Part shown: positions 1 to 64,000 of the stretch, piece after piece
How positions within the stretch are numbered: the first letter of the stretch is position 1
Layout: each line of letters begins with the position of its first letter
NCBI RefSeq assembly: GCF_003989795.1
Contig: NZ_RZHG01000007.1
Span: 124,001 to 188,000 of the forward strand
Source: Vreelandella andesensis
Lineage (GTDB): Bacteria > Pseudomonadota > Gammaproteobacteria > Pseudomonadales > Halomonadaceae
Direction: 5' to 3'
Length of the DNA: 64,000 nt
Program-made: the position numbers and the translations under genes
Notes under the pieces: generated by a model
Told to the model about the DNA's origin: nothing
The model's database searches: none
The model's input: the letters and a program-made list of their open reading frames with translations, nothing else

Positions 1-5
1 GTGAG

Positions 6-722
6 CTACGTAAAGCGCAGGAAGCGTCGCAGTAAGCCAGTGGCCGCTTGAGTGTCGGTAATAGCGTTTATGAGCGCGTCAGGGTTCTCACCTTGGTCGC
101 GCAAGGCGGCTTTCTGGCGCTCGATATAAGCATGCATGACGGAAGGAGTGAACTCTGGATGAAACTGCACGCTCCACTGGCGAGGCCCATAACGTAATGC
201 TTGATGGGCATCGTGACTATTATGAGCCAGAACAGTGGTGTTGGGGGGAAGTTGCATGACGGATTGCGCGTGGCTCAAATGAGCAGGGAAGGGCGTGGGC
301 AGTTTGCCAAAAAGAGGGTCTTGATGACCTGCTTGGGTAAGCCTTACGCTGCGCGTTCCTGACTCTCTTCCTGCGGGGTGGTAATCGCTAATGCCGCCGA
401 ATGCTGACGCCATTAACTGGTGGCCATAGCATACGCCAAACATGGGAGCGTTCTCGTCCAACGCCTGCTGAAGCCAAGGTTTTAGCGCCTCGCTCCACGG
501 TGCCTGTTCGCTCACCATGCTGTGGGAACCTGTTAGCATGATACCGGCAAAGGATGACGGAGCAGGGGGAACACCTTGTTGGCGGGCATCCCAAACCTCG
601 AGCGATAAATGTTCAGGCAGTGCCGTCGAAAGCTGATTGATAAAGAGTTGCTCGAAATCACCGTAATGATCGACCACGTCAGGGAAGGCATCACCGGTTT
701 TAATAATGACTAAAGAGGCCAT
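6..722 (-). CDS. class I glutamine amidotransferase (GMP-synthase-like GATase)
   Basis: A 238-residue stand-alone class I glutamine amidotransferase domain. The nucleophile elbow GVCYGHQ places the catalytic Cys at about residue 98, and WSVQFHPEF gives the His (about 188) and Glu (about 190) of the triad. An early TGSHSMV stretch matches the oxyanion region of the family. Proteins of this kind release ammonia from glutamine or hydrolyse gamma-glutamyl compounds. No synthetase domain is attached, so the acceptor is unknown. The ATG start is followed by a normal beta-strand opening (MASLVIIKTGD). It is transcribed leftward and diverges from tpx. Family assignment is firm; the substrate is not. 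Confidence 0.9.
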   Translation of the reverse strand: MASLVIIKTGDAFPDVVDHYGDFEQLFINQLSTALPEHLSLEVWDARQQGVPPAPSSFAGIMLTGSHSMVSEQAPWSEALKPWLQQALDENAPMFGVCYGHQLMASAFGGISDYHPAGRESGTRSVRLTQAGHQDPLFGKLPTPFPAHLSHAQSVMQLPPNTTVLAHNSHDAHQALRYGPRQWSVQFHPEFTPSVMHAYIERQKAALRDQGENPDALINAITDTQAATGLLRRFLRFT

Positions 723-743
723 GGCGTTCTCGTTGTTCTGTCA

Positions 744-785
744 GAGGAAAGATTAGCAGAGGAAAGGTTAGGGAGGAAAGGTTAG
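744..785. repeat. short direct repeat, three copies of gaggaaaggttag
   Basis: Three near-identical 13-base units (gaggaaagattag at 744-756, gaggaaaggttag at 759-771 and 773-785) lie between the divergent amidotransferase and tpx genes. They may have arisen by slippage, or they may be a repeated protein-binding site in the shared promoter region. Nothing in the sequence decides between these. Confidence 0.6.
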
Positions 786-859
786 CCCAATCAGGGCATT
801 ACCCTGTAAGGTGATGATGCTCACTATACACCTTTTTCACTTTATATTAGGAACCTACT

Positions 860-1363
860 ATGCAAAAGATAACGCGTGCTGGCGAGCCCATGGACGTTTC
901 AGGTACGCTGCCTGCCAAAGGCCAAACGGCTCCGCTGATGACGCTCACCAATGCCGATTTAGAAGATGTCACTCTCGATACTTATTCGGGCAAGCGCAAA
1001 GTGCTGAATATTATCCCGAGTGTTGATACCCCCACCTGCGCGGTGTCTACTCGACGGTTTAATGAGCTGGCTTCTCAACTGGATGACACCGTAGTGTTAG
1101 TCGTTTCGGCTGACCTACCGTTTGCAGCCAAGCGCTTTTGCGGCGCAGAGGGGCTGGATAATGTTGAAACCCTGTCTACCTTTCGCCACCGAGAGTTCCA
1201 AGAAGCCTGGGGTGTCGCGTTAGCTAATAGTGCTATGGAAGGACTGTGCGCCCGTGCCGTGGTCGTGCTCGATGCGGACAACCTAGTGTTGCACAGTGAG
1301 CTGGTGAGCGAGCTGAAAAACGAACCTGATTATGACTCAGCGTTAGCGTCTCTAAAAAGCTAG
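860..1363 (+). CDS. tpx: thiol peroxidase Tpx (atypical 2-Cys peroxiredoxin)
   Basis: A 167-residue peroxiredoxin of the Tpx subfamily, which reduces H2O2 and alkyl hydroperoxides using thioredoxin. The peroxidatic Cys is in DTPTCAVSTRRFN (about residue 60) with the conserved Thr three positions before it. The resolving Cys is in KRFCGAEG (about residue 94), giving the spacing typical of Tpx. Full family length (E. coli 168). ATG at 860 follows AGGAAC; an overlapping frame starting at 811 is not a protein. It is monocistronic, facing the convergent C26 amidotransferase gene. Confidence 0.97.
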   Translation: MQKITRAGEPMDVSGTLPAKGQTAPLMTLTNADLEDVTLDTYSGKRKVLNIIPSVDTPTCAVSTRRFNELASQLDDTVVLVVSADLPFAAKRFCGAEGLDNVETLSTFRHREFQEAWGVALANSAMEGLCARAVVVLDADNLVLHSELVSELKNEPDYDSALASLKS

Positions 1364-1413
1364 CCAAAAAAGACCAATTAGCAAGCTATGCACGAGGGGT
1401 AGCGCGTATGTGC

Positions 1414-2094
1414 TTAACCGTTACCCTTACTGTCACGCTTAGCCGCCGCCACCAGTGCACTAATTAGGCGCTGCTGGGGGCGGTTGAAAATAAGCCACTC
1501 TGGGTGCCACTGAACGCCGATCAAAAAATCATGTTTTGTGGATTCAATTCCCTGCACCAGTCCGTCCCGGTCGCGAGCAACAATATTGATGCCGTTACCT
1601 GCGTTATCGACCGCCTGGTGGTGCAGGCTATTCACGCGGCACCACGTCACCCCTAAATGCTGATAAAGCTTGCTCCCCCCGACAATATCCACTGTCTTGC
1701 GCGGTAGAACCGTGCGCCGTCGCTTCAAGCCTTCATGCGTGGTGTAAATATCCGAGTCGAGGGTGCCGCCCAAGTGGACGTTGATTAACTGGGCCCCTCG
1801 GCAAATTCCCAGTACGGGGGTGTTTTGTGGAATAAATTTGCCAAGTAGGTTGAGTTCCAGTTCATCGCGGGCTGGGTCCAGCCGCACGTCTAGCTGCACT
1901 TCCCCGCCGTAAAGATGTGCTTGAATATCATCGCCGCCACCAATAATTAGCCCATCTAAGTGCGCGGGCAGGGGGCGTGAAGGGGACAAGCGAAGCGGTT
2001 TGCCGCCATGCCGCCATACGGCAAACCAGTCAAACCACCATGCTAAGTGGCTTTTTTGATCAGAAGTGGTAATCCCAATAAGCGGTCGAGGCAT
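1414..2094 (-). CDS. peptidase C26 / PuuD-like gamma-glutamyl amidohydrolase
   Basis: A 226-residue class I amidotransferase of the peptidase C26 group, the group that contains the gamma-glutamyl-GABA hydrolase PuuD. The nucleophile is in GICRGAQLINVHLGG (Cys about 98), the His-Glu pair is in GVQWHPEW (about 197/199), and GGGDD near residue 52 is family-typical. It is the second gene of a leftward pair, 29 bases after the amidoligase gene. That pairing suggests it cleaves or edits the amide bond made by the amidoligase. A polyamine role (PuuD) is not supported, because no puu genes are nearby. Confidence 0.85.
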   Translation of the reverse strand: MPRPLIGITTSDQKSHLAWWFDWFAVWRHGGKPLRLSPSRPLPAHLDGLIIGGGDDIQAHLYGGEVQLDVRLDPARDELELNLLGKFIPQNTPVLGICRGAQLINVHLGGTLDSDIYTTHEGLKRRRTVLPRKTVDIVGGSKLYQHLGVTWCRVNSLHHQAVDNAGNGINIVARDRDGLVQGIESTKHDFLIGVQWHPEWLIFNRPQQRLISALVAAAKRDSKGNG

Positions 2095-2123
2095 GCTGGC
2101 AAGTTCTCACGAAGGCAGTGTGT

Positions 2124-3131
2124 TTAAGACGATTTGAATAGGCCAAGTAGCGTTGTTTTACAGCGTCTCCACCAAGGCTGGTTGTGCTCAGCAATATACT
2201 CATCGCAGCGTGTACGCAGTGCGTCACTGTTTGCGGCTAGCTTTTCTACTTCAACCCAGCGGTTCCACTCTACAACTGACCCCCAACCGGGCTGTGAAAG
2301 CTGCGCATTCGGTAGCCTGTAATGAAACGTCGGACGCGGTTTGGTGAGCTGACTATGCAACAATTCATGAGGATGGTCAGGGCGCAGGTGCGCAAACAAT
2401 GGCAGTAGGTCTAGCTCCCTATTCCGAGTGGGGTTGTAGTGTAAATAGTCATCGATAAACGTATCTAAGTCGGGCTGATAACCGGAATCCAGCACTTTAA
2501 GCGCGTACTCTTTAGGAAACGGATTCGCGTGAGGCAGTACTTCACGGGTAATGTCGACTTTGATTTCAGTACGTAGCCAGCTGGCGAGGAGCAAATACGC
2601 TTGTATCATTGCTAGAAGATAATTAACGTCAAGTCGTTCTACTTCAGGGTTTAGATGAAGTCCAAATCCGTAGAGTAAACTGGCATCTGTGCCTTTCGCG
2701 CCTTTATCACGCAGCGCGTCAAAAAGTTTGTCCAATTCTTCAAGCTCGTCCCATGGTACCGGCGGGCAGACAATCTCTGTAGGCACTAACCCTGTCACCA
2801 TATCACCAATAAGCTCACGGGTTTTTTGGTGGAACTCTATTCGCCGCTGGTGCTGCTGGCGAGCCCATTCACTGTCATTTTCATGGTGTTCTTCCAGTAG
2901 CGTCTTATCAGGGTGAGCATATTGAGTATCCAGTTCGATACCGAACTCTCCCCATCGCGTCGCTTCTACCAGTAGCCGATGGGGACTTACCACGTTAAGC
3001 TCACCCCCAAATAGCTCGCGTACCAATTCAGCGGTATCACGCGGCGGAAGTCCGGCGAATTCAATTTCTACACCGATACGCCTTGTTTTTCCGTCGCTGT
3101 TGGTAAGCGTGGGGGGAGCTTGCAGTGTCAT
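2124..3131 (-). CDS. putative amidoligase (ATP-grasp-like COOH-NH2 ligase family)
   Basis: A 335-residue protein that opens with an RRIGVEIEFAGL block and continues with acidic and basic motifs typical of the amidoligase family (Amidoligase_2, distant relatives of glutamine synthetase and gamma-glutamylcysteine ligase). FGIELDTQYAH and YGFGLHLNPEVE are probable strand motifs carrying metal- or ATP-binding residues. It is predicted to form an amide or isopeptide bond. No signal peptide or membrane segment is seen. It is the first gene of a two-gene unit with the C26 amidohydrolase, an association described for amidoligases by comparative genomics. The acceptor and donor are unknown. Confidence 0.8.
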   Translation of the reverse strand: MTLQAPPTLTNSDGKTRRIGVEIEFAGLPPRDTAELVRELFGGELNVVSPHRLLVEATRWGEFGIELDTQYAHPDKTLLEEHHENDSEWARQQHQRRIEFHQKTRELIGDMVTGLVPTEIVCPPVPWDELEELDKLFDALRDKGAKGTDASLLYGFGLHLNPEVERLDVNYLLAMIQAYLLLASWLRTEIKVDITREVLPHANPFPKEYALKVLDSGYQPDLDTFIDDYLHYNPTRNRELDLLPLFAHLRPDHPHELLHSQLTKPRPTFHYRLPNAQLSQPGWGSVVEWNRWVEVEKLAANSDALRTRCDEYIAEHNQPWWRRCKTTLLGLFKSS

Positions 3132-3259
3132 CTCGGTATCCTTGAGGTGAACGTTTAGGCCGTCAGCCTATCATAGTCACGCATTAAGGCTGAGGGTATT
3201 AAGTTAAGTAAACGCTAACCAACCGACGTGTCGTGTCGGTTCATTTCTAGGAGTCACAC

Positions 3260-5722
3260 GTGCGACAGCACTGGACAATCAATATCGTGTTGAGCGTTTT
3301 TCTGACGCTACTCATAGGCCTGATGACTCAAGCCCAGGCGCAGGGCGTTTCCCTGCCTAGCCTGGGTGGGGGTAATGATGCGTCGGAAGAGCAGAACGTG
3401 AGTAGTGAAAGCTTCCAAAATTCGCTTAACGATGTGATCACAATGCTGGATAACGAAGAGCAGCGTAGAGCGCTGCTCGACTCCCTGCGTGAATTGCAGC
3501 TTGCCACCGAAGCGTCTAAAGAGGACGGCATTGTTCACCAAGGCCTGCTGGGCGCATTAGCAGATACGCTGACCGATATTGGCGCGCATGCCCAGGCAGG
3601 AAATTCACCGATTGACGAATGGTCACGTCAATTGGTTCAGGGGGCTGCTGATTTACGCGCATTAAATGATGGTGCTGACCAGGGAGAAGCTGTACGCGCA
3701 GTGGCAGATGGTGCCGTTCTTGCGTTTATTTGGATTGTACTGTTGATTGTGATGATTGCCATTGGGCGCTTGATCGCTACGCGGCGGGAGTGGCCGCTGG
3801 ACTTGCCTCGAGACCCAAAAGGATGGTTGTTGGCAGTCCACTTTTTACGCCGCATGCTGCCGTGGGCGTTGTCGTTCGCGATTACGTTGGGGATTGGGCA
3901 GATATTACCTTACAGCCCTGGTCGAACGATGGTGTTGGTTATCGCTTACGTGTGTGTTTGCGGTCGCGCGTTGTCGGTGGTGATAGAAACGGTTATTGCA
4001 TTTTTCAGCCGAGGCCATCGTTTTACCGCGGTGCAGGTGCTGCAACATAAAGCCTTGCGTGGCCTGTTTGTTATTGGTGCACTAATCGCTTTGGGTGATG
4101 CGGTTAACTCCACCCGCTTGGTCGAGGTGTTGGGTAGCGAGCTTTCGAGTTTAGTCTCTGTCCTTGCCAATATGCTGGCTGCGCTGCTTTCGGCTCGTTT
4201 TATCTTTAAATTTAAACGGCCTGTTCGTCATCTGATCTGTAACCGTCCTTACAAGCAGCGCCGAGATGCCAGTGCCGCGGTTGAGATGATTCGTGCGTTG
4301 GGAGGTCTCTGGCATATACCAGCGCTGCTGATGGTGGGTGGCTCATTATTGGCGATTTTTATCACCGTGGGTGATGTGGGAACAGCGCTTGCACGCTCGA
4401 TTATTTCGGCAAGCTTATTGGTGTTGACGTTAGTGGTGACTGGCTTACTGAGACGTCAGTCGGAGCGCTTAGGTAAACGCCGCCATCGCCGCCGTTACAG
4501 CCAATATCGTAAGCGTTTAGAGCGCTTCGGTTTTGTCCTTGCCCATCTTTGTGCCTGGATGGTGTTCGCTGAACTGTTTATGCAGGTTTGGGGAGGGTCG
4601 CTTTTCGGGCTTGGCCAGCAAGCGGTAGCCAGTGCCCGTATCGGCCAAGCCCTGATAAGTTTGGGTTCAACTATTTTGCTGGCGTGGCTGGTATGGATTT
4701 TTGCTGATACGGCTATTCAGCGAGCACTAACGTCATCTGCGCGGTCTCGGGGTAGGCGAGTGAATCAAGCCCGTGCGCAAACAATTACCCCGATGATTCG
4801 CAACGTGATTTTTGTCACGATTTTGATCATTGCGGTGATTTCCGGGCTAGCAAATCTTGGCGTTAACGTTACACCGTTACTTGCGGGTGCGGGTGTTATT
4901 GGTTTGGCGATTGGTTTTGGTGCCCAAACGTTGGTGCAGGATTTGATCACCGGCATCTTTATTCTGATTGAAGACTCACTGGCGGTGGACGACTTTGTTC
5001 AGATTAATGGCCATATGGGAACTGTTGAGGGCTTAACACTGCGTACGGTGAAGCTGCGCGACTTAGATGGTGTTGTGCATATCATTACTTTTAGCCGCAT
5101 CGAGTCGATACATAATATGTCGCGCCAGTTCGGGATTGCGCTAATGCGGATTCGTATCCCTTACACGATGAAAATTGACGATGCAATTACGTTGATGCAA
5201 GAAACAGCGCAAGAGCTACGCAAAGACCCGATGATGCGCCACTATATTTGGTCGCCCTTAGAGATGCAGGGTATTCAAGGGTTTGAGGATGGTTGCCCCA
5301 TTTTGCGGATGCGTTTTCGCACGGCACCCGAAATGCAGTGGGACGTATCGCGTGCCTTTAACCTACTATTGAAGCAACGCATGGAAGCACAAGAAATTGA
5401 CCTAGGTGTGCCGCGTCTAAGCGTCAGCATGGAAGCGCATTCAGAAGACCGTTCGCAAGATAATATGCCTGATGAGGGCACCGGCACGGATTTCACGCTT
5501 GACGAGCCAAAGGGAAAACCATATGCGGGAAGTAAGACTAGCGATGGTAGCTCGCATAAGCGGCCTACGCCGCCTAAACCTGCTCCGCGCCCAACAGAGG
5601 CAGAAACACGCCAAGATGCGCGCGCGAGGGCAGGGGTATCATCTCATACCAAGCCCAATGCCCAAGGTGAGCCCAAAGGCGAGGCCTATGCCAGCACCAA
5701 TGGCAAAGAGGGTGACGAGTAG
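3260..5722 (+). CDS. large MscS-family mechanosensitive channel
   Basis: An 820-residue protein with a signal peptide (cleavage near AQAQG, about residue 28), a periplasmic helical region to about 150, and about eleven membrane segments between 150 and 560. It then has the MscS pore and beta domain: the pore helix GAGVIGLAIGFGAQTLVQD (about 545-565), followed by EDSLAVDDFVQINGHMGTVE. A hydrophilic, proline- and lysine-rich tail after about 715 is probably disordered. It releases solutes on hypo-osmotic shock, in keeping with a halophile. GTG start with AGGAG upstream. Its last 84 bases overlap the end of the convergent gene at 5639. Confidence 0.93.
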   Translation: MRQHWTINIVLSVFLTLLIGLMTQAQAQGVSLPSLGGGNDASEEQNVSSESFQNSLNDVITMLDNEEQRRALLDSLRELQLATEASKEDGIVHQGLLGALADTLTDIGAHAQAGNSPIDEWSRQLVQGAADLRALNDGADQGEAVRAVADGAVLAFIWIVLLIVMIAIGRLIATRREWPLDLPRDPKGWLLAVHFLRRMLPWALSFAITLGIGQILPYSPGRTMVLVIAYVCVCGRALSVVIETVIAFFSRGHRFTAVQVLQHKALRGLFVIGALIALGDAVNSTRLVEVLGSELSSLVSVLANMLAALLSARFIFKFKRPVRHLICNRPYKQRRDASAAVEMIRALGGLWHIPALLMVGGSLLAIFITVGDVGTALARSIISASLLVLTLVVTGLLRRQSERLGKRRHRRRYSQYRKRLERFGFVLAHLCAWMVFAELFMQVWGGSLFGLGQQAVASARIGQALISLGSTILLAWLVWIFADTAIQRALTSSARSRGRRVNQARAQTITPMIRNVIFVTILIIAVISGLANLGVNVTPLLAGAGVIGLAIGFGAQTLVQDLITGIFILIEDSLAVDDFVQINGHMGTVEGLTLRTVKLRDLDGVVHIITFSRIESIHNMSRQFGIALMRIRIPYTMKIDDAITLMQETAQELRKDPMMRHYIWSPLEMQGIQGFEDGCPILRMRFRTAPEMQWDVSRAFNLLLKQRMEAQEIDLGVPRLSVSMEAHSEDRSQDNMPDEGTGTDFTLDEPKGKPYAGSKTSDGSSHKRPTPPKPAPRPTEAETRQDARARAGVSSHTKPNAQGEPKGEAYASTNGKEGDE

Positions 5723-6091
5723 CCAGGGGCCTTTAAAACGTCTCCAACGGTTATAAAGTGATACCGCAAGACTAACGCGATCGATCAGCTCGTCATGGCG
5801 TGAAATCGCATTGTCGGGCGGCAGGGAAAAGTCGTTGGCCACATCTCCCTGCCAATGAGCACCGTGGGTTAGTCCAAGCCTTGCCCGCAGTTGACCTATA
5901 TCACTGACCGTTTTGTGGAGCTTGTTATAAGCGTCGCGGTGCTCCGCATCGCCCAGCGCCGTTTCGGCATCCTGGCGCAACGCGCTGTTTGGGCAGCGTG
6001 CCAGCGCGCTTTTAATGTCTTGGGCACTCGCGTCGGGTGTCAATGTCAGTCGTTGATACAAATCGCGCATAATGGTCGAGTAAATACTCAC
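5639..6091 (-). CDS. small J-domain-like membrane protein
   Basis: A 150-residue protein. Its N-terminus (DLYQRLTLTPDASAQDIKSA, about residues 10-29) resembles helix I-II of a J-domain, but no HPD tripeptide follows, so it may not stimulate DnaK. A C-terminal hydrophobic helix (about 120-148, LVTLFAIGAGIGLAFG then glycine-rich) should anchor it in the membrane. A GTG start at 6091 lies six bases after the stop of the TerB/J gene; an ATG at 6070 is a reasonable alternative start. The 3' end overlaps mscS in the opposite strand by 84 bases. Function unknown; likely works with its upstream J-protein. Confidence 0.65.
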   Translation of the reverse strand: MSIYSTIMRDLYQRLTLTPDASAQDIKSALARCPNSALRQDAETALGDAEHRDAYNKLHKTVSDIGQLRARLGLTHGAHWQGDVANDFSLPPDNAISRHDELIDRVSLAVSLYNRWRRFKGPWLLVTLFAIGAGIGLAFGLTLGIGLGMR

Positions 6092-6097
6092 TGTCAG

Positions 6098-7105
6098 TTA
6101 GGTGTTTTGCATCAAATAATCATAGGCACTTTTGACGCGCTGAAAGCGTGTTGATGCCAGTGCTATTTGATGTTCACTACCCGAATAGAAGCGGTCGGGA
6201 TGGTGTAGCTGGGCCATGCGGCGATAGGCGCGGCGTATATCGGCACGATTCGCTCCAGGTGTCAGCCCTAAAACAGCTAGTGCCCGTGTGGTGCGGTCGG
6301 GCGGTGAAGAGGGGTGTTCCCGCTGTCGCTGTTGGCGACGTGATTCTTCCTGTCGCGTCTGCTCTTGTTGCCAGCGCCGACGCTCTTGCTGTTGAGTCTG
6401 TTCTTGTCGCTTGCGGCGCTCTTTTTGCTTGGCTTGTTCTTGCTTGGCCTGTTCTTGCTTGGCTTGCTCCTGTTTTGTTTTTTCGCGGCGTGCTTTTTCT
6501 TTTTGGCGTTGTTTATTTTGCTGATTTTGTTGCTGTTGTTCTGCATTAGCACGCTGGCGCTCTTCGGCCTTCGCACGGGCCTCATCTGCTTTCTGCTTAG
6601 CAGTGTTTGCCTTGTGTGCGTGATATTCTGGATCGTGCACCTGCCAGTAGGCGTCTCGACTGGGGTCTTCTGCTGGTCGCAGAGGTTTACCCGTCAACTC
6701 ATGAAAGAGGATGTTGAACGTGGCGGGCGTGACATTCAGTAAATCTGCAAGAAAGCCCAGAATATAATGGTTACTCAGAGATAACTCACCATCGTCCGTG
6801 GCAACGGTAATTGCTTGGTGAAGTATGCTGAGACTGCGCTCGCTGGAGCACTCTTTGCGCACCACCTCGGCGGCTAGTTGAATGGCTTGAAGGTCTTGGC
6901 TATGGGCAATACCCATTACTGGCCCGAGTTCGTGCCCGTGGCGAAATTGCGCGGTGACCTGGGCCAGTCGCCGCCGCCGCTGGCCTTCAGACACCTGTTG
7001 GCGATGCACAAGCACCCAGGCTAGCAGTAATAGTGTTGCCGTATCCACTTGGCTGCGGCTTTTTAGCAGCAACAGCTCAAAGGGTGAAAAACGGGCAATG
7101 GACAT
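6098..7105 (-). CDS. TerB-like/J-domain co-chaperone (DjlA-like)
   Basis: 335 residues in three parts. Residues 1-155 form a helical TerB-like domain. A strongly charged Gln/Lys/Glu/Arg linker covers about 165-265 and contains KQEQA repeats. A C-terminal J-domain (about 270-332) has the HPD motif in QLHHPDRF. The order TerB-linker-J resembles DjlA, but there is no N-terminal membrane anchor. HPD indicates real DnaK stimulation. It probably forms an operon with the J-like membrane protein downstream. The linker repeat may vary in length between strains. Confidence 0.85.
   Translation of the reverse strand: MSIARFSPFELLLLKSRSQVDTATLLLLAWVLVHRQQVSEGQRRRRLAQVTAQFRHGHELGPVMGIAHSQDLQAIQLAAEVVRKECSSERSLSILHQAITVATDDGELSLSNHYILGFLADLLNVTPATFNILFHELTGKPLRPAEDPSRDAYWQVHDPEYHAHKANTAKQKADEARAKAEERQRANAEQQQQNQQNKQRQKEKARREKTKQEQAKQEQAKQEQAKQKERRKRQEQTQQQERRRWQQEQTRQEESRRQQRQREHPSSPPDRTTRALAVLGLTPGANRADIRRAYRRMAQLHHPDRFYSGSEHQIALASTRFQRVKSAYDYLMQNT
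6426..6470 (-). repeat. 15-bp in-frame tandem repeat in the J-protein linker
   Basis: Three tandem 15-base units (tgcttggcttgttct, tgcttggcctgttct, tgcttggcttgctcc on the + strand) encode the repeated pentapeptide of the charged linker on the minus strand. Because the unit is a multiple of three, copy number can change without a frameshift. Confidence 0.8.
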
Positions 7106-7217
7106 TCCCTGGCTCCAAGGTGAAAACGGTGACCGCAGCGTCGCTTAAACAGCCATCCTGATAATGATTGTTCATGGTATATCATCGCGTTAGGCAATGA
7201 AGTAGGAGATTCGTTAG

Positions 7218-8648
7218 GTGATCAATGTTGAGCGTAAAAATAGCTTCCAGCTGAGGCTCACTCGACGGCTCAAGGAAGAAACGTCGCACACGCTCGATGT
7301 TTACCTATTTGTGCCTAAAGAGCTTGGGCTTAGCATCCATGTGATTTCAGAAGAGGCGTTCTATCACGGCGCGATCAGTGTTTCACGCACTTATTACAGT
7401 GATGAATATCATTTGCCGCTGGTTCATAGTCGTTTAGCGAGCCGTAACCAGCTAGGCAGTGATTCTTATCGGTTAAGCTTAAGTTTGTATGCTTACCAAT
7501 ACGTTGGGGCGTTAGAGCGAACAACACAGGCAATGTTGGTCAGCGCCCGAAAACTACGCCATGCAACCAGTGATCAGCGTGAAGAAAACAGTGAACGTCA
7601 AGAACTGGCCGATGCGCTACGTGATCAACTGTATGAAATGAGCGACTTAAGCGAAGGCATTCTTAAACGATTGCGTCGCAATTCCCCCTCCGACGAGCGG
7701 CTCTATAAATATTTTGCCAACATTGATAATTACCTTTCGTGGTTTACTGAGCAGCAACTGTTGGCGCTGGTAGCCCATATGCCTCGTGGCGGCGAGTTTA
7801 GTGAGATAAAGCGTCGTTTTATCATTGTCTGCCAGCGTGAGAGTAACTATCGAAAAGAGCAAGAGTACAACTCTGAACGGGTGATGGAAGACCCTACCCG
7901 CATCTCGAATAAAATGCGTTTACTACGGCGGCTTATTGAACACCCTATTACCTTAAAACAGCGGGCGCTTGAGCTGGGGAGTGGTGAACAAAAGGCGGTC
8001 AAGGCTCTTGCTACCGCGGTAGTGATGGCGTTTGTGTCGTTGGGAATTTTGCACCTGCGTGATGTGATCGGTGATATTACCGCACTGTTTGTGCTTGCCA
8101 TGGCGTTACTTTATGCCATGCGGGAAGTGTTTAAAGACGATCTGCGTAACACGTTGTGGCGTTGGTTACGTCGCGGTAGGCCAAAATGGCGTCGGCAATA
8201 TATCGACCCTACTCGTGATCAAACGGTGGGCCGGCAGTTAGAGTGGTTCGACTATAAACGCTATGCCGCACTGGATACTGATATCCAGCAAATGCGCCGT
8301 CGCACGGTCGCTCAGCGTGAAGAAGTGGTACTTCATTATCGTTCCAGCTCGCGTATGTCACCGACCCGCTTTTTAAGTGGTTATGAGCATACCCGTGAAA
8401 CGCTGCACATAGACCTTTCTATGCTGACGCGCTTAATGAGCAAAGAGAAGCACCACATTTATCGCCTAAAGGAAGGGCAGGCCGTTAGAGAAAGTGTTGA
8501 AAGGCGTCACCTGTTTAACTTGGTCATCCGTGAGACCGGTAGCGAAGACACAACCTATCTAGCTCGTTGGAAAGTGGTTGTTAGCCGTTCAGGCATTGTC
8601 GATGTCGAGAAAGTCGCTGAGGAAAGTGTCGATAAAATCAGCAAATAA
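7218..8648 (+). CDS. uncharacterised membrane protein
   Basis: A 476-residue protein I do not recognise. Residues 1-255 are soluble and rich in Arg/Glu, with a predicted helical stretch around 100-200. Two membrane helices form a hairpin at about 258-302 (LATAVVMAFVSLGILHL and ITALFVLAMALLYAM). The remaining 170 residues are basic and cytosolic (many Arg-Arg pairs). GTG start with TAGGAGA upstream. It diverges from the J-protein genes and is followed by the CBS-BON gene, which has its own ribosome site. A sensor or regulatory role would be a guess. Confidence 0.75.
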   Translation: MINVERKNSFQLRLTRRLKEETSHTLDVYLFVPKELGLSIHVISEEAFYHGAISVSRTYYSDEYHLPLVHSRLASRNQLGSDSYRLSLSLYAYQYVGALERTTQAMLVSARKLRHATSDQREENSERQELADALRDQLYEMSDLSEGILKRLRRNSPSDERLYKYFANIDNYLSWFTEQQLLALVAHMPRGGEFSEIKRRFIIVCQRESNYRKEQEYNSERVMEDPTRISNKMRLLRRLIEHPITLKQRALELGSGEQKAVKALATAVVMAFVSLGILHLRDVIGDITALFVLAMALLYAMREVFKDDLRNTLWRWLRRGRPKWRRQYIDPTRDQTVGRQLEWFDYKRYAALDTDIQQMRRRTVAQREEVVLHYRSSSRMSPTRFLSGYEHTRETLHIDLSMLTRLMSKEKHHIYRLKEGQAVRESVERRHLFNLVIRETGSEDTTYLARWKVVVSRSGIVDVEKVAEESVDKISK

Positions 8649-8772
8649 ACTGCGTTGGATCAATAGAATGTCACTGAAGTTAGCCCTGCATAGCGAAACC
8701 ACCGATAGCACACTAATCTCATAAGGTGGGCAATGTAATTTGCGACTGCGACGTTGTCGCCAGGAGGATACT

Positions 8773-9462
8773 GTGCAAGCTATCGACATAATGACACCCA
8801 ACGTGGTGTGTGTAGACCCCGATGCAAACGTGCGTGACATAGCGCAGCTTCTGCTTGAACACCGTATCAGTGCCGTGCCGGTTGTCGATGATGAGCGCAG
8901 GGTGCTGGGTATTGTGAGCGAAGGCGATTTGATGCGTCGAGTGAAGGATGAAACAGATGACAACCGTTCTTGGTGGCTATCGCTCTTCAGTGGCGGCAAA
9001 GATGCGGGGGAATACATTAAATCCCATGGTCGTAAAGCGCATGAGGTAATGACACCGAATCCATTAACCGTCGAAGAAAATGCACCGCTGCATACCATTG
9101 CTCATTTGCTGGAAAAGCATCACATCAAGCGTGTGCCAGTGTTGCGAGATGGTAAACTCGTTGGCATTGTCAGCCGCGCAAACTTACTTCAAGGGATTGC
9201 TAATGCGGTTGTCGCACCCACTCGGTCGCCTGAGGATGATCGCTCTATCCGTGAAGCCATTATTGAAGAGATTGACAGTAACACCGGTGTCCGAACCGAA
9301 AGCTTCAGCGTGATTGTGGATGGCGGAAACGTAGAAATTTGGGGGCTAGTAGAGTCAGAAGAACAGAAGCAAGCGGTAACCGTCGCGGCTGAGAATACCC
9401 AGGGCGTCAAGAGTGTTGAAAACCACCTTGGCATGATGCCGCGTGGAACGGGTTACTACTAG
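8773..9462 (+). CDS. CBS-pair and BON domain protein
   Basis: A 229-residue protein with two CBS domains (about 5-60 and 88-142; AIDIMTPNVVCVDPD and KAHEVMTPNPLTVEE are the repeated openings) followed by a BON domain (about 155-225). CBS pairs bind adenine nucleotides and BON domains bind membranes or hydrophobic ligands, so a nucleotide-responsive envelope or stress protein is plausible. GTG at 8773 is preferred because AGGAGG ends six bases before it. An in-frame start at 8740 would place that ribosome site inside the gene. The stop codon lies inside the first unit of a tandem repeat. Confidence 0.88.
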   Translation: MQAIDIMTPNVVCVDPDANVRDIAQLLLEHRISAVPVVDDERRVLGIVSEGDLMRRVKDETDDNRSWWLSLFSGGKDAGEYIKSHGRKAHEVMTPNPLTVEENAPLHTIAHLLEKHHIKRVPVLRDGKLVGIVSRANLLQGIANAVVAPTRSPEDDRSIREAIIEEIDSNTGVRTESFSVIVDGGNVEIWGLVESEEQKQAVTVAAENTQGVKSVENHLGMMPRGTGYY

Positions 9463-9530
9463 TTAAGTACCAAAAGCTAGTTAAGTACCAAAAGCTAGTT
9501 AAGTATCAAAAGCTGGTTAAGTTTCATAAA
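9459..9530. repeat. four 18-bp tandem repeats at the CBS-BON stop codon
   Basis: Units at 9459-9476, 9477-9494 and 9495-9512 are ctagttaagtaccaaaag (the third with one change); a fourth, diverged unit ends at 9530. Because 18 is a multiple of three, each of the first three units repeats the in-frame TAG of the CBS-BON gene, giving serial stop codons. It lies directly before the bidirectional terminator. Confidence 0.85.
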
Positions 9531-9570
9531 CATAAAGAAACCGGGCAATTAATTGCCCGGTTTCTTTATG
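9531..9570. terminator. perfect 40-bp palindromic bidirectional terminator
   Basis: A perfect inverted repeat with 20-base arms (cataaagaaaccgggcaatt and its complement). It gives a GC-rich stem of CCGGGCAATT with A-rich and T-rich outer arms on both strands. It separates the convergent CBS-BON and cdd genes and should stop transcripts from both sides. Confidence 0.92.
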
Positions 9571-9589
9571 TTTTATAACAACGTTAAGA

Positions 9590-9997
9590 TTAACGCGGCT
9601 GTAGTTGCTCCGGGCCGAAGGCGTCGGGCAGTAACGTTTCAATGGTGTAGGTTTTTAGCACCTCGCCCTGATGTGAAAGTACCATGATCTGCGTATCTGG
9701 TGTGGCGAATTCACGGATGCGTTGGCGGCAGTCGCCGCACGGCGTACACAGGTGCTCGCCAGGGCCCATCACGTACACCTTGGCAAGCGTGCGCTGGCCA
9801 GCAGTAACCATCGCAGAAATCGCCGAGGCTTCCGCGCAGAGCCCTTTATAGTGCGCCACTTCCACGTTGCAGCCGGCAAACTGCTGACCATCCGGGCACT
9901 CCATTACCGCTGCCACTGGGTGGTTGGAGTAGGGCGCATAGGCATTGCCTAGGGTCGTTAACAGCGTGTCCACCAATGCCTGATTCGCTTGAGTCAT
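9590..9997 (-). CDS. cdd: cytidine deaminase (short, tetrameric type)
   Basis: 135 residues, the length of homotetrameric cytidine deaminases. The catalytic zinc site is visible: CAEASA (Cys about 54, proton-shuttle Glu about 56) and PCGDCRQ (Cys about 87 and 90). It converts cytidine and deoxycytidine to uridine and deoxyuridine. It is the last gene of the leftward deo operon, 39 bases after deoD, and ends at the 9531-9570 terminator. Confidence 0.96.
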   Translation of the reverse strand: MTQANQALVDTLLTTLGNAYAPYSNHPVAAVMECPDGQQFAGCNVEVAHYKGLCAEASAISAMVTAGQRTLAKVYVMGPGEHLCTPCGDCRQRIREFATPDTQIMVLSHQGEVLKTYTIETLLPDAFGPEQLQPR

Positions 9998-10036
9998 GGC
10001 GTTATATCCTCTTTTTTGGCGCTGCGTTAGTGGCGT

Positions 10037-10762
10037 TCAGGCCTTAGCGGCGTCATCGCGCAGTACAGTGTCCAGTGCAATTACCATCATATCGTTGAAG
10101 GTGGTCTGTCGGTCGGCGCTGGAGAGCGAGTCGCCTTTAAGAATATGGTCGGATACGGTGCAGATCGTCAGTGCGCGAGCGCCGAACTCGGCAGCAACAC
10201 CGTAAAGGCCAGCTGCTTCCATTTCCACGCCCACGATGCCGTAGCGCTTGAGCAGTTCGGCCATGTCGGTCTGCGGGTTATAGAACAGATCCGCTGAGAA
10301 GATGTTGCCGACTTTCACTGCTACGTTCTGCGCTTTAGCGGCATCAACAGCGTGGCTGGTGAGGTCAAAATCGGCAATGGCCGAGAAGTCATGGTCATTA
10401 AAGCGCATGCGGTTGACTTTGGAATCGGTGCAGGCGCCCATGCCAATGACCACGTCACGCACGTTAACATCGTCGCGCACTGCGCCGCAGGAACCTACAC
10501 GAATAATCGACTTAACACCGTAGTCGGTAATCAACTCTTTGGCATAAATAGACACCGATGGAATGCCCATGCCGTGTCCCATGACCGAAATTTCGCGGCC
10601 TTTATAAGTGCCGGTATAGCCGAACATGCTGCGCACATCGTTTACCTGGCGCACGTTCTCCAAGTAAGTATCGGCGATGTACTTGGCGCGCAGCGGGTCG
10701 CCGGGCATCAGTACGGTATCCGCGAAATCGCCCTGTTCGGCATTAATATGTGGTGTCGCCAT
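10037..10762 (-). CDS. deoD: purine nucleoside phosphorylase, DeoD type
   Basis: 241 residues, matching hexameric DeoD proteins. [12 protein letters not shown] (phosphate-binding Arg), [16 protein letters not shown] and the substrate-binding [10 protein letters not shown] are all present, as is the catalytic Asp in CTVSDHI. It splits purine (deoxy)ribonucleosides with phosphate to (deoxy)ribose-1-phosphate, which DeoB then isomerises. It follows deoB after 54 bases in the same direction. Confidence 0.97.
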
Positions 10763-10816
10763 TAAACGCTCCTGTTGATCGTTTTTTACTCAGATTAATT
10801 CGTTAAACGCCGCGGT

Positions 10817-12061
10817 TCAGGCAGCGTTGGGTAAAAAGCTCTTGCCGTCTTCCATCGCTTCAACCGCGAAGAACTCCGCCAACGTCTGGCCGATATCGGC
10901 AAAGGTATGGCGTTCGCCAAGCGGACCGGGAGCAAACCCTGCGCCATGCACCATCACCGGCACGTACTCGCGGGTATGTTCGGTGCCTTCCCAGCTGGGG
11001 TCGCAGCCGTGGTCGGCGGTGAGCAGCAGCAGGTCGTCATCGCTGAGTGCCGCAAGCAGTTCCGGCAAGCGGGCATCGAAATGCTCAAGCGCGGCTGCGT
11101 AACCCGGCACATCACGGCGGTGGCCGTAAACCGAATCAAAATCCACGAAGTTGGTCATGATCATGGTTGGGTGGTCGCTGGTTTCTTTAGCGGTGCGCGC
11201 TACTTCGGCAAGTGTGGCCGCCATTAGCGCGTCGTGACCGCTGGCCTTAACCTTATGGGTAATGCCGCAATGGGCGTAAATATCCGCGATCTTGCCAATT
11301 GAGACGACCTCACCGCCCACATCTGCCAGTTTCTGCAGCACAGTGGGGCTGGGTGGCTCAACGCTGTAGTCACGGCGGTTGCCGGTGCGGGCAAAGCTTT
11401 CGCGGTCATCGCCAGTAAAGGGGCGGGCAATCACGCGGCCAATGTTGTAGGGCTCGAGAAGCTCGCGCACGGTTTCGCACAGCGTGTAGAGGCGCTCTAG
11501 GCCAAAGTGCTCTTCATGGGCAGCAATCTGAAACACGGAATCTGCCGAGGTATAGACAATCGGCTTGCCGCTTTGGATGTGCGCTTCGCCTAAGCGGGCG
11601 ATGATCTCGGTGCCAGAGGCGTGGCAGTTACCAATCACGCCAGGCAGGTTGGCTTGTTGTACGATTTTTTCCAACAGCTCAGCGGGGAAACTGTTGGTTT
11701 TATCAAGAAAATAGCCCCAGTCGAAACGCACTGGCACGCCAGCAATTTCCCAGTGGCCGGAAGGCGTGTCCTTGCCGCTGGAAATTTCTTTAGCGTGGGC
11801 GTACGCGCCTTCCAATTGTGCCGGTAGGTTAACGCCTTCGGCCACTTGCCCTGTGGCATCGCGGTGCGCATGGAACAGGCCTAGCGCGGCCATGTTCGGT
11901 AGCGTCAACGGGCCTGAACGCTCTGTGGTGTCGGCGTCACCGCGGGCACAGGCGGCAGCGATGTGGCCGAGGGTGTCAGCCCCCTGGTCGCCGAACTTTT
12001 CAGCATCCGGGGCGCTGCCAATTCCGAAGGAATCAAGGACTAAGACAATCGCACGGCGCAT
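10817..12061 (-). CDS. deoB: phosphopentomutase
   Basis: 414 residues of the alkaline-phosphatase superfamily. The N-terminal metal-binding motif is [13 protein letters not shown], and the C-terminal motifs are [11 protein letters not shown] and HTREYVPV, as in DeoB. It interconverts (deoxy)ribose-1-phosphate and -5-phosphate, linking the phosphorylases to the DeoC aldolase. Its ATG overlaps the deoA stop by one base (TAATG), so the two are translationally coupled. Confidence 0.97.
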
Positions 12062-13413
12062 TAGGCTTCTCCTCTAAAGGTGTCTTGAAGCAGTGTGTCC
12101 GCTACGGCAGCCTCTTCGCCAAGCGTCATGGCAGCGCGCAGCTGAGCAGTGGCGCGAGCGGCCGCTTCTTCGCTGCGGGCGTGAACGATAGCGAGTGGGC
12201 GCTGGTTATCAACGCGGTCGCCAATTTCGGCGATATCGCTAAAGCCGACGCTGTGGTCGACGCTGGCGTCGTTGCGCAGGCGGCCACCGCCCAGCTCGAC
12301 TACGCTCATGCCGACAGCACGGGTGTCGATGCGCTGTACGATGCCACCTTGCTCGGGGTGCACCGCCTGTATGACCGGCGCGGTCGCCAGGTAGCTATCT
12401 GGGCGTTCCATAAAGTCGGCGGGGCCGCCCAGCTCGCGTACCATGCGGGAAAAAACTTCGGCGGCGGCACCAGAAGTAAGTGCTTTTTCCAGCTTGGTCA
12501 GCGCTTCTTCGCGGCTTGTAACCAGCTTGCCTGCGATCAGCATTTCGACGGCGAGTTCACGGGTAACCTGCATTACACGGCTGTTGGCCCGTTCACCGCG
12601 CAGCAGGGCCAGGGTCTCGACGATTTCAACCGCGTTACCCGCGCACGGGGCCAGCGGCTGGCTCATGTCGGTGAGCAGGGCCGTGGTCGGAGTGCCGGCC
12701 TGAGTGGCCACGTTGGCGATGCTTTTGGCAAGCTCGCGGGATTTTTCCGGCGTAGGCATAAAGGCGCCGCTGCCGACTTTTACATCCATCACCAGGGCAT
12801 CTAAACCAGAAGCTAGCTTTTTGCCCAGGATAGAAGCAGTAATCAGCGGAATGGATTCCACCGTGGCGGTGACATCACGCACGCCGTAAATACGTTTATC
12901 AGCGGGTGCCAAGTTGCCGGTTTGGCCGATGATCGCCACCCCGGTTGATTTGACGATGTCGCTGAAGCGCTCGGGAGTGGGGTAGGGGTCGTAACCAGGA
13001 ATCGATTCCAGCTTGTCCAGCGTGCCGCCGGTGTGACCTAGGCCACGACCTGAAATCATCGGTACGAACGCGCCGCAAGCGGCCACCCAAGGGCCAAGTA
13101 CCAGTGACACTAAATCGCCGACGCCGCCGGTTGAGTGTTTATCGACAATTGGGCCGGGCAGATTCAATGAATCCCACTGCATGACATGACCGGAGTCGCG
13201 GGTTGCCGTCGTCAGTGCCACCACTTCTTCACGGCTCATGCCGTTTAAGAACACCGCCATCGTGAAGGCGCCGATTTGAGCATCGCTGATGCGGTCATCG
13301 GCAATGCCTTGCACGAAAGCGTTGATCTCTTCCGCCGGTAGTGGCTGGCTATCACGCTTCAGGCGAATTAGCTCCTGCGGCAACAGCGCATGATGAGATG
13401 CGGTCGACGACAT
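12061..13413 (-). CDS. deoA: thymidine phosphorylase
   Basis: About 450 residues. The pyrimidine nucleoside phosphorylase signature region KHSTGGVGD (phosphate loop) and [18 protein letters not shown] are intact. It cleaves thymidine to thymine and deoxyribose-1-phosphate. I place the start at the ATG at 13413 rather than further upstream. It is one base after the deoC stop and has GGAGG eight bases before it, and an extension would overlap deoC by 35 bases without adding conserved sequence. Confidence 0.96.
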
Positions 13414-13414
13414 C

Positions 13415-14233
13415 TTAGTAGCCTCCACGAGTGGTGGAGAGCGGAACATCTTGTGAAGCGCCGCTCAGCGTTTTTAATAAATTACCCAGCAGGCTAGAGG
13501 CGCCAAACCGGAAGTGGGCAGGCGTAACCCACTGCGCGCCCATAATGGTCGTGGCAAGTGCCAAATACTCGGCGGCTTCTTCGGTGGTACGAACGCCGCC
13601 CGCGGCTTTAAATCCTACCTCTTCACCGCTGGCTTTAATCGCGTTGAGCATGATCTTGGCGGCTTCCAGGGTGGCATTCGTGTCGACTTTACCCGTCGAT
13701 GTTTTAATGAAGTCAGCGCCGCCTTCAATGGCCAGTTCACTGGCACGCTTAATAAGCGCGGGCTCTTTGAGTACGCCTGACTCAATAATGACTTTTAGTT
13801 TTGCTTGACCAGCGCAAGCGGCTTTGCACATTTCGACCAGCTCAAGACCCGTTGCTTCATCGCCTGCCATCAACGCGCGGTAGGGAAATACCACATCGAC
13901 TTCATCGGCACCGGAAGCGACGGCGTCACGGGTTTCACGGGCGGCGCCCATGATGTCGTCACCGCCGTCAGGAAAGTTGGTCACCGTGGCAATTTTAACG
14001 TTGTCGTTGAGCTTGTGAGCGGTGAGTGCGCGTTGCGCCGTGACTACAAACTGCGGGTAAACGCATACCGCTGCTGGGTTTCCAAAAGGTGTTTTAACTT
14101 GCTGGCACAGCGCTTCAATCGTGCTGTCGGTATCGCTATCGTTCAGACTCGTCAAATCCATGAGGGTGAGTGCTTGGCGGGCAGCCTGAATAAGTTGGGC
14201 TTGAGTAAGCTGGGTAGGGGCAGTCGCAGTCAT
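13415..14233 (-). CDS. deoC: deoxyribose-phosphate aldolase
   Basis: 272 residues, a class I TIM-barrel aldolase. The Schiff-base lysine lies in [12 protein letters not shown], and AAGGVRT gives the second conserved lysine region. It splits deoxyribose-5-phosphate into glyceraldehyde-3-phosphate and acetaldehyde, the last step of deoxynucleoside catabolism. It is the first deo gene after the transporter genes, separated from nupC by a terminator-like hairpin. Confidence 0.97.
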
Positions 14234-14262
14234 GGAAATCTCGCAAATTAATAAAAGACAAA

Positions 14263-14293
14263 ACGGGCACTGCGTGAATACAGCAGCGCCCGT
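14263..14293 (-). terminator. hairpin with U-tract between nupC and deoC (possible attenuator)
   Basis: On the minus strand an 11-base stem with one mismatch (ACGGGCGCTGC pairing with GCAGTGCCCGT, loop of nine bases) is followed by TTTTGTCTTTT. This is a credible intrinsic terminator, but it sits inside the operon. It would let part of the tsx-nupC transcript stop before deoC, favouring the transporters over the enzymes. Confidence 0.75.
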
Positions 14294-14316
14294 TGCAGAG
14301 TGTCGTGCTTGCTGTG

Positions 14317-15600
14317 TTAAGCCGTGGCGCTACTCAACGCAATAAAGAAGCCAGCAATAGAGGCCGACATTAGGTTAGAGAGTGTACCGGCCAATACGGC
14401 CTTCACGCCAAAACGGGCGATCTCTTTGCGGCGAGTCGGGGCAATGCTGCCTAAACCGCCTAGCAAAATGGCAATCGACGACAGGTTAGCAAAGCCACAT
14501 AACGCAAAGGAAAGAATCGCCATGGTGTGTGGGGTCATCATTTGACCTGTAGCGGCCACGACCTGTTCCCCATCAATGTAGGGGGCCAAGTTGATAAAGG
14601 CCACAAACTCATTAACCACCAGCTTTTGACCGATAAACGAACCCGCCAGCGTGGCTTCTTCCCAAGGAACGCCCAGTAAGAAGGCGAGCGGAGCAAACAG
14701 CCAGCCGAGAATCAGTTCAAGGCTGAGTGATTCAAAGCCAAACCAGCCGCCAATGCCACCTAAAATGCCGTTAATTAGGGCGATAAGCGCAATAAACGCC
14801 AACAGCATGGCGCCCACATTGGCGGCAAGTTTCATGCCTGACGTTGCACCTGCTGCTGCCGCATCCAATACGTTGGCGGGCTTGTCTTCTTGCTCTTTAA
14901 GCTCTTCTTCCACTTTAGAAACGCTGTCGCTATCGGTTGCGTCCTGGGTTTCAGGCATGATCAGTTTGGCAAATAGTAGACCACCCGGCGCTGCCATGAA
15001 CGAAGCAGCGACCAAGTATTCCATGGGAATACCCAGCGCGGCGTAGCCCGCCAGTACTGAACCGGCCACTGATGCCAGGCCACCGCACATCACCGCAAAT
15101 AACTGAGAAGGGGTCATGCGGGCAATAAACGGACGTACCACCAGCGGCGCTTCGGTTTGGCCAACAAAGATGTTTGCTGTAGCGGACAGCGATTCGGTAC
15201 GCGAGGTGCCGAGGGCTTTTTGCAGCGCGCCGCCTAAAATCCGAATGACCCACTGCATGATGCCTATGTAATAAAGTACTGCAATGAGTGACGAGAAAAA
15301 GATAATCACAGGCAATACTTTAATGGCGAACACAAAGCCGACGTTGTCGACATCGGCTAAGCCACCAAATAGAAAGCCGATACCATCATTGGCGTAGACC
15401 AGTATCTGGCTAACGCCCGACGAGATAGCCTGCAGAACGGCTTGGCCAAATGGCACGTAAAGAACAAATGCACCGATACCCGCTTGAATAGCAAATGCGC
15501 CAAGCACGGTGCGCAGCCGAATCGATTTACGGTCATAAGAGAAGATGATGGCGATGGTTACCAGCGTAACCATACCTACCAGGCTCATGATGAGGGTCAT
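14317..15600 (-). CDS. nupC: NupC-family concentrative nucleoside transporter
   Basis: 427 residues with nine to ten membrane segments. It has CNT-family motifs such as [13 protein letters not shown] (nucleoside-binding) and the late [11 protein letters not shown] and [10 protein letters not shown] blocks. It imports nucleosides with H+ or Na+; the Na+ option is attractive in a halophile, but the coupling ion cannot be read from sequence. An acidic cytosolic loop (about 210-240, [12 protein letters not shown]) is longer than in E. coli. It lies between tsx (33-base gap) and deoC. Confidence 0.95.
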
Positions 15601-15633
15601 TTCAGTACCTTCCGAGCGTGTAAAGTGGAGCGA

Positions 15634-16476
15634 TTACAGTAAGTTTAGCTTTACTGAATAAATCATCGCATTTTGGTAAGCGTTCGGGGTACCCAGCTTA
15701 TTCTCTGAGTAGCGATACTGCACGCCAGTGGTAATTAGATCAGAAGGGTGCCACCACAAGCTGAATGCACCATTGGTACCCACGCTGCCTGCTTTACCGT
15801 TCACGTAGTTTTGTTCCAGGTACTCGTCGTCACGGCCAAAGGTTTGTTCATGCCAGTTGGTGACACTGAAGTTCTGGTTGAGCGTTGAAAAGTCATACCC
15901 AGCGACCCAGCCCGCCATATAACCATTCATGCCGGTGTAGCCGTCACTCTGTACGCGCGCTGCGCCAATAAAGGGTTTGAACCATAGGCCATTGTCGAAC
16001 GTTGTGCGGTAGCCAAGTCCGAGAATTTGATCTTGCTCTCGGGCGTTGTAGCCATAATCGCGGAAGTCGTAAAGGTGTGCGTAGATTGACAGTGGGCCGT
16101 CACCTAAATAAATGTGTGAAGTGATTTTACCCGCAGTACGGAAGTTATCTGTGCCACCACTGGCGTTATCAAACTGATCATTGGTGGGGTTCTCGAAATC
16201 GAAGAAACCATAGAACTCACCCCAGCGATAGCCGACGCCACCTTCGATTTCGACAAACGTAAAATCGCTTTTCGCGGCGTTGCTAGCCGTACGTGCTTCA
16301 GTGCCGTTTGACCAATCCAGGTAATTGACCGATACGTTGGCGAATGACCATAGACGGTCAAGTGGCTGGGGCTGAGTATCGTTTGCCAATACCGGAGTTG
16401 CTAGTGCAGAGCTTGCCAGAAAAACGCCAGCGCCAAGCGCGACGAAGGAAGAACGAGAACAAGTATGAACGGACAT
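15634..16476 (-). CDS. tsx: Tsx-like nucleoside-specific outer membrane channel
   Basis: About 280 residues. The signal peptide ends near ALATPVLAND (about residue 33), followed by a beta-rich, aromatic-rich body with the Tsx-family N-terminal WSFANVSVNYLDW and a C-terminal strand ending in VKLNLL, as expected for an outer-membrane barrel. It lets nucleosides diffuse across the outer membrane for NupC. The ATG at 16476 is chosen because an upstream in-frame start would put 31 non-signal residues before the leader and would reach back through the operator. First gene of the deo operon. Confidence 0.92.
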   Translation of the reverse strand: MSVHTCSRSSFVALGAGVFLASSALATPVLANDTQPQPLDRLWSFANVSVNYLDWSNGTEARTASNAAKSDFTFVEIEGGVGYRWGEFYGFFDFENPTNDQFDNASGGTDNFRTAGKITSHIYLGDGPLSIYAHLYDFRDYGYNAREQDQILGLGYRTTFDNGLWFKPFIGAARVQSDGYTGMNGYMAGWVAGYDFSTLNQNFSVTNWHEQTFGRDDEYLEQNYVNGKAGSVGTNGAFSLWWHPSDLITTGVQYRYSENKLGTPNAYQNAMIYSVKLNLL

Positions 16477-16521
16477 GAAAGCCTCAACAGGGTTGTGATG
16501 GGTCGTGTGGGCTGGCGTTAA

Positions 16522-16537
16522 TGTTAAAATTATAACA
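16522..16537 (-). promoter_or_regulatory. DeoR-type operator overlapping the tsx/deo operon -10 box
   Basis: The 16-mer TGTTAAAATTATAACA matches the E. coli DeoR operator palindrome TGTTAGAATTCTAACA at 14 of 16 positions. Read on the minus strand it contains a perfect TATAAT (16529-16534) about 50 bases before the tsx ATG, so repressor binding would block the -10 element. A second, weaker inverted repeat, TAACA-N5-TGTTA (16533-16547), overlaps it. The divergent deoR gene begins 160 bases away. Confidence 0.85.
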
Positions 16538-16696
16538 TTCAGTGTTATTTTTTTAACGCTGATTTGCAAGTATCACAACATCAACGCTACCAAGGTGTAA
16601 TAAAGCTCTCAAATAGTCGAATTACGGTGTTTGGTAGTGGAAATAATGTGAGGGCTGGCTCAGCATAGGTTTCAACATAAACTAAGGAGAGTTGCT

Positions 16697-17464
16697 ATGA
16701 ACGACCGAAGCGCTCAGCGCCTGGCAATGTTGCAAGAAGCGCTTACCAGTGGGGGAACATTGCATGTGCGCGATGCTGCTGAGCTGTGCGGCGTTTCTGA
16801 AATGACGATCCGCCGGGATGTTACGACGCAGCCTTCGGCAATTAGCTTGCTGGGCGGTCGGTTAGTCATGGCAAATTACCCTGGCGTCACGCCGGTGTAC
16901 GATTTGACTGAACAGCAGGCGAGCCACTACCAGATAAAGCACCGTCTCTGTCAGCGGGTTGTCAGTTTTATTGAAGAAGGCGATACGCTGTTTATTGACT
17001 GCGGGTCGACACTGATTCCGTTGCTTAGCCAGCTTAGCCATTTCCGCGAGCTCACCGTGGTAACGTATGCCCTTAACGTGGCTAACGCAGTGGCCACGCT
17101 GTCTAATGTGCGGTTAGTGCTGCTAGGTGGGTTGTTTTACGCTTCATCCCAGTCGTTTGGCAGTGATGGTATGCGAGCGGCTATTGAGCGTTTAGGCATT
17201 AATAAAGCACTGATTTCAGCGGCGGGGGTGGATTGTGAGCGAGGCGTTAGTTGTTTTCATTTTCACGAAGTAGCACCAAAACAGGCCGCCATTGCGACTG
17301 CCATGCAGCGCCTGTTGATTGTCGATGCTAGTAAATTTGGGTTAGTGCGCCCCGCCTATTTTGCCGCGCTATCCGATTTCGACATCGTCGTGACCGATGA
17401 CGAGCACGCTCCTGAGTTATTAGATTGTCTACCGAAGGCATCGCTAAGCGTGACGGTTGCCTGA
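16697..17464 (+). CDS. deoR: DeoR-family repressor of the deo operon
   Basis: 255 residues with an N-terminal winged helix-turn-helix (RLAMLQEALTSGGTLHVRDA, then VSEMTIRRD) and a C-terminal sugar-phosphate-sensing domain (about 75-235). FIDCGSTLIPLL is the phosphate-binding motif. Length matches E. coli DeoR (252). The ligand is probably deoxyribose-5-phosphate, judging by the adjacent deo genes and the matching operator. RBS AAGGAGAG precedes the ATG. It diverges from the operon it probably controls. Confidence 0.92.
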   Translation: MNDRSAQRLAMLQEALTSGGTLHVRDAAELCGVSEMTIRRDVTTQPSAISLLGGRLVMANYPGVTPVYDLTEQQASHYQIKHRLCQRVVSFIEEGDTLFIDCGSTLIPLLSQLSHFRELTVVTYALNVANAVATLSNVRLVLLGGLFYASSQSFGSDGMRAAIERLGINKALISAAGVDCERGVSCFHFHEVAPKQAAIATAMQRLLIVDASKFGLVRPAYFAALSDFDIVVTDDEHAPELLDCLPKASLSVTVA

Positions 17465-17652
17465 CATCGTTTACGTACAGGTGAGATGGGCACTGTTAAT
17501 TTTCCCCTGAGAAGCGTTAAATCGTAAGTAGACAGACTTCTGCTATCTTTATTGCTAACTGAGATCACGTATAAGAACAACAAACCAGGCAAAGGCTTAG
17601 TTTTCTTTGTCTACATACTGGCGATATCCGTCCTGTTGGTAGGGGGGTCTTT

Positions 17653-18576
17653 ATGGATCAAGCAGCATCTGCGTCTCAACATGGTGATCAGCTAACGGTG
17701 GTGCCTAGCCGTTGGCGTGATCTACTCGCGCTGACAAAACCCGGCATTATTGGCGGCAATTTGATTGCTACTTTAGGGGGGTACTTTTTAGCTGCCCACG
17801 GTACATTCGATTGGGTTACGTTTAGTGCGGTCATGTTGGGTATTGCACTGGTCATTGCGTCCGGCTGCGCCTGTAATAACGTTATTGACCGTGATATTGA
17901 TGCGCTGATGGCGCGCACGCGACATCGACCTTTAGCCAAGGGACGTATCTCTGTTACTCAGGCGTTAGGCATTTCTGCGCTGCTTGGGGTTGCCGGCGTT
18001 GTGTGTTTGGCGCTGGGCACCAACGGTTTGACCGTGGCGTTAGCGGTGATTGGTTGGGGTGTCTACGTTGGGGTGTACAGCCTTTATATGAAGCGCCACT
18101 CTGAATACGGCACGTTGGTAGGTAGCCTTTCAGGAGCGATGCCGCCGGTTGTCGGTTACTGCGCGGTGACGGGGCAGTTTGATAGCGGTGCTTTCATGCT
18201 GTTGGTTATCTTCTGCCTGTGGCAGATGCCGCATTCGTATGCCATTGCGATTTTCCGCTATGCGGATTATCGCCGGGCATCAATTCCTGTGCTACCAGTG
18301 GTGCATGGTATCAAACGGGCAAAACATCACATCCTGGGCTACATCGTTGCATTTATTCCCGCGTCGCTTGCCTTGGTGTTAGCGAGCAAAGCGGGCACTG
18401 GCTATTTGTGCGTCACATTAGCAATGGGCGGCTACTGGCTGTACCTAGCCCTGAGTGGTTTTCGATTGGGTGATGACGTGCGCTGGGCCAAAAAGGTGTT
18501 CGGCGTCTCGATTCTGACGATTACCGCAATGAGCTTAGTGATGGTGCTGGAAGCGATGGTGCCTATGTGGGTGTGA
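17653..18576 (+). CDS. cyoE: protoheme IX farnesyltransferase (heme O synthase)
   Basis: 307 residues with about nine membrane helices of the UbiA prenyltransferase family. The first Asp-rich motif is NNVIDRDIDALM followed by RTRHRPLAKG, the heme-O-synthase signature; the second is YADYRRASIPVLP. It attaches farnesyl to heme b for heme-copper oxidases. It stands alone here, with no cyoABCD or cox genes adjacent, so it was separated from its usual operon. A GG-rich ribosome site precedes the ATG and a clear terminator follows. Confidence 0.95.
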   Translation: MDQAASASQHGDQLTVVPSRWRDLLALTKPGIIGGNLIATLGGYFLAAHGTFDWVTFSAVMLGIALVIASGCACNNVIDRDIDALMARTRHRPLAKGRISVTQALGISALLGVAGVVCLALGTNGLTVALAVIGWGVYVGVYSLYMKRHSEYGTLVGSLSGAMPPVVGYCAVTGQFDSGAFMLLVIFCLWQMPHSYAIAIFRYADYRRASIPVLPVVHGIKRAKHHILGYIVAFIPASLALVLASKAGTGYLCVTLAMGGYWLYLALSGFRLGDDVRWAKKVFGVSILTITAMSLVMVLEAMVPMWV

Positions 18577-18594
18577 TGGTTCACTGTTAAACCC

Positions 18595-18634
18595 AAAACG
18601 CCTCGAACGGTTCATCACTGTTCGGGGCGTTTTT
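18595..18634. terminator. intrinsic terminator after cyoE (bidirectional)
   Basis: AAAACGCCtCGAAC pairs with GTTCGgGGCGTTTT around an eight- to ten-base loop, with T-runs on either strand. It serves the convergent cyoE and pta genes. Confidence 0.88.
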
Positions 18635-18663
18635 ATCAGCGCGTATAGGAAGTTGCTGGCGGG

Positions 18664-20847
18664 CTAGCTTTCCCGCTGGCTGGCTTGAATTGCGGTGAGG
18701 GCGATGGTGTAAACGATATCGTCTACTAGCGCACCGCGGGAAAGATCATTCACTGGCTTGTTTAAACCCTGCAGCATCGGGCCAACGCTGACCACACGGG
18801 CACTACGCTGTACGGCTTTATAGGTTGTGTTGCCGGTGTTGAGATCAGGGAACACAAACACGGTCGCTTTGCCCGCGACAGGTGAATCCGGTGCTTTTTG
18901 TTTACCAACACTTTCAATGGCGGCGGCGTCGTATTGTAGCGGTCCATCAATAGCGAGATGTGGGGCACGCTCCTTGGCAATGCGAGTAGCTTCGCGCACT
19001 TTATCAACATCCGCACCGGTGCCAGAGTCGCCGGTGGAGTAGCTGATCATCGCCACCCGCGGTTCAATACCAAACGCTTCGGCGGAGCGTGCGCTTTGCA
19101 GGGCAATTTCGGCCAGGGTTTCTGCGTCTGGGTCAGTGTTAACGGCGCAATCGCCGTACACCACCACCTGTTCAGGCAGCAGCATAAAGAAGATCGAAGA
19201 CACCTGATTGTATTCAGGCGCCGTTTTGATCAACTGAAATGCTGGGCGCACGGTGTTCGCCGTGGTATGCACAGCGCCTGATACTAGGCCATCAACCTCA
19301 TCTAGCTGCAGCATCATAGTGCCCAGCACCACGTTGTCTTGCAGTTGGGCTTCGGCGGTTAATTCGTTAAGTTTGCCCCGGCGACGCTCTACCATTGGGC
19401 TGATATAGCGGGCTCGGGTGCTTTCAGGGTCAATAATCGTTAGCGTATCGGGTAGCGTCAGACCGCGATGACGGGCAACGTTTTCGATGTCCTCACGTTT
19501 GCCGAGCAGCACGCAGTCGGCAATTCCTCGCCGCTGACAAACAATCGCGGCTTCAATGGTGCGTGGCTCATCGCCTTCAGGCAGCACAATGCGCTTCTTA
19601 GCCTGCTGAGCAACTTTGACAAGTTGGTGGCGAAATGCGGATGGCGATAGGCGATGAATGTAGCCAAGGTTGAGTTTGGCTTTAAGCCACTCTAAATCCA
19701 TGTGGGCAGCCACAAAGCGTGCCACCTGTTCGGCTCTTTCGAAATCATCCATGGGGATTTCACGGCTGAGCTGGCTGAGATTCTGAGCGGTGGTCAGGCT
19801 GTCAGTTTCCACTACCAGTACCGGAAGACCCGTTTTAAGAGCCGGCCGGCACATTTCAATCATGTTGTCGTTTGGCAGGAAGCCATTGGTCAGCAAGATA
19901 CCTGCTAGCTGAGTGCCATTCATGGTGGCCAACGCCGATGCCAAAACAACATCATCACGGTCACCCGAGGCGACGACCAAGCTACCCGGTTTGAAAATAT
20001 GCAGCGCATTGGCGGCACTTCGTGCGCATAGGCTGGTGGACAGCACGCGGCGGGTGGCGGCTTCCCCTTCATTGAGCATCTTGGCATTCAGCGCTCGCGC
20101 CACATCTAACGTGCGCGGTGCGCTCAAGGTATTGCTGTAAGGTACCACGCCAATCAGATGAAAACGGTCTGTTGCTAGCGCTGGAGAAAAGCGGCGCAGT
20201 TCATTCAGTACTGGCTCTTCAAGGTGTGGCTTAATTGTACCTGGGGCCGCAGAAAGGTCGTCTTCCTGTCCATAAGGCAGGTTCTTCATGCGCATTAAAA
20301 TACCACCCAGGGTACGGCTGGAGCTAACGCCGCCAAAGCTTCTGGCATGCATGTCCAGTTCTTCGGCAAGCCGCTGCGGCTCGTTTAAATCGCCGGTGCC
20401 CACCAGAATAATTCGCGCGTTAAGGGCATCTGCCAACTGGGCGTTGGTTTGGGTGGCGTAGGTGGTGTGTTGGGTGGGAACAACGCCTTCTACCACTACT
20501 AAGTCTAGCGCGCTGCCGTCCCGATGGGCTTGCTGAGTGACCTGTTCAAAAAGCTCAATGACATTTTCCATTAGCTCATCGGTTTGATTATCGCGCAGTA
20601 AGCGTTCAAGTCTCGTTTGGGAAATGGGTGACGGTGGGCGTTGATTCAGCGTGCGCGACACCAGCGCGGTTGAACGGTCAAGCCCTGGGCCGTTCAGCTC
20701 ATTTTGCATAAATGGCTTCAAAAAACCGGCTTTTAGACCGATGGTATCCAGTGCTTGAATTAACCCCAGGCAAGCGGAGGTTAGCCCAGCGCCCATGCTG
20801 GTGGGTACCAGTAAAATGGCTTGAGGCTGCTCGGCAGAGCTGTTCAT
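18664..20847 (-). CDS. pta: phosphate acetyltransferase, long form
   Basis: 727 residues in the order N-terminal P-loop-like BioD/CobB domain (about 10-210), DRTGG regulatory domain (about 225-335), and catalytic PTA_PTB domain (about 395-720, opening with [23 protein letters not shown] near the active site). It interconverts acetyl-CoA and acetyl phosphate. It overlaps ackA by four bases (ATGA), so the two are coupled as ackA-pta, the reverse of nothing unusual for gammaproteobacteria. The long form is typically sensitive to NADH or pyruvate. Confidence 0.96.
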
Positions 20848-22028
20848 TTAGATGTCTCCACGCAGTGGCGGGTTTCCATGGCGATACGGCCCTCTTCATC
20901 AGTAGGAATTACCCACACTTCGGGACCAGTGTGGTCAGCGTTGTCCAGCGTGCCTTCTTTACCGCGAATAGTGGCTTCGTTAGCCATTTCATCTAAGCTG
21001 AAACCAAAATGGGGCAATAGCGCCAATACGTTACGGCGAACGAACGGTGAGTTCTCGCCAATGCCACCGGTAAACACGACGCCATCCAGTTGAGGTAAAG
21101 CACAAGAGAGGGCGGCCAGCGATTTAGCAACTCGGTAGCAGAATACCTCCAGTGCGAGTTTGGCATCTTGATGGCCAGCCAGTGCTTGGTCTTCTATTTC
21201 ACGCATATCATTGGTCAGCCCAGAAAGGCCTAACAAACCACTCTGTTTGTTGAGCACGTTGTCGATCTCTTCCAGCGACCAGCCAAGCTGACGGTGAAGA
21301 TGAGCATGCAAGCCAGGGTCAACATCACCGCTGCGGGTTCCCATCACTAACCCTTCCAGCGGCGTAAGGCCCATGCTGGTATCCAGGCTTTGGTTGTTCC
21401 ATATGGCGCTGGTAGAGCAACCATTGCCCAGGTGAGCGGTTAGCCAGCCACCTGCGCCACGGCTGCTGAGTTCGCTGGCGCGCTGGCTGACATACGCGTG
21501 GCTAGTGCCATGGAAACCGTATCGACGGATGCCATGCTCGCTATACAGCGCTTCCGGTAGGGCATAACGGTAGGCGCGTGGCGGTAGTGTTTGGTGGAAA
21601 GCGGTATCAAATACCGCTACCTGGGGCAGGTCTGGAAAAACGCGTCGAGTGGCAGCAATGCCCGCTAAGTTAGCCGGGTTATGCAGCGGCGCGAGTGTTG
21701 CCGTCGTTTCAATGGCGGCAATTACGCTATCGTCAATCATGGCTGCCTGAGTGAAGCGCTCACCGCCGTGAACAATACGGTGCCCAACCGCGCCGGGTAC
21801 TCGACCTTCCAGGCGCTTTAGAATAGCGCTTAGCGCTTCAGCGTGATCAGCATTAGGCAGCGGTTGGGTAAAACCTTCGCCCGCACTGTTCTTACCTTTC
21901 AATCGTGCCTCGCCACTGCCTAAACGCTCTGCTAGACCGGCTAAGCGCGGTGCCTTAGGGTCTGAATCAATCAACGCATATTTAATAGAAGAAGAGCCGC
22001 AGTTAATGACCAGCACCGGTGTATTCAT
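20844..22028 (-). CDS. ackA: acetate kinase
   Basis: 394 residues of the acetokinase family. The signatures [15 protein letters not shown] (N-terminal) and [13 protein letters not shown], plus [11 protein letters not shown] late in the protein, are intact. It transfers phosphate between ATP/acetate and ADP/acetyl phosphate. First gene of the ackA-pta unit; together they assimilate or excrete acetate and set the acetyl-phosphate pool. Confidence 0.97.
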
Positions 22029-22179
22029 AACAACCTTTGTAAAGTAGTTAGCATAAAATAAGGGTAGACCTTAGTTTAACATGCTGCACTGCAAGATATT
22101 AGCGCAGTATTCGTTAGCCTTCGCCATAAAATGTCGTCATTCTGGTTGTTACTCTACTTATCGCGAGCCTTTTTTTTCT

Positions 22180-23100
22180 ATGTCTACTACGTCGTTACCC
22201 ACGTTATTGCCTCGCCATCTAGCCATTTTGCTGATGATGTCGGTGGCCACCATGTTTGCAGCTAACCATGTGTCCGCGCGTCTGGCGTTTGATAACGGCA
22301 CTGGTTTGCTGCTTGCGGTGCTGATGCGCTCCGGGGTGGCATGTTTGATTTTGCTGACGCTAGTAGTGGTTCAGAAAAAGCGACTTTGGTTGCCGCCCGG
22401 CACATGGCCGTGGCAGTTGGCGGTGGGGCTTCTGATTGCCATTCAAAGCGTGAGCCTTTATTCAGCGGTTGCACGCTTGCCAGTGGTTATTGCGCTGCTG
22501 CTGGTCAACACCTTTCCCATTCAATTAGCGCTGTTAAGTTGGGTGCTGGGCGGTCCTAGGCCTTCGCTGCGCAGCTGCCTGATTATGGGCACTATTTTGA
22601 TTGGTCTGTTAGTGGTGCTCGATATACCGAGTTGGTTCGCGGATGCCAATGCTATGGGGCCTGAGTGGGTAGTCGGTATTGGGTTTGGGTTAAGTGCTGC
22701 CTTTGCGTTTGCTTGCGCGCTGTGGGTCACCGAGCACCGTTTAGCCGGGGTGGGCAGCACGTTACGCAGCCTGCTGACCATGCAAACTGTCTTTATTGTC
22801 ATGATGATTGGTGGGTTGCTCGGTGCGGTACCCGGCGGCATGAGTTTGCCGGATAACAGCGCCGGCTGGATTGGGCTGTCGCTGTTGGCCTTGCTATATG
22901 GCAGCGCTTTTTCCTTACTGTTTATTTTTGTGCCGCGCCTGGATATGGCCCGTAACGCCCCGGTTATGAACTTCGAGCCGGTAGCGTCCTTGTTGCTCGG
23001 TTATATCGTGTTAGGTCAGATGCTAAGCCCAAGCCAATTGGTTGGTGGGGCAGTGGTCGTTGGCGGCATTGTGGTGCTTAGCCTTTCTAAAGGTCGGTAA
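22180..23100 (+). CDS. EamA/DMT-superfamily transporter
   Basis: About 306 residues with ten membrane helices in two EamA halves (about 10-140 and 160-300). ANHVSARLAFDNGTGLLLAV is a typical first-half motif, and FEPVASLLLGYIVLGQ matches the second. It exports or imports a small metabolite that sequence alone does not identify. The ATG at 22180 is preferred; the 33 residues before it in frame are hydrophilic and Cys-rich and look untranslated. Monocistronic. Confidence 0.88.
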   Translation: MSTTSLPTLLPRHLAILLMMSVATMFAANHVSARLAFDNGTGLLLAVLMRSGVACLILLTLVVVQKKRLWLPPGTWPWQLAVGLLIAIQSVSLYSAVARLPVVIALLLVNTFPIQLALLSWVLGGPRPSLRSCLIMGTILIGLLVVLDIPSWFADANAMGPEWVVGIGFGLSAAFAFACALWVTEHRLAGVGSTLRSLLTMQTVFIVMMIGGLLGAVPGGMSLPDNSAGWIGLSLLALLYGSAFSLLFIFVPRLDMARNAPVMNFEPVASLLLGYIVLGQMLSPSQLVGGAVVVGGIVVLSLSKGR

Positions 23101-23505
23101 GCAAGAGAGAAAAAAAGAAATTACACGCAAGTTGGGTCGGAAAATTGCGTTTTTTACAGAGGTGAGCCCTCACCGAAATGTGCCAGGGCATAGACATTAA
23201 TTTGTACTGGTATACCCGTTTGGTTACCGCCACATAGCGAAGCCCCTATCACGCATTGACGTAGTAGGGGCTTTTTATATGTGCTCGTTGTTGAAAAATA
23301 GTGAATATTTGTCGTTCGATAGGTGGCGGTTTTCTCTTCGCTGAAGGTAGTGGGTTGCATTGGCCCGCATGCCTGAGGATGAGCATATCTTTTCAGAGTT
23401 TGGGCCAAATGCTGCGCTTGCGAAGCTGATAGTGTTAATAATTAATAACTATTACTACAGGTAGCCAGCGAACAACCTCATAACGCTCTACAAAGGGAAA
23501 CTACC
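23101..23505. other. 405-bp intergenic region before the TRAP genes
   Basis: No convincing gene. It contains a short GGTGAgcccTCACC hairpin near 23160, a rho-independent terminator at 23240-23276 and an AT-rich stretch near 23435-23455 that could hold the dctP promoter. The terminator is about 140 bases beyond the EamA stop, so the interval could also encode a small RNA of roughly 100-150 bases ending there. An open frame on the minus strand (23154-23408) lacks any protein-like features. Confidence 0.5.
23240..23276 (+). terminator. rho-independent terminator
   Basis: AAGCCCCTA pairs with TAGGGGCTT (loop of about 17 bases that can pair further internally), followed by TTTA on the + strand only. 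It ends the EamA transcript or a small RNA. Confidence 0.8.
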
Positions 23506-24558
23506 ATGTATAACATTAGTAAAATTGCCTTGGCAGTAGGACTTAGTGCTGGCCTTGCAACAACTGCAAGTGCCGCTGAAATTGATTGGCGTATGGCAAC
23601 ACCATGGAGCGGTGGCCCGTGGCTTGAGCGCGATGCGCAGATGTTTGCAGACCGCGTTGCCGAGCTGACAAACGGAAAGATCGCAATCGAAGTCTATCCT
23701 GGCGGCACGCTAGGCAGTGCACTGCGTGTTACCAACACCGTGAAATCGGGCGTTGCTCAGGTAAGCCATAACTATATTAACTATGACTATGGCACCGACC
23801 CGACCACCGCTCTGTTAGCTGGCCACTCCAGCGGTCTAACGCCTGAAGAGTTCATGCTGTGGATGTACGAAGGTGGTGGTGCTGACCTTTACGAAGAGTA
23901 TCGTCTTGAAGTGTTTGATGTCGTCGCGTTCCCGTGTGCCATTCTCGGCACCGAAATTTTCCTTCACTCAAATAAGCCTGTCAGAACGCTTGAAGATTTT
24001 CAGGGGCTGCGCCTGCGTACTTCCGGCGCATGGGCTGAAATTGCGTCTCGCTTAGGTGCTTCTACGGTTGTTATGGCAGGTAGTGATATCTACAGCGCCC
24101 TTGAACGTGGCGTGATTGATGCTGCCGAGTGGGGAAGCCCTGAAATGAACCGTCCAACAGGGTTCCAGGAAGTCGCGCAGTACGTTATTACGCCTGGCGT
24201 GCACCAATCGGGTGGCTTTCTTGAGTGTCAGGTCAATAGCGACACCTGGGAAGAGCTAAGCGAAAATGACCAGAGCATGCTGCGCCTTGCTGGTAAATTG
24301 TCGGTTTTCGATACATGGCTTGCTAGCTCTTATGCTGACCTGGAAGCCTATCAAGAGCTAGTTGATGGTCCTAATGAGATTGTCGAGTTAGACCAGTCTT
24401 TCATCGATGCTATCTATGAAGAAACGACCAAGTGGGAAGATGAATACGCCGCTGAAAACGAGTGGTTTGCCCGTGTTCTTGAATCTCAGCGCTCCTTTAA
24501 GAATGGCATGAACAGCTGGTCGGAATATCGTCTGCCGATCGGTGTTATGGGCCGCTAG
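23506..24558 (+). CDS. dctP: TRAP transporter solute-binding protein (DctP family)
   Basis: 350 residues with a signal peptide ending at ASAAEI (about residue 24). The mature protein opens with WRMATPWSGGPWLERDAQMF, typical of the TakP-like branch of DctP proteins. LRLRTSGAWAEI carries the conserved ligand-carboxylate Arg. Such proteins bind carboxylates in the periplasm. The WSGG-type N-terminus is like alpha-keto-acid or related binders, but this is a family-level guess. It is followed by a hairpin and then dctQ-dctM. Confidence 0.93.
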   Translation: MYNISKIALAVGLSAGLATTASAAEIDWRMATPWSGGPWLERDAQMFADRVAELTNGKIAIEVYPGGTLGSALRVTNTVKSGVAQVSHNYINYDYGTDPTTALLAGHSSGLTPEEFMLWMYEGGGADLYEEYRLEVFDVVAFPCAILGTEIFLHSNKPVRTLEDFQGLRLRTSGAWAEIASRLGASTVVMAGSDIYSALERGVIDAAEWGSPEMNRPTGFQEVAQYVITPGVHQSGGFLECQVNSDTWEELSENDQSMLRLAGKLSVFDTWLASSYADLEAYQELVDGPNEIVELDQSFIDAIYEETTKWEDEYAAENEWFARVLESQRSFKNGMNSWSEYRLPIGVMGR

Positions 24559-24578
24559 CATTTTTTGAGTAAATGATC

Positions 24579-24605
24579 AGAGAGGCCTTCGCGGGCCTCT
24601 CTTTT
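24579..24605 (+). terminator. intercistronic hairpin between dctP and dctQ
   Basis: AGAGAGGCC pairs perfectly with GGCCTCTCT (24579-24587 and 24594-24602), with a six-base loop and TTTT immediately after. It probably stops or stabilises most transcripts after dctP, so that the binding protein is made in excess over the membrane subunits. Confidence 0.85.
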
Positions 24606-24653
24606 GTTGGCGTCTGCTTCCTGTTCCCCCTCCCTATACGCAGAGATCCCGTC

Positions 24654-25169
24654 ATGAAACTAATCCGATCCATAGAAGCGCTGACCCGCTTTGCTGGCTG
24701 GTTGGGCGCTCTTCTTGTACTGCCTTTAATTGGCGCATTGATCATTGAAGTGCTGAGCCGGTACGTGGCAGGCCGCCCTACGTTATGGGCGTTTGAAGTC
24801 AGTTACATGGTCATGGGAGCGATGTTTATGCTGGGTATGGCCAATGCCTTGCGCATAGGCCAACACGTCAGTGTGGACATTGTCTCTCTACAGCTGAGCA
24901 AACGCGCAAATGCCGCCATACGGGCAATTGGCTATGTGCTTTTCCTGCCGGTGTTGGTATGGCTGGTATGGGAGCTTTCTAAATACGCACTCTCTGCTTT
25001 TGAAACCAATGAGCGTTCAGGACGTTCCGCCTGGAACCCAGTGGTATGGCCAATTTTCACGGTATGGTTTGTTGGTTTTGCGCTGTTGGCACTTCAAGTG
25101 TTCGCTGAGTTACTGAAATCACTGTGTTTGTTAACCGGTAGACATCAATCTGAGGAGTCAGCCGAATGA
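24654..25169 (+). CDS. dctQ: TRAP transporter small membrane subunit (DctQ)
   Basis: About 171 residues with four membrane helices. The family motif around EVLSRYVAGRPTLWAFEVSY is present. It pairs with DctM in the Na+-driven TRAP permease. The ATG at 24654 is chosen: the longer in-frame start at 24573 would translate the terminator hairpin and adds no family sequence. It overlaps dctM by four bases (ATGA). Confidence 0.92.
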   Translation: MKLIRSIEALTRFAGWLGALLVLPLIGALIIEVLSRYVAGRPTLWAFEVSYMVMGAMFMLGMANALRIGQHVSVDIVSLQLSKRANAAIRAIGYVLFLPVLVWLVWELSKYALSAFETNERSGRSAWNPVVWPIFTVWFVGFALLALQVFAELLKSLCLLTGRHQSEESAE

Positions 25170-26494
25170 GTAGCTATCTTGCGTTGCTGATGTTCCCTGC
25201 CTTGATGACGTTAATCATTGCTGGTTTTCCAATCGCTTTCTCGATGATTCTAGTGGCAACCGGCTTCGGCATCATTCAGTTTGGCGATGTTGCGGCTTAT
25301 CAGCTGTTGACCAAGATTGAAGACACGGCATCTAATTCAATTCTTGCAGCAGTACCGCTATTTATCTTTATGGGCGCAATGCTAGAGCGTTCAGGCATTG
25401 CCGAGCGGTTGTTTGAAGCGATTCATATGTGGACGCGCCGCCTGCCCGGCGGGCTAGGTATCGGTGCCATTATTTTAGGCACCCTGTTTGCTGCTTCCAG
25501 TGGCGTTGTTGGTGCCACAGAAGCGGTGATTGGTATGCTGGCCATTCCCGTTATGCTCAAACATCAATACAGTAAGAGCCTGATGTCAGGAACAATTTGC
25601 GCCAGTGGTTCGCTGGGCACTGCAATACCGCCTTCTATTACCGTGGTAATACTTGGACCTGTCGCAGGGGTATCGGTGGGATCACTGTTTAGTGGTTTGC
25701 TGATCCCCGGGATCTTAATGGCTTTTATGTTTATGGCCTATATCATCGGGGTTGCGTACTTCAAGCCAGAAATGGCGCCACGCATCCAAGAGCAGGAACC
25801 GGACATTGCGCTAGGTAAAAAAATACGTATTACGCTAGTCGCGTTAGTGCCGACCATGCTGCTGATTTTTACCGTGCTAGGCACCATTCTGATGGGCATG
25901 GCAACGCCCACCGAAGCTGCGGCGTGTGGTGCGTTAGGCGCGATTATTCTGGCGGCTGCCTATCGGAACTTGAGCGTGCCGGTATTGTGGAGTTCTGCGG
26001 TTAAGACCGTGAGTATTTCAGCCATGATTCTGCTGATTGTGATGGGCGGCAGTATGTTTGCTGGGGTGTTTTTTGCCTCAGGCGGAATGGCGACGGTTCA
26101 GGCATTGCTGATGGACACAGGCTTTAGCCCTTGGATGATTTTAGGCCTGATCCTGCTGATTGCGTTTATCGCAGGGTTCGTGCTGGATTTGATTTCGGTG
26201 GTACTTATCATTATCCCTGTGGCCATGCCTATTGTAAGGATGCTGGGCTTTGATGAGATCTGGTTCTGTGTCGCATTCTTGGTGGTGCTGCAAACTAGCT
26301 ATCTGACACCACCCTTAGCGCCTGCTATTTTCTACCTCCGAGCGATTACCCCGCCTGAAGTGACGCTGAAGCATATGTATAAAGGCGTTGTGCCTTTTAT
26401 CCTGGCTCAGCTTGTCGTGTTGGCCTTGGTGTTATCGTTTCCAGAAATTGCGCTTTGGTTACCCGATGTTATGGGTGGGCCTTCCTGGCGTTAG
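25166..26494 (+). CDS. dctM: TRAP transporter large membrane subunit (DctM)
   Basis: 442 residues with about twelve membrane helices of the DctM family. GGLGIGAIILGTLFAASSGV and the repeated GTAIPPSI / YLTPPLAPAIF segments are family hallmarks of the two Na+/substrate-binding regions. It forms the transport channel with DctQ, driven by the Na+ gradient. Last gene of dctPQM. Confidence 0.95.
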   Translation: MSSYLALLMFPALMTLIIAGFPIAFSMILVATGFGIIQFGDVAAYQLLTKIEDTASNSILAAVPLFIFMGAMLERSGIAERLFEAIHMWTRRLPGGLGIGAIILGTLFAASSGVVGATEAVIGMLAIPVMLKHQYSKSLMSGTICASGSLGTAIPPSITVVILGPVAGVSVGSLFSGLLIPGILMAFMFMAYIIGVAYFKPEMAPRIQEQEPDIALGKKIRITLVALVPTMLLIFTVLGTILMGMATPTEAAACGALGAIILAAAYRNLSVPVLWSSAVKTVSISAMILLIVMGGSMFAGVFFASGGMATVQALLMDTGFSPWMILGLILLIAFIAGFVLDLISVVLIIIPVAMPIVRMLGFDEIWFCVAFLVVLQTSYLTPPLAPAIFYLRAITPPEVTLKHMYKGVVPFILAQLVVLALVLSFPEIALWLPDVMGGPSWR

Positions 26495-26680
26495 AGGGCA
26501 TCTTATTGGTAAAGGCGTGTTTGCACCGCTTGCTGAATTATTGGGTGCTAACGCGTCTACCTGAAAGTAATTGAGGTAACTTTTCCAGCAAAGGCTACGC
26601 TAATAAAGGAGTCGCCTTTCGAAGTCATTATTCACTTAGTGAGCGACATTATCCCCACTAACGGATTAGAGGTGTTCGTC

Positions 26681-26863
26681 ATGGCAAGCGGCAAAGAAGA
26701 TAAAGCAAAAGGTAGTGCTAATAAAGTCGCCGGAAAAGCAAAGGAAATGGCAGGTAAAGTAACGGGAAGTGGCAAAACAGAAGCCAAAGGAAAAGCCCAG
26801 CAAGTAAAAGGCGAACTGCAAAAGGGCAAAGGTGACTTCAAGGAGAAGACTAAGAAAAAGTAA
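26681..26863 (+). CDS. CsbD-family stress protein
   Basis: 60 residues, almost all Lys, Gly, Ala, Glu and Gln, with the repeating KGxAxKxAGKAKExxGKV pattern of CsbD proteins. These are small, disordered and stress-induced; their molecular role is not settled. The ATG at 26681 follows AGAGGTG; an in-frame GTG at 26639 would add 14 residues unlike the family. Monocistronic, with a hairpin after the stop. Confidence 0.92.
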   Translation: MASGKEDKAKGSANKVAGKAKEMAGKVTGSGKTEAKGKAQQVKGELQKGKGDFKEKTKKK

Positions 26864-26884
26864 TATTTTACGCTTTTCTCATAT

Positions 26885-26915
26885 CAACAACCGGAACCCA
26901 GGGTTCCGGTTGTTG
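26885..26915 (+). terminator. strong hairpin after csbD
   Basis: Fifteen-base perfect arms (CAACAACCGGAACCC and its complement) around a single central A. The stem is long but there is no U-tract, so it may act as a transcript-stabilising end rather than a classic terminator. Confidence 0.7.
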
Positions 26916-27043
26916 AGCGTAAAAGAAGGGGCGCTATGTGGTTTCTTATGGCGATACAAAGGATGACATAGCTCACTATTACTGGCTGTTTGCTGTTGCT
27001 TAATGATCATGTGCCATGACTAACCTCACTGAGGACGTGTTCC

Positions 27044-28123
27044 ATGCCTACCATGATGAAAGCTGCCATTTTTGTCGAGCCTGGTCGTATTGAAATTGAC
27101 GACAAACCCATTCCCGAGATCGGTCCCAACGATGCGTTGATGCGCGTGACCACCACCACCATATGTGGTACCGATATTCATATCCTTAAAGGTGAATACC
27201 CGGTTGAGCGCGGCTTAACCATCGGCCATGAGCCGGTGGGTGTGATTGAAAAGCTGGGTGCCAACGTAAAAGGGTACCAAGAAGGCCAGCGAGTCATCGC
27301 TGGAGCAATTTGTCCGAGTTTTACCTCTTACGCCTGCCAAGATGGCTGCTCCTCGCAAGATGGTGGCCACCATAGCCATGGGTACAAACCGATGGGTGGC
27401 TGGCGCTTTGGCAACACCATCGACGGTGCCCAAGCCGAGTACCTTTTGGTGCCCGATGCCGAAGCAAACCTCTCGCCTGTCCCCGACGGCCTGACTGACG
27501 AACAGGTACTGATGTGCCCCGATATTATGTCAACTGGTTTTGCCGGTGCCGAAAAAGCGGGTATTAAAATTGGTGACATCGTGGTGGTATTCGCGCAAGG
27601 CCCGATTGGGCTGTGTGCCACGGCGGGGGCACGGTTACGCGGAGCGGGCATGATCATCGCTGTCGACGGTGTCGATGAGCGTTTAGCAATGGCCAAGCAG
27701 ATGGGTGCTGACGTAACGGTGGATTTCCGCAAAGTAGATGTCGTCGAAGAAATTCTTAAACTCACGGGTGGGCGCGGTGTTGATGTGGCGATTGAAGCAC
27801 TCGGCCTGCAGCAAACCTTTGAATCTGCCTTGCGGGTGCTAAAACCCGGCGGCACGCTATCAAGCCTTGGCGTTTACTCCGAAGACCTGACAATACCGCT
27901 GGGTGCTTTCTGTGCCGGCCTTGGCGACCACAAAATCATCACGTCACTTTGCCCTGGCGGCAAAGAGCGCATGCGCAGACTGATGAGCATTATTGCCGCA
28001 GGGCGATTAGATCTTGGCCCCATGGTGACCCACCGCTACGCCCTGGAAAATATTGTTGATGCTTATGATCTGTTCTCCCATCAGCGCGACGGCGTGTTGA
28101 AAATAGCCCTTGAGGTCTCGTAA
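27044..28123 (+). CDS. zinc-dependent alcohol dehydrogenase (MDR superfamily)
   Basis: 359 residues with a catalytic GroES-like domain and a Rossmann domain. TTICGTDIHIL carries the catalytic zinc Cys and GHEPVGVIEKLG the His-Glu. QGPIGLCATAGARLRGAG is the coenzyme loop, and an acidic IAVDGVDERL indicates NAD preference. The structural-zinc lobe is atypical: the usual four-cysteine array is reduced to C-x8-C-x3-C (CPSFTSYACQDGC). This resembles the branch of secondary and isopropanol-type alcohol dehydrogenases. Substrate not known; monocistronic. Confidence 0.88.
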   Translation: MPTMMKAAIFVEPGRIEIDDKPIPEIGPNDALMRVTTTTICGTDIHILKGEYPVERGLTIGHEPVGVIEKLGANVKGYQEGQRVIAGAICPSFTSYACQDGCSSQDGGHHSHGYKPMGGWRFGNTIDGAQAEYLLVPDAEANLSPVPDGLTDEQVLMCPDIMSTGFAGAEKAGIKIGDIVVVFAQGPIGLCATAGARLRGAGMIIAVDGVDERLAMAKQMGADVTVDFRKVDVVEEILKLTGGRGVDVAIEALGLQQTFESALRVLKPGGTLSSLGVYSEDLTIPLGAFCAGLGDHKIITSLCPGGKERMRRLMSIIAAGRLDLGPMVTHRYALENIVDAYDLFSHQRDGVLKIALEVS

Positions 28124-28179
28124 TTCTCCAGTAACACTCAAGGGCCATGTTAGACAGCGAGGCTGTTTAAGGAGACGTT

Positions 28180-30854
<2,675 letters not shown>

Positions 30855-30951
30855 GGTGCCTCCGGTAGTCGTGATCCGGAGGTAGGCGGAGATCGAGAAG
30901 ATGGCGCGGAAGGTGGCGTGCGATCGTGAGAGAGAGCTAGCCGGGGCCATC

Positions 30952-31100
30952 GCTTGATCCCTACGCCGGTACCCGCATTGCGAACTTATGTAAGCCGCAG
31001 CGCATTAGCCGGATCAGGTTCAGCGGGACCAACGCTTTGGCAGTATCAAGTTGATACGCCCTGCGCCATCTCAGCCGGATTCACCGGCACCCCGTCAAGC
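30952..31100 (-). promoter_or_regulatory. TPP riboswitch (THI element) with expanded P5 loop
   Basis: On the minus strand GGGGTGCC, a P3 stem GCCGG-TGAAT-CCGGC, CTGAGA, then GAACCTGATCCGG, CTAATGC and GGCGTAGGGA appear in thi-box order. The outermost P1 pairs GCTTGA (31095-31100) with TCAAGC (30952-30957). P5 (CCGG, 31009-31012 with 30966-30969) closes a 39-base loop instead of about six, with an internal stem-loop at 30979-30999. A second hairpin (GTATC/GATAC, 31043-31057) extends the P3 side. It precedes tenA by about 100 bases. Confidence 0.93.
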
Positions 31101-31231
31101 AATTAGTGAAAGCAGTCTAGGAGGAGGAGAGACGAGATGCAAGGGGCACGCGCAAGCACGCGAATTTTGGATATGCTGCCAAAATTGGCTTTGCCCTCAT
31201 GGGAATCAATGGGGTAGAGTCAAATTGGGTG

Positions 31232-31281
31232 GCTACAAAACCCCAATAAATGTGACGTCGCGTTTATTGGGATTTTGTAGC
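31232..31281. repeat. 19-bp inverted repeat at the left edge of the cassette array
   Basis: GCTACAAAACCCCAATAAA (31232-31250) and its complement (31263-31281) differ at one base and enclose 12 bases. A smaller palindrome AATTTTGG-N8-CCAAAATT lies at 31163-31186. The larger repeat could be a terminator, or a remnant of a recombination or mobile site. No integrase-type core site is evident within it. Confidence 0.7.
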
Positions 31282-31293
31282 GAGGCATATAAT
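31267..31293 (+). promoter_or_regulatory. candidate promoter for the first cassette gene
   Basis: A perfect -10 TATAAT (31288-31293) has TTGGGA (31267-31272) or TTATTG (18-base spacing) as possible -35 boxes, both inside the right arm of the inverted repeat. It lies 35 bases before the ATG at 31328 and would give the cassette its own expression. Confidence 0.55.
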
Positions 31294-31327
31294 CACTGTT
31301 AGTTTTCGGCAGTAAGGATATATCTCG

Positions 31328-32569
31328 ATGAATATTAATATGTCTGTAGTATGTGATGATTGTAATACAGTCATAAATTGTAGAGTCGGCATGTCGAACC
31401 GAAGGCTTCAGCCCTTGCGCTTTGTCTGTGAAGAGTGTCTTTCGCCAATTGATATTAACGTAAATTTAGGCCAAGGAATAACCATAGAAGGGGCAAATCA
31501 AATCGAAACAAAAGGGCCTTTCGATTCCGAAACTGCATTTGTTGACTTACATTTGGATTTTCCTGTTGCTTTTGATAAATATATAATGGGTATGACACCC
31601 TTCATGATGGCATCCCAAAGATGCGGTCATGAGAATATGCAAATTCATGCTTTTCGTGTGAATACCTTGAATGAGATTTCTGAAAGAACTCCTGAAATAA
31701 AAAAGATCATCAAGCTATATCGAAATAATAAGGAAAAACTATACAGGAAACGGATCTTGTCTTTTTTGGAGTCTAATATTGACTGTAAAATGAAAATCGA
31801 TCAGAACTACGCGTTATATCACTTACTTGAAAGGTGTTTTTCTCCGTTCAATGAACCCACAAAGAATCTTGAAACCGTTGAAGGTTATACGGAGAAGATC
31901 ATATGGTTCGCTGAAAATAAAAGAACGGAATTCGAAAAACTACTTGAGGAGTTGGTAGGGTCAGGCTTCTTGAAAAACTTACAAGACGATTGCTTGCAGT
32001 TATACCCTAAAATGTTGGACTTTGAGCTAATATTTAGGCCTGCTTTGTTTCTTGATTTTGACAATACATATGAAAATTCAAGAATGGCATATAGGGTGTC
32101 TTCACATGACTTTGATGAAATAAAAGACCTATATAAAGATATATCGGAAGTGTTATCCCGACAACTCGTTTTGATTGCAGCAGTTAATAATTTAGAAAAG
32201 AGAGGTGATCATAATTCTTTTGCGCCACTCGAAAAAATGAAAGTGCCTACATCTCTAAATAAATATGCAGACGTAGCTTTTGGGCAAAAGCTTGAGCTTT
32301 TAGATGACCCTTGGCATTCAATATCGAAAGAAGTGGCTGATAATCAATTACGAAATTCAATTGCTCATTTTAAAGCAGAGTATGATGATGTAAGCCAAAA
32401 ATTGACCTACTTTCCAAAGAGAGAAGGCATCAAGCAAGAGAAGTCCGAAGAAATGTACTTTTTAGACTTTAGCCGGAAGATATTATTAGCCTATAGAGAA
32501 ATGCACAAGCTGAATCATTTGATTAAGTGCTTATTTGTGTTTTATTTTATGTATGTTAATCCAGAATAA
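31328..32569 (+). CDS. uncharacterised cassette protein with zinc ribbon and HEPN-like motif
   Basis: 413 residues, visibly AT-richer than its surroundings. Cysteines at about 9, 12, 34 and 37 (CDDC and CEEC) form a probable zinc ribbon. The middle is helical and charged. Near the C-terminus, RNSIAHF (Arg 342, Asn 343, His 347) is an RX4H motif as in HEPN ribonucleases, within a helical context. I do not recognise a named family. Its stop lies against an attC-like site, so it is one integron cassette, next to an abortive-infection gene. A toxin or defence role is an inference. Confidence 0.75.
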   Translation: MNINMSVVCDDCNTVINCRVGMSNRRLQPLRFVCEECLSPIDINVNLGQGITIEGANQIETKGPFDSETAFVDLHLDFPVAFDKYIMGMTPFMMASQRCGHENMQIHAFRVNTLNEISERTPEIKKIIKLYRNNKEKLYRKRILSFLESNIDCKMKIDQNYALYHLLERCFSPFNEPTKNLETVEGYTEKIIWFAENKRTEFEKLLEELVGSGFLKNLQDDCLQLYPKMLDFELIFRPALFLDFDNTYENSRMAYRVSSHDFDEIKDLYKDISEVLSRQLVLIAAVNNLEKRGDHNSFAPLEKMKVPTSLNKYADVAFGQKLELLDDPWHSISKEVADNQLRNSIAHFKAEYDDVSQKLTYFPKREGIKQEKSEEMYFLDFSRKILLAYREMHKLNHLIKCLFVFYFMYVNPE

Positions 32570-32570
32570 A

Positions 32571-32681
32571 ACTAAAAAGCGCGTGCACAAGGACAAAATT
32601 TCTGTCACGCCTTTTGTGCGTGGCTTCGCCACTATCGCAAAAAAGTCGTAACTAAAATTTTGCCTGTGACGCGGGCGTTAG
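32571..32681 (+). repeat. attC-like integron recombination site 1
   Basis: It starts two bases after the preceding stop and ends in GCGGGCGTTAG, the same right end as Vibrio cholerae repeats. The arms pair imperfectly: CGCGTgCACaAGGaCAAAATTT against the complement of AAATTTTGCCTGTGACGCG, with extrahelical G, A and A. An inner GTGGC-TTC-GCCAC hairpin closes it. The unpaired bases are the hallmark of folded attC sites. The left R-box is weak. Confidence 0.82.
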
Positions 32682-32723
32682 CTCCTTGAGGGCGCGTAAG
32701 CATCACATTACCAAGGAATAAAA

Positions 32724-34397
32724 ATGGCCCAAAAGACAAATGATCAGATAATTCTTGAGCAGATAATCAAGGAACGATGTGCTGAGTCTGGCGATGAACT
32801 GACCCTGTCGGAGTATTTCGAGATATATTCTGCATCAGAAATACTTAAGAATTATGACCTTACCTATGATGACATTTTCTATGGGATAGTAGGTGATGGT
32901 GGGGATGGTGGAATTGATTCAATCTATACCTTTATAAATGGCGAGCCATTAAAAGAAGATACGCCAGTAAATACCAACCAGAAAAAGAACCATATTGAAC
33001 TGATTATAATTCAATCGAAGACTTCGGCCTCCTTTAAAGAGGATGCTGTAATAAAATTCAGAGAGTCAGCTCAAGATTTGTTTAACTTGGCGAATAATCC
33101 AGACGATTATGCTGCACGCTACAATGCTGATCTGATTGATAAGGTTAAGCTTTTTAGAGATTTATATGCAAAGTTAGCAAAGACATTTCCAAAAATCGAA
33201 ATACGATATTTTTATGCTACGCAGGGCGATGACGTGCACCATAATGTGTCAGGGAAAGTGTCAAAGCTTCAAGAAGATATTGTAAAAATGTTTGGTGGTG
33301 CTGAATTTTCATTTGAATTTATAGGTGCGTCTGAACTTCTTGAGATGACTAGGAATGTACCGTCTACTTCGAGAGTGCTTGAGGTTGCGGAGTCACCAAT
33401 TGGCACAACTGCCGGTAGTTATCTATGCCTAGTTAGTCTGTCTAAATACTACGAGTTCATATCTGATTCTGGGTCGTTGGCACGCAGTATATTCGAATCG
33501 AATGTTCGAGATTATCAGGGTAGCGTTGTAGTCAATACGGGAATAAGGAAGACACTTGAGAATAAAGAATCAGAAAACTTTTGGTATCTGAATAATGGCG
33601 TAACTATTATTACCCCTAAAGCAGTAATGGCAGGAAAACAACTTACAATTGAAGATCCTCAAATTGTTAATGGGCTGCAGACATCACATGAATTATACCA
33701 ATATTTCTCGCAGCTGGAGAATCACGATGGTGATGAAAGAGCCGTGCTTGTAAGAGTGATATGCGAACAAGATGAAGAAGCTAGAGACCGAATTATACGA
33801 GCCACCAACAGTCAAACATCTATTCCGCCTGCTTCACTAAGAAGCTCCGATGACATCCATAGAAATATTGAAGACTTTCTTAAGTCAAACGGTTATTACT
33901 ACGACAGGAAGAAAAATTTTTACAAAAACCAGGGAATGCCAGTTGCTAAGATCATAAGTATTTCTTATATGGCGCAAGCAATGATGGCTATCATGCTTTT
34001 AAAACCTGATAGCGCAAGGGCTCGCCCTTCAACGTTGATAAATTCTGACGTCGAATATAAAAAAATATTTAGCTTAGATAAGCCCATTGATATATACCTC
34101 AAAGCAGTTCAAATAATGAAAGCTGTTGAAGCATACCTGAAGCCAGAAAATTGCGAGATTCAGTTAGAAAGAAAGACTACCACGAATATCAAATTTTATG
34201 TGGCAATGGTGGCTAGTATAAAAATAGCAGGTGCTCATCAAGAAATAGAGCAAAAATTTTCGGAATTACCAAACGTAGATTTATCTAGTGAAATTCTTAG
34301 TGAATCACTTCAACAAGTACTTGCAGAGTTTAATGAATTAGGAGCAACCGACCAAGTTGCAAAGGGGTCGGCTCTTGTAGCCAAACTCCTGAGCTAA
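32724..34397 (+). CDS. AIPR-family abortive-infection protein with Mrr-like nuclease motif
   Basis: 557 residues, AT-rich. The N-terminal ~130 residues carry GDGGDGGID (Asp about 65) and IIQSK (Gln 97, Lys 99), the D...QxK arrangement of Mrr-type PD-(D/E)XK nucleases. The AIPR domain covers about 230-500, with FWYLNNGVTIITPKA, QIVNGLQTSHEL and the RATNSQTSIPPASLR block. AIPR proteins are linked to phage resistance. No methyltransferase or partner is in the same cassette, so it may act alone or with the HEPN-like neighbour. Its stop codon is inside the following attC. Confidence 0.88.
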   Translation: MAQKTNDQIILEQIIKERCAESGDELTLSEYFEIYSASEILKNYDLTYDDIFYGIVGDGGDGGIDSIYTFINGEPLKEDTPVNTNQKKNHIELIIIQSKTSASFKEDAVIKFRESAQDLFNLANNPDDYAARYNADLIDKVKLFRDLYAKLAKTFPKIEIRYFYATQGDDVHHNVSGKVSKLQEDIVKMFGGAEFSFEFIGASELLEMTRNVPSTSRVLEVAESPIGTTAGSYLCLVSLSKYYEFISDSGSLARSIFESNVRDYQGSVVVNTGIRKTLENKESENFWYLNNGVTIITPKAVMAGKQLTIEDPQIVNGLQTSHELYQYFSQLENHDGDERAVLVRVICEQDEEARDRIIRATNSQTSIPPASLRSSDDIHRNIEDFLKSNGYYYDRKKNFYKNQGMPVAKIISISYMAQAMMAIMLLKPDSARARPSTLINSDVEYKKIFSLDKPIDIYLKAVQIMKAVEAYLKPENCEIQLERKTTTNIKFYVAMVASIKIAGAHQEIEQKFSELPNVDLSSEILSESLQQVLAEFNELGATDQVAKGSALVAKLLS

Positions 34398-34509
34398 CAA
34401 TATGCTGCACACGGACACATACTACCACGCTCGTTTTTGTGTAGTCGCTGCGCTCCATTCTACACAAAAACGCTCTCCGTAGTATGTGCCGGTGAGCAAA
34501 GCGTTAACT
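34392..34509 (+). repeat. attC-like integron recombination site 2
   Basis: Left box AGCTAAC (34392-34398, containing the AIPR stop) and right box GTTAACT (34503-34509) are near-complementary. The arms CACACGGaCACATACTAC and GTAGTATGTGCCGGTG pair with extrahelical bases, and an inner stem of TTTTTGTGTAG / CTACACAAAAA follows. Best-preserved of the four sites. Confidence 0.9.
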
Positions 34510-34521
34510 GGGAGGGAGCCC

Positions 34522-35067
34522 ATGAAACAGAATCTTGCGGATGAGCTGGTTACAATGATGACGGGAGACCAGCGGTTGTTGCAGCAACTCTTCGATTCTG
34601 GAGAGCTACCATCCGAGTCTTATCATCCCCGGATGAAAGCCCTGCATGAGCACAATGCTTCCCGGCTGAAGGAGATTATTGGTGATCACGGCTGGCCCGG
34701 CATTTCGCTAGCTTGGGAAGAGGGTGCGAAAGCTGCTTGGTTAGTCGTTCAGCATTCTGTTTCAGATGCCGAGTTCATGGCGAAATGTGTTGATCTGCTT
34801 GAAGAGGCCGTTGCCAGAGAGGATGTGGCGGGTTGGCAATTGGCGTTCCTTCAGGATCGGGTGCTCACTTTATCTGGGAAGCCTCAATACTACGGTACCC
34901 AGTTTGATACTGATGAGAATGGGTGGCCAACACCGTTTCCCATTGAAGACTCTGCTACGGTTAATGAACGCCGTGCGCGTCTTGGGCTGAATTCCCTTGA
35001 GGAGCGCCAGGAACAACTGACTGAGCAGGAGCGGAAACGCCGTGCCAATATCCAGCAAACCAGTTAA
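34522..35067 (+). CDS. DUF6624-family cassette protein
   Basis: 181 residues. Features typical of DUF6624 are visible: GDHGWPGISL, AAWLVVQHS, a DRVLTLSGKPQYYGTQ block and a C-terminal VNERRARLGL. The family is frequent in integron cassettes and its function is unknown. The ATG at 34522 has GGGAGGGAG directly upstream. An in-frame GTG at 34486 would lie inside the attC and is rejected. Its stop is within the next attC. Confidence 0.88.
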   Translation: MKQNLADELVTMMTGDQRLLQQLFDSGELPSESYHPRMKALHEHNASRLKEIIGDHGWPGISLAWEEGAKAAWLVVQHSVSDAEFMAKCVDLLEEAVAREDVAGWQLAFLQDRVLTLSGKPQYYGTQFDTDENGWPTPFPIEDSATVNERRARLGLNSLEERQEQLTEQERKRRANIQQTS

Positions 35068-35139
35068 CCAAACGCGGCACTCGGACGCCCTTGCCTCCGC
35101 TTCGCTGAGTCAAGGCCACCGGTGCGCTCCGCGTTATGC
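35062..35139 (+). repeat. attC-like integron recombination site 3
   Basis: Left box AGTTAAC (35062-35068, containing the DUF6624 stop) and right end GCGTTATGC (35131-35139). The inner stem CCTTG/CAAGG with interrupted CTC/GAG and GC pairs, plus CGG/CCG near the outer arms, gives a 78-base folded site. Short class, about the size of compact attC sites. Confidence 0.85.
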
Positions 35140-35151
35140 AGAGCGTCCGTC

Positions 35152-35179
35152 TTGACGTACGTACCTAAAGGCGTACACT
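35152..35179 (+). promoter_or_regulatory. sigma-70 promoter for the toxin-antitoxin cassette
   Basis: TTGACG (35152-35157), a 16-base spacer and TACACT (35174-35179), 32 bases before the antitoxin ATG. An ACGTACGT palindrome overlaps the -35 and spacer, a likely binding site for the antitoxin or complex. Cassette toxin-antitoxin modules commonly carry their own promoter. Confidence 0.75.
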
Positions 35180-35211
35180 TTGTTGAATGTTGAACACGCA
35201 AAAGGTGCGTC

Positions 35212-35454
35212 ATGACTGGAATCACAGCCACTGAGGCGCGGAGCAACCTTTATCGGTTGATCGACGAGACCGCCGAGTCCCACCAACCCATCGTCATCAT
35301 GGGTAAGCGCAACAAAGCCGTCCTGGTTTCCGAAGAAGACTGGTCCGCCATTCAGGAAACACTTTACCTGCTCTCCGTGCCAGGTATGAGGGAGTCCATT
35401 CGTGAGGGGATGGATACCCCCGTGGATGAATGCGATGAGGAGCTGGACTGGTGA
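35212..35454 (+). CDS. YefM/Phd-family antitoxin
   Basis: 80 residues with the family opening MTGITATEARSNLYRLIDE (DNA-binding N-terminus) and IVIMGKRNKAVLVSEEDW, followed by an acidic C-terminal helix that should wrap the toxin. It neutralises the adjacent YoeB toxin and autoregulates the promoter. It overlaps the toxin gene by four bases (GTGA/ATG frame), as in most yefM-yoeB pairs. Confidence 0.94.
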   Translation: MTGITATEARSNLYRLIDETAESHQPIVIMGKRNKAVLVSEEDWSAIQETLYLLSVPGMRESIREGMDTPVDECDEELDW

Positions 35455-35714
35455 CATGGACGTTGGTTTACACCAAGCAAGCCCAGAAAGATGCAAAGAA
35501 GTTGGCCTCCAGCGGCCTCAAATCAAACGCCCAAGAATTGTTAGCGCTGATAGCGGAAGATCCATTCCACAAGCCGCCTCCGTTTGAGAAGCTCATTGGT
35601 GATCTTGCGGGGGCCTATTCACGCCGCATCACTATTCAGCATCGTTTGGTCTACCAAGTGCTTGAGGACGAGCGAGTGGTGAAAGTTCTTAGGCTCTGGA
35701 GCCACTACGAATAA
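35451..35714 (+). CDS. YoeB/Txe-family mRNA interferase toxin
   Basis: 87 residues. The RelE-like fold is indicated by WTLVYTKQAQKDAKKL, GAYSRRITIQHRLVY (catalytic Arg region) and the C-terminal LWSHYE, whose His-Tyr pair is typical of YoeB. It cleaves mRNA on the ribosome. The GTG start overlaps the antitoxin end. Its stop lies in the next attC-like site, so the pair is a single cassette that can stabilise the array. Confidence 0.94.
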   Translation: MTWTLVYTKQAQKDAKKLASSGLKSNAQELLALIAEDPFHKPPPFEKLIGDLAGAYSRRITIQHRLVYQVLEDERVVKVLRLWSHYE

Positions 35715-35793
35715 TGCACAACCAGCCGCTGTTGCCGGACGATTTTTCCACCGCCTCGCGGCTCCAAAATTGCCGCAACGCTCTGCATTAACT
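35711..35793 (+). repeat. attC-like integron recombination site 4 (degenerate ends)
   Basis: GTTGCcGGaCgATTTTT pairs with AAAATTGCCGCAAC, leaving extrahelical C, A and G as in real attC sites. AATGCA and TGCATT form the outer arms. The right R-box reads ATTAACT rather than GTT-type, so it may be a worn terminal site. It overlaps the toxin stop. Confidence 0.75.
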
Positions 35794-35848
35794 CGCGAGT
35801 CTGTCTTTTGGGGGCTGGTTTGCCAACATCTTTGAAAGGTTCGTCTGG

Positions 35849-36300
35849 TCACACCATCATTAAACCCTGTTTGCGTGTTGGCGGCGCGTAAGCGGCGTTG
35901 ATCTGTGCCAAATCGTCTTCGTCGAGCCGGATGCTACCTGCGTTGGCGTTCTGTTTGAGGTGGTCCAGGCCCACGGCTTTCGGAATAGCAATCACACCGG
36001 GGTGGCGTTGTGCAGCAGCGCGCCACCTTGCCCGATGGGGCAGTAGGCCATCAGCGGCATGTTGTGTTGGGCTTGCCGAGGCAGCAGATCGAACTCAATG
36101 CCCCGTGATTCGGGGTTGTAGAACACCTGATTGGTGGCGCACGCTGGCGCGTCTAGCTCGGCTAGGTCGTCAACGTCAAAGTTTGATACACCCCAACGCA
36201 GTATCTTGCCCTGCTTGCGCAGCCGCTCAAAGGCTTCCACGGTTTCGCTTAGTGGGTACTGGCCTCGCCAGTGCAGCAGGTAGAGATCAATCGTCTGCAT
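35849..36300 (-). pseudogene. aldo/keto reductase remnant
   Basis: The minus strand encodes pieces of an aldo/keto reductase. The part from 36300 to about 36010 reads [20 protein letters not shown] through [11 protein letters not shown] to [11 protein letters not shown]. In another frame, 35990-35849 reads [20 protein letters not shown] to the stop. An internal deletion of about 30 codons with a frameshift joins them, and the first ~100 residues, including the catalytic Tyr region, are absent. It is non-functional and lies directly next to the cassette array, so array arrival or rearrangement may have broken it. Confidence 0.88.
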
Positions 36301-36545
36301 GTCTATCTCCTCTTGTTATGCTGCTCTGACATCCCATTGCCATCCCAGTGCGTGGATCAATCTAACGTGGATCAATCTAACAAGGTTTAAAAGGCGGTTC
36401 AGGCGCTAATGCCGCAGTGGTTCTCGCTATATTGAGGACCCAGTGGCAGGCAATGCCGCTAACGACCCAACATCGCTGCCTGCCTATCAGGCGGTAGCTG
36501 AATATTTGATGGAGAATACCCAGCCCTAAAATGCGCCCTTAAAAA

Positions 36546-36565
36546 AACAGCCCTAGTGGGCTGTT
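36546..36565 (-). terminator. terminator after the symporter small-subunit gene
   Basis: AACAGCCC pairs with GGGCTGTT around TAGT; on the minus strand it is followed by TTTTTTT. It ends the leftward SSS transcript. The 280 bases to its left (36301 onward) hold no other recognisable gene. Confidence 0.9.
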
Positions 36566-36583
36566 TAGTTAACCAAGTGGCGC

Positions 36584-36715
36584 TTACACCAGCTCTCGCT
36601 TATTGCGCTTAGCGGCGCGTATGTCTTTTACGGTGGCGATGCCGATAACCGCGAAGATGGCGAGGGAGATTAACGGCCAGATAAGGACATATAGCGCTAA
36701 TATAAAAGTTTGCAT
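36584..36715 (-). CDS. 43-residue putative symporter small subunit
   Basis: A short gene below usual length cut-offs: one membrane helix (QTFILALYVLIWPLISLAIF, extending through VIGIATV), then a basic tail DIRAAKRNKRELV. It begins 70 bases after the SSS symporter stop on the same strand and ends just before a terminator. Small single-helix proteins next to SSS genes are annotated in marine bacteria as putative transporter small subunits. The positive-inside tail predicts an outside N-terminus. Its role is inferred from position. Confidence 0.75.
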   Translation of the reverse strand: MQTFILALYVLIWPLISLAIFAVIGIATVKDIRAAKRNKRELV

Positions 36716-36785
36716 GTGCTTTCCCGTTAGTTGGCTGGTGCGCGATGGCACACCAGCATTTGAAGTGACGCTAGCGTGACGTGGC

Positions 36786-38438
36786 TCAGCCTTTAGCAGC
36801 GGGCTTGGCTGGGTCGTAGTTGATCACTTTCTGATCAATTTGTGAGAAGTCGAACTTACTGGAACTCATCAGGCTGACCGCGATGCAAACAATCGTGCTA
36901 ACGCCGTAGGCCATCAGTGAAGCCAGCAGCACCGTGTAGTCCCTCAGGAAGCCAATGCTGAAGTAGGCCAGCGCGATGGCGCAGAGTGTGCCGAACACCA
37001 ACCCTACCCGGCGTCCGCAGAAGCCGAATGCCATTAGGCCGAGCACCACGCCACCGCCCACGGCGGCGAGTAATTCGAATAGTCCGCCGACTACGCCGAC
37101 CAAGGGCAGCAACTCAAAGCGTGCGATGCAGAACATTACTAAACCTGCAATTACCGCCGAGGTGAAGGCTGTATTGGTGATTCGATCCCAGAAGCAGCTG
37201 GCGATAACTGGGAACACAATGGCACCCCAGAGTGCGCCAACGAAGACCAGCATGATCAGAATATCCATCGAGAAGCTGGCGAGAATTACCCCGATCAGCG
37301 TTGCGACGATCATGGTCAGCCTGCCAATAAACAGCATCTTGGTCGGGTCGGGTTTGTTTTTAGCGATGTTCTTGCCGTACACATCGGCCATCACAATCGC
37401 GGACATAGCGGAAAGGTCCGAATCGGCAGTAGAGGAGAGCGAGCCAATCACCAGAATAAAGAACAGCGCGATAAACACCGGCGAGAGGTACATCGACACC
37501 ATTTGCGGTATCAGGTTGTTCATGTCGCCACCGATGGGCTCCATGCCGGTCATCAGCGCCATCAAACCAATCATGCCCAACCCAATAACAATCGCGCCGT
37601 AACCAATGGTGGCGGTGATAAAGGTCGGTTTAATGTGGTCTTCACGCACGGCGAATAGCCGTTGGGAGATTGTCTGGTTACCAATCGCATAGGCCAGCAC
37701 CGCCACAAAGAAGGGGGCACCTTGATTGAGAATCGCGTCCATCGAGAACAGGTTGGCTTGCTCTGGCGTGAGTAAGCTCATGCCTTCTGATAGCGTTTGC
37801 GGGCCGCCGAGGGCGAACATCACCGCTGGAATAATCAGAATGGCGACGGCCATCATTGCCATTAGCTGAGCAAAGTCAGTCAGCACCGAGGCGCGGAAGC
37901 CCGACCACAGCGTGTAGCAAAGCACCCCAACCCCCGCAATGATCACGCCCGCCTGGAAGGAGAGGGGCGAAAGCACCGAGACTAGCGCGCCGGAAGCGGT
38001 GAAGTTAACCATCAGGCTGATGATACTACCCAGGATGTTAGAAGAGGCTAGAATCAGTTGGCTGGAAGAACCATGCCGAGCATGAATAAGCTCGCCCAGG
38101 GTGTGCGCATTGGGTGCCAGTTTGCGAAAACGACGGCCGAAGGGGTAGATGAACAGAATCATCAGCGCACCCCATAGCCCGTAGTGCAAAGGCCCAGAAA
38201 TGCCGTAGGTATAACCCGAGGTGGCGGCGCCGTAGAACGAGGCTGCCCATATCCAGGTGGCGGTCATGCTGGCAGCGCCTAGGCCAAAGCCTATCTGATG
38301 ATTGGACACCATAAAGGCGTCAGTATTTTCCTTTTTCTTTTTAATCAGCAGGGTCAGCAGGTAAGTGCCGCCGTAAAAAAACACCAATAAGGCGAGAACA
38401 GTCAGCGTCGAGAATTGATAGAAATTTTCTTCGTTCAT
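36786..38438 (-). CDS. sodium:solute symporter (SSS family)
   Basis: 550 residues with about thirteen to fourteen membrane helices. GFGLGAASMTATWIWAASFY (first SSS core helix) and SLSSTADSDLSAMSAIVMAD (Na+-site helix, TM8-like) are recognisable. The sequence belongs to the divergent branch near urea/polyamine-type SSS proteins rather than PutP or ActP, but the solute is not readable. It is probably co-transcribed with the 43-residue protein. No solute-metabolism gene is adjacent. Confidence 0.9.
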   Translation of the reverse strand: MNEENFYQFSTLTVLALLVFFYGGTYLLTLLIKKKKENTDAFMVSNHQIGFGLGAASMTATWIWAASFYGAATSGYTYGISGPLHYGLWGALMILFIYPFGRRFRKLAPNAHTLGELIHARHGSSSQLILASSNILGSIISLMVNFTASGALVSVLSPLSFQAGVIIAGVGVLCYTLWSGFRASVLTDFAQLMAMMAVAILIIPAVMFALGGPQTLSEGMSLLTPEQANLFSMDAILNQGAPFFVAVLAYAIGNQTISQRLFAVREDHIKPTFITATIGYGAIVIGLGMIGLMALMTGMEPIGGDMNNLIPQMVSMYLSPVFIALFFILVIGSLSSTADSDLSAMSAIVMADVYGKNIAKNKPDPTKMLFIGRLTMIVATLIGVILASFSMDILIMLVFVGALWGAIVFPVIASCFWDRITNTAFTSAVIAGLVMFCIARFELLPLVGVVGGLFELLAAVGGGVVLGLMAFGFCGRRVGLVFGTLCAIALAYFSIGFLRDYTVLLASLMAYGVSTIVCIAVSLMSSSKFDFSQIDQKVINYDPAKPAAKG

Positions 38439-38764
38439 TGAATACCCATAGGCTTTGCAGCCTTAGCATCCTAAATAGCAGCCAGCGATCCATTAATGGA
38501 GCGGTGCCACAGGAAGTAAGCAAAAAAACAGATTATCTTTCTATCTGCAGCGAAAGGTGACTGCGGTTGGCAGTCTGGTCGTGCATAAGTCAGGCGTTGG
38601 TTAAAAGCGCCTTAAGAAGGGTCGGATTAACGCACACAGTGAGCTTTAATAAAGCGCAGGGTGGGCCGATCCGGATGGCTACCCTACTCCCTTAGGCGTG
38701 AACAGTACAGCTTGAAGCCAGCTGTGTGGCGGGTTTGTGGCGGGGGCTGGTGTCGATAAAGCAA
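38439..38764. other. 326-bp intergenic region upstream of the symporter
   Basis: No gene seen. It must contain the promoter of the leftward SSS gene. An imperfect hairpin AGGGTgGGCC / GGCTACCCT (about 38658-38685) lies 80 bases beyond the CDP-alcohol transferase stop and could end its transcript, although it has no U-tract. Confidence 0.5.
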
Positions 38765-39487
38765 TTAACGGTGCTGTTTAAACAACCACCACACATCAAA
38801 CCCAAATGAGTAGATAAGGGTTAGTAGCGCACTCAGCGCAAGCAGGCTGGTGGCAAAGGGGGAAGTGAGCGGCGTTAATGCCAGCAGCAGGGCAGCGACT
38901 TGCCAAACGCACACCGCTTTGCGCCGGAAACTTGCAAACAGCGGTGCCTTTAGCCATGGAAACGGCCAGCTAGCGGCAACGAATAAATAGCGCATGCCGC
39001 CAATCAGCAGTACCCAAACGCCCAAATGCTCGCTCTGCAATAAGCCGATGCAGAGTATCAGAATCAATGCCGCATCCAGTTCCATGTCAAAGCGCGCCCC
39101 AAACGGGGTATGGGTGTTTGTGCGTCTGGCAATCCAGCCGTCTACTCCATCTAGTAACAGCGCAATAACGGCCACTGCTAGCCATAGCCAAATCGCATTA
39201 GTAAAAGCATTCGCTGGCAGAGCACCTATTACTATGGCTACTAATACACCGCGTACAAGTGTTACGCGGTTTGCCCAACCTAACGGCCCATAAGGCCAAA
39301 AACTTACTACCAGCGCACTCATTACTAGGTAAAAGCCAGTGGCTAGCCACCAGTTCGCAGCGCTGGCAACCATTGTCGATAGCAGCATGCCCAGGCTAAC
39401 GAGTAATAAGCTAGCCAGCACCGTTTCCGCCAGGGTGTAAACGCGCTTGGGTATTGAGGCACTGGAGGTATTCGAAAAAGAGGACAT
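38765..39487 (-). CDS. CDP-alcohol phosphatidyltransferase family protein
   Basis: About 240 residues with six membrane helices. The diagnostic motif is present: DGVDGWIARRTNTHTPFGAR followed by FDMELDA (D-x2-DG-x2-AR-x8-G-x3-D-x3-D). Such enzymes transfer a phosphoalcohol from a CDP-linked donor to an acceptor alcohol. The chain resembles neither PgsA nor PssA closely, so the acceptor is open. ATG at 39487 is taken; an upstream start would add 36 residues. It diverges from the pterin-type gene cluster and may belong to it. Confidence 0.85.
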   Translation of the reverse strand: MSSFSNTSSASIPKRVYTLAETVLASLLLVSLGMLLSTMVASAANWWLATGFYLVMSALVVSFWPYGPLGWANRVTLVRGVLVAIVIGALPANAFTNAIWLWLAVAVIALLLDGVDGWIARRTNTHTPFGARFDMELDAALILILCIGLLQSEHLGVWVLLIGGMRYLFVAASWPFPWLKAPLFASFRRKAVCVWQVAALLLALTPLTSPFATSLLALSALLTLIYSFGFDVWWLFKQHR

Positions 39488-39697
39488 GCTTACTCGCAAA
39501 GCGGCGCAATGGCCTGCGGTTGAAATAAAATGTGCAATTTTTTTACTATGTACCATTCTTGTATAAGAAGGTAAAGTTGTCCATGATGTGATCACGTTTG
39601 TTTAAAATCATTCAAGCCTTTACATGGGTTAAGCAACCGCTTCGCTTCCTGAGCTACGCTATGAGGATGGATGAAGCATTAACCATAAGGAAATGTC

Positions 39698-40687
39698 ATG
39701 TTGCCGCCTAATACCGCTACGGCTTTTTGGGTGACCCGCCCCCTGCATGGCGAGCTAAAGCAGGAGCCATTAACGTCACCCAGCGAAAATGAGGTGCGGG
39801 TACGTGCCCTTTACAGCGGCGTTAGCCGTGGCACCGAATCGCTGGTGTTTAATTCAAGAGTTCCCGAAAGTGAATACTCGCGTATGCGTGCCCCTTTTCA
39901 GGCGGGCGAATTTCCGTTCCCTGTTAAATATGGTTACTGCAGTATTGGCTATGTGGAGCAAGGGCCAAACTCTCTACTCGATAAAACTGTCTTTTGCCTC
40001 TTTCCGCATCAGGACCACTATGTAGTACCTGCAGACGCTGTTTTGCCGCTCCCCGATGACGTTCCCGCTTACCGTGCAGTGTTAACAGCCAATATGGAAA
40101 CTGCCATTAATGGCGTGTGGGATGCTAACCCCATGCTTGGCGAGCGCATATGTGTGGTCGGTGCAGGTGTTGTTGGTGCGCTTGTGGCCTATCTGTGTGC
40201 GCAAATTCCTGGTGTAGATGTGCGTTTGATCGACATTAACCCCGAGCGAGAACCCTTGGCAACGCATTTAGGCGTCCCTTTCTGTATGCCCGAGCAGGCA
40301 CCCACCGATCAGGACTGTGTGATTCACGCCAGTGGCCAACCAGATGGCCTTCGGCTGGCTATGAGTTTGCTAGGCAACGAAGGCCGCGTGATTGAAATGA
40401 GTTGGTTTGGCCAGGGCGATGTGTTGCTGCCACTTGGTGGCGCTTTTCATTCTCAACGTTTAACGCTTAGCGCCAGCCAAGTAGGGCAGTTGCCTGCCAA
40501 GCTGGTGCCGCGTTGGAATTACCGCCGCCGGTTAGCGCTCGCCCTTCGCTTACTCGCCGACCAGCGGTTAGATGCGCTGATCAGTGGTGAAAGCGATTTT
40601 GCCGATTTTCCAACGCTGGCACCTGCTCTGTTCGGCCCTGGTAGTACAGCGCTTTGTCATCGAATTCGTTACCCATTGCCCGCTTAA
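39698..40687 (+). CDS. BchC-like medium-chain dehydrogenase
   Basis: 329 residues of the MDR superfamily. YSGVSRGTESLVFNSRVPES and AGEFPFPVKYGYCSIGYVEQ resemble the branch containing BchC (bacteriochlorophyllide dehydrogenase). The Cys normally found at the catalytic zinc position is missing in SGVSRGTES, and GAGVVGALVAYLCAQ is the nucleotide loop. It probably oxidises or reduces an alcohol or ketone on a small molecule. The neighbours are pterin and glycosyl-transfer genes, not bacteriochlorophyll genes. First of four rightward genes. Confidence 0.83.
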   Translation: MLPPNTATAFWVTRPLHGELKQEPLTSPSENEVRVRALYSGVSRGTESLVFNSRVPESEYSRMRAPFQAGEFPFPVKYGYCSIGYVEQGPNSLLDKTVFCLFPHQDHYVVPADAVLPLPDDVPAYRAVLTANMETAINGVWDANPMLGERICVVGAGVVGALVAYLCAQIPGVDVRLIDINPEREPLATHLGVPFCMPEQAPTDQDCVIHASGQPDGLRLAMSLLGNEGRVIEMSWFGQGDVLLPLGGAFHSQRLTLSASQVGQLPAKLVPRWNYRRRLALALRLLADQRLDALISGESDFADFPTLAPALFGPGSTALCHRIRYPLPA

Positions 40688-40791
40688 CCAAACATGCTTT
40701 GTTTTTTAGATTTAATGACTTAGCTTTATTTGCTTAGATTTAGTTACTTGAATTTAGTTACTAAGACGTAACCAACACGATAGGAGTGTCT

Positions 40792-41190
40792 ATGTACCGT
40801 TTATGTGTTCGTGACCATTTTATGATTGCCCATAGTTTTAATGGGGAAATATTTGGCCCTGCCCAACGAACCCACGGCGCAACCTATGTGGTTGATGTAG
40901 TGTTTCAACGCCCTGAGCTTGATCAAGACGGACTGGTGATTGATATCGGCTTGGCAAGTGAAACTGTCAAAGAAGTGCTGGCAGACTACAACTACCGCAA
41001 CCTCGATGAAGTGAGCGAATTTACCGGTAAAAACACCACCACAGAGTTTATGGCTAAGGTGATTTTTGACCAGCTAGCCGAGGCCATTAAAGCGGGGAAA
41101 ATGGGCGCCACTGCTCAAGGGCTCACGCACATGGAGATCAAGCTGCATGAGTCTCATGTAGCGTGGGCAAGCTTTGAAGGGGCGCTATGA
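40792..41190 (+). CDS. 6-pyruvoyl/6-carboxy-tetrahydropterin synthase homologue
   Basis: 132 residues of the PTPS/QueD fold. The zinc ligand His in FMIAHSF and the pair in RTHGATYVVDVV are in place, as are the VIDIGLASETVKEVL and ADYNYRNLDEV blocks and a late Glu in MEIKLHES. The catalytic Cys usually found before the second His region is not evident, so the reaction may differ from QueD. No queC, queE or folE lies nearby. ATG at 40792 follows AGGAG; a GTG at 40786 overlaps that site. It overlaps the next gene by four bases. Confidence 0.87.
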   Translation: MYRLCVRDHFMIAHSFNGEIFGPAQRTHGATYVVDVVFQRPELDQDGLVIDIGLASETVKEVLADYNYRNLDEVSEFTGKNTTTEFMAKVIFDQLAEAIKAGKMGATAQGLTHMEIKLHESHVAWASFEGAL

Positions 41191-43187
41191 GTCAGACATG
41201 GACGCTGGTAGTGGCTGGCGATCCTGACCAGCGTACCGGCGGGTACATCTACGATGCCCATATTGTCGCTGCACTGCGCGAACGTGGCCTCTATATCGAT
41301 GTGATGGGGGTGGCGGGGCGTTTTCCGGATGCCGATGATGAGGCTGCCCAGGCGCTTGCCGCAACGCTGGCGACGTTGCCGGATGATGCGCGGGTGATTA
41401 TCGATGGCCTTGCCATGGGGGCGCTACCCGGCGTGGTCGCTGTCCACGCTAAACGTCTTGATATCACTGCACTGCTGCATCACCCGCTGGGGGACGAGCA
41501 GGGCTTGAGTGATAGGGATCAGCAGCGTTTCCACCGAAGTGAACTGCGCGGCCTGGCACATGTGAATAGAGTGATTGTGACCAGTTGCTTTACCGAACGT
41601 CGCGTAAAGGCGTTAGCCGAACACTATGCGCTACCTTTCAGTGCTCCTATCACCGTGGTGGAACCAGGGGTTGTGCGTGCTCCAGTCAGCCCAGCAGCGC
41701 CGCCCAACGAACCTATTCGCCTGTTATGCGTGGCAACGCTGACGCCGCGTAAAGGGCAGGATGTTTTGGTTCAAGCCTTAGCGGGCGTTGAGCGCGGGCA
41801 CTGGCGATGTGACTGCTTTGGCGGTGCGCGTGATGCGGTGTTCACGGAACGCGTTCAAACGCTGATCGACGAACACCAGTTGGGCGACTGGGTTACGCTG
41901 CACGGCGAGTGCGATGGCGCGACCCTGGAGGACGCTTATCAGCATGCCCACGCCCTGGTATTGCCTTCTTGGTATGAAGGTTACGGCATGGTGGTGACCG
42001 AGGCGCTCGCCCACGGTTTGCCGGTTATTACCACCACTGGTGGGGCGCTGCGGGATACGCTGCCCAACGGGGCTGGCATCAGTGTAACGCCTGGTGATGT
42101 TGAGGCGCTGACGAGAGCTCTGGAAAATTTCTGCCATGATGAGGCGCTACGCACTGAACTATGTGCAGGCGCCGCCGCTGCGCGCGGCGGACTAGCTGAC
42201 TGGCAGGCTGCCGGGGTGGCGTTTTCACAGGCGCTAATGCAGCCACCTTCGACATTAACGGCGGGAAGCCAGTTTGCCGCAGATTGGTTATCGCTGCGTG
42301 AAAACGTCGATGTTAACTCACGTAGTCAGGCGCTAGTGGGTGCGCTAGCGAACTGGTTAGACGCTAAATTGTTATCAGAAAATCAACGGCGAGTAGAGCA
42401 CTCGTCGTTAGCAGAATCTTCTCAGTCATCAGCATTTTCGCAACCCATTACGTTGGCAGATCTAGGCTGCGGACGCGGTAGCAATAGCCAGTTTCTTGCG
42501 CCTCGTTTGCACCATGGGCAGCGGTGGATGCTGATTGATCATGACGATGCCTTACTTAACGAAGCCTATTCGCGTACCAGCCAGTTGAGCACAGGCAAAA
42601 GTGAATCGCTACAGGTGGAAACCCACTGTGTCTCTCTTGAAAACATTGATCATCCCGCGCTAACCCATTGCGATGTGGTAACGGCATCTGCACTGATTGA
42701 TCTGGTGTCTCAAGAATGGATTGATGCCTTGGCTGCCCAGTGTGCTAAACACCGGCAAGCACTTCTTATTACCTTAAGCATTACTGGCGAATGGTGCTTT
42801 ACCAATCCTCAACAACAGCCGTTGAATGATCCTGATGATCGTTGGATCAGTGAGCTGTTCAACGCGCATCAGCGGCGAGATAAGGGGTTAGGCGAGGCGC
42901 TAGGGGGCGATGCTCATCAAGCGCTAGTCAGCGCGATGGCTCACTACAATTACCGTGTTAGCGAGGCTGAAACACCGTGGTGCTTAACGGCGGGTAAATC
43001 AGCGCAGTACCCCTTAATGTGCTCGCTGATTGAAGGGTGGGCGAGTGCTGCCACTGAGCAAGCCCCTGGCGCGGCGTCACGTATTGCCCAGTGGCGAGAT
43101 GAACGCCTGCGTAAAGTGGCCGAGGGCAAAATGGGTATTTGGGTGGGGCATCGCGACTTGCTGGCGCTACCAGCGGACGAGGGCTAA
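41187..43187 (+). CDS. fused glycosyltransferase (GT4) - methyltransferase
   Basis: 666 residues. Residues 1-355 form a GT-B glycosyltransferase: an N-terminal TGGYIYDAHIV acceptor loop, LLCVATLTPRKGQDVLVQAL, and the donor-site PSWYEGYGMVVTEALAHG. Residues from about 415 form a class I SAM methyltransferase (LADLGCGRGSNSQFLAPRL motif I). A short linker (about 380-415) joins them. It presumably glycosylates and methylates the same product. It is coupled by ATGA to the PTPS gene, and the flippase gene follows after four bases. Confidence 0.9.
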   Translation: MSQTWTLVVAGDPDQRTGGYIYDAHIVAALRERGLYIDVMGVAGRFPDADDEAAQALAATLATLPDDARVIIDGLAMGALPGVVAVHAKRLDITALLHHPLGDEQGLSDRDQQRFHRSELRGLAHVNRVIVTSCFTERRVKALAEHYALPFSAPITVVEPGVVRAPVSPAAPPNEPIRLLCVATLTPRKGQDVLVQALAGVERGHWRCDCFGGARDAVFTERVQTLIDEHQLGDWVTLHGECDGATLEDAYQHAHALVLPSWYEGYGMVVTEALAHGLPVITTTGGALRDTLPNGAGISVTPGDVEALTRALENFCHDEALRTELCAGAAAARGGLADWQAAGVAFSQALMQPPSTLTAGSQFAADWLSLRENVDVNSRSQALVGALANWLDAKLLSENQRRVEHSSLAESSQSSAFSQPITLADLGCGRGSNSQFLAPRLHHGQRWMLIDHDDALLNEAYSRTSQLSTGKSESLQVETHCVSLENIDHPALTHCDVVTASALIDLVSQEWIDALAAQCAKHRQALLITLSITGEWCFTNPQQQPLNDPDDRWISELFNAHQRRDKGLGEALGGDAHQALVSAMAHYNYRVSEAETPWCLTAGKSAQYPLMCSLIEGWASAATEQAPGAASRIAQWRDERLRKVAEGKMGIWVGHRDLLALPADEG

Positions 43188-43191
43188 CGCG

Positions 43192-45072
43192 ATGCGACTC
43201 TGGCGCTGGCTGAAAATCCCGTGGGTGCAAAAAGGGCTAGTTAGCTTAGGTCTTCTGGCGGTTGTTGCTGTGTGGGTAGAGCCAGACGCTGTAATAGCAC
43301 AAGTGCAGCGTTTCTCGCCGGGCTGGATGGCGCTGGCGCTGTTAATCAGTGTGCTGCAAGTGATGCTGAGTGCGTGGCGCTGGCAATTCACCGCAGGCTT
43401 AATCGACGTGCCGCTGCGCTATCGTTATGCACTGCGAGAGTACTACTTGGCATTGTTAGTCAACCAACTGCTGCCCGGCGGAGTGTTAGGTGATGCCGGT
43501 CGTGCCCATCGTCATGCTCGTCAATCCTCTTCCAAGGGAAGCGCCTGGCGTGCGGTGGTGATTGAGCGTGCGTCCGGGCAACTGGCGATTGCCTTGTACA
43601 CGCTGGTGGCGTTGTTGACGTCGCCACTCTGGATAACAGCTCTGGGTCTGCGTGGTTTGACGATTGTGGCAGGGGTGGTGGGCATCGCGATGGTGATTGG
43701 TGTGACGCTGGGGATTTGGCTGCGCCGTTCGGCGGTAACGCAACCCGCTTGGTGCTCAGCGTTGGGTAGGGATGTGCGCCGTGGACTGTTGCAGCGTGGC
43801 GTCTGGCCGCGGCAATTGCTCTCCTCGCTTTCTATTGTGCTTAGCTACGGCCTTGTAATGGTATGCGCTGCTCGGGCAATCGGAGTGGAGCTGGCAGCGT
43901 TAGATATTTTGGCGCTGGCACCGGTGTTACTGCTCGCCATGTTGGTGCCGCTTTCGATTGCTGGATGGGGGCTGCGTGAAGGTGCCGCTGCGGGCATTTG
44001 GATGTTCGTTGGCTTGCCTTCGGCGCAAGGTGTTGCAATTTCAATGGCTTATGGTGTTTTAGTGCTGGTATCCAGTCTGCCCGGCATTTGGGTAGCGCTG
44101 GCTAGTCGAACACGCGCTGCGCCGCCCAACTCGTCGTCAGGCAGTGAGGCCGCTCAGCAGTACGTCGAACAGCGTGTCGTCGCCACACCGGAAAGAGCGC
44201 ATCGAAGGGCGCAGCGCACTCTCAAGGGTATCGATGGGGGTCATTTGCAATCCAGGTCTGCCGGAGCCGATCAGCAACGGTGCGACCAACAAATGCAGGC
44301 GGTCGACGGTGTTCGCTTCAATAAACTGCGAGACCGTGACGCCACCACCTTCGACCAATACCCGCGTAAGGCCACGCTCCGCCAGCAAGGCAACAACGTC
44401 GGCAGGGTTGAATTGCCCGTTTTTATCCAGCGTCAGCACACAGTGTTCGGCCGTCGTTCGCGCTACCGTTGCCTCTGGCCCAGTGAGGTGCAACGTCGGT
44501 GCGCTAGGCGTGGTGAACAGCGTCAGTTCGGCAGGAACACGGCCACGTGGATCAATCACCACGCGGGTGGGATGCTTACCCGACACATGACGTACGGTGA
44601 GCTGGGGGTTATCAGCACTCGCCGTGCCCGCGCCAATCACCACGGCATCTGCCAGCGCTCGCAGCCGGTGCAGGTGCACCAAACTTTCAAAGCCATTGAT
44701 GTAGTGGGAATGCCCACTTTCCGTGGCGATGCGCCCATCCAGGCTTTGCCCCAGTTGGGCAACCACCCAGCTCGAATGACGCACCAGTGGCAGCAAACAC
44801 GTCAGCAACGTCTGAGCAGCACTTGTCACAGAGTAAGGGGAGTGCCAGTCGCCGTGAGAATCAAAGCTAATGGTGACGTCACTTTTAATGCCCTGTTGAG
44901 CGTCCAGCAGCCATGCCCACGCTTGGTCGATATCAATCGTCATTTCATTGGTGTTAGGCATGGTATCTCCACTCAAAAAACAGCAACCCATCATGCGGGG
45001 CCATGTTGCCCGACGCAAGCAAACGTTGTCCGCCCCAACAGGCAACTTGGAGGCCTACATGTATCACATTGA
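43192..45072 (+). CDS. flippase-like membrane protein (LPG-synthase TM / UPF0104), frame runs on antisense to the RibD-like gene
   Basis: The first ~310 residues are a multi-pass protein of the lysylphosphatidylglycerol-synthase TM family. LALLVNQLLPGGVLGDAGRA and PLSIAGWGLREGAAAGIWMF are hallmark segments, and there are about eight helices. After about 44120 the frame loses family character. It continues without a stop to 45072, exactly antisense to the RibD-like gene, giving a basic, low-quality tail. The natural end was probably near 44147, where a TGA sits in a neighbouring frame. A lost stop, frameshift or sequencing error is likely. The start is the ATG at 43192, four bases after the preceding gene. 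Confidence 0.75.
   Translation: MRLWRWLKIPWVQKGLVSLGLLAVVAVWVEPDAVIAQVQRFSPGWMALALLISVLQVMLSAWRWQFTAGLIDVPLRYRYALREYYLALLVNQLLPGGVLGDAGRAHRHARQSSSKGSAWRAVVIERASGQLAIALYTLVALLTSPLWITALGLRGLTIVAGVVGIAMVIGVTLGIWLRRSAVTQPAWCSALGRDVRRGLLQRGVWPRQLLSSLSIVLSYGLVMVCAARAIGVELAALDILALAPVLLLAMLVPLSIAGWGLREGAAAGIWMFVGLPSAQGVAISMAYGVLVLVSSLPGIWVALASRTRAAPPNSSSGSEAAQQYVEQRVVATPERAHRRAQRTLKGIDGGHLQSRSAGADQQRCDQQMQAVDGVRFNKLRDRDATTFDQYPRKATLRQQGNNVGRVELPVFIQRQHTVFGRRSRYRCLWPSEVQRRCARRGEQRQFGRNTATWINHHAGGMLTRHMTYGELGVISTRRARANHHGICQRSQPVQVHQTFKAIDVVGMPTFRGDAPIQALPQLGNHPARMTHQWQQTRQQRLSSTCHRVRGVPVAVRIKANGDVTFNALLSVQQPCPRLVDINRHFIGVRHGISTQKTATHHAGPCCPTQANVVRPNRQLGGLHVSH
44137..44961 (-). CDS. RibD C-terminal-type (DHFR-like) reductase
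   Basis: About 274 residues. Residues ~85-270 are the RibD reductase domain: AQLGQSLDGRIATESGHSHY, RALADAVVIGAGTASADNPQ and RVLVEGGGVT match the NADPH- and substrate-binding blocks. The deaminase domain of riboflavin RibD is absent; the first ~80 residues are unrecognised. It would reduce a ribosyl-aminopyrimidine side chain, as in riboflavin and related routes. ATG at 44961 has GGAGATACC before it. It diverges from the GTP cyclohydrolase gene (97 bases between starts), which suggests joint control. Confidence 0.88.
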   Translation of the reverse strand: MPNTNEMTIDIDQAWAWLLDAQQGIKSDVTISFDSHGDWHSPYSVTSAAQTLLTCLLPLVRHSSWVVAQLGQSLDGRIATESGHSHYINGFESLVHLHRLRALADAVVIGAGTASADNPQLTVRHVSGKHPTRVVIDPRGRVPAELTLFTTPSAPTLHLTGPEATVARTTAEHCVLTLDKNGQFNPADVVALLAERGLTRVLVEGGGVTVSQFIEANTVDRLHLLVAPLLIGSGRPGLQMTPIDTLESALRPSMRSFRCGDDTLFDVLLSGLTA

Positions 45073-46165
45073 ACGCGCTATTTTCGATATTCGCCGCGGC
45101 TTGCCCGTCGTCATCAATACCGGAGAGCGACGCCTGTTGGTGCAGGCACTTGAAGGCAGTGTCTCAGTAGATTCACTGGCAACACTTTCCGGCTCACGGC
45201 CAGCGCTGGTGCTAACGCGTCATCGTTTGGAAGCCCTGGGCATGTCATTAAAAGCGGATGCGGCTTGCTTACCGCTCACCGAGCAAATCAGTGAGCGTGA
45301 TTTGCATTATCTTGCTGTTTCTCATGATGCATCTAAGATTTCTCATTCACTGTTAAGTGGGCTGAAACCTGCGGGTGTCGGAGAGCGAGGTGCGGTAGCA
45401 CTAATGCGTCGCGCGCTACTGATACCCGCTGCGCTGTGCGCTGAGGTAAGTGAAGCATCAGCCGATCATATTGCCCAGCAGCTATCGAAAGGGGAACTGT
45501 TAGAGGTTAATGCCCGGGATGCAGAGAAGTGTTTAGCCGGTGCGCCGGGGATGCTAAAGCGAGTAAGCGAAGCGCGTATTCCTCTTGAAGATGCACCTGA
45601 GAGCCGCTTCGTGCTGTTTCGCGAACCTGATGGCCTGCGAGAACACGTGGCCGTGGTGATTGGCGATCTGGACGCCATTCCTGAGGCGGTTCCTTTGCGC
45701 ATGCACTCGGCTTGTCTCACTGGTGACCTATTCGGCAGCCTGCGCTGTGACTGCGGTGAGCAGCTGCGCAATGCGGTGGCCGATATTCAAGCCATGGGGG
45801 GCGGTGTGTTGCTCTATTTGGCACAAGAAGGGCGGGGAATTGGCCTAGCCAATAAACTGCGCGCTTACACGCTGCAGGATGGTGGTTTAGATACCGTCGA
45901 TGCTGACCAAGTGCTGGGGTTTGGCGAAGATGAGCGTCAGTACGCTGTCGCGGTGGATATGCTTAATGCGCTTGGGGTAAATAAGGTTCAGCTGTTGACT
46001 AACAACCCGCTAAAAATGGCAGCCCTGCGTGAAGGCGGTATTGAGATTGTCTCGCGCCAAGCGCTCTATGGCAGCGTGACTGACCACAATCATCGCTACC
46101 TAAGTGCCAAAGCCAACCGGGCAGGGCATTTCTTAGATGAGGTGCTTGAAGGGCGTGGGCGTTAA
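45059..46165 (+). CDS. GTP cyclohydrolase II with atypical N-terminal domain
   Basis: 368 residues. The C-terminal half (about 185-368) is GTP cyclohydrolase II: HSACLTGDLFGSLRCDCGEQ gives the three zinc Cys, LYLAQEGRGIGL the catalytic region, and LLTNNPLKMAAL the end. It makes 2,5-diamino-6-ribosylamino-pyrimidinone phosphate from GTP. The first ~160 residues faintly resemble a DHBP synthase (RibB) layout (FDIRRGLPVVINTGERR) but lack its acidic active-site signature. This makes it unlike housekeeping RibA or RibBA. ATG at 45059 with TTGGAGG upstream. Confidence 0.92.
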   Translation: MYHIERAIFDIRRGLPVVINTGERRLLVQALEGSVSVDSLATLSGSRPALVLTRHRLEALGMSLKADAACLPLTEQISERDLHYLAVSHDASKISHSLLSGLKPAGVGERGAVALMRRALLIPAALCAEVSEASADHIAQQLSKGELLEVNARDAEKCLAGAPGMLKRVSEARIPLEDAPESRFVLFREPDGLREHVAVVIGDLDAIPEAVPLRMHSACLTGDLFGSLRCDCGEQLRNAVADIQAMGGGVLLYLAQEGRGIGLANKLRAYTLQDGGLDTVDADQVLGFGEDERQYAVAVDMLNALGVNKVQLLTNNPLKMAALREGGIEIVSRQALYGSVTDHNHRYLSAKANRAGHFLDEVLEGRGR

Positions 46166-46950
46166 TTCACCGTTTTACGTGTAGAGAGCGGCGGCAGGTG
46201 GGCGGTTTCAGCCACCACCTGCGCCAATTGGGTGGCGTAGTGAGCCACAAGCCGTTCACCCAGTGCGTGGTGAGCACCCGTCGCATCACCGGCAACGCCA
46301 AACATACTGAGGTCTTCGGCAAGCCAGGCAAAGGCAGCGCTACCCTCTGGGCTGACCAAGGCGCCACCTTCAGGCGTTGCCGGTGAAGTAGGTTGGTAGC
46401 TGTCGAGTTGCACCAACTCAGGCGCTAAATGCAGCATGATGGCGGTTTCCAGTAAACCACCATGCAAACCATAGCGCAGCTCATCGGCTCCGATAGCGCC
46501 TTCCAGGGGCGGAAGGCGTGTATAGGTGGCTTTCACCACGCGCATCTCAAACTGCTGGCGCAGGGTCAAGGCGGCAAGGTCCATCACCGCTTTATTTCCT
46601 CCGTGGCTATTAATTAACACCAGCTTTTTTATACCTGCACGGGCCACACTCGCGCCATAAGCCTCTAACGTCGCGATGGCGAGCGGGGCGGGCAGACTGA
46701 GTGTTCCTGGAAAACTGGCGTGTTCGTCGCTTGCGCCGACGGCAATTGCTGGCAGGCAAAACACATCGAGCGCTGGGTCGATCAGGTCCAGCATGGCAGC
46801 TTGTAACCCTTCCCCAATGATCAGGTCAGTGCCCAGAGGCAGATGCGTACCGTGCTGTTCAATTGCCCCTAGGGTGATCACTGCGACTGGATCACCATTG
46901 GCAATCGTAGCGAGCTGGGGGGCGGTGAGGGTTTGCCAGTGATAAATCAT
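46162..46950 (-). CDS. creatininase-family amidohydrolase
   Basis: 262 residues. Metal ligands are visible in GAIEQHGTHLPLGTD (Glu, His and Asp), INSHGGNKAV (His) and GLHGGLLETA (Glu). The family includes creatininase, MftE and the archaeal formamide hydrolase ArfB, which deformylates a GTP-derived pyrimidine. Beside a GTP cyclohydrolase II and a RibD-type reductase, an ArfB-like role is the most economical reading. It is convergent with the cyclohydrolase (four-base overlap) and 23 bases after fkbM in the same direction, so it may be read from the opg operon. Confidence 0.88.
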   Translation of the reverse strand: MIYHWQTLTAPQLATIANGDPVAVITLGAIEQHGTHLPLGTDLIIGEGLQAAMLDLIDPALDVFCLPAIAVGASDEHASFPGTLSLPAPLAIATLEAYGASVARAGIKKLVLINSHGGNKAVMDLAALTLRQQFEMRVVKATYTRLPPLEGAIGADELRYGLHGGLLETAIMLHLAPELVQLDSYQPTSPATPEGGALVSPEGSAAFAWLAEDLSMFGVAGDATGAHHALGERLVAHYATQLAQVVAETAHLPPLSTRKTVN

Positions 46951-46973
46951 GCAGTGATTCTCGTTCTTTGAAA

Positions 46974-47756
46974 TTAAGCCGATGCGTTTACTAACGGGTG
47001 GTCGACGCGACAGGCGTAAAGATCCCCGGACGCCAGTCCGTCAACGCCATCGTTGAGCCACTGGGTGATTGCTTCAGGGGATTGCCAGGTTTCCCAGCGA
47101 AAACGGCGTTGTTCACCGGCAATCGCATTGAAGCGATAGTCGCCAAGGCGTTTCAGTTGGTCAACGCAGGCATGGCTAACCTCTAACACGCCTGCAACAA
47201 ACTCCACTGAAAGCGCCGCAACGGGGTGATTCAACCCCATTAGTACCTCTGCTTCAAACCCTTCCACATCAATTTTGATGAAGCTTGGTTCGCCGTAAGT
47301 GGCGATGAGCTGGTCGAGGGTAGTGACTTCCACCCTTAGCTGCTGTTCCCAGCGTATGTGTTGAAAGCCGGGGTTTCGCTCGCCAACCTGATGACGCCAG
47401 TCGGTCGCTAAGGTGGAGAGCGTTGGGTTGCCAACGCTTATGGCAATATCCGCATGACCAGGCTGTGGCCCGGCGGCCAAGGGTAAGAGTGTGATGTTAG
47501 GTCGATTAAGTATCCGTTTAAACCATTTGGCCAGTGCTGGCTGTGGCTCAAGCGCTACTACTTTGGCACCTAGTGCGTGGAAGGCGGCACTGCGGTCGCC
47601 TAAGTGAGCCCCAATATCAAAGGCGATATCACCCGGTTGAATAAATGAACGATATAGGCGCTGCAGGCCCCGCTGCCTTCCTGGCCGCCAGTAGACAAAC
47701 AGTGAGCGTGCCATGCCACTAGAACTGCGCAACCGTTGCAAAAAAGCAGAAGGCAT
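46974..47756 (-). CDS. FkbM-family methyltransferase
   Basis: 260 residues. DIGAHLGDRSAAF (SAM motif I), VVALEPQPALAKW and the FkbM hallmark FIKIDVEGFEAEVLMGL are clear. FkbM enzymes O-methylate sugars or small molecules. Its ATG overlaps the opgH stop by one base (TAATG), so it is translated with the glucan genes and may methylate the periplasmic glucan or an envelope sugar. A link to the adjacent pterin-type cluster is also possible. Confidence 0.9.
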   Translation of the reverse strand: MPSAFLQRLRSSSGMARSLFVYWRPGRQRGLQRLYRSFIQPGDIAFDIGAHLGDRSAAFHALGAKVVALEPQPALAKWFKRILNRPNITLLPLAAGPQPGHADIAISVGNPTLSTLATDWRHQVGERNPGFQHIRWEQQLRVEVTTLDQLIATYGEPSFIKIDVEGFEAEVLMGLNHPVAALSVEFVAGVLEVSHACVDQLKRLGDYRFNAIAGEQRRFRWETWQSPEAITQWLNDGVDGLASGDLYACRVDHPLVNASA

Positions 47757-49729
47757 TAGTAAGGCTCCTTAACAGAGGGTGCATGCGTGGCGGTTGTTTG
47801 AACGTAATCTCGAAACGACTGGCAGGGCATATCGCCTAGCTGCTCTTGAGGAACTGCCAGTGGCAAGGGCGGGGGAGATAACGTGGCACTGGATTGATGG
47901 CTATTGCTTTCTAAGGCGGCAAAGTCCTTCAAAAGCGGCGGTTGTTGTGCTGAACTTGGCGTTTGCAGTAAGCCGAACTTCCGACTAACAACGCCTCCCC
48001 AGGTGGCGCTGCTAGAATATTTCACTAACGGAGCGGCACCGATCAACCCAAGCCAAGCGGGCGTTAACCAACCAAATGCTGAGGGAGAGAAAAGCATCAT
48101 GGTGCCTGCCCAAGCAACACCGCACAGTGTCATCCATCCTGTGTGGTGCCATGTCTCGCCCCAACTTAGTGAACGTTCCCCGCGGTGCTGGGTTTGCCAG
48201 TCAATGGCTCGGCCAGTTAGCACGTTAATGATAAATAAGCTATGCCACGCCATCATCAGCGGTGCAATCAGAGCAGCAAACAGAATTTCCAATACCGTGC
48301 TAGTGATAAGCGTTAGTCGCCCTCCATAAGCATGGGGACACTGCCAAAATGTCAGTAACAGACCAAGCAGCTTAGGGGCAATCAGCATGCCCAGCGTTAC
48401 GCTCAGCAGTCCCAGTGATAGCGCTTTAGGCAACAAGGGGCTCGAGGTGGTGTCGATGGCTTGATAGCCCACCATAAGACTGGTGCAAAGCAAAAGTCCA
48501 AGCCAAACAAGCGAAGAAATATAAGCAAACGCGCCAAACAAAAAGTGCAGCCGGCTAATCGGGTGAAAACCGGCGCCGGTCAGTAAGCGTAAGTGCTGTA
48601 GGTTGCCTTGAAGCCAGCGGCGGTCACGCTTGGCAAAATCGAGCATATTGCTTGGCATCGCTTCAAAGCTATTGTGTGACGCGCTGGCGTAAGGGTTGTG
48701 GCGCGACACGGCGGTGGACGCAGAAGTATCCAGCAGTACCTGCCAGCCGCCTCGTTTGAGCAGTGCCGCTTCGACGAAATCGTGGCTTAAGAGTTCGCCC
48801 CCTAGCGGTGGCTTACCCGAAAGGGTAGGTAATCCTGCGTGGGCCATAAATGCCCGCGTACGAATAATCGCATTGTGCCCCCAGTAATTCGCTGCATCGC
48901 CCTGCCAGAAGCTTTGGCCGGCTGCCAGCATGGGGCTATAGAGTGCCGAAGCTAGTTGGGTGAAACGGCCAAATAACGTGCGTTGGCCAACCGGGATAGG
49001 CACCGTTTGAATAAGGCCTACGCTGGGCTGGCGTTGCATGCGGTGTACTAAGTGCAGCAGTGTGGCGCCACTCATCAAGCTGTCGGCATCAAGCACGACC
49101 ATGTAGTCGTAACGGCGGCCCCAGCGTCGGCAGAACTCTGCGATGTTGCCAGCTTTGCGGCCATCATTATTAGGGCGTCGACGATAATAAATGGCTATCT
49201 GCCCGGCAAGACGCTGTTGCAAGGCGGCCACATGAGCCGCTTCGACGTCTGCCATTGCCGCATCTTGGGTATCACTTAATACAAACACATCAAAGTGCTT
49301 GTGGATAGCACTGGGCGTGCCTGCACCATACTCTTTTGCTTGTTGTAAAAGTGAGCGGCATGTTGCTTCCAGTCCCGCGATGGTGGGAATGGGCGGTTCT
49401 GCATAAATCGGCATTACCAGCGCGGTGCGGCTTACTAGCAGGCTGGCACTGGGGGATGTAATGGTTTGGCGGCGCAAGCTTAGGGGGTCACGGCGTAGTG
49501 CGCAGAGCACAAAGCCACATAGTGCCCCCCAGAAAGCCAGCGCTATCCAGCTAAACGTGAATGCAAACAGTATCAGCATGGTGAGTTGCCAACCAATGGC
49601 CAGATTGGCAACGACCTTTGCCATTGCGATACAGCCACCAACGCTTGTGGATAATACCGCAACCGCCAGAAAAGCTCGGCGCCCGTTTAGCCATGGCATC
49701 GAAGGCCGTAACGCGTGGAGGTCAGGCAT
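47756..49729 (-). CDS. opgH: glucan biosynthesis glucosyltransferase H
   Basis: About 657 residues, GT2 family with about seven membrane helices. LDADSLMSG (D-x-D), QGDAANYWGHNAIIR and RRWLQGNLQHLRLL (QxxRW-type) are the processive glucosyltransferase motifs. It polymerises beta-1,2-glucan from UDP-glucose across the inner membrane. It lacks most of the long N-terminal cytosolic region of the E. coli enzyme (847 residues). The ATG at 49729 overlaps the opgG stop by eight bases; a TTG at 49777 in frame is less likely. Confidence 0.92.
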   Translation of the reverse strand: MPDLHALRPSMPWLNGRRAFLAVAVLSTSVGGCIAMAKVVANLAIGWQLTMLILFAFTFSWIALAFWGALCGFVLCALRRDPLSLRRQTITSPSASLLVSRTALVMPIYAEPPIPTIAGLEATCRSLLQQAKEYGAGTPSAIHKHFDVFVLSDTQDAAMADVEAAHVAALQQRLAGQIAIYYRRRPNNDGRKAGNIAEFCRRWGRRYDYMVVLDADSLMSGATLLHLVHRMQRQPSVGLIQTVPIPVGQRTLFGRFTQLASALYSPMLAAGQSFWQGDAANYWGHNAIIRTRAFMAHAGLPTLSGKPPLGGELLSHDFVEAALLKRGGWQVLLDTSASTAVSRHNPYASASHNSFEAMPSNMLDFAKRDRRWLQGNLQHLRLLTGAGFHPISRLHFLFGAFAYISSLVWLGLLLCTSLMVGYQAIDTTSSPLLPKALSLGLLSVTLGMLIAPKLLGLLLTFWQCPHAYGGRLTLITSTVLEILFAALIAPLMMAWHSLFIINVLTGRAIDWQTQHRGERSLSWGETWHHTGWMTLCGVAWAGTMMLFSPSAFGWLTPAWLGLIGAAPLVKYSSSATWGGVVSRKFGLLQTPSSAQQPPLLKDFAALESNSHQSSATLSPPPLPLAVPQEQLGDMPCQSFRDYVQTTATHAPSVKEPY

Positions 49730-51248
49730 CGGGATACCACACGTAGTTCCAGGTTTCAGTGATAGGGTCTCCTTCAACCATCAGGCGCAACCGAATATCA
49801 CTAGGCTCGCTGCTAGGGGGTAATCGGAAAGTGGCTCGTCGTCCGTTATTGGGTAATGTTTTGACTTGAGGGAGTGATACCTCGCCATTAAGCACGCTGA
49901 TGTCCAGCTCAATGGTGTCGCTTGAAGAAAGTGTACCCAGCTTGCCGCCTTGGAAATCGACAACAAATTGCCGCTGATCAGCAGACGGGGAATCGGCCTC
50001 ACCTGGAACCGCGGCGTTACCATGACGGGTACGCACTACCTTGCCCAGCGCATTAGCTTCGGGCTGTTCATTGAGCGTAAACGTTCGATAGCGAAGATGG
50101 CGAGACTCGCCAGCACTGAGCGTATCCCCGGACACCCAGTAAGCTACTATGTTGTCGTGGGTTTCATCTGGCGTCGGAATTTCCACTAGCTCTACATGAC
50201 CTGGCCCCCAGTCATCAAGAGGTTCGACCCACTGGCTGGGGCGGCGATGGTAATGGGCTTCAAGATCCAAGTAGCGGCCAAAGTCGCGTTCTCGCTGCAT
50301 TAAACCAAACCCAGTGGGGCTATCATCCATAAACGCTGATACGCGAACCGACGAGGGGTTTTGCAATGGACGCCAAATCCATTCGTCAGCACCTGTTTGA
50401 ATCAGTAAGCCATCAGAATCATGTACTTGGGGGCGGAAGTCATCTGGCCGCTCGGCGCTCATTTGCCCGAAGGCAAACATACTAGTAAGAGGAGCAATAC
50501 CCAGTTTTTCTATGTCAGCGCGGGCAAACAAGGTTGCTTCTACGTCGGCTTCCGTGTTTTCGCCCGGCGTTAACGTAATGCGATAGGCGCCACTTAACGA
50601 AGGGCTATCCATTAATGCCAAGAACGTGACACTGTTGGAATGTGAGTCAGGCTTGTAAAGCCAGAATTCGCGAAATTCAGGAAACTCCTCGCCACTGGCT
50701 AACGCGGTATCAATGGCTAGTCCGCGTGTAGAAAGGCCGTACGCTTGGTCGCGCCCAATCAAGCGAAAGTAGCTTGCCCCAAGAAAAACAGCGAACTCAT
50801 CGGCATAATCATCGTTGTTAATGGGGTAGTGCAGCCTAAAGCCAGCATGACCAATTCCCGTTAAGTCGTGCTCTAATAAGCGGCTGGCATCACCATCGTA
50901 CTGAAAGTCATCTGTCGTGAAAGAGAGTGGATGAACGTCTCCATTCTCGATCACATTAATAGTGACAGGCGTTTGGAAGATAAACCCGCTGTGGAATAGC
51001 TGCATACTGAAAGGGCTTTCATCTTGCCAGTAGGCGCGCTCGGGCTTAAAACGGATTTGTCGGTATAGGTCGTAGTTTAAAGATTCCAAAGCGCTTGGAA
51101 GCGAAGCCTCTGGTGCTTGGTAAGGTGCATCAGCTAGTGTTTGAGCGCGTTCAATTACGTGGTCGAAAACATCATCATTAGCAACTGCGCCAACGGCGAT
51201 CAGGCAATTAAATGACAACAACCATCTTGCAGCGGTACGAATACTCAT
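49722..51248 (-). CDS. opgG: periplasmic glucan biosynthesis protein G
   Basis: 508 residues with a signal peptide (cleavage near AVAND, about residue 24) and the OpgG/MdoG beta-sandwich. FDHVIERAQTLADAPYQAP, QIRFKPERAYW and YGLSTRGLAIDTA are family motifs. It adds branches to, or processes, the glucan backbone in the periplasm. First gene of opgG-opgH-fkbM(-creatininase). Osmoregulated glucans are normally made at low osmolarity, so their place in a halophile is notable. Confidence 0.94.
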   Translation of the reverse strand: MSIRTAARWLLSFNCLIAVGAVANDDVFDHVIERAQTLADAPYQAPEASLPSALESLNYDLYRQIRFKPERAYWQDESPFSMQLFHSGFIFQTPVTINVIENGDVHPLSFTTDDFQYDGDASRLLEHDLTGIGHAGFRLHYPINNDDYADEFAVFLGASYFRLIGRDQAYGLSTRGLAIDTALASGEEFPEFREFWLYKPDSHSNSVTFLALMDSPSLSGAYRITLTPGENTEADVEATLFARADIEKLGIAPLTSMFAFGQMSAERPDDFRPQVHDSDGLLIQTGADEWIWRPLQNPSSVRVSAFMDDSPTGFGLMQRERDFGRYLDLEAHYHRRPSQWVEPLDDWGPGHVELVEIPTPDETHDNIVAYWVSGDTLSAGESRHLRYRTFTLNEQPEANALGKVVRTRHGNAAVPGEADSPSADQRQFVVDFQGGKLGTLSSSDTIELDISVLNGEVSLPQVKTLPNNGRRATFRLPPSSEPSDIRLRLMVEGDPITETWNYVWYPDA

Positions 51249-51424
51249 AGGCGAGTTCCTTTCGATTACATGCCAACGTGATAACCATAAAATCAGTATA
51301 TGAAATATTTCAACAAAAGTTATACCATGATGCCTATTGGTATATGATTTTTAGGGTCACGTGCAAGCTTTAAGCTCCATTAAGCGTGTAACATTTAACT
51401 GATTGCTATGCTGTTGGAGCGCTC

Positions 51425-53053
51425 ATGATTCGACTTCTACTCACATGTATAACGCTCAACTTTCTGCTGGTAGTGCCGCTTTGGTGGCGCTTTAACGAGA
51501 TAGGCTCCCCTTTGATTGCTTGGGAAGCATGGGTTATTGCACCTGCCATGTTGCTGGTTCCCCCAAGCTACTTCCGTCGCTGGCTGGCCATCTTAATAGT
51601 AGGTTGGCTTGCGTTAGTAACGGCAGCTAATCTAGGCGACGCGGCGACACACACCGCGTTTGGCCGATCACTAAACCTCTATTTGGACGTGCCGTTGGTA
51701 CGCTCTATCTACCATTTGTTAATAGGTAATGTAGGACAACTGGCCGCAACTTTCCTGATGTTGTTGGGCAGCGTAGTTTTATTAGGTGTTTTATGGGTGA
51801 TGCTACGGTTGCTGTTACCTGCGCAACATTTACCGGTTTGGCGGACTACCGGAATCCTTGCCATCCTGATAACGATCTCTGCGACAGGGTTTGCGTTTTC
51901 TGAAGCCAACGGCAAACGATTGATTGCTAAATCAACGTTGCCTGCTGTCAACACCACGCGTTTCCAGTGGGAGCAGATCGTGGCGACGCATCAGGCAAGA
52001 AAGGCTTTCGCAAAGCAGCTTGAAAGTACACCTTTACAACCAAGATCACTACCTGGTTTGTTAGGGCGCAACGTCTTATTAACTTTTATTGAATCTTATG
52101 GTGTATCGGCGATTAATAATCCGCGTTACAGCGGCGTTTTACTCCCAACGTTAGATGATATACAGCAACGGCTCGGCCAAAGAGAATTACATGTTGTTTC
52201 TGGGTTGCTTGAAGCGCCTATACGGGGAGGTCAGTCATGGCTTGCCCATGCAACGGTACTCAGCGGGCGCTGGATTGATAACCAGCTATGGTATCGGCTA
52301 ATGCTGGAAAGCGATCATTCAACATTGATTGATGATTTTAGTAACACCGGGCAGCGGACGCTCAGCGTCATGCCGGCGATTACGATGGCTTGGCCAGAAG
52401 GGGTTGCCTATGGTTTTGACGAGATTGCAGCAGCAAAAGATATTCCCTATGCCGGGCCGCCGCTGAACTGGGTCACAATGCCAGACCAATTTACGTTGGA
52501 CTATACCCAGCGACATTTGCTGGGTGATACGCCGGTATTCGCGCAGCTTGCGCTTATCTCTAGCCATGCGCCTTGGACACCAATTCTGCCTGTTCTTGAA
52601 GATTGGTCGTTGATTGACGATGGGCGTATTTTCGCTCCCTGGGAAACGGCAGGTGACCCGCCAGAAGTGCTTTGGCAGGATATCGAGCGCATTCGTGATC
52701 ATTACGCGTGGTCAATAGACTACGCTGTGAAAGTTACCGGGCGTTGGGCCGAGCGGGTGGTTGATGACAACACCTTACTGATTGTATTGGGTGATCATCA
52801 GGCTGCACCGCTGATTACCGGCGATAACGCCAGCGCTGCGGTTCCCGTGCATGTGATTAGCGGGAACCCTAGTCTGTTAGCCCCTTTTAAGGTTCGCGGT
52901 TTTATTGATGGCATGCTGCCAGCACTGGAAAACCCAGATGATGCCGAGAAAATGAGCCAACTGCGCCATTGGTTGCAGCAAGACTTTGGCACGTCAATGT
53001 CTGATGCGTCTTCAGTAACCACGTCTTTAGTTACAACAGAGAAAGCACCATGA
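51425..53053 (+). CDS. membrane sulfatase-fold phosphoalcohol transferase (OpgB/LtaS-like)
   Basis: 542 residues. Four to five N-terminal membrane helices (to about 165) precede an extracytoplasmic alkaline-phosphatase-superfamily domain. LLTFIESYG carries the metal-binding Glu, GGQSWLAHATVLSG holds the likely nucleophile, and LIVLGDHQAAPLI the Asp-His metal ligands. Such enzymes move phosphoglycerol or phosphoethanolamine from lipids to glycans. Divergent from opgGH, it is a candidate for decorating the glucan, as OpgB does. It is coupled to manC by a four-base overlap. Confidence 0.85.
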   Translation: MIRLLLTCITLNFLLVVPLWWRFNEIGSPLIAWEAWVIAPAMLLVPPSYFRRWLAILIVGWLALVTAANLGDAATHTAFGRSLNLYLDVPLVRSIYHLLIGNVGQLAATFLMLLGSVVLLGVLWVMLRLLLPAQHLPVWRTTGILAILITISATGFAFSEANGKRLIAKSTLPAVNTTRFQWEQIVATHQARKAFAKQLESTPLQPRSLPGLLGRNVLLTFIESYGVSAINNPRYSGVLLPTLDDIQQRLGQRELHVVSGLLEAPIRGGQSWLAHATVLSGRWIDNQLWYRLMLESDHSTLIDDFSNTGQRTLSVMPAITMAWPEGVAYGFDEIAAAKDIPYAGPPLNWVTMPDQFTLDYTQRHLLGDTPVFAQLALISSHAPWTPILPVLEDWSLIDDGRIFAPWETAGDPPEVLWQDIERIRDHYAWSIDYAVKVTGRWAERVVDDNTLLIVLGDHQAAPLITGDNASAAVPVHVISGNPSLLAPFKVRGFIDGMLPALENPDDAEKMSQLRHWLQQDFGTSMSDASSVTTSLVTTEKAP

Positions 53054-54459
53054 TCCAGCCCGTCATTCTTAGCGGTGGCAGCGGCACGCGGCTGTGGCCA
53101 CTTTCACGCGAGCAAATGCCCAAGCAGTTCCTGCGTTTAACGTCGTCCGAAAGCCTGCTGCAGCAAACGCTGGCGCGTTTGAAAGGGTTAAGTGCTCAGC
53201 CACCAATATTGATGGGGCACCATGCCCATCGGTTCTTAATGGCAGAGCAGTTGCGGGAGAGCGGTCTGTCAGGGACGTTGGTGTTAGAGCCAGAAGGGCG
53301 CAATACGGCACCGGCGATTGCTTGTGCTGCGCTCTTAGCCCGCCAAACGGGCGAAGATCCACTGCTGCTGGTGCTTCCAGCGGATCATGTTATTGGCGAT
53401 CTGGCGGCGTTTACCCAAAGCGTAAGCTGCGCGGAACCGCTTGCGGCCCAAGGCTACCTCGTCACGTTTGGCGTTGTACCTACCTATCCAGAAACAGGCT
53501 ATGGCTATATTGCGTGCGGCAGCCCCTTGGGCGCTGGCCACCAGGTCTCATCGTTTATCGAGAAACCTAACGCAGCGCGTGCTCAGCACTTGTTAGAGGA
53601 AGGTAATACTCTTTGGAATAGCGGCATGTTTTTGCTGCAAGCATCTACCTATCTCTCTCAACTTGAGCGACTGCAGCCCGCCATGCTGGCGGCATGTCAA
53701 AAAGCTGTCGATGAAGCTCACGGTGACTTGGATTTCTTACGGTTAGGCGAAGACGCATTCTGCTCCTCTCCGGCCGAGTCAATTGATTACGCTGTCATGG
53801 AACATTGTGACTGCGCCGCGGTGGTCCCCCTGGATGCTCAATGGAGCGACATTGGCAGCTTCGATGCTTTATGGGCAACGCAAACGCCCGACAACGCAGG
53901 CAATGTGGTTAGCGGTGATGGGATGTTGACTAACACGCAACGCTCGCTTGTTATCGCCAAGCACCGCTTAGTGGCAACGCTTGGTGTTGAAGACCTGATC
54001 GTGGTGGAAACATCCGATAGCGTTCTGGTTGCCCATCGCAATCAGGCTCAGCAGGTTAAGCAGCTAGTAGTATCACTTACTCAAGCGGGGCGACGTGAGC
54101 CCCACACTGCGCCGTTTGTTCATCGCCCGTGGGGAAGCTTTCAAGCCATGGATAGTGGCGAACGTTATCAGGTGAAGCACATCACGGTGAAACCTGGAGG
54201 GCGGCTTTCACTGCAGCGTCACCACCACCGAGCTGAACACTGGGTGGTCGTGAATGGCACAGCCCAAGTCACTGTTGACGAGCGAACCTTTCTCGTCAGT
54301 GAAAACCAGTCTACGTATATCCCCATTGGCGCGCTACATCGGCTAGAAAACCCTGGGAAAATTCCGTTAGAGTTGATTGAGGTGCAGTCGGGCAGCTATC
54401 TAGGGGAGGACGATATCGAACGGCTAGATGACGTATACGCCCGCCGCAGTGATGAGTAA
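53050..54459 (+). CDS. manC: mannose-1-phosphate guanylyltransferase / mannose-6-phosphate isomerase
   Basis: 469 residues, bifunctional. LSGGSGTRLWPLSREQMPKQ is the nucleotidyltransferase signature, and FIEKPN and WNSGMFLL complete the domain (1-330). A cupin isomerase domain follows (about 350-465; RPWGSFQAMDSGERYQVKHI, LQRHHHRAEHW with metal His). It makes GDP-mannose for surface polysaccharide. Its coupling to a glycan-modifying enzyme indicates a shared envelope task. Confidence 0.95.
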   Translation: MIQPVILSGGSGTRLWPLSREQMPKQFLRLTSSESLLQQTLARLKGLSAQPPILMGHHAHRFLMAEQLRESGLSGTLVLEPEGRNTAPAIACAALLARQTGEDPLLLVLPADHVIGDLAAFTQSVSCAEPLAAQGYLVTFGVVPTYPETGYGYIACGSPLGAGHQVSSFIEKPNAARAQHLLEEGNTLWNSGMFLLQASTYLSQLERLQPAMLAACQKAVDEAHGDLDFLRLGEDAFCSSPAESIDYAVMEHCDCAAVVPLDAQWSDIGSFDALWATQTPDNAGNVVSGDGMLTNTQRSLVIAKHRLVATLGVEDLIVVETSDSVLVAHRNQAQQVKQLVVSLTQAGRREPHTAPFVHRPWGSFQAMDSGERYQVKHITVKPGGRLSLQRHHHRAEHWVVVNGTAQVTVDERTFLVSENQSTYIPIGALHRLENPGKIPLELIEVQSGSYLGEDDIERLDDVYARRSDE

Positions 54460-54470
54460 CGGCAATGGCG

Positions 54471-54821
54471 CTACCAGAGCCAACTGCCAGGACGTGCGGG
54501 CGGTTGTCCTTTGCGCACCGCGACCCAGCCAATAATGCAGCGCACCCCGAGCCACACCATTAATAGTGGCCATAAAAGGGTGCCCACTAACATTAAGCTA
54601 AGGGTAAAGATGACGATAAAATAGAGGCAGCCTATCCAAAACGTGCGGATTAAATAGCGGTAGTGAGCCTGCAACCAAGGTGCTGCTTCATTGCGATATA
54701 CATACGCGACAATAACACCAATCAACAGCGTAATATTCGCGGTTACCAGGCCTGCTAAGTAAAGCGCGTAAATGATTTGTAGCGGGCGCGTTTCCTTTTC
54801 GGGAATATAACGCTGGGTCAT
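54471..54821 (-). CDS. DUF4870-like small membrane protein, copy 1
   Basis: 116 residues with three membrane helices and the conserved block IYALYLAG...VIVAYVYRNEA..YRYLIRTFWIG. It is clearly paralogous to the product of 55776-56168, which shares HYRYxIRTFWIG. Function unknown. It is third in a leftward unit: the paralogue, an acyltransferase, then this gene, with gaps of 3 and 18 bases. It ends 11 bases from the convergent manC. Confidence 0.85.
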   Translation of the reverse strand: MTQRYIPEKETRPLQIIYALYLAGLVTANITLLIGVIVAYVYRNEAAPWLQAHYRYLIRTFWIGCLYFIVIFTLSLMLVGTLLWPLLMVWLGVRCIIGWVAVRKGQPPARPGSWLW

Positions 54822-54839
54822 AAACTACCTCTTGATTAA

Positions 54840-55772
54840 TCAATACAGCCGGAAATCGTCTGCATTTGGCAGACCTTGTTGCTGCTCTATAACTTTGCGA
54901 TAACGTTTGTACTCCCATTGATACTGCACCGGATCAAGAGCAATTGACGCTTCTACGCTGGCGTTAACGCCGCTTGCTGATACCACATCATCCTCGCTGT
55001 ACACCTGCTCATCGGCATCAAGGAAATGAATTTCAAAGCCTTTGCCGGGCACCCGTAAGGCAACGCCAGTGACCACCCTTGCTTGAGTGCGGGCGACTAG
55101 CTTGGGTAGCAGTGTTGCGGTGTAGGCATCGCGTCCATAAAAAGGGGCGAACACGCCGCTGCCCCAATTTGGTTCTTGATCCGGTAAGATGCCGATGGCT
55201 TCGCTACGCTTTAGCGCTTTAAGAAGGGCAGCGACTCCCCTGGCATTGGTGGGTACTAAACGTGCACCCATGCGTTCGCGGCCATGGCGAATAACAGGCT
55301 CAAGACCGGCAATTTTGGGTGGCTCGTACATGGCGGTGAAAGGAAAGTGGCTTGAGAGCCAAAAGTTAAGCACTTCCCAGTTGCCAAAGTGTGGGGCGAG
55401 TACAATCACGCCGCGGCCATCAGCACGGGCGATGTCCAGCTTATCTCGGCCATGAACTGATAAAATGCTGGTTTCTACTTTGTTGGGTGCCGCCATCCAC
55501 GCATGGCCAAGTTCCAGCATAGTAGCTGCTGAGTGGCGCAGGCTTTGTATGGCAAGTGCCTTGCGCTGGCTGGCAGTCGCTTCAGGGTTGACCACTTCCA
55601 GGTTGATTTGTGTCACCTGGCGCTCTCGTTTACTAAAGCGATAGACCAGCGGGCCTAACAGCATGGCAATACGCCACAGCGCGGCAAGTGACCAACCCGC
55701 CAGTAGCTTCCAAAGGCTTGTAATTGTACGTGCCAGGAAAAGCGATTTTTTAGAAGGTGACTGTTCAGTCAT
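54840..55772 (-). CDS. Kdo2-lipid A lauroyl/myristoyl-type acyltransferase (LpxL/HtrB family)
   Basis: 310 residues with an N-terminal membrane anchor and the LPLAT core. LAPHFGNWEVLNFWLSSHF holds the HX4E catalytic motif, and GILPDQEPNWGSGVFAPFYG the second block. It adds a secondary acyl chain to lipid A in the inner membrane. The exact chain and position (LpxL or LpxM) cannot be told. It lies between two DUF4870-like paralogues. Confidence 0.92.
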   Translation of the reverse strand: MTEQSPSKKSLFLARTITSLWKLLAGWSLAALWRIAMLLGPLVYRFSKRERQVTQINLEVVNPEATASQRKALAIQSLRHSAATMLELGHAWMAAPNKVETSILSVHGRDKLDIARADGRGVIVLAPHFGNWEVLNFWLSSHFPFTAMYEPPKIAGLEPVIRHGRERMGARLVPTNARGVAALLKALKRSEAIGILPDQEPNWGSGVFAPFYGRDAYTATLLPKLVARTQARVVTGVALRVPGKGFEIHFLDADEQVYSEDDVVSASGVNASVEASIALDPVQYQWEYKRYRKVIEQQQGLPNADDFRLY

Positions 55773-55775
55773 AAG

Positions 55776-56168
55776 TTACAGGAACCAGCTATCAACGTTG
55801 GTTGGCGCACGCTTCTCCTGCAGGCCTTTGAAGCCTTTCACACAGCGAACAATAAACCATACGGCCAGTGCCAATAGCATGGGGATACCGATCAGAATAA
55901 ACGTTAGAAGAGAGGCGATACTGCCGTAGAGCAGTCCAATCCAAAACGTGCGGATCTGATAGCGGTAGTGTTCATCTAACCACTCAGGGCCTTTGCCACG
56001 ATAAACATAGGCGATAACAACGCCGACCAGTGAGGTAAAACCGACTAAAAAGCTTGCCAAATAAAGTGCATAAATCACCATCGCCATGGTGGTGTCAGGC
56101 TGTTCTGAAGGTTTGCTTTCATTGATTACTTCATTTTCTAACGGTGCTTTGTTGGCATCGTCACGCAT
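55776..56168 (-). CDS. DUF4870-like small membrane protein, copy 2
   Basis: 130 residues: an acidic N-terminal tail (about 30 residues) and three membrane helices with VIYALYLASFLVGFTSLVGV and YRYQIRTFWIGLLYG. It is a paralogue of the product of 54471-54821, with a longer N-terminus. Three bases separate it from the acyltransferase gene. Function unknown; the association with lipid A acylation is positional. Confidence 0.87.
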   Translation of the reverse strand: MRDDANKAPLENEVINESKPSEQPDTTMAMVIYALYLASFLVGFTSLVGVVIAYVYRGKGPEWLDEHYRYQIRTFWIGLLYGSIASLLTFILIGIPMLLALAVWFIVRCVKGFKGLQEKRAPTNVDSWFL

Positions 56169-56254
56169 AACCGATCCTTTTTGCTATTCGCCATAAAGCG
56201 CCCCAGGGGCGCCGTTTAAGTTGATTATGATAACGCGGGTGGCGCGGCTTATCA

Positions 56255-56638
56255 TTAGCGGGCAGCAGGTCGGCAAATTTCCAGTAAATTACCGTCGGGG
56301 TCGCGTAAGTAAATCGACTCAATGGGGCCAGTAGCGCCTTGGCGGGCAACCGGACCAAGCTCTACGTCAACAGCAAGTGCATCCAGATGCTGTTTGAACT
56401 CATCCAGTGGCAGCAAACAGCGTAAGCATAAGTCCAGGCTGCCAGGGGTGGGAGTGGCAGAAACAGGAGCAATATCGGTGTCGGTTTGATGTAGACGCAG
56501 TGCCGTATCGCCAAGGATAAGATCCACTCGCTGCGCATCTCGGTAGCGCACGTCTAACCCCAGCACACGGGAGTAAAAATCCACGGCGCGACCCATATCG
56601 GTCACCGTGACAACAAGATGATCTAAACCTGAGAGCAT
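56255..56638 (-). CDS. VOC-superfamily (glyoxalase-like) protein
   Basis: About 127 residues, one VOC module of two beta-alpha-beta-beta-beta units. LDHLVVTVTDMGRAVDFYSR opens the first, and LRDPDGNLLEICRPAAR ends the second with the metal Glu. The metal His in LDHLVV is present. It could be a virulence-protein-like dioxygenase, glyoxalase or resistance fold; the substrate is unknown. ATG at 56638; the longer in-frame start would run through the divergent promoter. Confidence 0.88.
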   Translation of the reverse strand: MLSGLDHLVVTVTDMGRAVDFYSRVLGLDVRYRDAQRVDLILGDTALRLHQTDTDIAPVSATPTPGSLDLCLRCLLPLDEFKQHLDALAVDVELGPVARQGATGPIESIYLRDPDGNLLEICRPAAR

Positions 56639-56678
56639 GCCGCTTTCCTTAAATACAAACGTAAAACATGAGAATACG

Positions 56679-57317
56679 ATGATGCGACGCTGCCCGCTAT
56701 GCAATACGTCTCACCCGACGCTTTATCACCAAGACCGTCGCCGTGATTATTACCAGTGTGCCACGTGCGCCTTAGTGTTTGTGCCTGCTGAGCAGCATTT
56801 AGATGCATTTCAAGAAAAAGCAGAGTACGACCAGCACCAGAATTCGCCGCATGATACGGGATATCGACGTTTCCTGGGGCGTTTATTTGACCCGCTCATG
56901 GCTAAACTGCCGCAAGGTGCTCAAGGGCTGGACTTTGGCTGTGGCCCAGGTCCTACGTTGTCGGTGATGTTTGAAGAGGCGGGGTTCGCGATGGCGGTTT
57001 ACGATATTTTTTATGCCCCAAACGTTGATGTGCTCAGCCGGCAATATGACTTTATTACTGCCACCGAGGTGGTAGAGCACCTTGCAATGCCTGGCGAAGT
57101 TCTTAATCAACTGGCCGAGAAATTAGTTCCTGGTGGTTATCTTGGGGTAATGACAAAGCGTGTCAGCACTCCCGAAGCGTTTGCCCGCTGGCACTACATT
57201 AACGACCCAACCCATGTATGCTTTTTTAGTGAAACGACGTTTTATTGGTGGGCTGAAAAGCAAGGTTTATCAGTGGAATTTCCTGGCAATGACACGGCGA
57301 TATTTAAAAAGCATTAA
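56679..57317 (+). CDS. class I SAM-dependent methyltransferase with N-terminal zinc motif
   Basis: About 212 residues. CPLCNTSH and CATCALVF give two CxxC pairs near the start, typical of a methyltransferase branch acting on sugars and small molecules. LDFGCGPGPTLSVMF is SAM motif I, followed by ATEVVEHLAMPGEVL and a late HVCFFSETTFYWW. ATG at 56679 (or 56682). It diverges from the VOC gene. Target unknown. Confidence 0.87.
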   Translation: MMRRCPLCNTSHPTLYHQDRRRDYYQCATCALVFVPAEQHLDAFQEKAEYDQHQNSPHDTGYRRFLGRLFDPLMAKLPQGAQGLDFGCGPGPTLSVMFEEAGFAMAVYDIFYAPNVDVLSRQYDFITATEVVEHLAMPGEVLNQLAEKLVPGGYLGVMTKRVSTPEAFARWHYINDPTHVCFFSETTFYWWAEKQGLSVEFPGNDTAIFKKH

Positions 57318-57485
57318 CTTATATGACAATGTCATGAAAAAACATTGACTTTGCGACGTCCAAAGCAATAATTGCCCGCCCGTTTTCTGCCTGTCTGGTG
57401 AGATCGACGTACTTGAGATCGATTTACTTGAGATAGGTGAGCTAGCGGCCAACTGCTCTTATTATTCAGGCTACGTGAGGTATAC

Positions 57486-58853
57486 ATGTCGCGGCAACTG
57501 CTAGCCATGGCGCTAGCGCCCTTACTAGGGCTGTTTATTCTTGGGATTGGCAATGGTTTTCTCGCCACGCTGATTACCGTGCGTTTAGACGCTGCGGGCG
57601 AGTCGGCAACGGTGATTGGTATTGTCTCCTCGGCTTATTTTATTGGCTTGGCATTAGGTGCATTGGTCAATGACCGTTTATTGCTGCGAATAGGTCACAT
57701 CCGTGCTTACGGTAGCTTTGCCTCGCTGGTCGCTGTCACCGTATTGCTGCAAGGGTTGTTTTTCGACCCTTGGGCTTGGTTTGTACTGCGCTTAATTGGC
57801 GGTTGGGCCACCGTGGGCGTTTACTTGGTAATTGAAAGTTGGTTGCTGACATCAGGCGATCAAAAAGTACGTGGCCGCTTGCTGGCGATGTACATGATCT
57901 CGCTGTATGCCTCGGGTGTGCTGGGGCAGCTGTTGTTAGGTGTCACCAATGCGATGGGAGTGACGGCTCCCTTTATGGTAATTGGCCTATTGGCGTCTCT
58001 GTCCGTTCTACCAATGGCAATGATTCCACGCGTATCGCCCATTATTGAGCACGCTGAGCCACTTCCGCCGCTCCGCTTAATCACCATGACGCCGACGGGG
58101 GTAATGGGGAGTTTAGGCTCTGGCATGGTGGTGGCGGCGGCTTACACCTTGCTGCCATTGTATTTGCAGCGCATTGGTATGAGCGTCAATCAAGTAGGGC
58201 AAATGATGGCCGTCGTGATTCTTGGCGCCATGTTGCTCCAATACCCTATTGGCCGCTGGTCTGACCGTCATGACCGCCAAATTGTCTTGATCGGAATCAG
58301 CGCTTTTTGTGTGGTGATTTCTGTGGCCATGATATGGCTACCGCTGTCGACTCCTTTGTTGGCCGCGCTGCTATTTTTACTGGGTGGCGGTGTCTTTGCG
58401 CTTTACCCAGTGGCGGTTAGCCATGCCGCCGACCGTGCCCCGGCAGGCGCGTTGGTTCGCATGAGCCAGGGCTTGCTGTTGATCAACTCGATTGGGGCTA
58501 CCATCAGCCCGCTAATGATTTCCCCGGTAATGACCGCCATGGGCGATGCGGGGCTGTTCTGGGCGTTTGGCTCGCTGAGTCTGTTCTTTGTTTTGTTTTT
58601 CAGCTGGCGGCGCAGCGTGCGGCCTGCACCTGTACCTGTGGCTCCCTTTACTCCGACAACGCCAATGACGGCGGCAGGTGCCGAATTAGTGGTTACCGAG
58701 GAACTGATGCAAGGCGCGCTTGAGCACGAGCACCTGGAAGACCTTTCGGACGTCGTACCTGACGTGGATGCTGTTGAACCCATCGTTGGCCCGCCCTCAG
58801 AAGATCAAACCCATATTGCTTATTACGATGATGTGGAAACTGACGTTCGTTGA
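57486..58853 (+). CDS. MFS transporter (YcaD/sugar-efflux-like branch)
   Basis: 455 residues with twelve membrane helices in two halves. GNGFLATLITVRLDAAG, NDRLLLRIGHIRAYGSF and ESWLLTSGDQKVRGRLLAMY (MFS motif region) match the YcaD-like MFS branch. A soluble acidic tail of about 75 residues (about 380-455) is longer than in YcaD. Substrate unknown. GAGG lies before the ATG. Confidence 0.88.
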   Translation: MSRQLLAMALAPLLGLFILGIGNGFLATLITVRLDAAGESATVIGIVSSAYFIGLALGALVNDRLLLRIGHIRAYGSFASLVAVTVLLQGLFFDPWAWFVLRLIGGWATVGVYLVIESWLLTSGDQKVRGRLLAMYMISLYASGVLGQLLLGVTNAMGVTAPFMVIGLLASLSVLPMAMIPRVSPIIEHAEPLPPLRLITMTPTGVMGSLGSGMVVAAAYTLLPLYLQRIGMSVNQVGQMMAVVILGAMLLQYPIGRWSDRHDRQIVLIGISAFCVVISVAMIWLPLSTPLLAALLFLLGGGVFALYPVAVSHAADRAPAGALVRMSQGLLLINSIGATISPLMISPVMTAMGDAGLFWAFGSLSLFFVLFFSWRRSVRPAPVPVAPFTPTTPMTAAGAELVVTEELMQGALEHEHLEDLSDVVPDVDAVEPIVGPPSEDQTHIAYYDDVETDVR

Positions 58854-59043
58854 TAAGCGGTTCGATGATGACCAGCTTAGTTGAATAGGGCCGCCTTGAA
58901 TCAAAAAATGCAGCAAGCAGAACGGGTGTTAATTCATCAGGTGAGACCTTGGGCTAATGGTGTGATGAAAGTAGTGAAACTACTATTCATAATAGTGTTT
59001 TTACTAATTGCTATTTATCACCGATTTTCGCTGAGGTTTTGCC

Positions 59044-60834
59044 ATGAATTATTATGCCGCGCCGGTTCGCGATCTGCGCTTTGTGCTCGAAGAGTTACTT
59101 GCGCATCGCTCGCTTGCACTGCCAGGCTTCGAAGAAGCCACGCCCGACTTAGTCGAGGCGGTGCTGGAAGAAGCAGCAAAACTCGCAGGCGATGTGTGGG
59201 GACCACTAAACAGCGTTGGTGATTGGCAAGGCGCTAAACGCCACACGGATGGCAGTGTCACCACCCCAGAGGGTTTCGCAGCGGCTTATCAGGCGTATGT
59301 TGAAGGTGGCTGGAACGGTATTGGTGTTTCTGAAGCGCTAGGTGGTCAGAACCTACCCGAAGTGGTCGCCAGCGCCGTTCAAGAAATGCTTCACGGTGCC
59401 AATATGGCCCTGGGGCTTTGCCCGATGTTGACGGCAGGTGCGATCGAAGCGCTGGCGCATCATGGCAGTGAAACCCTAAAAACGACGTATCTCCCCAAGC
59501 TGGTTGAAGGTACCTGGACAGGTACCATGAACCTGACTGAGTCCCAGGCAGGCTCTGATCTCTCTAAAGTGCGTACTAAAGCTGTTCCCGAAGGTGATCA
59601 TTACCGCATTAGCGGCCAAAAAATCTATATTACCTGGGGTGAGCACGACGCCGCCGACAATATCATTCACCTTGTGCTGGCGCGTAAACCCGATGCGCCC
59701 GAAGGCAACAAGGGAATTTCGCTTTTTCTAGTGCCCAAGTTCTTGGTTAACGCGGATGGCTCGCTGGGCGAGCGTAACGACGTGATCTGTGCCTCTATCG
59801 AACACAAGCTGGGCATTCATGGCTCGCCTACTTGTACCTTAAGCTTTGGCGAGAATGACGGCGCTATTGGCTATTTAGTAGGGGAAGAAGGGCGTGGCTT
59901 GAACCATATGTTCACCATGATGAATGAGGCACGCCATAAGGTCGGTATTCAAGGTATCGGTGTGGCAGAGCGTGCTTGCCAGCATGCGTTTGCTTATGCC
60001 TTGGATCGCATTCAAGGGCGTTCTCCCAAATCTCGTGGCGGCAGCGAATGTACGATCAGCGACCACTTAGATGTACGCCGTATGCTGCTCTCGATGCGCG
60101 CCCGTACCGATGCCCTTCGTGCCCTGGCGCTTTACTGCGCTAGTCAGCTCGACCTTGCCCGGCACAGTAAAAGCGACACTGATCGCCAAACTGCCCAGGC
60201 GTGCGCCGATGTGCTGATTCCTATCGTCAAAAGCTTTTCGACCGACCAGGCGGTGGATATTGCCTCAATGGGTATTCAGGTGCATGGCGGTATGGGCTAT
60301 GTGGAAGAAACGGGTGCCGCCCAGCTACTTCGAGATGCACGAATCGCGCCTATTTATGAAGGCACGAATGGCATTCAGGCTCTCGATTTAGCAGGGCGTA
60401 AGCTACAGCGTGACGGTGGTGCCGCGTTATCTGCGTTAATTGATGAGGTGCAAAAAACCGCTGAAGCCATGCGTTCAGAGCCTAGCCTGGCAGCAATGGG
60501 CAGCGCACTAGCGGTGGGAGCTGACGACCTGCGTGCCGCCATGAAGCTTGTACTTGAGCAAGGTAGTGACCCGGAAACTGGCCCGGATGCGGTGCAGGCC
60601 TATGCAACGCCGTTGCTCAACCTAGCCGGCCATGTGCTGTGCGCCTGGCAAATGGGCAATGCCGCACTTCACGCGACCAGCGCGCTACAAAAGGGCAGCG
60701 ATGAGCCGTTTTATCGCGCCAAGTTGTGCAGCGCCAATTTTGTTATCACCCAGTGGCTGCCTGCTGGCCGTGCGCAACGCGCGGTTATCGAAGCGGGTAT
60801 GCAATGCCTGAATGATTTCGAATTAACGCCATAA
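59044..60834 (+). CDS. acyl-CoA dehydrogenase, DmdC-like
   Basis: 596 residues. It has the acyl-CoA dehydrogenase fold with an extra C-terminal domain (after about 470), the length of the DmdC/AidB-related group. MNLTESQAGSDLSKVRTKA and YITWGEHDAADNIIHLVLAR are FAD-binding segments, and APIYEGTNGIQALDLAGRKL is the late signature with the catalytic region. DmdC dehydrogenates 3-methylmercaptopropionyl-CoA in DMSP breakdown, but members also act on short or medium acyl-CoA. A co-directional DmdB-like ligase follows. Confidence 0.9.
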   Translation: MNYYAAPVRDLRFVLEELLAHRSLALPGFEEATPDLVEAVLEEAAKLAGDVWGPLNSVGDWQGAKRHTDGSVTTPEGFAAAYQAYVEGGWNGIGVSEALGGQNLPEVVASAVQEMLHGANMALGLCPMLTAGAIEALAHHGSETLKTTYLPKLVEGTWTGTMNLTESQAGSDLSKVRTKAVPEGDHYRISGQKIYITWGEHDAADNIIHLVLARKPDAPEGNKGISLFLVPKFLVNADGSLGERNDVICASIEHKLGIHGSPTCTLSFGENDGAIGYLVGEEGRGLNHMFTMMNEARHKVGIQGIGVAERACQHAFAYALDRIQGRSPKSRGGSECTISDHLDVRRMLLSMRARTDALRALALYCASQLDLARHSKSDTDRQTAQACADVLIPIVKSFSTDQAVDIASMGIQVHGGMGYVEETGAAQLLRDARIAPIYEGTNGIQALDLAGRKLQRDGGAALSALIDEVQKTAEAMRSEPSLAAMGSALAVGADDLRAAMKLVLEQGSDPETGPDAVQAYATPLLNLAGHVLCAWQMGNAALHATSALQKGSDEPFYRAKLCSANFVITQWLPAGRAQRAVIEAGMQCLNDFELTP

Positions 60835-60872
60835 ACGATGATAGGAAGCAGGATGGCTTCATTCGTTAATTT

Positions 60873-60895
60873 CCGCCGGCCCTCTGGGTCGGCGG
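60873..60895 (+). terminator. hairpin between the dehydrogenase and ligase genes
   Basis: CCGCCGGCCC pairs with GGGTCGGCGG (one G-U pair) around TCT. The following CTTACGTTTAG is only weakly U-rich, so partial termination is likely. Confidence 0.7.
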
Positions 60896-60962
60896 CTTAC
60901 GTTTAGCTGTCTTTAAACGATCGTTTTAATGTGCTTATTGACCAATAATATACAGGTGATTT

Positions 60963-62594
60963 ATGAACGCTTCTATTTTTGAGCAAGGCATGCCGCCCGC
61001 GATGGCTAACCACGTACCGCTATCTCCGCTGACGTTTATAGAGCGTTCGGCGTCGGTGTACCCCGATTATCCAGCGGTGGTGCATGGCGCGACACGACGC
61101 ACCTGGGCAGACACCTGGGCTCGCTGTCGCCAGTTAGCGTCAGCGCTTGAAAAACGCGGCCTCAAACCCGGTCAAACGGTGGCGGCGATGTTACCGAATA
61201 TTCCAGCCATGTTTGAAGCCCATTTTGGGGTGCCCCTGGCAGGCTGTGTGCTCAACACCTTAAACATTCGTCTGGATGCCGAGGCGATCAGCTATATGCT
61301 GGCCCACGGTGAAGCAAAAGCCATTCTTGTTGACCCGGAATTTGCTGAAGTCGTTAAAGAAGCGGTTGCCTTATTAGATGATAAGCCGCTGATGATTGAC
61401 GTGTTCGATGTGGAGTTTTTAGGCGAAACCCAAGGCGTTGGTGAGATTGAGTACGAAGCACTGCTCGCAGAAGGTGATGCTGATTATGCCTACAAGCTAC
61501 CCGAGGACGAGTGGCAAGCCATTTCGCTGAACTATACCTCTGGTACCACGGGCAAGCCAAAGGGGGTGGTTTATCATCACCGTGGCGCCTACTTAAACGC
61601 GGTCAGTAATATCCTAGAGTGGGCCATGCCGCATCACCCGATCTACCTTTGGACCCTGCCGATGTTCCACTGCAACGGCTGGTGTTTCCCCTGGACAATT
61701 GCCGCTAATGCCGGCGTTAGCGTGTGTTTACGCAAAGTGGATCCAAAACGAATTAACGACTTGATTGTGGATGAAAAAGTCACGCACTTTAGCGGTGCGC
61801 CGATTGTGCTGAACGGCCTTGTGAATTTAGCGGCTGATCAGAAACGCGAATTTGATCATCCCGTTAAAGTAACTACTGCAGGTGCTGCGCCGCCTGCATC
61901 AGTGATTGCTGGCGTTGAGAAGCTTGGCATTGAAGTTACCCATGTGTACGGGTTGACGGAAGTGTATGGCCCAGTGACCGTTTGCGCTTGGCGTGAGGCG
62001 TGGAATGAGCTGCCGCTTGAATCCCGCGCCAAGATCAAGGCTCGCCAAGGGGTGCGCTATCACATGCTTGAAGCGCTTTGTGTCGCCGACCCGTTGACCC
62101 TTGAACCCGTCGCGAAGGATGGCCAGACCATTGGTGAAATTTTGATGCGCGGCAACAACGTGATGAAAGGCTATCTGAAGAATGCCGAAGCCACTGAGAA
62201 AGCCCTGGAGGGGGGCTGGTATCACACAGGTGACCTGGCCGTTTGGCACGCCGATGGCTACATCGAGATTAAAGACCGCTCGAAAGACATCATTATTTCC
62301 GGCGGTGAAAATATTTCTACCATTGAAGTGGAAGATGCCATTTATAGTCATCCCGCAGTAGAAGAAGCTGCCGTTGTGGCTAAGCCCGATGAAAAGTGGG
62401 GCGAGACACCCTGCGCGTTTGTTAAATTAAAAATCGGTTATGGTGAGGTTAGCGAAGCTGACATTATTGCTCACTGTCGCGAGCATTTAGCGAGTTTCAA
62501 AGTACCTAAGACGATCATTTTTAGTGAGCTGCCTAAAACATCAACAGGCAAAATTCAAAAATTTGTGCTGCGTGAAGAAGCAAAACAGCACTGA
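60963..62594 (+). CDS. AMP-forming acyl-CoA ligase, DmdB-like
   Basis: 543 residues of the ANL superfamily. YTSGTTGKPKGVVYHHRGAY is the P-loop motif, YGLTEVYGPVTVCAW the A5 motif, WYHTGDLAVWHADGYIEIKD the hinge, and PKTSTGKIQKFVLRE the catalytic lysine. It closely follows the DmdB (3-methylmercaptopropionyl-CoA ligase) layout but may activate other short to medium acids. It is followed after 17 bases by a hydroxyacyl-CoA dehydrogenase. Confidence 0.91.
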   Translation: MNASIFEQGMPPAMANHVPLSPLTFIERSASVYPDYPAVVHGATRRTWADTWARCRQLASALEKRGLKPGQTVAAMLPNIPAMFEAHFGVPLAGCVLNTLNIRLDAEAISYMLAHGEAKAILVDPEFAEVVKEAVALLDDKPLMIDVFDVEFLGETQGVGEIEYEALLAEGDADYAYKLPEDEWQAISLNYTSGTTGKPKGVVYHHRGAYLNAVSNILEWAMPHHPIYLWTLPMFHCNGWCFPWTIAANAGVSVCLRKVDPKRINDLIVDEKVTHFSGAPIVLNGLVNLAADQKREFDHPVKVTTAGAAPPASVIAGVEKLGIEVTHVYGLTEVYGPVTVCAWREAWNELPLESRAKIKARQGVRYHMLEALCVADPLTLEPVAKDGQTIGEILMRGNNVMKGYLKNAEATEKALEGGWYHTGDLAVWHADGYIEIKDRSKDIIISGGENISTIEVEDAIYSHPAVEEAAVVAKPDEKWGETPCAFVKLKIGYGEVSEADIIAHCREHLASFKVPKTIIFSELPKTSTGKIQKFVLREEAKQH

Positions 62595-62611
62595 TTCAGG
62601 GGAAAACAACG

Positions 62612-63460
62612 ATGAGTGAACAACCAATAGGGGTAGTGGGAGCAGGCACCATGGGGCAGGGGATTGCCCAGGTAGTCGCTGCCAGTGGTTTTACGGTTCG
62701 TCTTTACGACGTCGCCGATGAACAGCTTACCCGTGCCCTGGCCAACATCGAGAAAGGCCTTGGCAAGCTGGTCGCGAAAGAAAAAATGAGCGAGTCAGCT
62801 AAGCAGGAAGCACTGGCACGGCTTTCTACTACTACCGATCTCGAAGCGTTGAGTGACTGCGGCATTATTATTGAAGCCGCCCCAGAGCAGCCCGCGCTGA
62901 AAGAAAAGCTGTTTCGTGACCTTAGCCATTTAAGTAGCGACGCGATTCTTGCGTCTAACACCTCGTCACTTTCGCTAACGCGATTAGCCGCTGTTTGCGA
63001 ACGACCCGAGCGGGTAGTGGGTATGCACTTTTTCAACCCAGTGCCGGTACTTAAATTAGTGGAGGTGATTCGTGCCGAACAAACCTCTGATACCACCGTT
63101 GAGCGCATAGAAGCGTTAGCAAAAGCGCTGGGTAAAACAGCCGTGCCGGTTGGCGATTCTCCGGGCTTTGCGGTTAATCGTTTGTTGGTGCCGATGATTA
63201 ACGAAGCCGCCTTTATCGTTCAAGAAGGAACCGCAACGCCGAAGGCCATCGATGAAGCGATGAAGCTGGGCGCAGCCCACCCAATGGGGCCGCTGGCGCT
63301 TGCGGATTTGATTGGTCTCGACGTTTGTCTGGCGATCATGAACGTATTGCAGGATGGGTTTGGCGATCCTAAATATCGTCCTTGCCCATTGCTAAAGCGC
63401 ATGGTGGATGCGGGGTATCTGGGGCGAAAAAGCGGCCGCGGTTTCCATATATACGAGTAA
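62612..63460 (+). CDS. 3-hydroxyacyl-CoA (3-hydroxybutyryl-CoA) dehydrogenase
   Basis: 282 residues. VVGAGTMGQGIAQVVAASGF is the NAD loop, ASNTSSLSLTRLA and GMHFFNPVPVLKLVEVI hold the catalytic His, and GDSPGFAVNRLL starts the C-terminal domain. It oxidises 3-hydroxyacyl-CoA to the 3-keto form. It belongs to the co-directional acyl-CoA catabolic run, with an enoyl-CoA hydratase next. Confidence 0.95.
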   Translation: MSEQPIGVVGAGTMGQGIAQVVAASGFTVRLYDVADEQLTRALANIEKGLGKLVAKEKMSESAKQEALARLSTTTDLEALSDCGIIIEAAPEQPALKEKLFRDLSHLSSDAILASNTSSLSLTRLAAVCERPERVVGMHFFNPVPVLKLVEVIRAEQTSDTTVERIEALAKALGKTAVPVGDSPGFAVNRLLVPMINEAAFIVQEGTATPKAIDEAMKLGAAHPMGPLALADLIGLDVCLAIMNVLQDGFGDPKYRPCPLLKRMVDAGYLGRKSGRGFHIYE

Positions 63461-63581
63461 ACAGCGGGAAGTGCATTAGGTCAGTCAAGCGCGACAAAAG
63501 AAGTGATTGCCTACCAATCAAGCGTTCGCTAGGGTTGGTAGGTATTCATAGTTAATGCGCAATAACAATTAAGGAGCCTGT

Positions 63582-64000
63582 ATGAGCGATGCAGTGATTG
63601 AAAAAGTTGATAACGATGGCGTTGTACGCCTAACAATTAATCGCCCTAAGGCATTGAATGCACTTAATAGTGAAGTGCTAAGCGCCTTAGAAGCTCATCT
63701 TATGGAGCTTGAAGCTCATCCCCATTTACGCGCCGTCATCATTACCGGTGCCGGTGAAAAATCGTTTGTTGCCGGCGCCGATATCGCTGAAATGCGCGAT
63801 AAAACTCCAGAAGAAGCACGTGCTTTCGCCAGTCAAGCACTGCGGACGATCAAACGCTTAGAAACATTGCCCGTGCCGGTGGTCGCGCTAGTGAACGGGT
63901 TTTGCCTTGGTGGCGGCTGCGAATTGGCATTGGCCTGCGACTGGGCGGTAGCTAGCGACAACGCTGTCTTCGGTCAGCCTGAAGTATTGCTGGGCGTGAT
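63582..64000 (+). CDS. enoyl-CoA hydratase (crotonase family), 5' part, cut by the window end
   Basis: At least 139 residues from an ATG preceded by AAGGAG. The crotonase oxyanion-hole segments VAGADIAEM and LGGGCELALACDWAVAS are present, with the catalytic Glu region in GGGCELA and FGQPEVLLGV just before the window end. It hydrates trans-2-enoyl-CoA to the substrate of the upstream dehydrogenase. The intergenic hairpin CCTACCAA/TTGGTAGG (63510-63542) precedes it. The C-terminal half is outside the window. Confidence 0.94.
   Translation, partial: MSDAVIEKVDNDGVVRLTINRPKALNALNSEVLSALEAHLMELEAHPHLRAVIITGAGEKSFVAGADIAEMRDKTPEEARAFASQALRTIKRLETLPVPVVALVNGFCLGGGCELALACDWAVASDNAVFGQPEVLLGV

Follow-up and report, generated by a model that had tools for sequence, protein, structure and literature searches.

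The locus described here is, judged from its gene content and order, a PTPS-IV biosynthetic cassette of at most nine genes. It lies in a stretch of 64,000 nucleotides, which we call the window. We consider it probable that the cassette builds a GTP-derived pterin- or pyrimidine-like product that is methylated and glycosylated, and tied to lipid where the genes for this are present, with an antisense bridge in Halomonadaceae. A sequence-only reading had named eight genes at 38765..46950; all of them are present in the open reading frame (ORF) list, and each was recovered by Pfam and NCBIfam profile searches. The end that it set at 46950 proved too early, as the locus continues up to ~54459 with the genes for FkbM, OpgH, OpgG, ManC and a membrane enzyme resembling sulfatases. 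The features are as follows.

38765..39490, minus strand: CDP-alcohol phosphatidyltransferase family enzyme (Pfam CDP-OH_P_transf 8e-16)
39698..40687, plus strand: BchC-like MDR dehydrogenase (TIGR01202 44.6 bits, below the cut-off of 291)
40792..41190, plus strand: PTPS-IV protein with FGPAQ signature (Pfam PTPS 1e-25)
41187..43187, plus strand: GT4 glycosyltransferase-SAM methyltransferase fusion (methyltransferase domain 1e-6)
43192..45072, plus strand: LPG_synthase_TM (flippase-like) gene (Pfam 1e-38; stop-free ORF 43030-45072)
44137..44961, minus strand: RibD_C-type reductase, embedded antisense (RibD_C 3e-40)
44084..45072, plus strand: candidate antisense bridge, a stop-free frame of ~330 codons opposite the reductase (ORF list, codon counts)
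45059..46165, plus strand: GTP cyclohydrolase II, GCHII (Pfam GTP_cyclohydro2 1e-55)
46162..46950, minus strand: creatininase-family amidohydrolase (Pfam 9e-61)
46974..47756, minus strand: FkbM-family methyltransferase (Pfam 5e-18)
47756..49777, minus strand: OpgH/MdoH-type membrane glucosyltransferase (NF003958 669.9 bits, cut-off 419)
49722..51248, minus strand: OpgG/MdoG (Pfam 8e-186)
51425..53053, plus strand: membrane enzyme with a sulfatase/alkaline-phosphatase-type domain (weak Pfam Sulfatase, below cut-off)
53050..54459, plus strand: ManC, GDP-mannose pyrophosphorylase/isomerase (TIGR01479 665 bits, cut-off 373)

The ORF of the CDP-alcohol transferase opens at 39595, and relatives suggest a start at Met36 (~39490). 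In the same-genus relatives L039 and L040, FkbM, OpgG, the sulfatase-like enzyme and ManC occupy the same place; OpgH was not found at these two corresponding loci. OpgH adjoins the dehydrogenase in Methylosinus and Neorhizobium plasmids and in further Pseudomonadota, and the OpgG gene is the sole copy found in its own genome.

The PTPS motif reads A-x3-HGA in 22/22 aligned members, with Ala at the Cys position and in place of the second HGH His. We take the Cys before HGH to be catalytic and the HGH histidines to be zinc ligands. With Ala at both positions throughout, an assignment as catalytic 6-pyruvoyl-tetrahydropterin synthase or QueD was rejected, and the proposal that the protein acts on dihydroneopterin triphosphate was not supported. 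The catalytic PTPS/QueD motifs are given as CxxxHGH and CxxxxxHGH in the accessible text of PMC5041015. The residues F21, G22, P23, A24 and Q25 are invariant in the same 22 members, and FGPAQ is the signature of the PTPS-IV group of COG0720 in the accessible text of PMC5445326. The same text, published in 2017, already places PF00925 and PF01872 in the PTPS-IV neighbourhood, and both families occur at this locus. The PTPS-IV profile also matches PDB 3d7j, SCO6650 (E 1.5e-60). A literature search, with most subscription papers outside its reach, found no described product and no account of the whole cassette.

Co-occurrence was counted in 84 fully flanked PTPS-IV loci, within 7.6 kb. The BchC-like dehydrogenase, PTPS-IV, GT4 and methyltransferase genes follow one another in this order and in the same direction in 81 of the 84, so the clustering is not due to chance, and the absence of conserved co-occurrence that would have spoken against the sequence-only reading was not seen. 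The core order spans Pseudomonadota and Actinomycetota, and Gemmatimonadota and Acidobacteriota as MAGs only. The dehydrogenase is present in every one of the 84 loci, the reductase in 72 (missing in 12), GCHII in 46 (missing in 38) and the FkbM methyltransferase in 28, while the CDP-alcohol transferase is missing from 20 and the flippase from 30. At least 587 DNA stretches encode a PTPS-IV relative in a scan of named genomes. The dehydrogenase adjoins PTPS-IV in 15 of 18 plasmid loci; on three linear plasmids of Streptomyces, PTPS-IV stands without the rest of the cassette. Distances between the cassette proteins correlate (r 0.57-0.92, species tree not controlled for). Two other regions of the genome served as controls: around its RibD gene only the model for the reductase matched, and around the tandem PTPS no cassette model did. 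The neighbour search dropped ORFs overlapping known genes; without that filter it returned mostly antisense shadow ORFs.

Cytochrome b561 and YceI genes are recurrent neighbours of the cassette.

The GCHII and RibD_C families are those of riboflavin metabolism, and PTPS belongs to a queuosine/folate family, which would fit spare riboflavin, folate or queuosine genes of primary metabolism that stand together by chance. However, PF00925 occurs at three places in the genome and RibD_C at two, besides one GTP cyclohydrolase I gene and a tandem PTPS. The cassette accounts for just one each of PF00925, RibD_C and PTPS; beyond it, RibD_C and PF00925 are found again on C20 and C11, C21 carries GTP cyclohydrolase I and C33 the tandem PTPS. 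For the four families searched, the cassette genes are thus not the only riboflavin/folate genes in the genome. The reductase also lacks a deaminase domain and the PTPS lacks its catalytic Cys and one zinc His. Because the genes cluster with those for GT4, methyltransferase and dehydrogenase across phyla, this explanation is largely refuted, and we regard it as highly improbable. What stood of the original interpretation is a conserved locus with a purpose of its own, distinct from the synthesis of riboflavin and folate; its PTPS substrate and an ArfB assignment, discussed below, were not supported. A role for the cassette with F420 or some other deazaflavin is equally improbable. An unpublished remark mentioned in the accessible text of PMC5041015 ties archaeal PTPS-IV to such a role, and one Streptomyces cassette has a gene for an F420-dependent-type oxidoreductase nearby. 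Yet CofD was not matched in the one genome searched, its own, and 13 annotated plasmid stretches otherwise carry no product name pointing to F420.

GCHII matches E. coli RibA (2bz0) with E 1e-50 and has an N-terminal half outside the Pfam domain. Cys219, Cys230 and Cys232, which presumably bind zinc, and Tyr253, presumably catalytic, are kept in 57/57 cluster GCHIIs. These GCHIIs do not form one clade; the cluster label needs 4 changes on the tree, and a single origin was not supported. Profile search found no deaminase domain in the reductase, whose closest PDB entries, 6p8c and 2azn, are diaminopyrimidine reductases. Since the GCHII catalytic residues are kept and the reductase is closest to these enzymes, the predicted activities of the pair fit GTP-derived pyrimidine chemistry. 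The best PDB matches of the dehydrogenase are L-iditol dehydrogenase and ketose reductase, and BchC proper was rejected on its TIGR01202 score. The creatininase-family protein had been read as a possible ArfB-type hydrolase, but it scores 25.6 bits against a cut-off of 180 for NF033501. It also falls below the NCBIfam cut-offs for MftE and for the creatininase model, and its nearest solved relatives are creatininases.

Glycosylation and membrane delivery of the product fit the predicted functions of the remaining genes. GT4 and methyltransferase, fused here, are separate adjacent genes in many relatives. Solved profile relatives of the GT4 domain include MshA and PimB-type enzymes, and the methyltransferase has a single weak one (E 0.006). 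CDP-alcohol phosphatidyltransferases carry the motif D-x2-D-G-x2-A-R-x8-G-x3-D-x3-D. The cassette enzyme has this motif intact, each residue being at least 95% conserved in 81 homologues; among solved structures it comes closest to CDP-alcohol phosphotransferases (best E 8e-8), and all NCBIfam equivalogs score far below cut-off. In the sulfatase-like enzyme, E223, S271, D457 and H458 are invariant among 26 members, 19 of which match Pfam Sulfatase. We found no solved relative at E<=0.5 and no NCBIfam model match for this protein, which is possibly a phospho-headgroup transferase.

Because the transferase and flippase are missing from a share of the loci, membrane attachment is not a universal output of the cassette. 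The product might instead be a soluble, secreted or stored pterin or pyrimidine glycoside, with the lipid-type genes as accessories serving something else. This would account for the 19 of 84 loci with neither gene within 7.6 kb, and for two Rhodobacterales plasmids in which dehydrogenase, PTPS-IV, methyltransferase and reductase are adjacent without CDP-alcohol transferase or flippase. However, where present, the two genes are associated with each other (both in 53 loci, transferase only in 11, flippase only in 1), and their distances track those of the four core proteins (r 0.78-0.92, species tree not controlled for). We hold a soluble product to be unlikely, and favour one that is lipid-tied wherever these genes occur.

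In the pathway that we propose, GCHII would convert GTP, with loss of formate and pyrophosphate, to 2,5-diamino-6-ribosylamino-pyrimidinone 5'-phosphate, and the deaminase-free reductase would give the ribityl form with its 2-amino group retained, hence a pterin-like pyrimidine. The BchC-like dehydrogenase would oxidise the side chain. PTPS-IV, which retains the Glu that binds pterins in relatives, would hold the product and may close the pterin ring. The methyltransferase and GT4 would add a methyl group and a sugar. In loci carrying the CDP-alcohol transferase, the product would then be joined to phospholipid and carried across the membrane by the LPG_TM protein, and the sulfatase-like enzyme may hand a phospho-headgroup to an OpgGH-type periplasmic glucan. 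Ribosomes running past the flippase gene would, in Halomonadaceae, read antisense through the reductase, keeping GCHII coupled to the operon.

The flippase frame (ORF 43030-45072) crosses the whole reductase gene antisense and stops 14 bases into GCHII. The reductase gene contains no TTA, CTA or TCA codon. In Halomonadaceae with GCHII downstream, 2 of 3078 reductase Leu/Ser codons give an antisense stop, in comparison to 35 of 483 in those without. Antisense stops are absent in 77 of 78 genomes with GCHII downstream, the exception (G589) having two, and at least one occurs in 11 of 12 genomes without GCHII. Across the family, the antisense frame is either an extension of the flippase frame, as in 21/21 same-genus genomes having the reductase, or a separate ORF. 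Where the frame is fused in g307, it reaches across only 65-93% of the reductase ORF. The antisense frame stops near the GCHII start in just 46 of 77 genomes. The embedded layout does not in general bring stop avoidance: 19 loci from other lineages share the reductase/GCHII arrangement and show none (29 stops seen, 23.1 expected). Codon bias is also unsupported, because most other A-ending codons of the reductase are within the range of other genes and because the reductase uses TTA, CTA and TCA where GCHII is absent; among nine genes, its GCA use is the lowest and its GC3 the highest (0.762 vs 0.675-0.734).

These data suggest that, in Halomonadaceae, the antisense frame is a translated bridge to GCHII. 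It may, with lower probability, encode a functional protein under ordinary selection. Of the separate antisense ORFs, 27/29 have their own start with a Shine-Dalgarno-like sequence, at the flippase stop, compared to 0/11 genomes lacking GCHII. The reductase fourfold synonymous sites, which are first antisense codon positions, are the most alike of nine genes (0.489 vs 0.407-0.470), and after a codon-shuffle control the reductase of g293 stays above the comparison genes (0.460 vs 0.363 and 0.436). In g1, however, the excess after this control (0.152) is about that of the comparison genes (0.125, 0.151), and in g4 it lies between or below them (0.194 vs 0.192, 0.316). We retain the translated bridge as the preferred reading. 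The pattern in Halomonadaceae is new here; a literature search that left most subscription papers out of reach recognised no paper on a translated antisense bridge.

A core order shared across phyla without a described product points to a metabolite class that has been missed, and the cassette would give context to the solved structure 3d7j. The likely product would link pterin chemistry with membrane lipids and periplasmic glucans, and we know of no pathway that does so. The bridge would offer a clean instance in which selection keeps the strand facing a conserved gene translatable, and bears on whether bacterial antisense translation is functional. As a speculative extension, which we think doubtful, a membrane-anchored glycosylated pterin could be a periplasmic-side redox cofactor with cytochrome b561 and YceI as electron partners, passable to periplasmic glucans, its expression in Halomonadaceae being wired by a stop-free antisense frame selected for translatability above protein sequence.

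The closest known system is PTPS-IV of COG0720 (PMC5445326; SCO6650, 3d7j), which shares FGPAQ, the PF00925 and PF01872 neighbours and a close solved relative. To the accessible part of that account we add the dehydrogenase, GT4, methyltransferase, CDP-alcohol transferase, flippase, OpgGH, the cytochrome links and a pathway model. Judged by family and by solved relatives, GCHII and the reductase would carry out chemistry like that of the early riboflavin and F420 steps, but the reductase here is without a deaminase domain, the genome without CofD, and the downstream enzymes differ. Pterin glycosides occur in cyanobacteria and green sulfur bacteria, by a route from GTP cyclohydrolase I, and to our knowledge without lipid-type genes; there, a nucleotide-sugar glycosyltransferase acting on a pterin would be the step analogous to the cassette GT4. 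The osmoregulated periplasmic glucan system, of which OpgB is a further component, is represented at the locus by OpgG and an OpgH above cut-off. Here, however, these genes stand beside pterin-type genes, and with a sulfatase-like protein outside the NCBIfam models. Long antisense overlapping genes reportedly occur in E. coli O157:H7, such as pop opposite ompA, and are likewise long ORFs nested on the strand facing a known gene; the frame here differs in linking two operon genes and in its conservation over many genera. Finally, the flippase, reductase and GCHII genes have the layout of a noncontiguous operon (PMC7154746), with an opposite-strand gene between same-strand genes. In such operons the genes are also transcribed together across the opposite one, which may apply here. 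The internal region is described as untranslated in the accessible part of that report, whereas the region here is kept open and, where separate, mostly carries a start signal.

The cassette comprises genes for a BchC-like dehydrogenase, PTPS-IV, GT4, a methyltransferase, a flippase (LPG_synthase_TM), a RibD_C reductase, GCHII, a creatininase and a CDP-alcohol transferase. The genes named in the sequence-only reading were confirmed by Pfam and NCBIfam, but the locus does not stop at 46950, the end of the span given there: it runs on to 54459 through genes for FkbM methyltransferase, OpgH, OpgG, a membrane protein carrying a sulfatase-type domain, and ManC. In L039 and L040, two loci of the same genus, the extension genes occupy the same position as in the window; OpgH was not found in either, and is present in the relatives L041 and L077. 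Among the matches listed in a scan of named genomes, the closest cassettes are those of Vreelandella and Halomonas. Halomonas-type loci, as well as L084-L086, encode GT4 and methyltransferase in a single ORF; in many others the two are separate. Elsewhere in the window, an AIPR-domain protein at 32724-34397 matches the PADLOC model AbiU (1e-206) and is an abortive-infection candidate; it adjoins a gene of no assigned function at 31328-32569.

PTPS was detected at E<=1e-20 in 27/398 genomes drawn from the phylum, and at least 587 stretches in the scan of named genomes encode a PTPS relative. The best 80 of these, which were fetched, belong to Pseudomonadota, Actinomycetota (15 loci), Gemmatimonadota (5) and Acidobacteriota (3), the last two represented throughout by MAGs. 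The census started from 107 loci; after removal of 3 known duplicates, 84 had at least 7.5 kb on each side. All census loci were selected by PTPS similarity, and the source sets may overlap in further species. The neighbourhood comparison suggested by the sequence-only reading bore out the clustering, with the order dehydrogenase, PTPS, GT4, methyltransferase, all in one orientation, kept in 81 of the 84 fully flanked loci.

Genes within 7.6 kb of PTPS in the fully flanked loci. The last-listed genes, down to ManC, are undercounted because they lie further out than 7.6 kb in Halomonas.
Dehydrogenase: 84/84
GT4: 83/84
Methyltransferase: 82/84
Reductase: 72/84
CDP-alcohol transferase: 64/84
Flippase: 54/84
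GCHII: 46/84
Creatininase: 42/84
FkbM: 28/84
Sulfatase-like: 15/84
OpgH: 11/84
OpgG: 1/84
ManC: 0/84

PTPS-IV was also matched in 20 plasmid records, 18 of which were fetched (H3 and H11 were excluded as near-duplicates). The dehydrogenase adjoins PTPS in 15/18 of these loci; the other three, all on Streptomyces linear plasmids, carry PTPS without the cassette. On Rhizobiaceae plasmids most of the cassette genes are present, among them GCHII, CDP-alcohol transferase and flippase, along with sulfatase and cytochrome b. We conclude that the cassette is real, widespread and uncharacterised. Cupin and MBL-fold genes lie close to the cassette-free PTPS-IV genes (L182, L183 and L198), and MEKHLA-domain genes occur near two of the three. 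Two Rhodobacterales cassettes (L189, L194) lack a GT4 between PTPS and methyltransferase and lie close to ribokinase/PfkB-type kinase genes. A contig of a Rhodovulum-labelled MAG (L103) bears a Halomonas-like cassette whose PTPS is 89% identical to that of the window, possibly a binning error.

The genes might simply serve riboflavin or folate synthesis. However, the 3.9 Mb genome has PF00925 at three places and RibD_C at two, one of each in the cassette, together with a tandem PTPS on contig C33 and GTP cyclohydrolase I on contig C21. As controls, we searched 20 kb surrounding the RibD outside the cassette, where the reductase was the sole cassette model matched, and the tandem-PTPS region, where none was. 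Judged by these four families, the cassette is not the primary pathway.

The window PTPS carries FGPAQ, given as the PTPS-IV signature in PMC5445326. The same paper reports PF00925 and PF01872 adjoining 561 PTPS-IV sequences, so that part of the cassette neighbourhood has been known since 2017; it labels PF00925 GTP cyclohydrolase I/FolE2, whereas Pfam's own name is GTP_cyclohydro2. PMC5041015 mentions, as an unpublished result, that PTPS-IV is linked to F420 in Archaea; CofD was not found in the window's genome. The PTPS profile matches the solved structure 3d7j (SCO6650, E 1.5e-60). In all 22 aligned sequences, Ala stands in place of the Cys and of the second His in HGH, and Glu120 is invariant. 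The two replaced residues would be the catalytic Cys and one of the zinc ligands, and Glu120 the residue that binds the pterin. With the first two lost and Glu120 kept, PTPS-IV probably binds a pterin-like ring without performing PTPS chemistry.

Among the other enzymes, GCHII keeps its three Cys and Tyr in 57/57 cluster copies. A tree of 56 cluster rows and 23 others groups 42 of the former in a single clade (98/93), but the cluster label requires 4 changes; GCHII therefore probably entered cassettes on more than one occasion. The reductase is closest to 6p8c, a 2,5-diamino-6-ribosylamino-pyrimidinone phosphate reductase, and to 2azn. It has no deaminase domain, and no deaminase was recognised among the recurrent neighbour families listed, part of which were scanned, which suggests that the product retains its 2-amino group. 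The catalytic motif of CDP-alcohol transferase is kept in 81 sequences, and this gene and the flippase co-occur (53 loci with both, 11 with transferase alone, 1 with flippase alone, 19 with neither; p 2.8e-10, uncorrected for phylogeny). In the 15 named actinomycete loci, some cut by contig ends, reductase and creatininase were never found together (the reductase alone in 5, the creatininase alone in 8, neither in 2); both are present in L196, a Streptomyces globisporus plasmid locus. The one-of-two loci are L137, L156, L165, L172 and L176 versus L146, L159, L160, L163, L166, L167, L173 and L179. Neighbour grouping over 109 loci, three duplicates included, assigned YceI-type genes to 19 loci and cytochrome b561-type genes to 8, with two members of each group checked by Pfam. 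Such genes lie beside the cassette in L150 (7477-8145), L098 (7439-8059) and L142 (5027-5590).

In the pathway that we propose, GCHII and reductase would yield ribityl-diaminopyrimidinone phosphate, whose side chain the dehydrogenase would oxidise at C2', priming it to condense with the 5-amino group. Such a condensation could in principle lead to a 7,8-dihydropterin with no need for GTP cyclohydrolase I, the ring perhaps being held or closed by PTPS-IV. Because GTP cyclohydrolase I is present in the genome too, making a dihydropterin this way would call for some additional reason, and the product could equally be an open pyrimidine or a different ring. Going by enzyme families and neighbourhood, the later steps would be methylation, glycosylation, attachment to a phospholipid, flipping and transfer to a glucan. 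The product class as modelled is likely.

The flippase frame (43030-45072) spans the whole antisense reductase gene (44137-44961), with its first stop at 45072, 14 bases inside GCHII. In 18 Halomonas-type loci chosen for the run-through frame, the reductase codons that would read as antisense stops (TTA, CTA, TCA) number 0/779 Leu/Ser codons, compared to 11-17% in eight other genes of these loci. Most other A-ending reductase codons are in the normal range; GCA is the lowest and GC3 the highest of nine genes. In an unpicked set, the 90 of 151 Halomonadaceae genomes with the reductase, stops were counted over the RibD_C-matching part and GCHII was sought downstream within the fetched stretch. 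The 78 genomes with GCHII have 2 antisense stops in 3078 Leu/Ser codons, against 35 in 483 for the 12 genomes without it (three genera). Zero stops were seen in 77/78 versus 1/12 genomes (Fisher p 3e-12, uncorrected for kinship). In G589, the one GCHII-bearing genome with stops, no flippase was called in front; it accounts for both stops seen when the first-listed genome per genus was taken (37.2 expected). Within genus g2, two GCHII-bearing genomes have 0 stops and eight without GCHII have 19/302. Flippase and antisense frame form one continuous ORF in 45 genomes (in genus g307 the frame spans only 65-93% of the reductase ORF), the frame is an ORF of its own in 29, and 3 genomes had no flippase called. 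Close to the flippase stop, 27/29 of the separate-ORF genomes have a start that carries a Shine-Dalgarno-like sequence, as do 0/11 genomes with flippase but without GCHII. In 46/77 genomes the frame terminates between -25 and +15 relative to the start of GCHII.

Across 22 embedded Halomonadaceae loci, which overlap the earlier sets, 0 antisense stops were seen with 95.8 expected. As a general rule of this layout, stop avoidance is countered by 19 same-layout loci of other lineages, where it was not seen (29 stops, 23.1 expected); other-lineage loci without GCHII had 49 (49.7 expected). At fourfold sites the reductase shows the highest similarity among nine genes (0.489 vs 0.407-0.470). In a codon-shuffle control, reductase excess was 0.152 vs 0.125 and 0.151 in comparison genes for genus g1, 0.194 vs 0.192 and 0.316 for g4, 0.460 vs 0.363 and 0.436 for g293, and 0.251 vs 0.241 for GCHII-less g2. 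From the stop, start-signal and codon-shuffle results, openness and initiation of the antisense frame look selected, and selection on its protein sequence would be at most weak. As a sequence pattern of Halomonadaceae the antisense bridge has good support; as a mechanism it is a proposal drawn from that pattern. A layout similar to that of flippase, reductase and GCHII is found in the noncontiguous operon, whose internal region PMC7154746 describes as untranslated.
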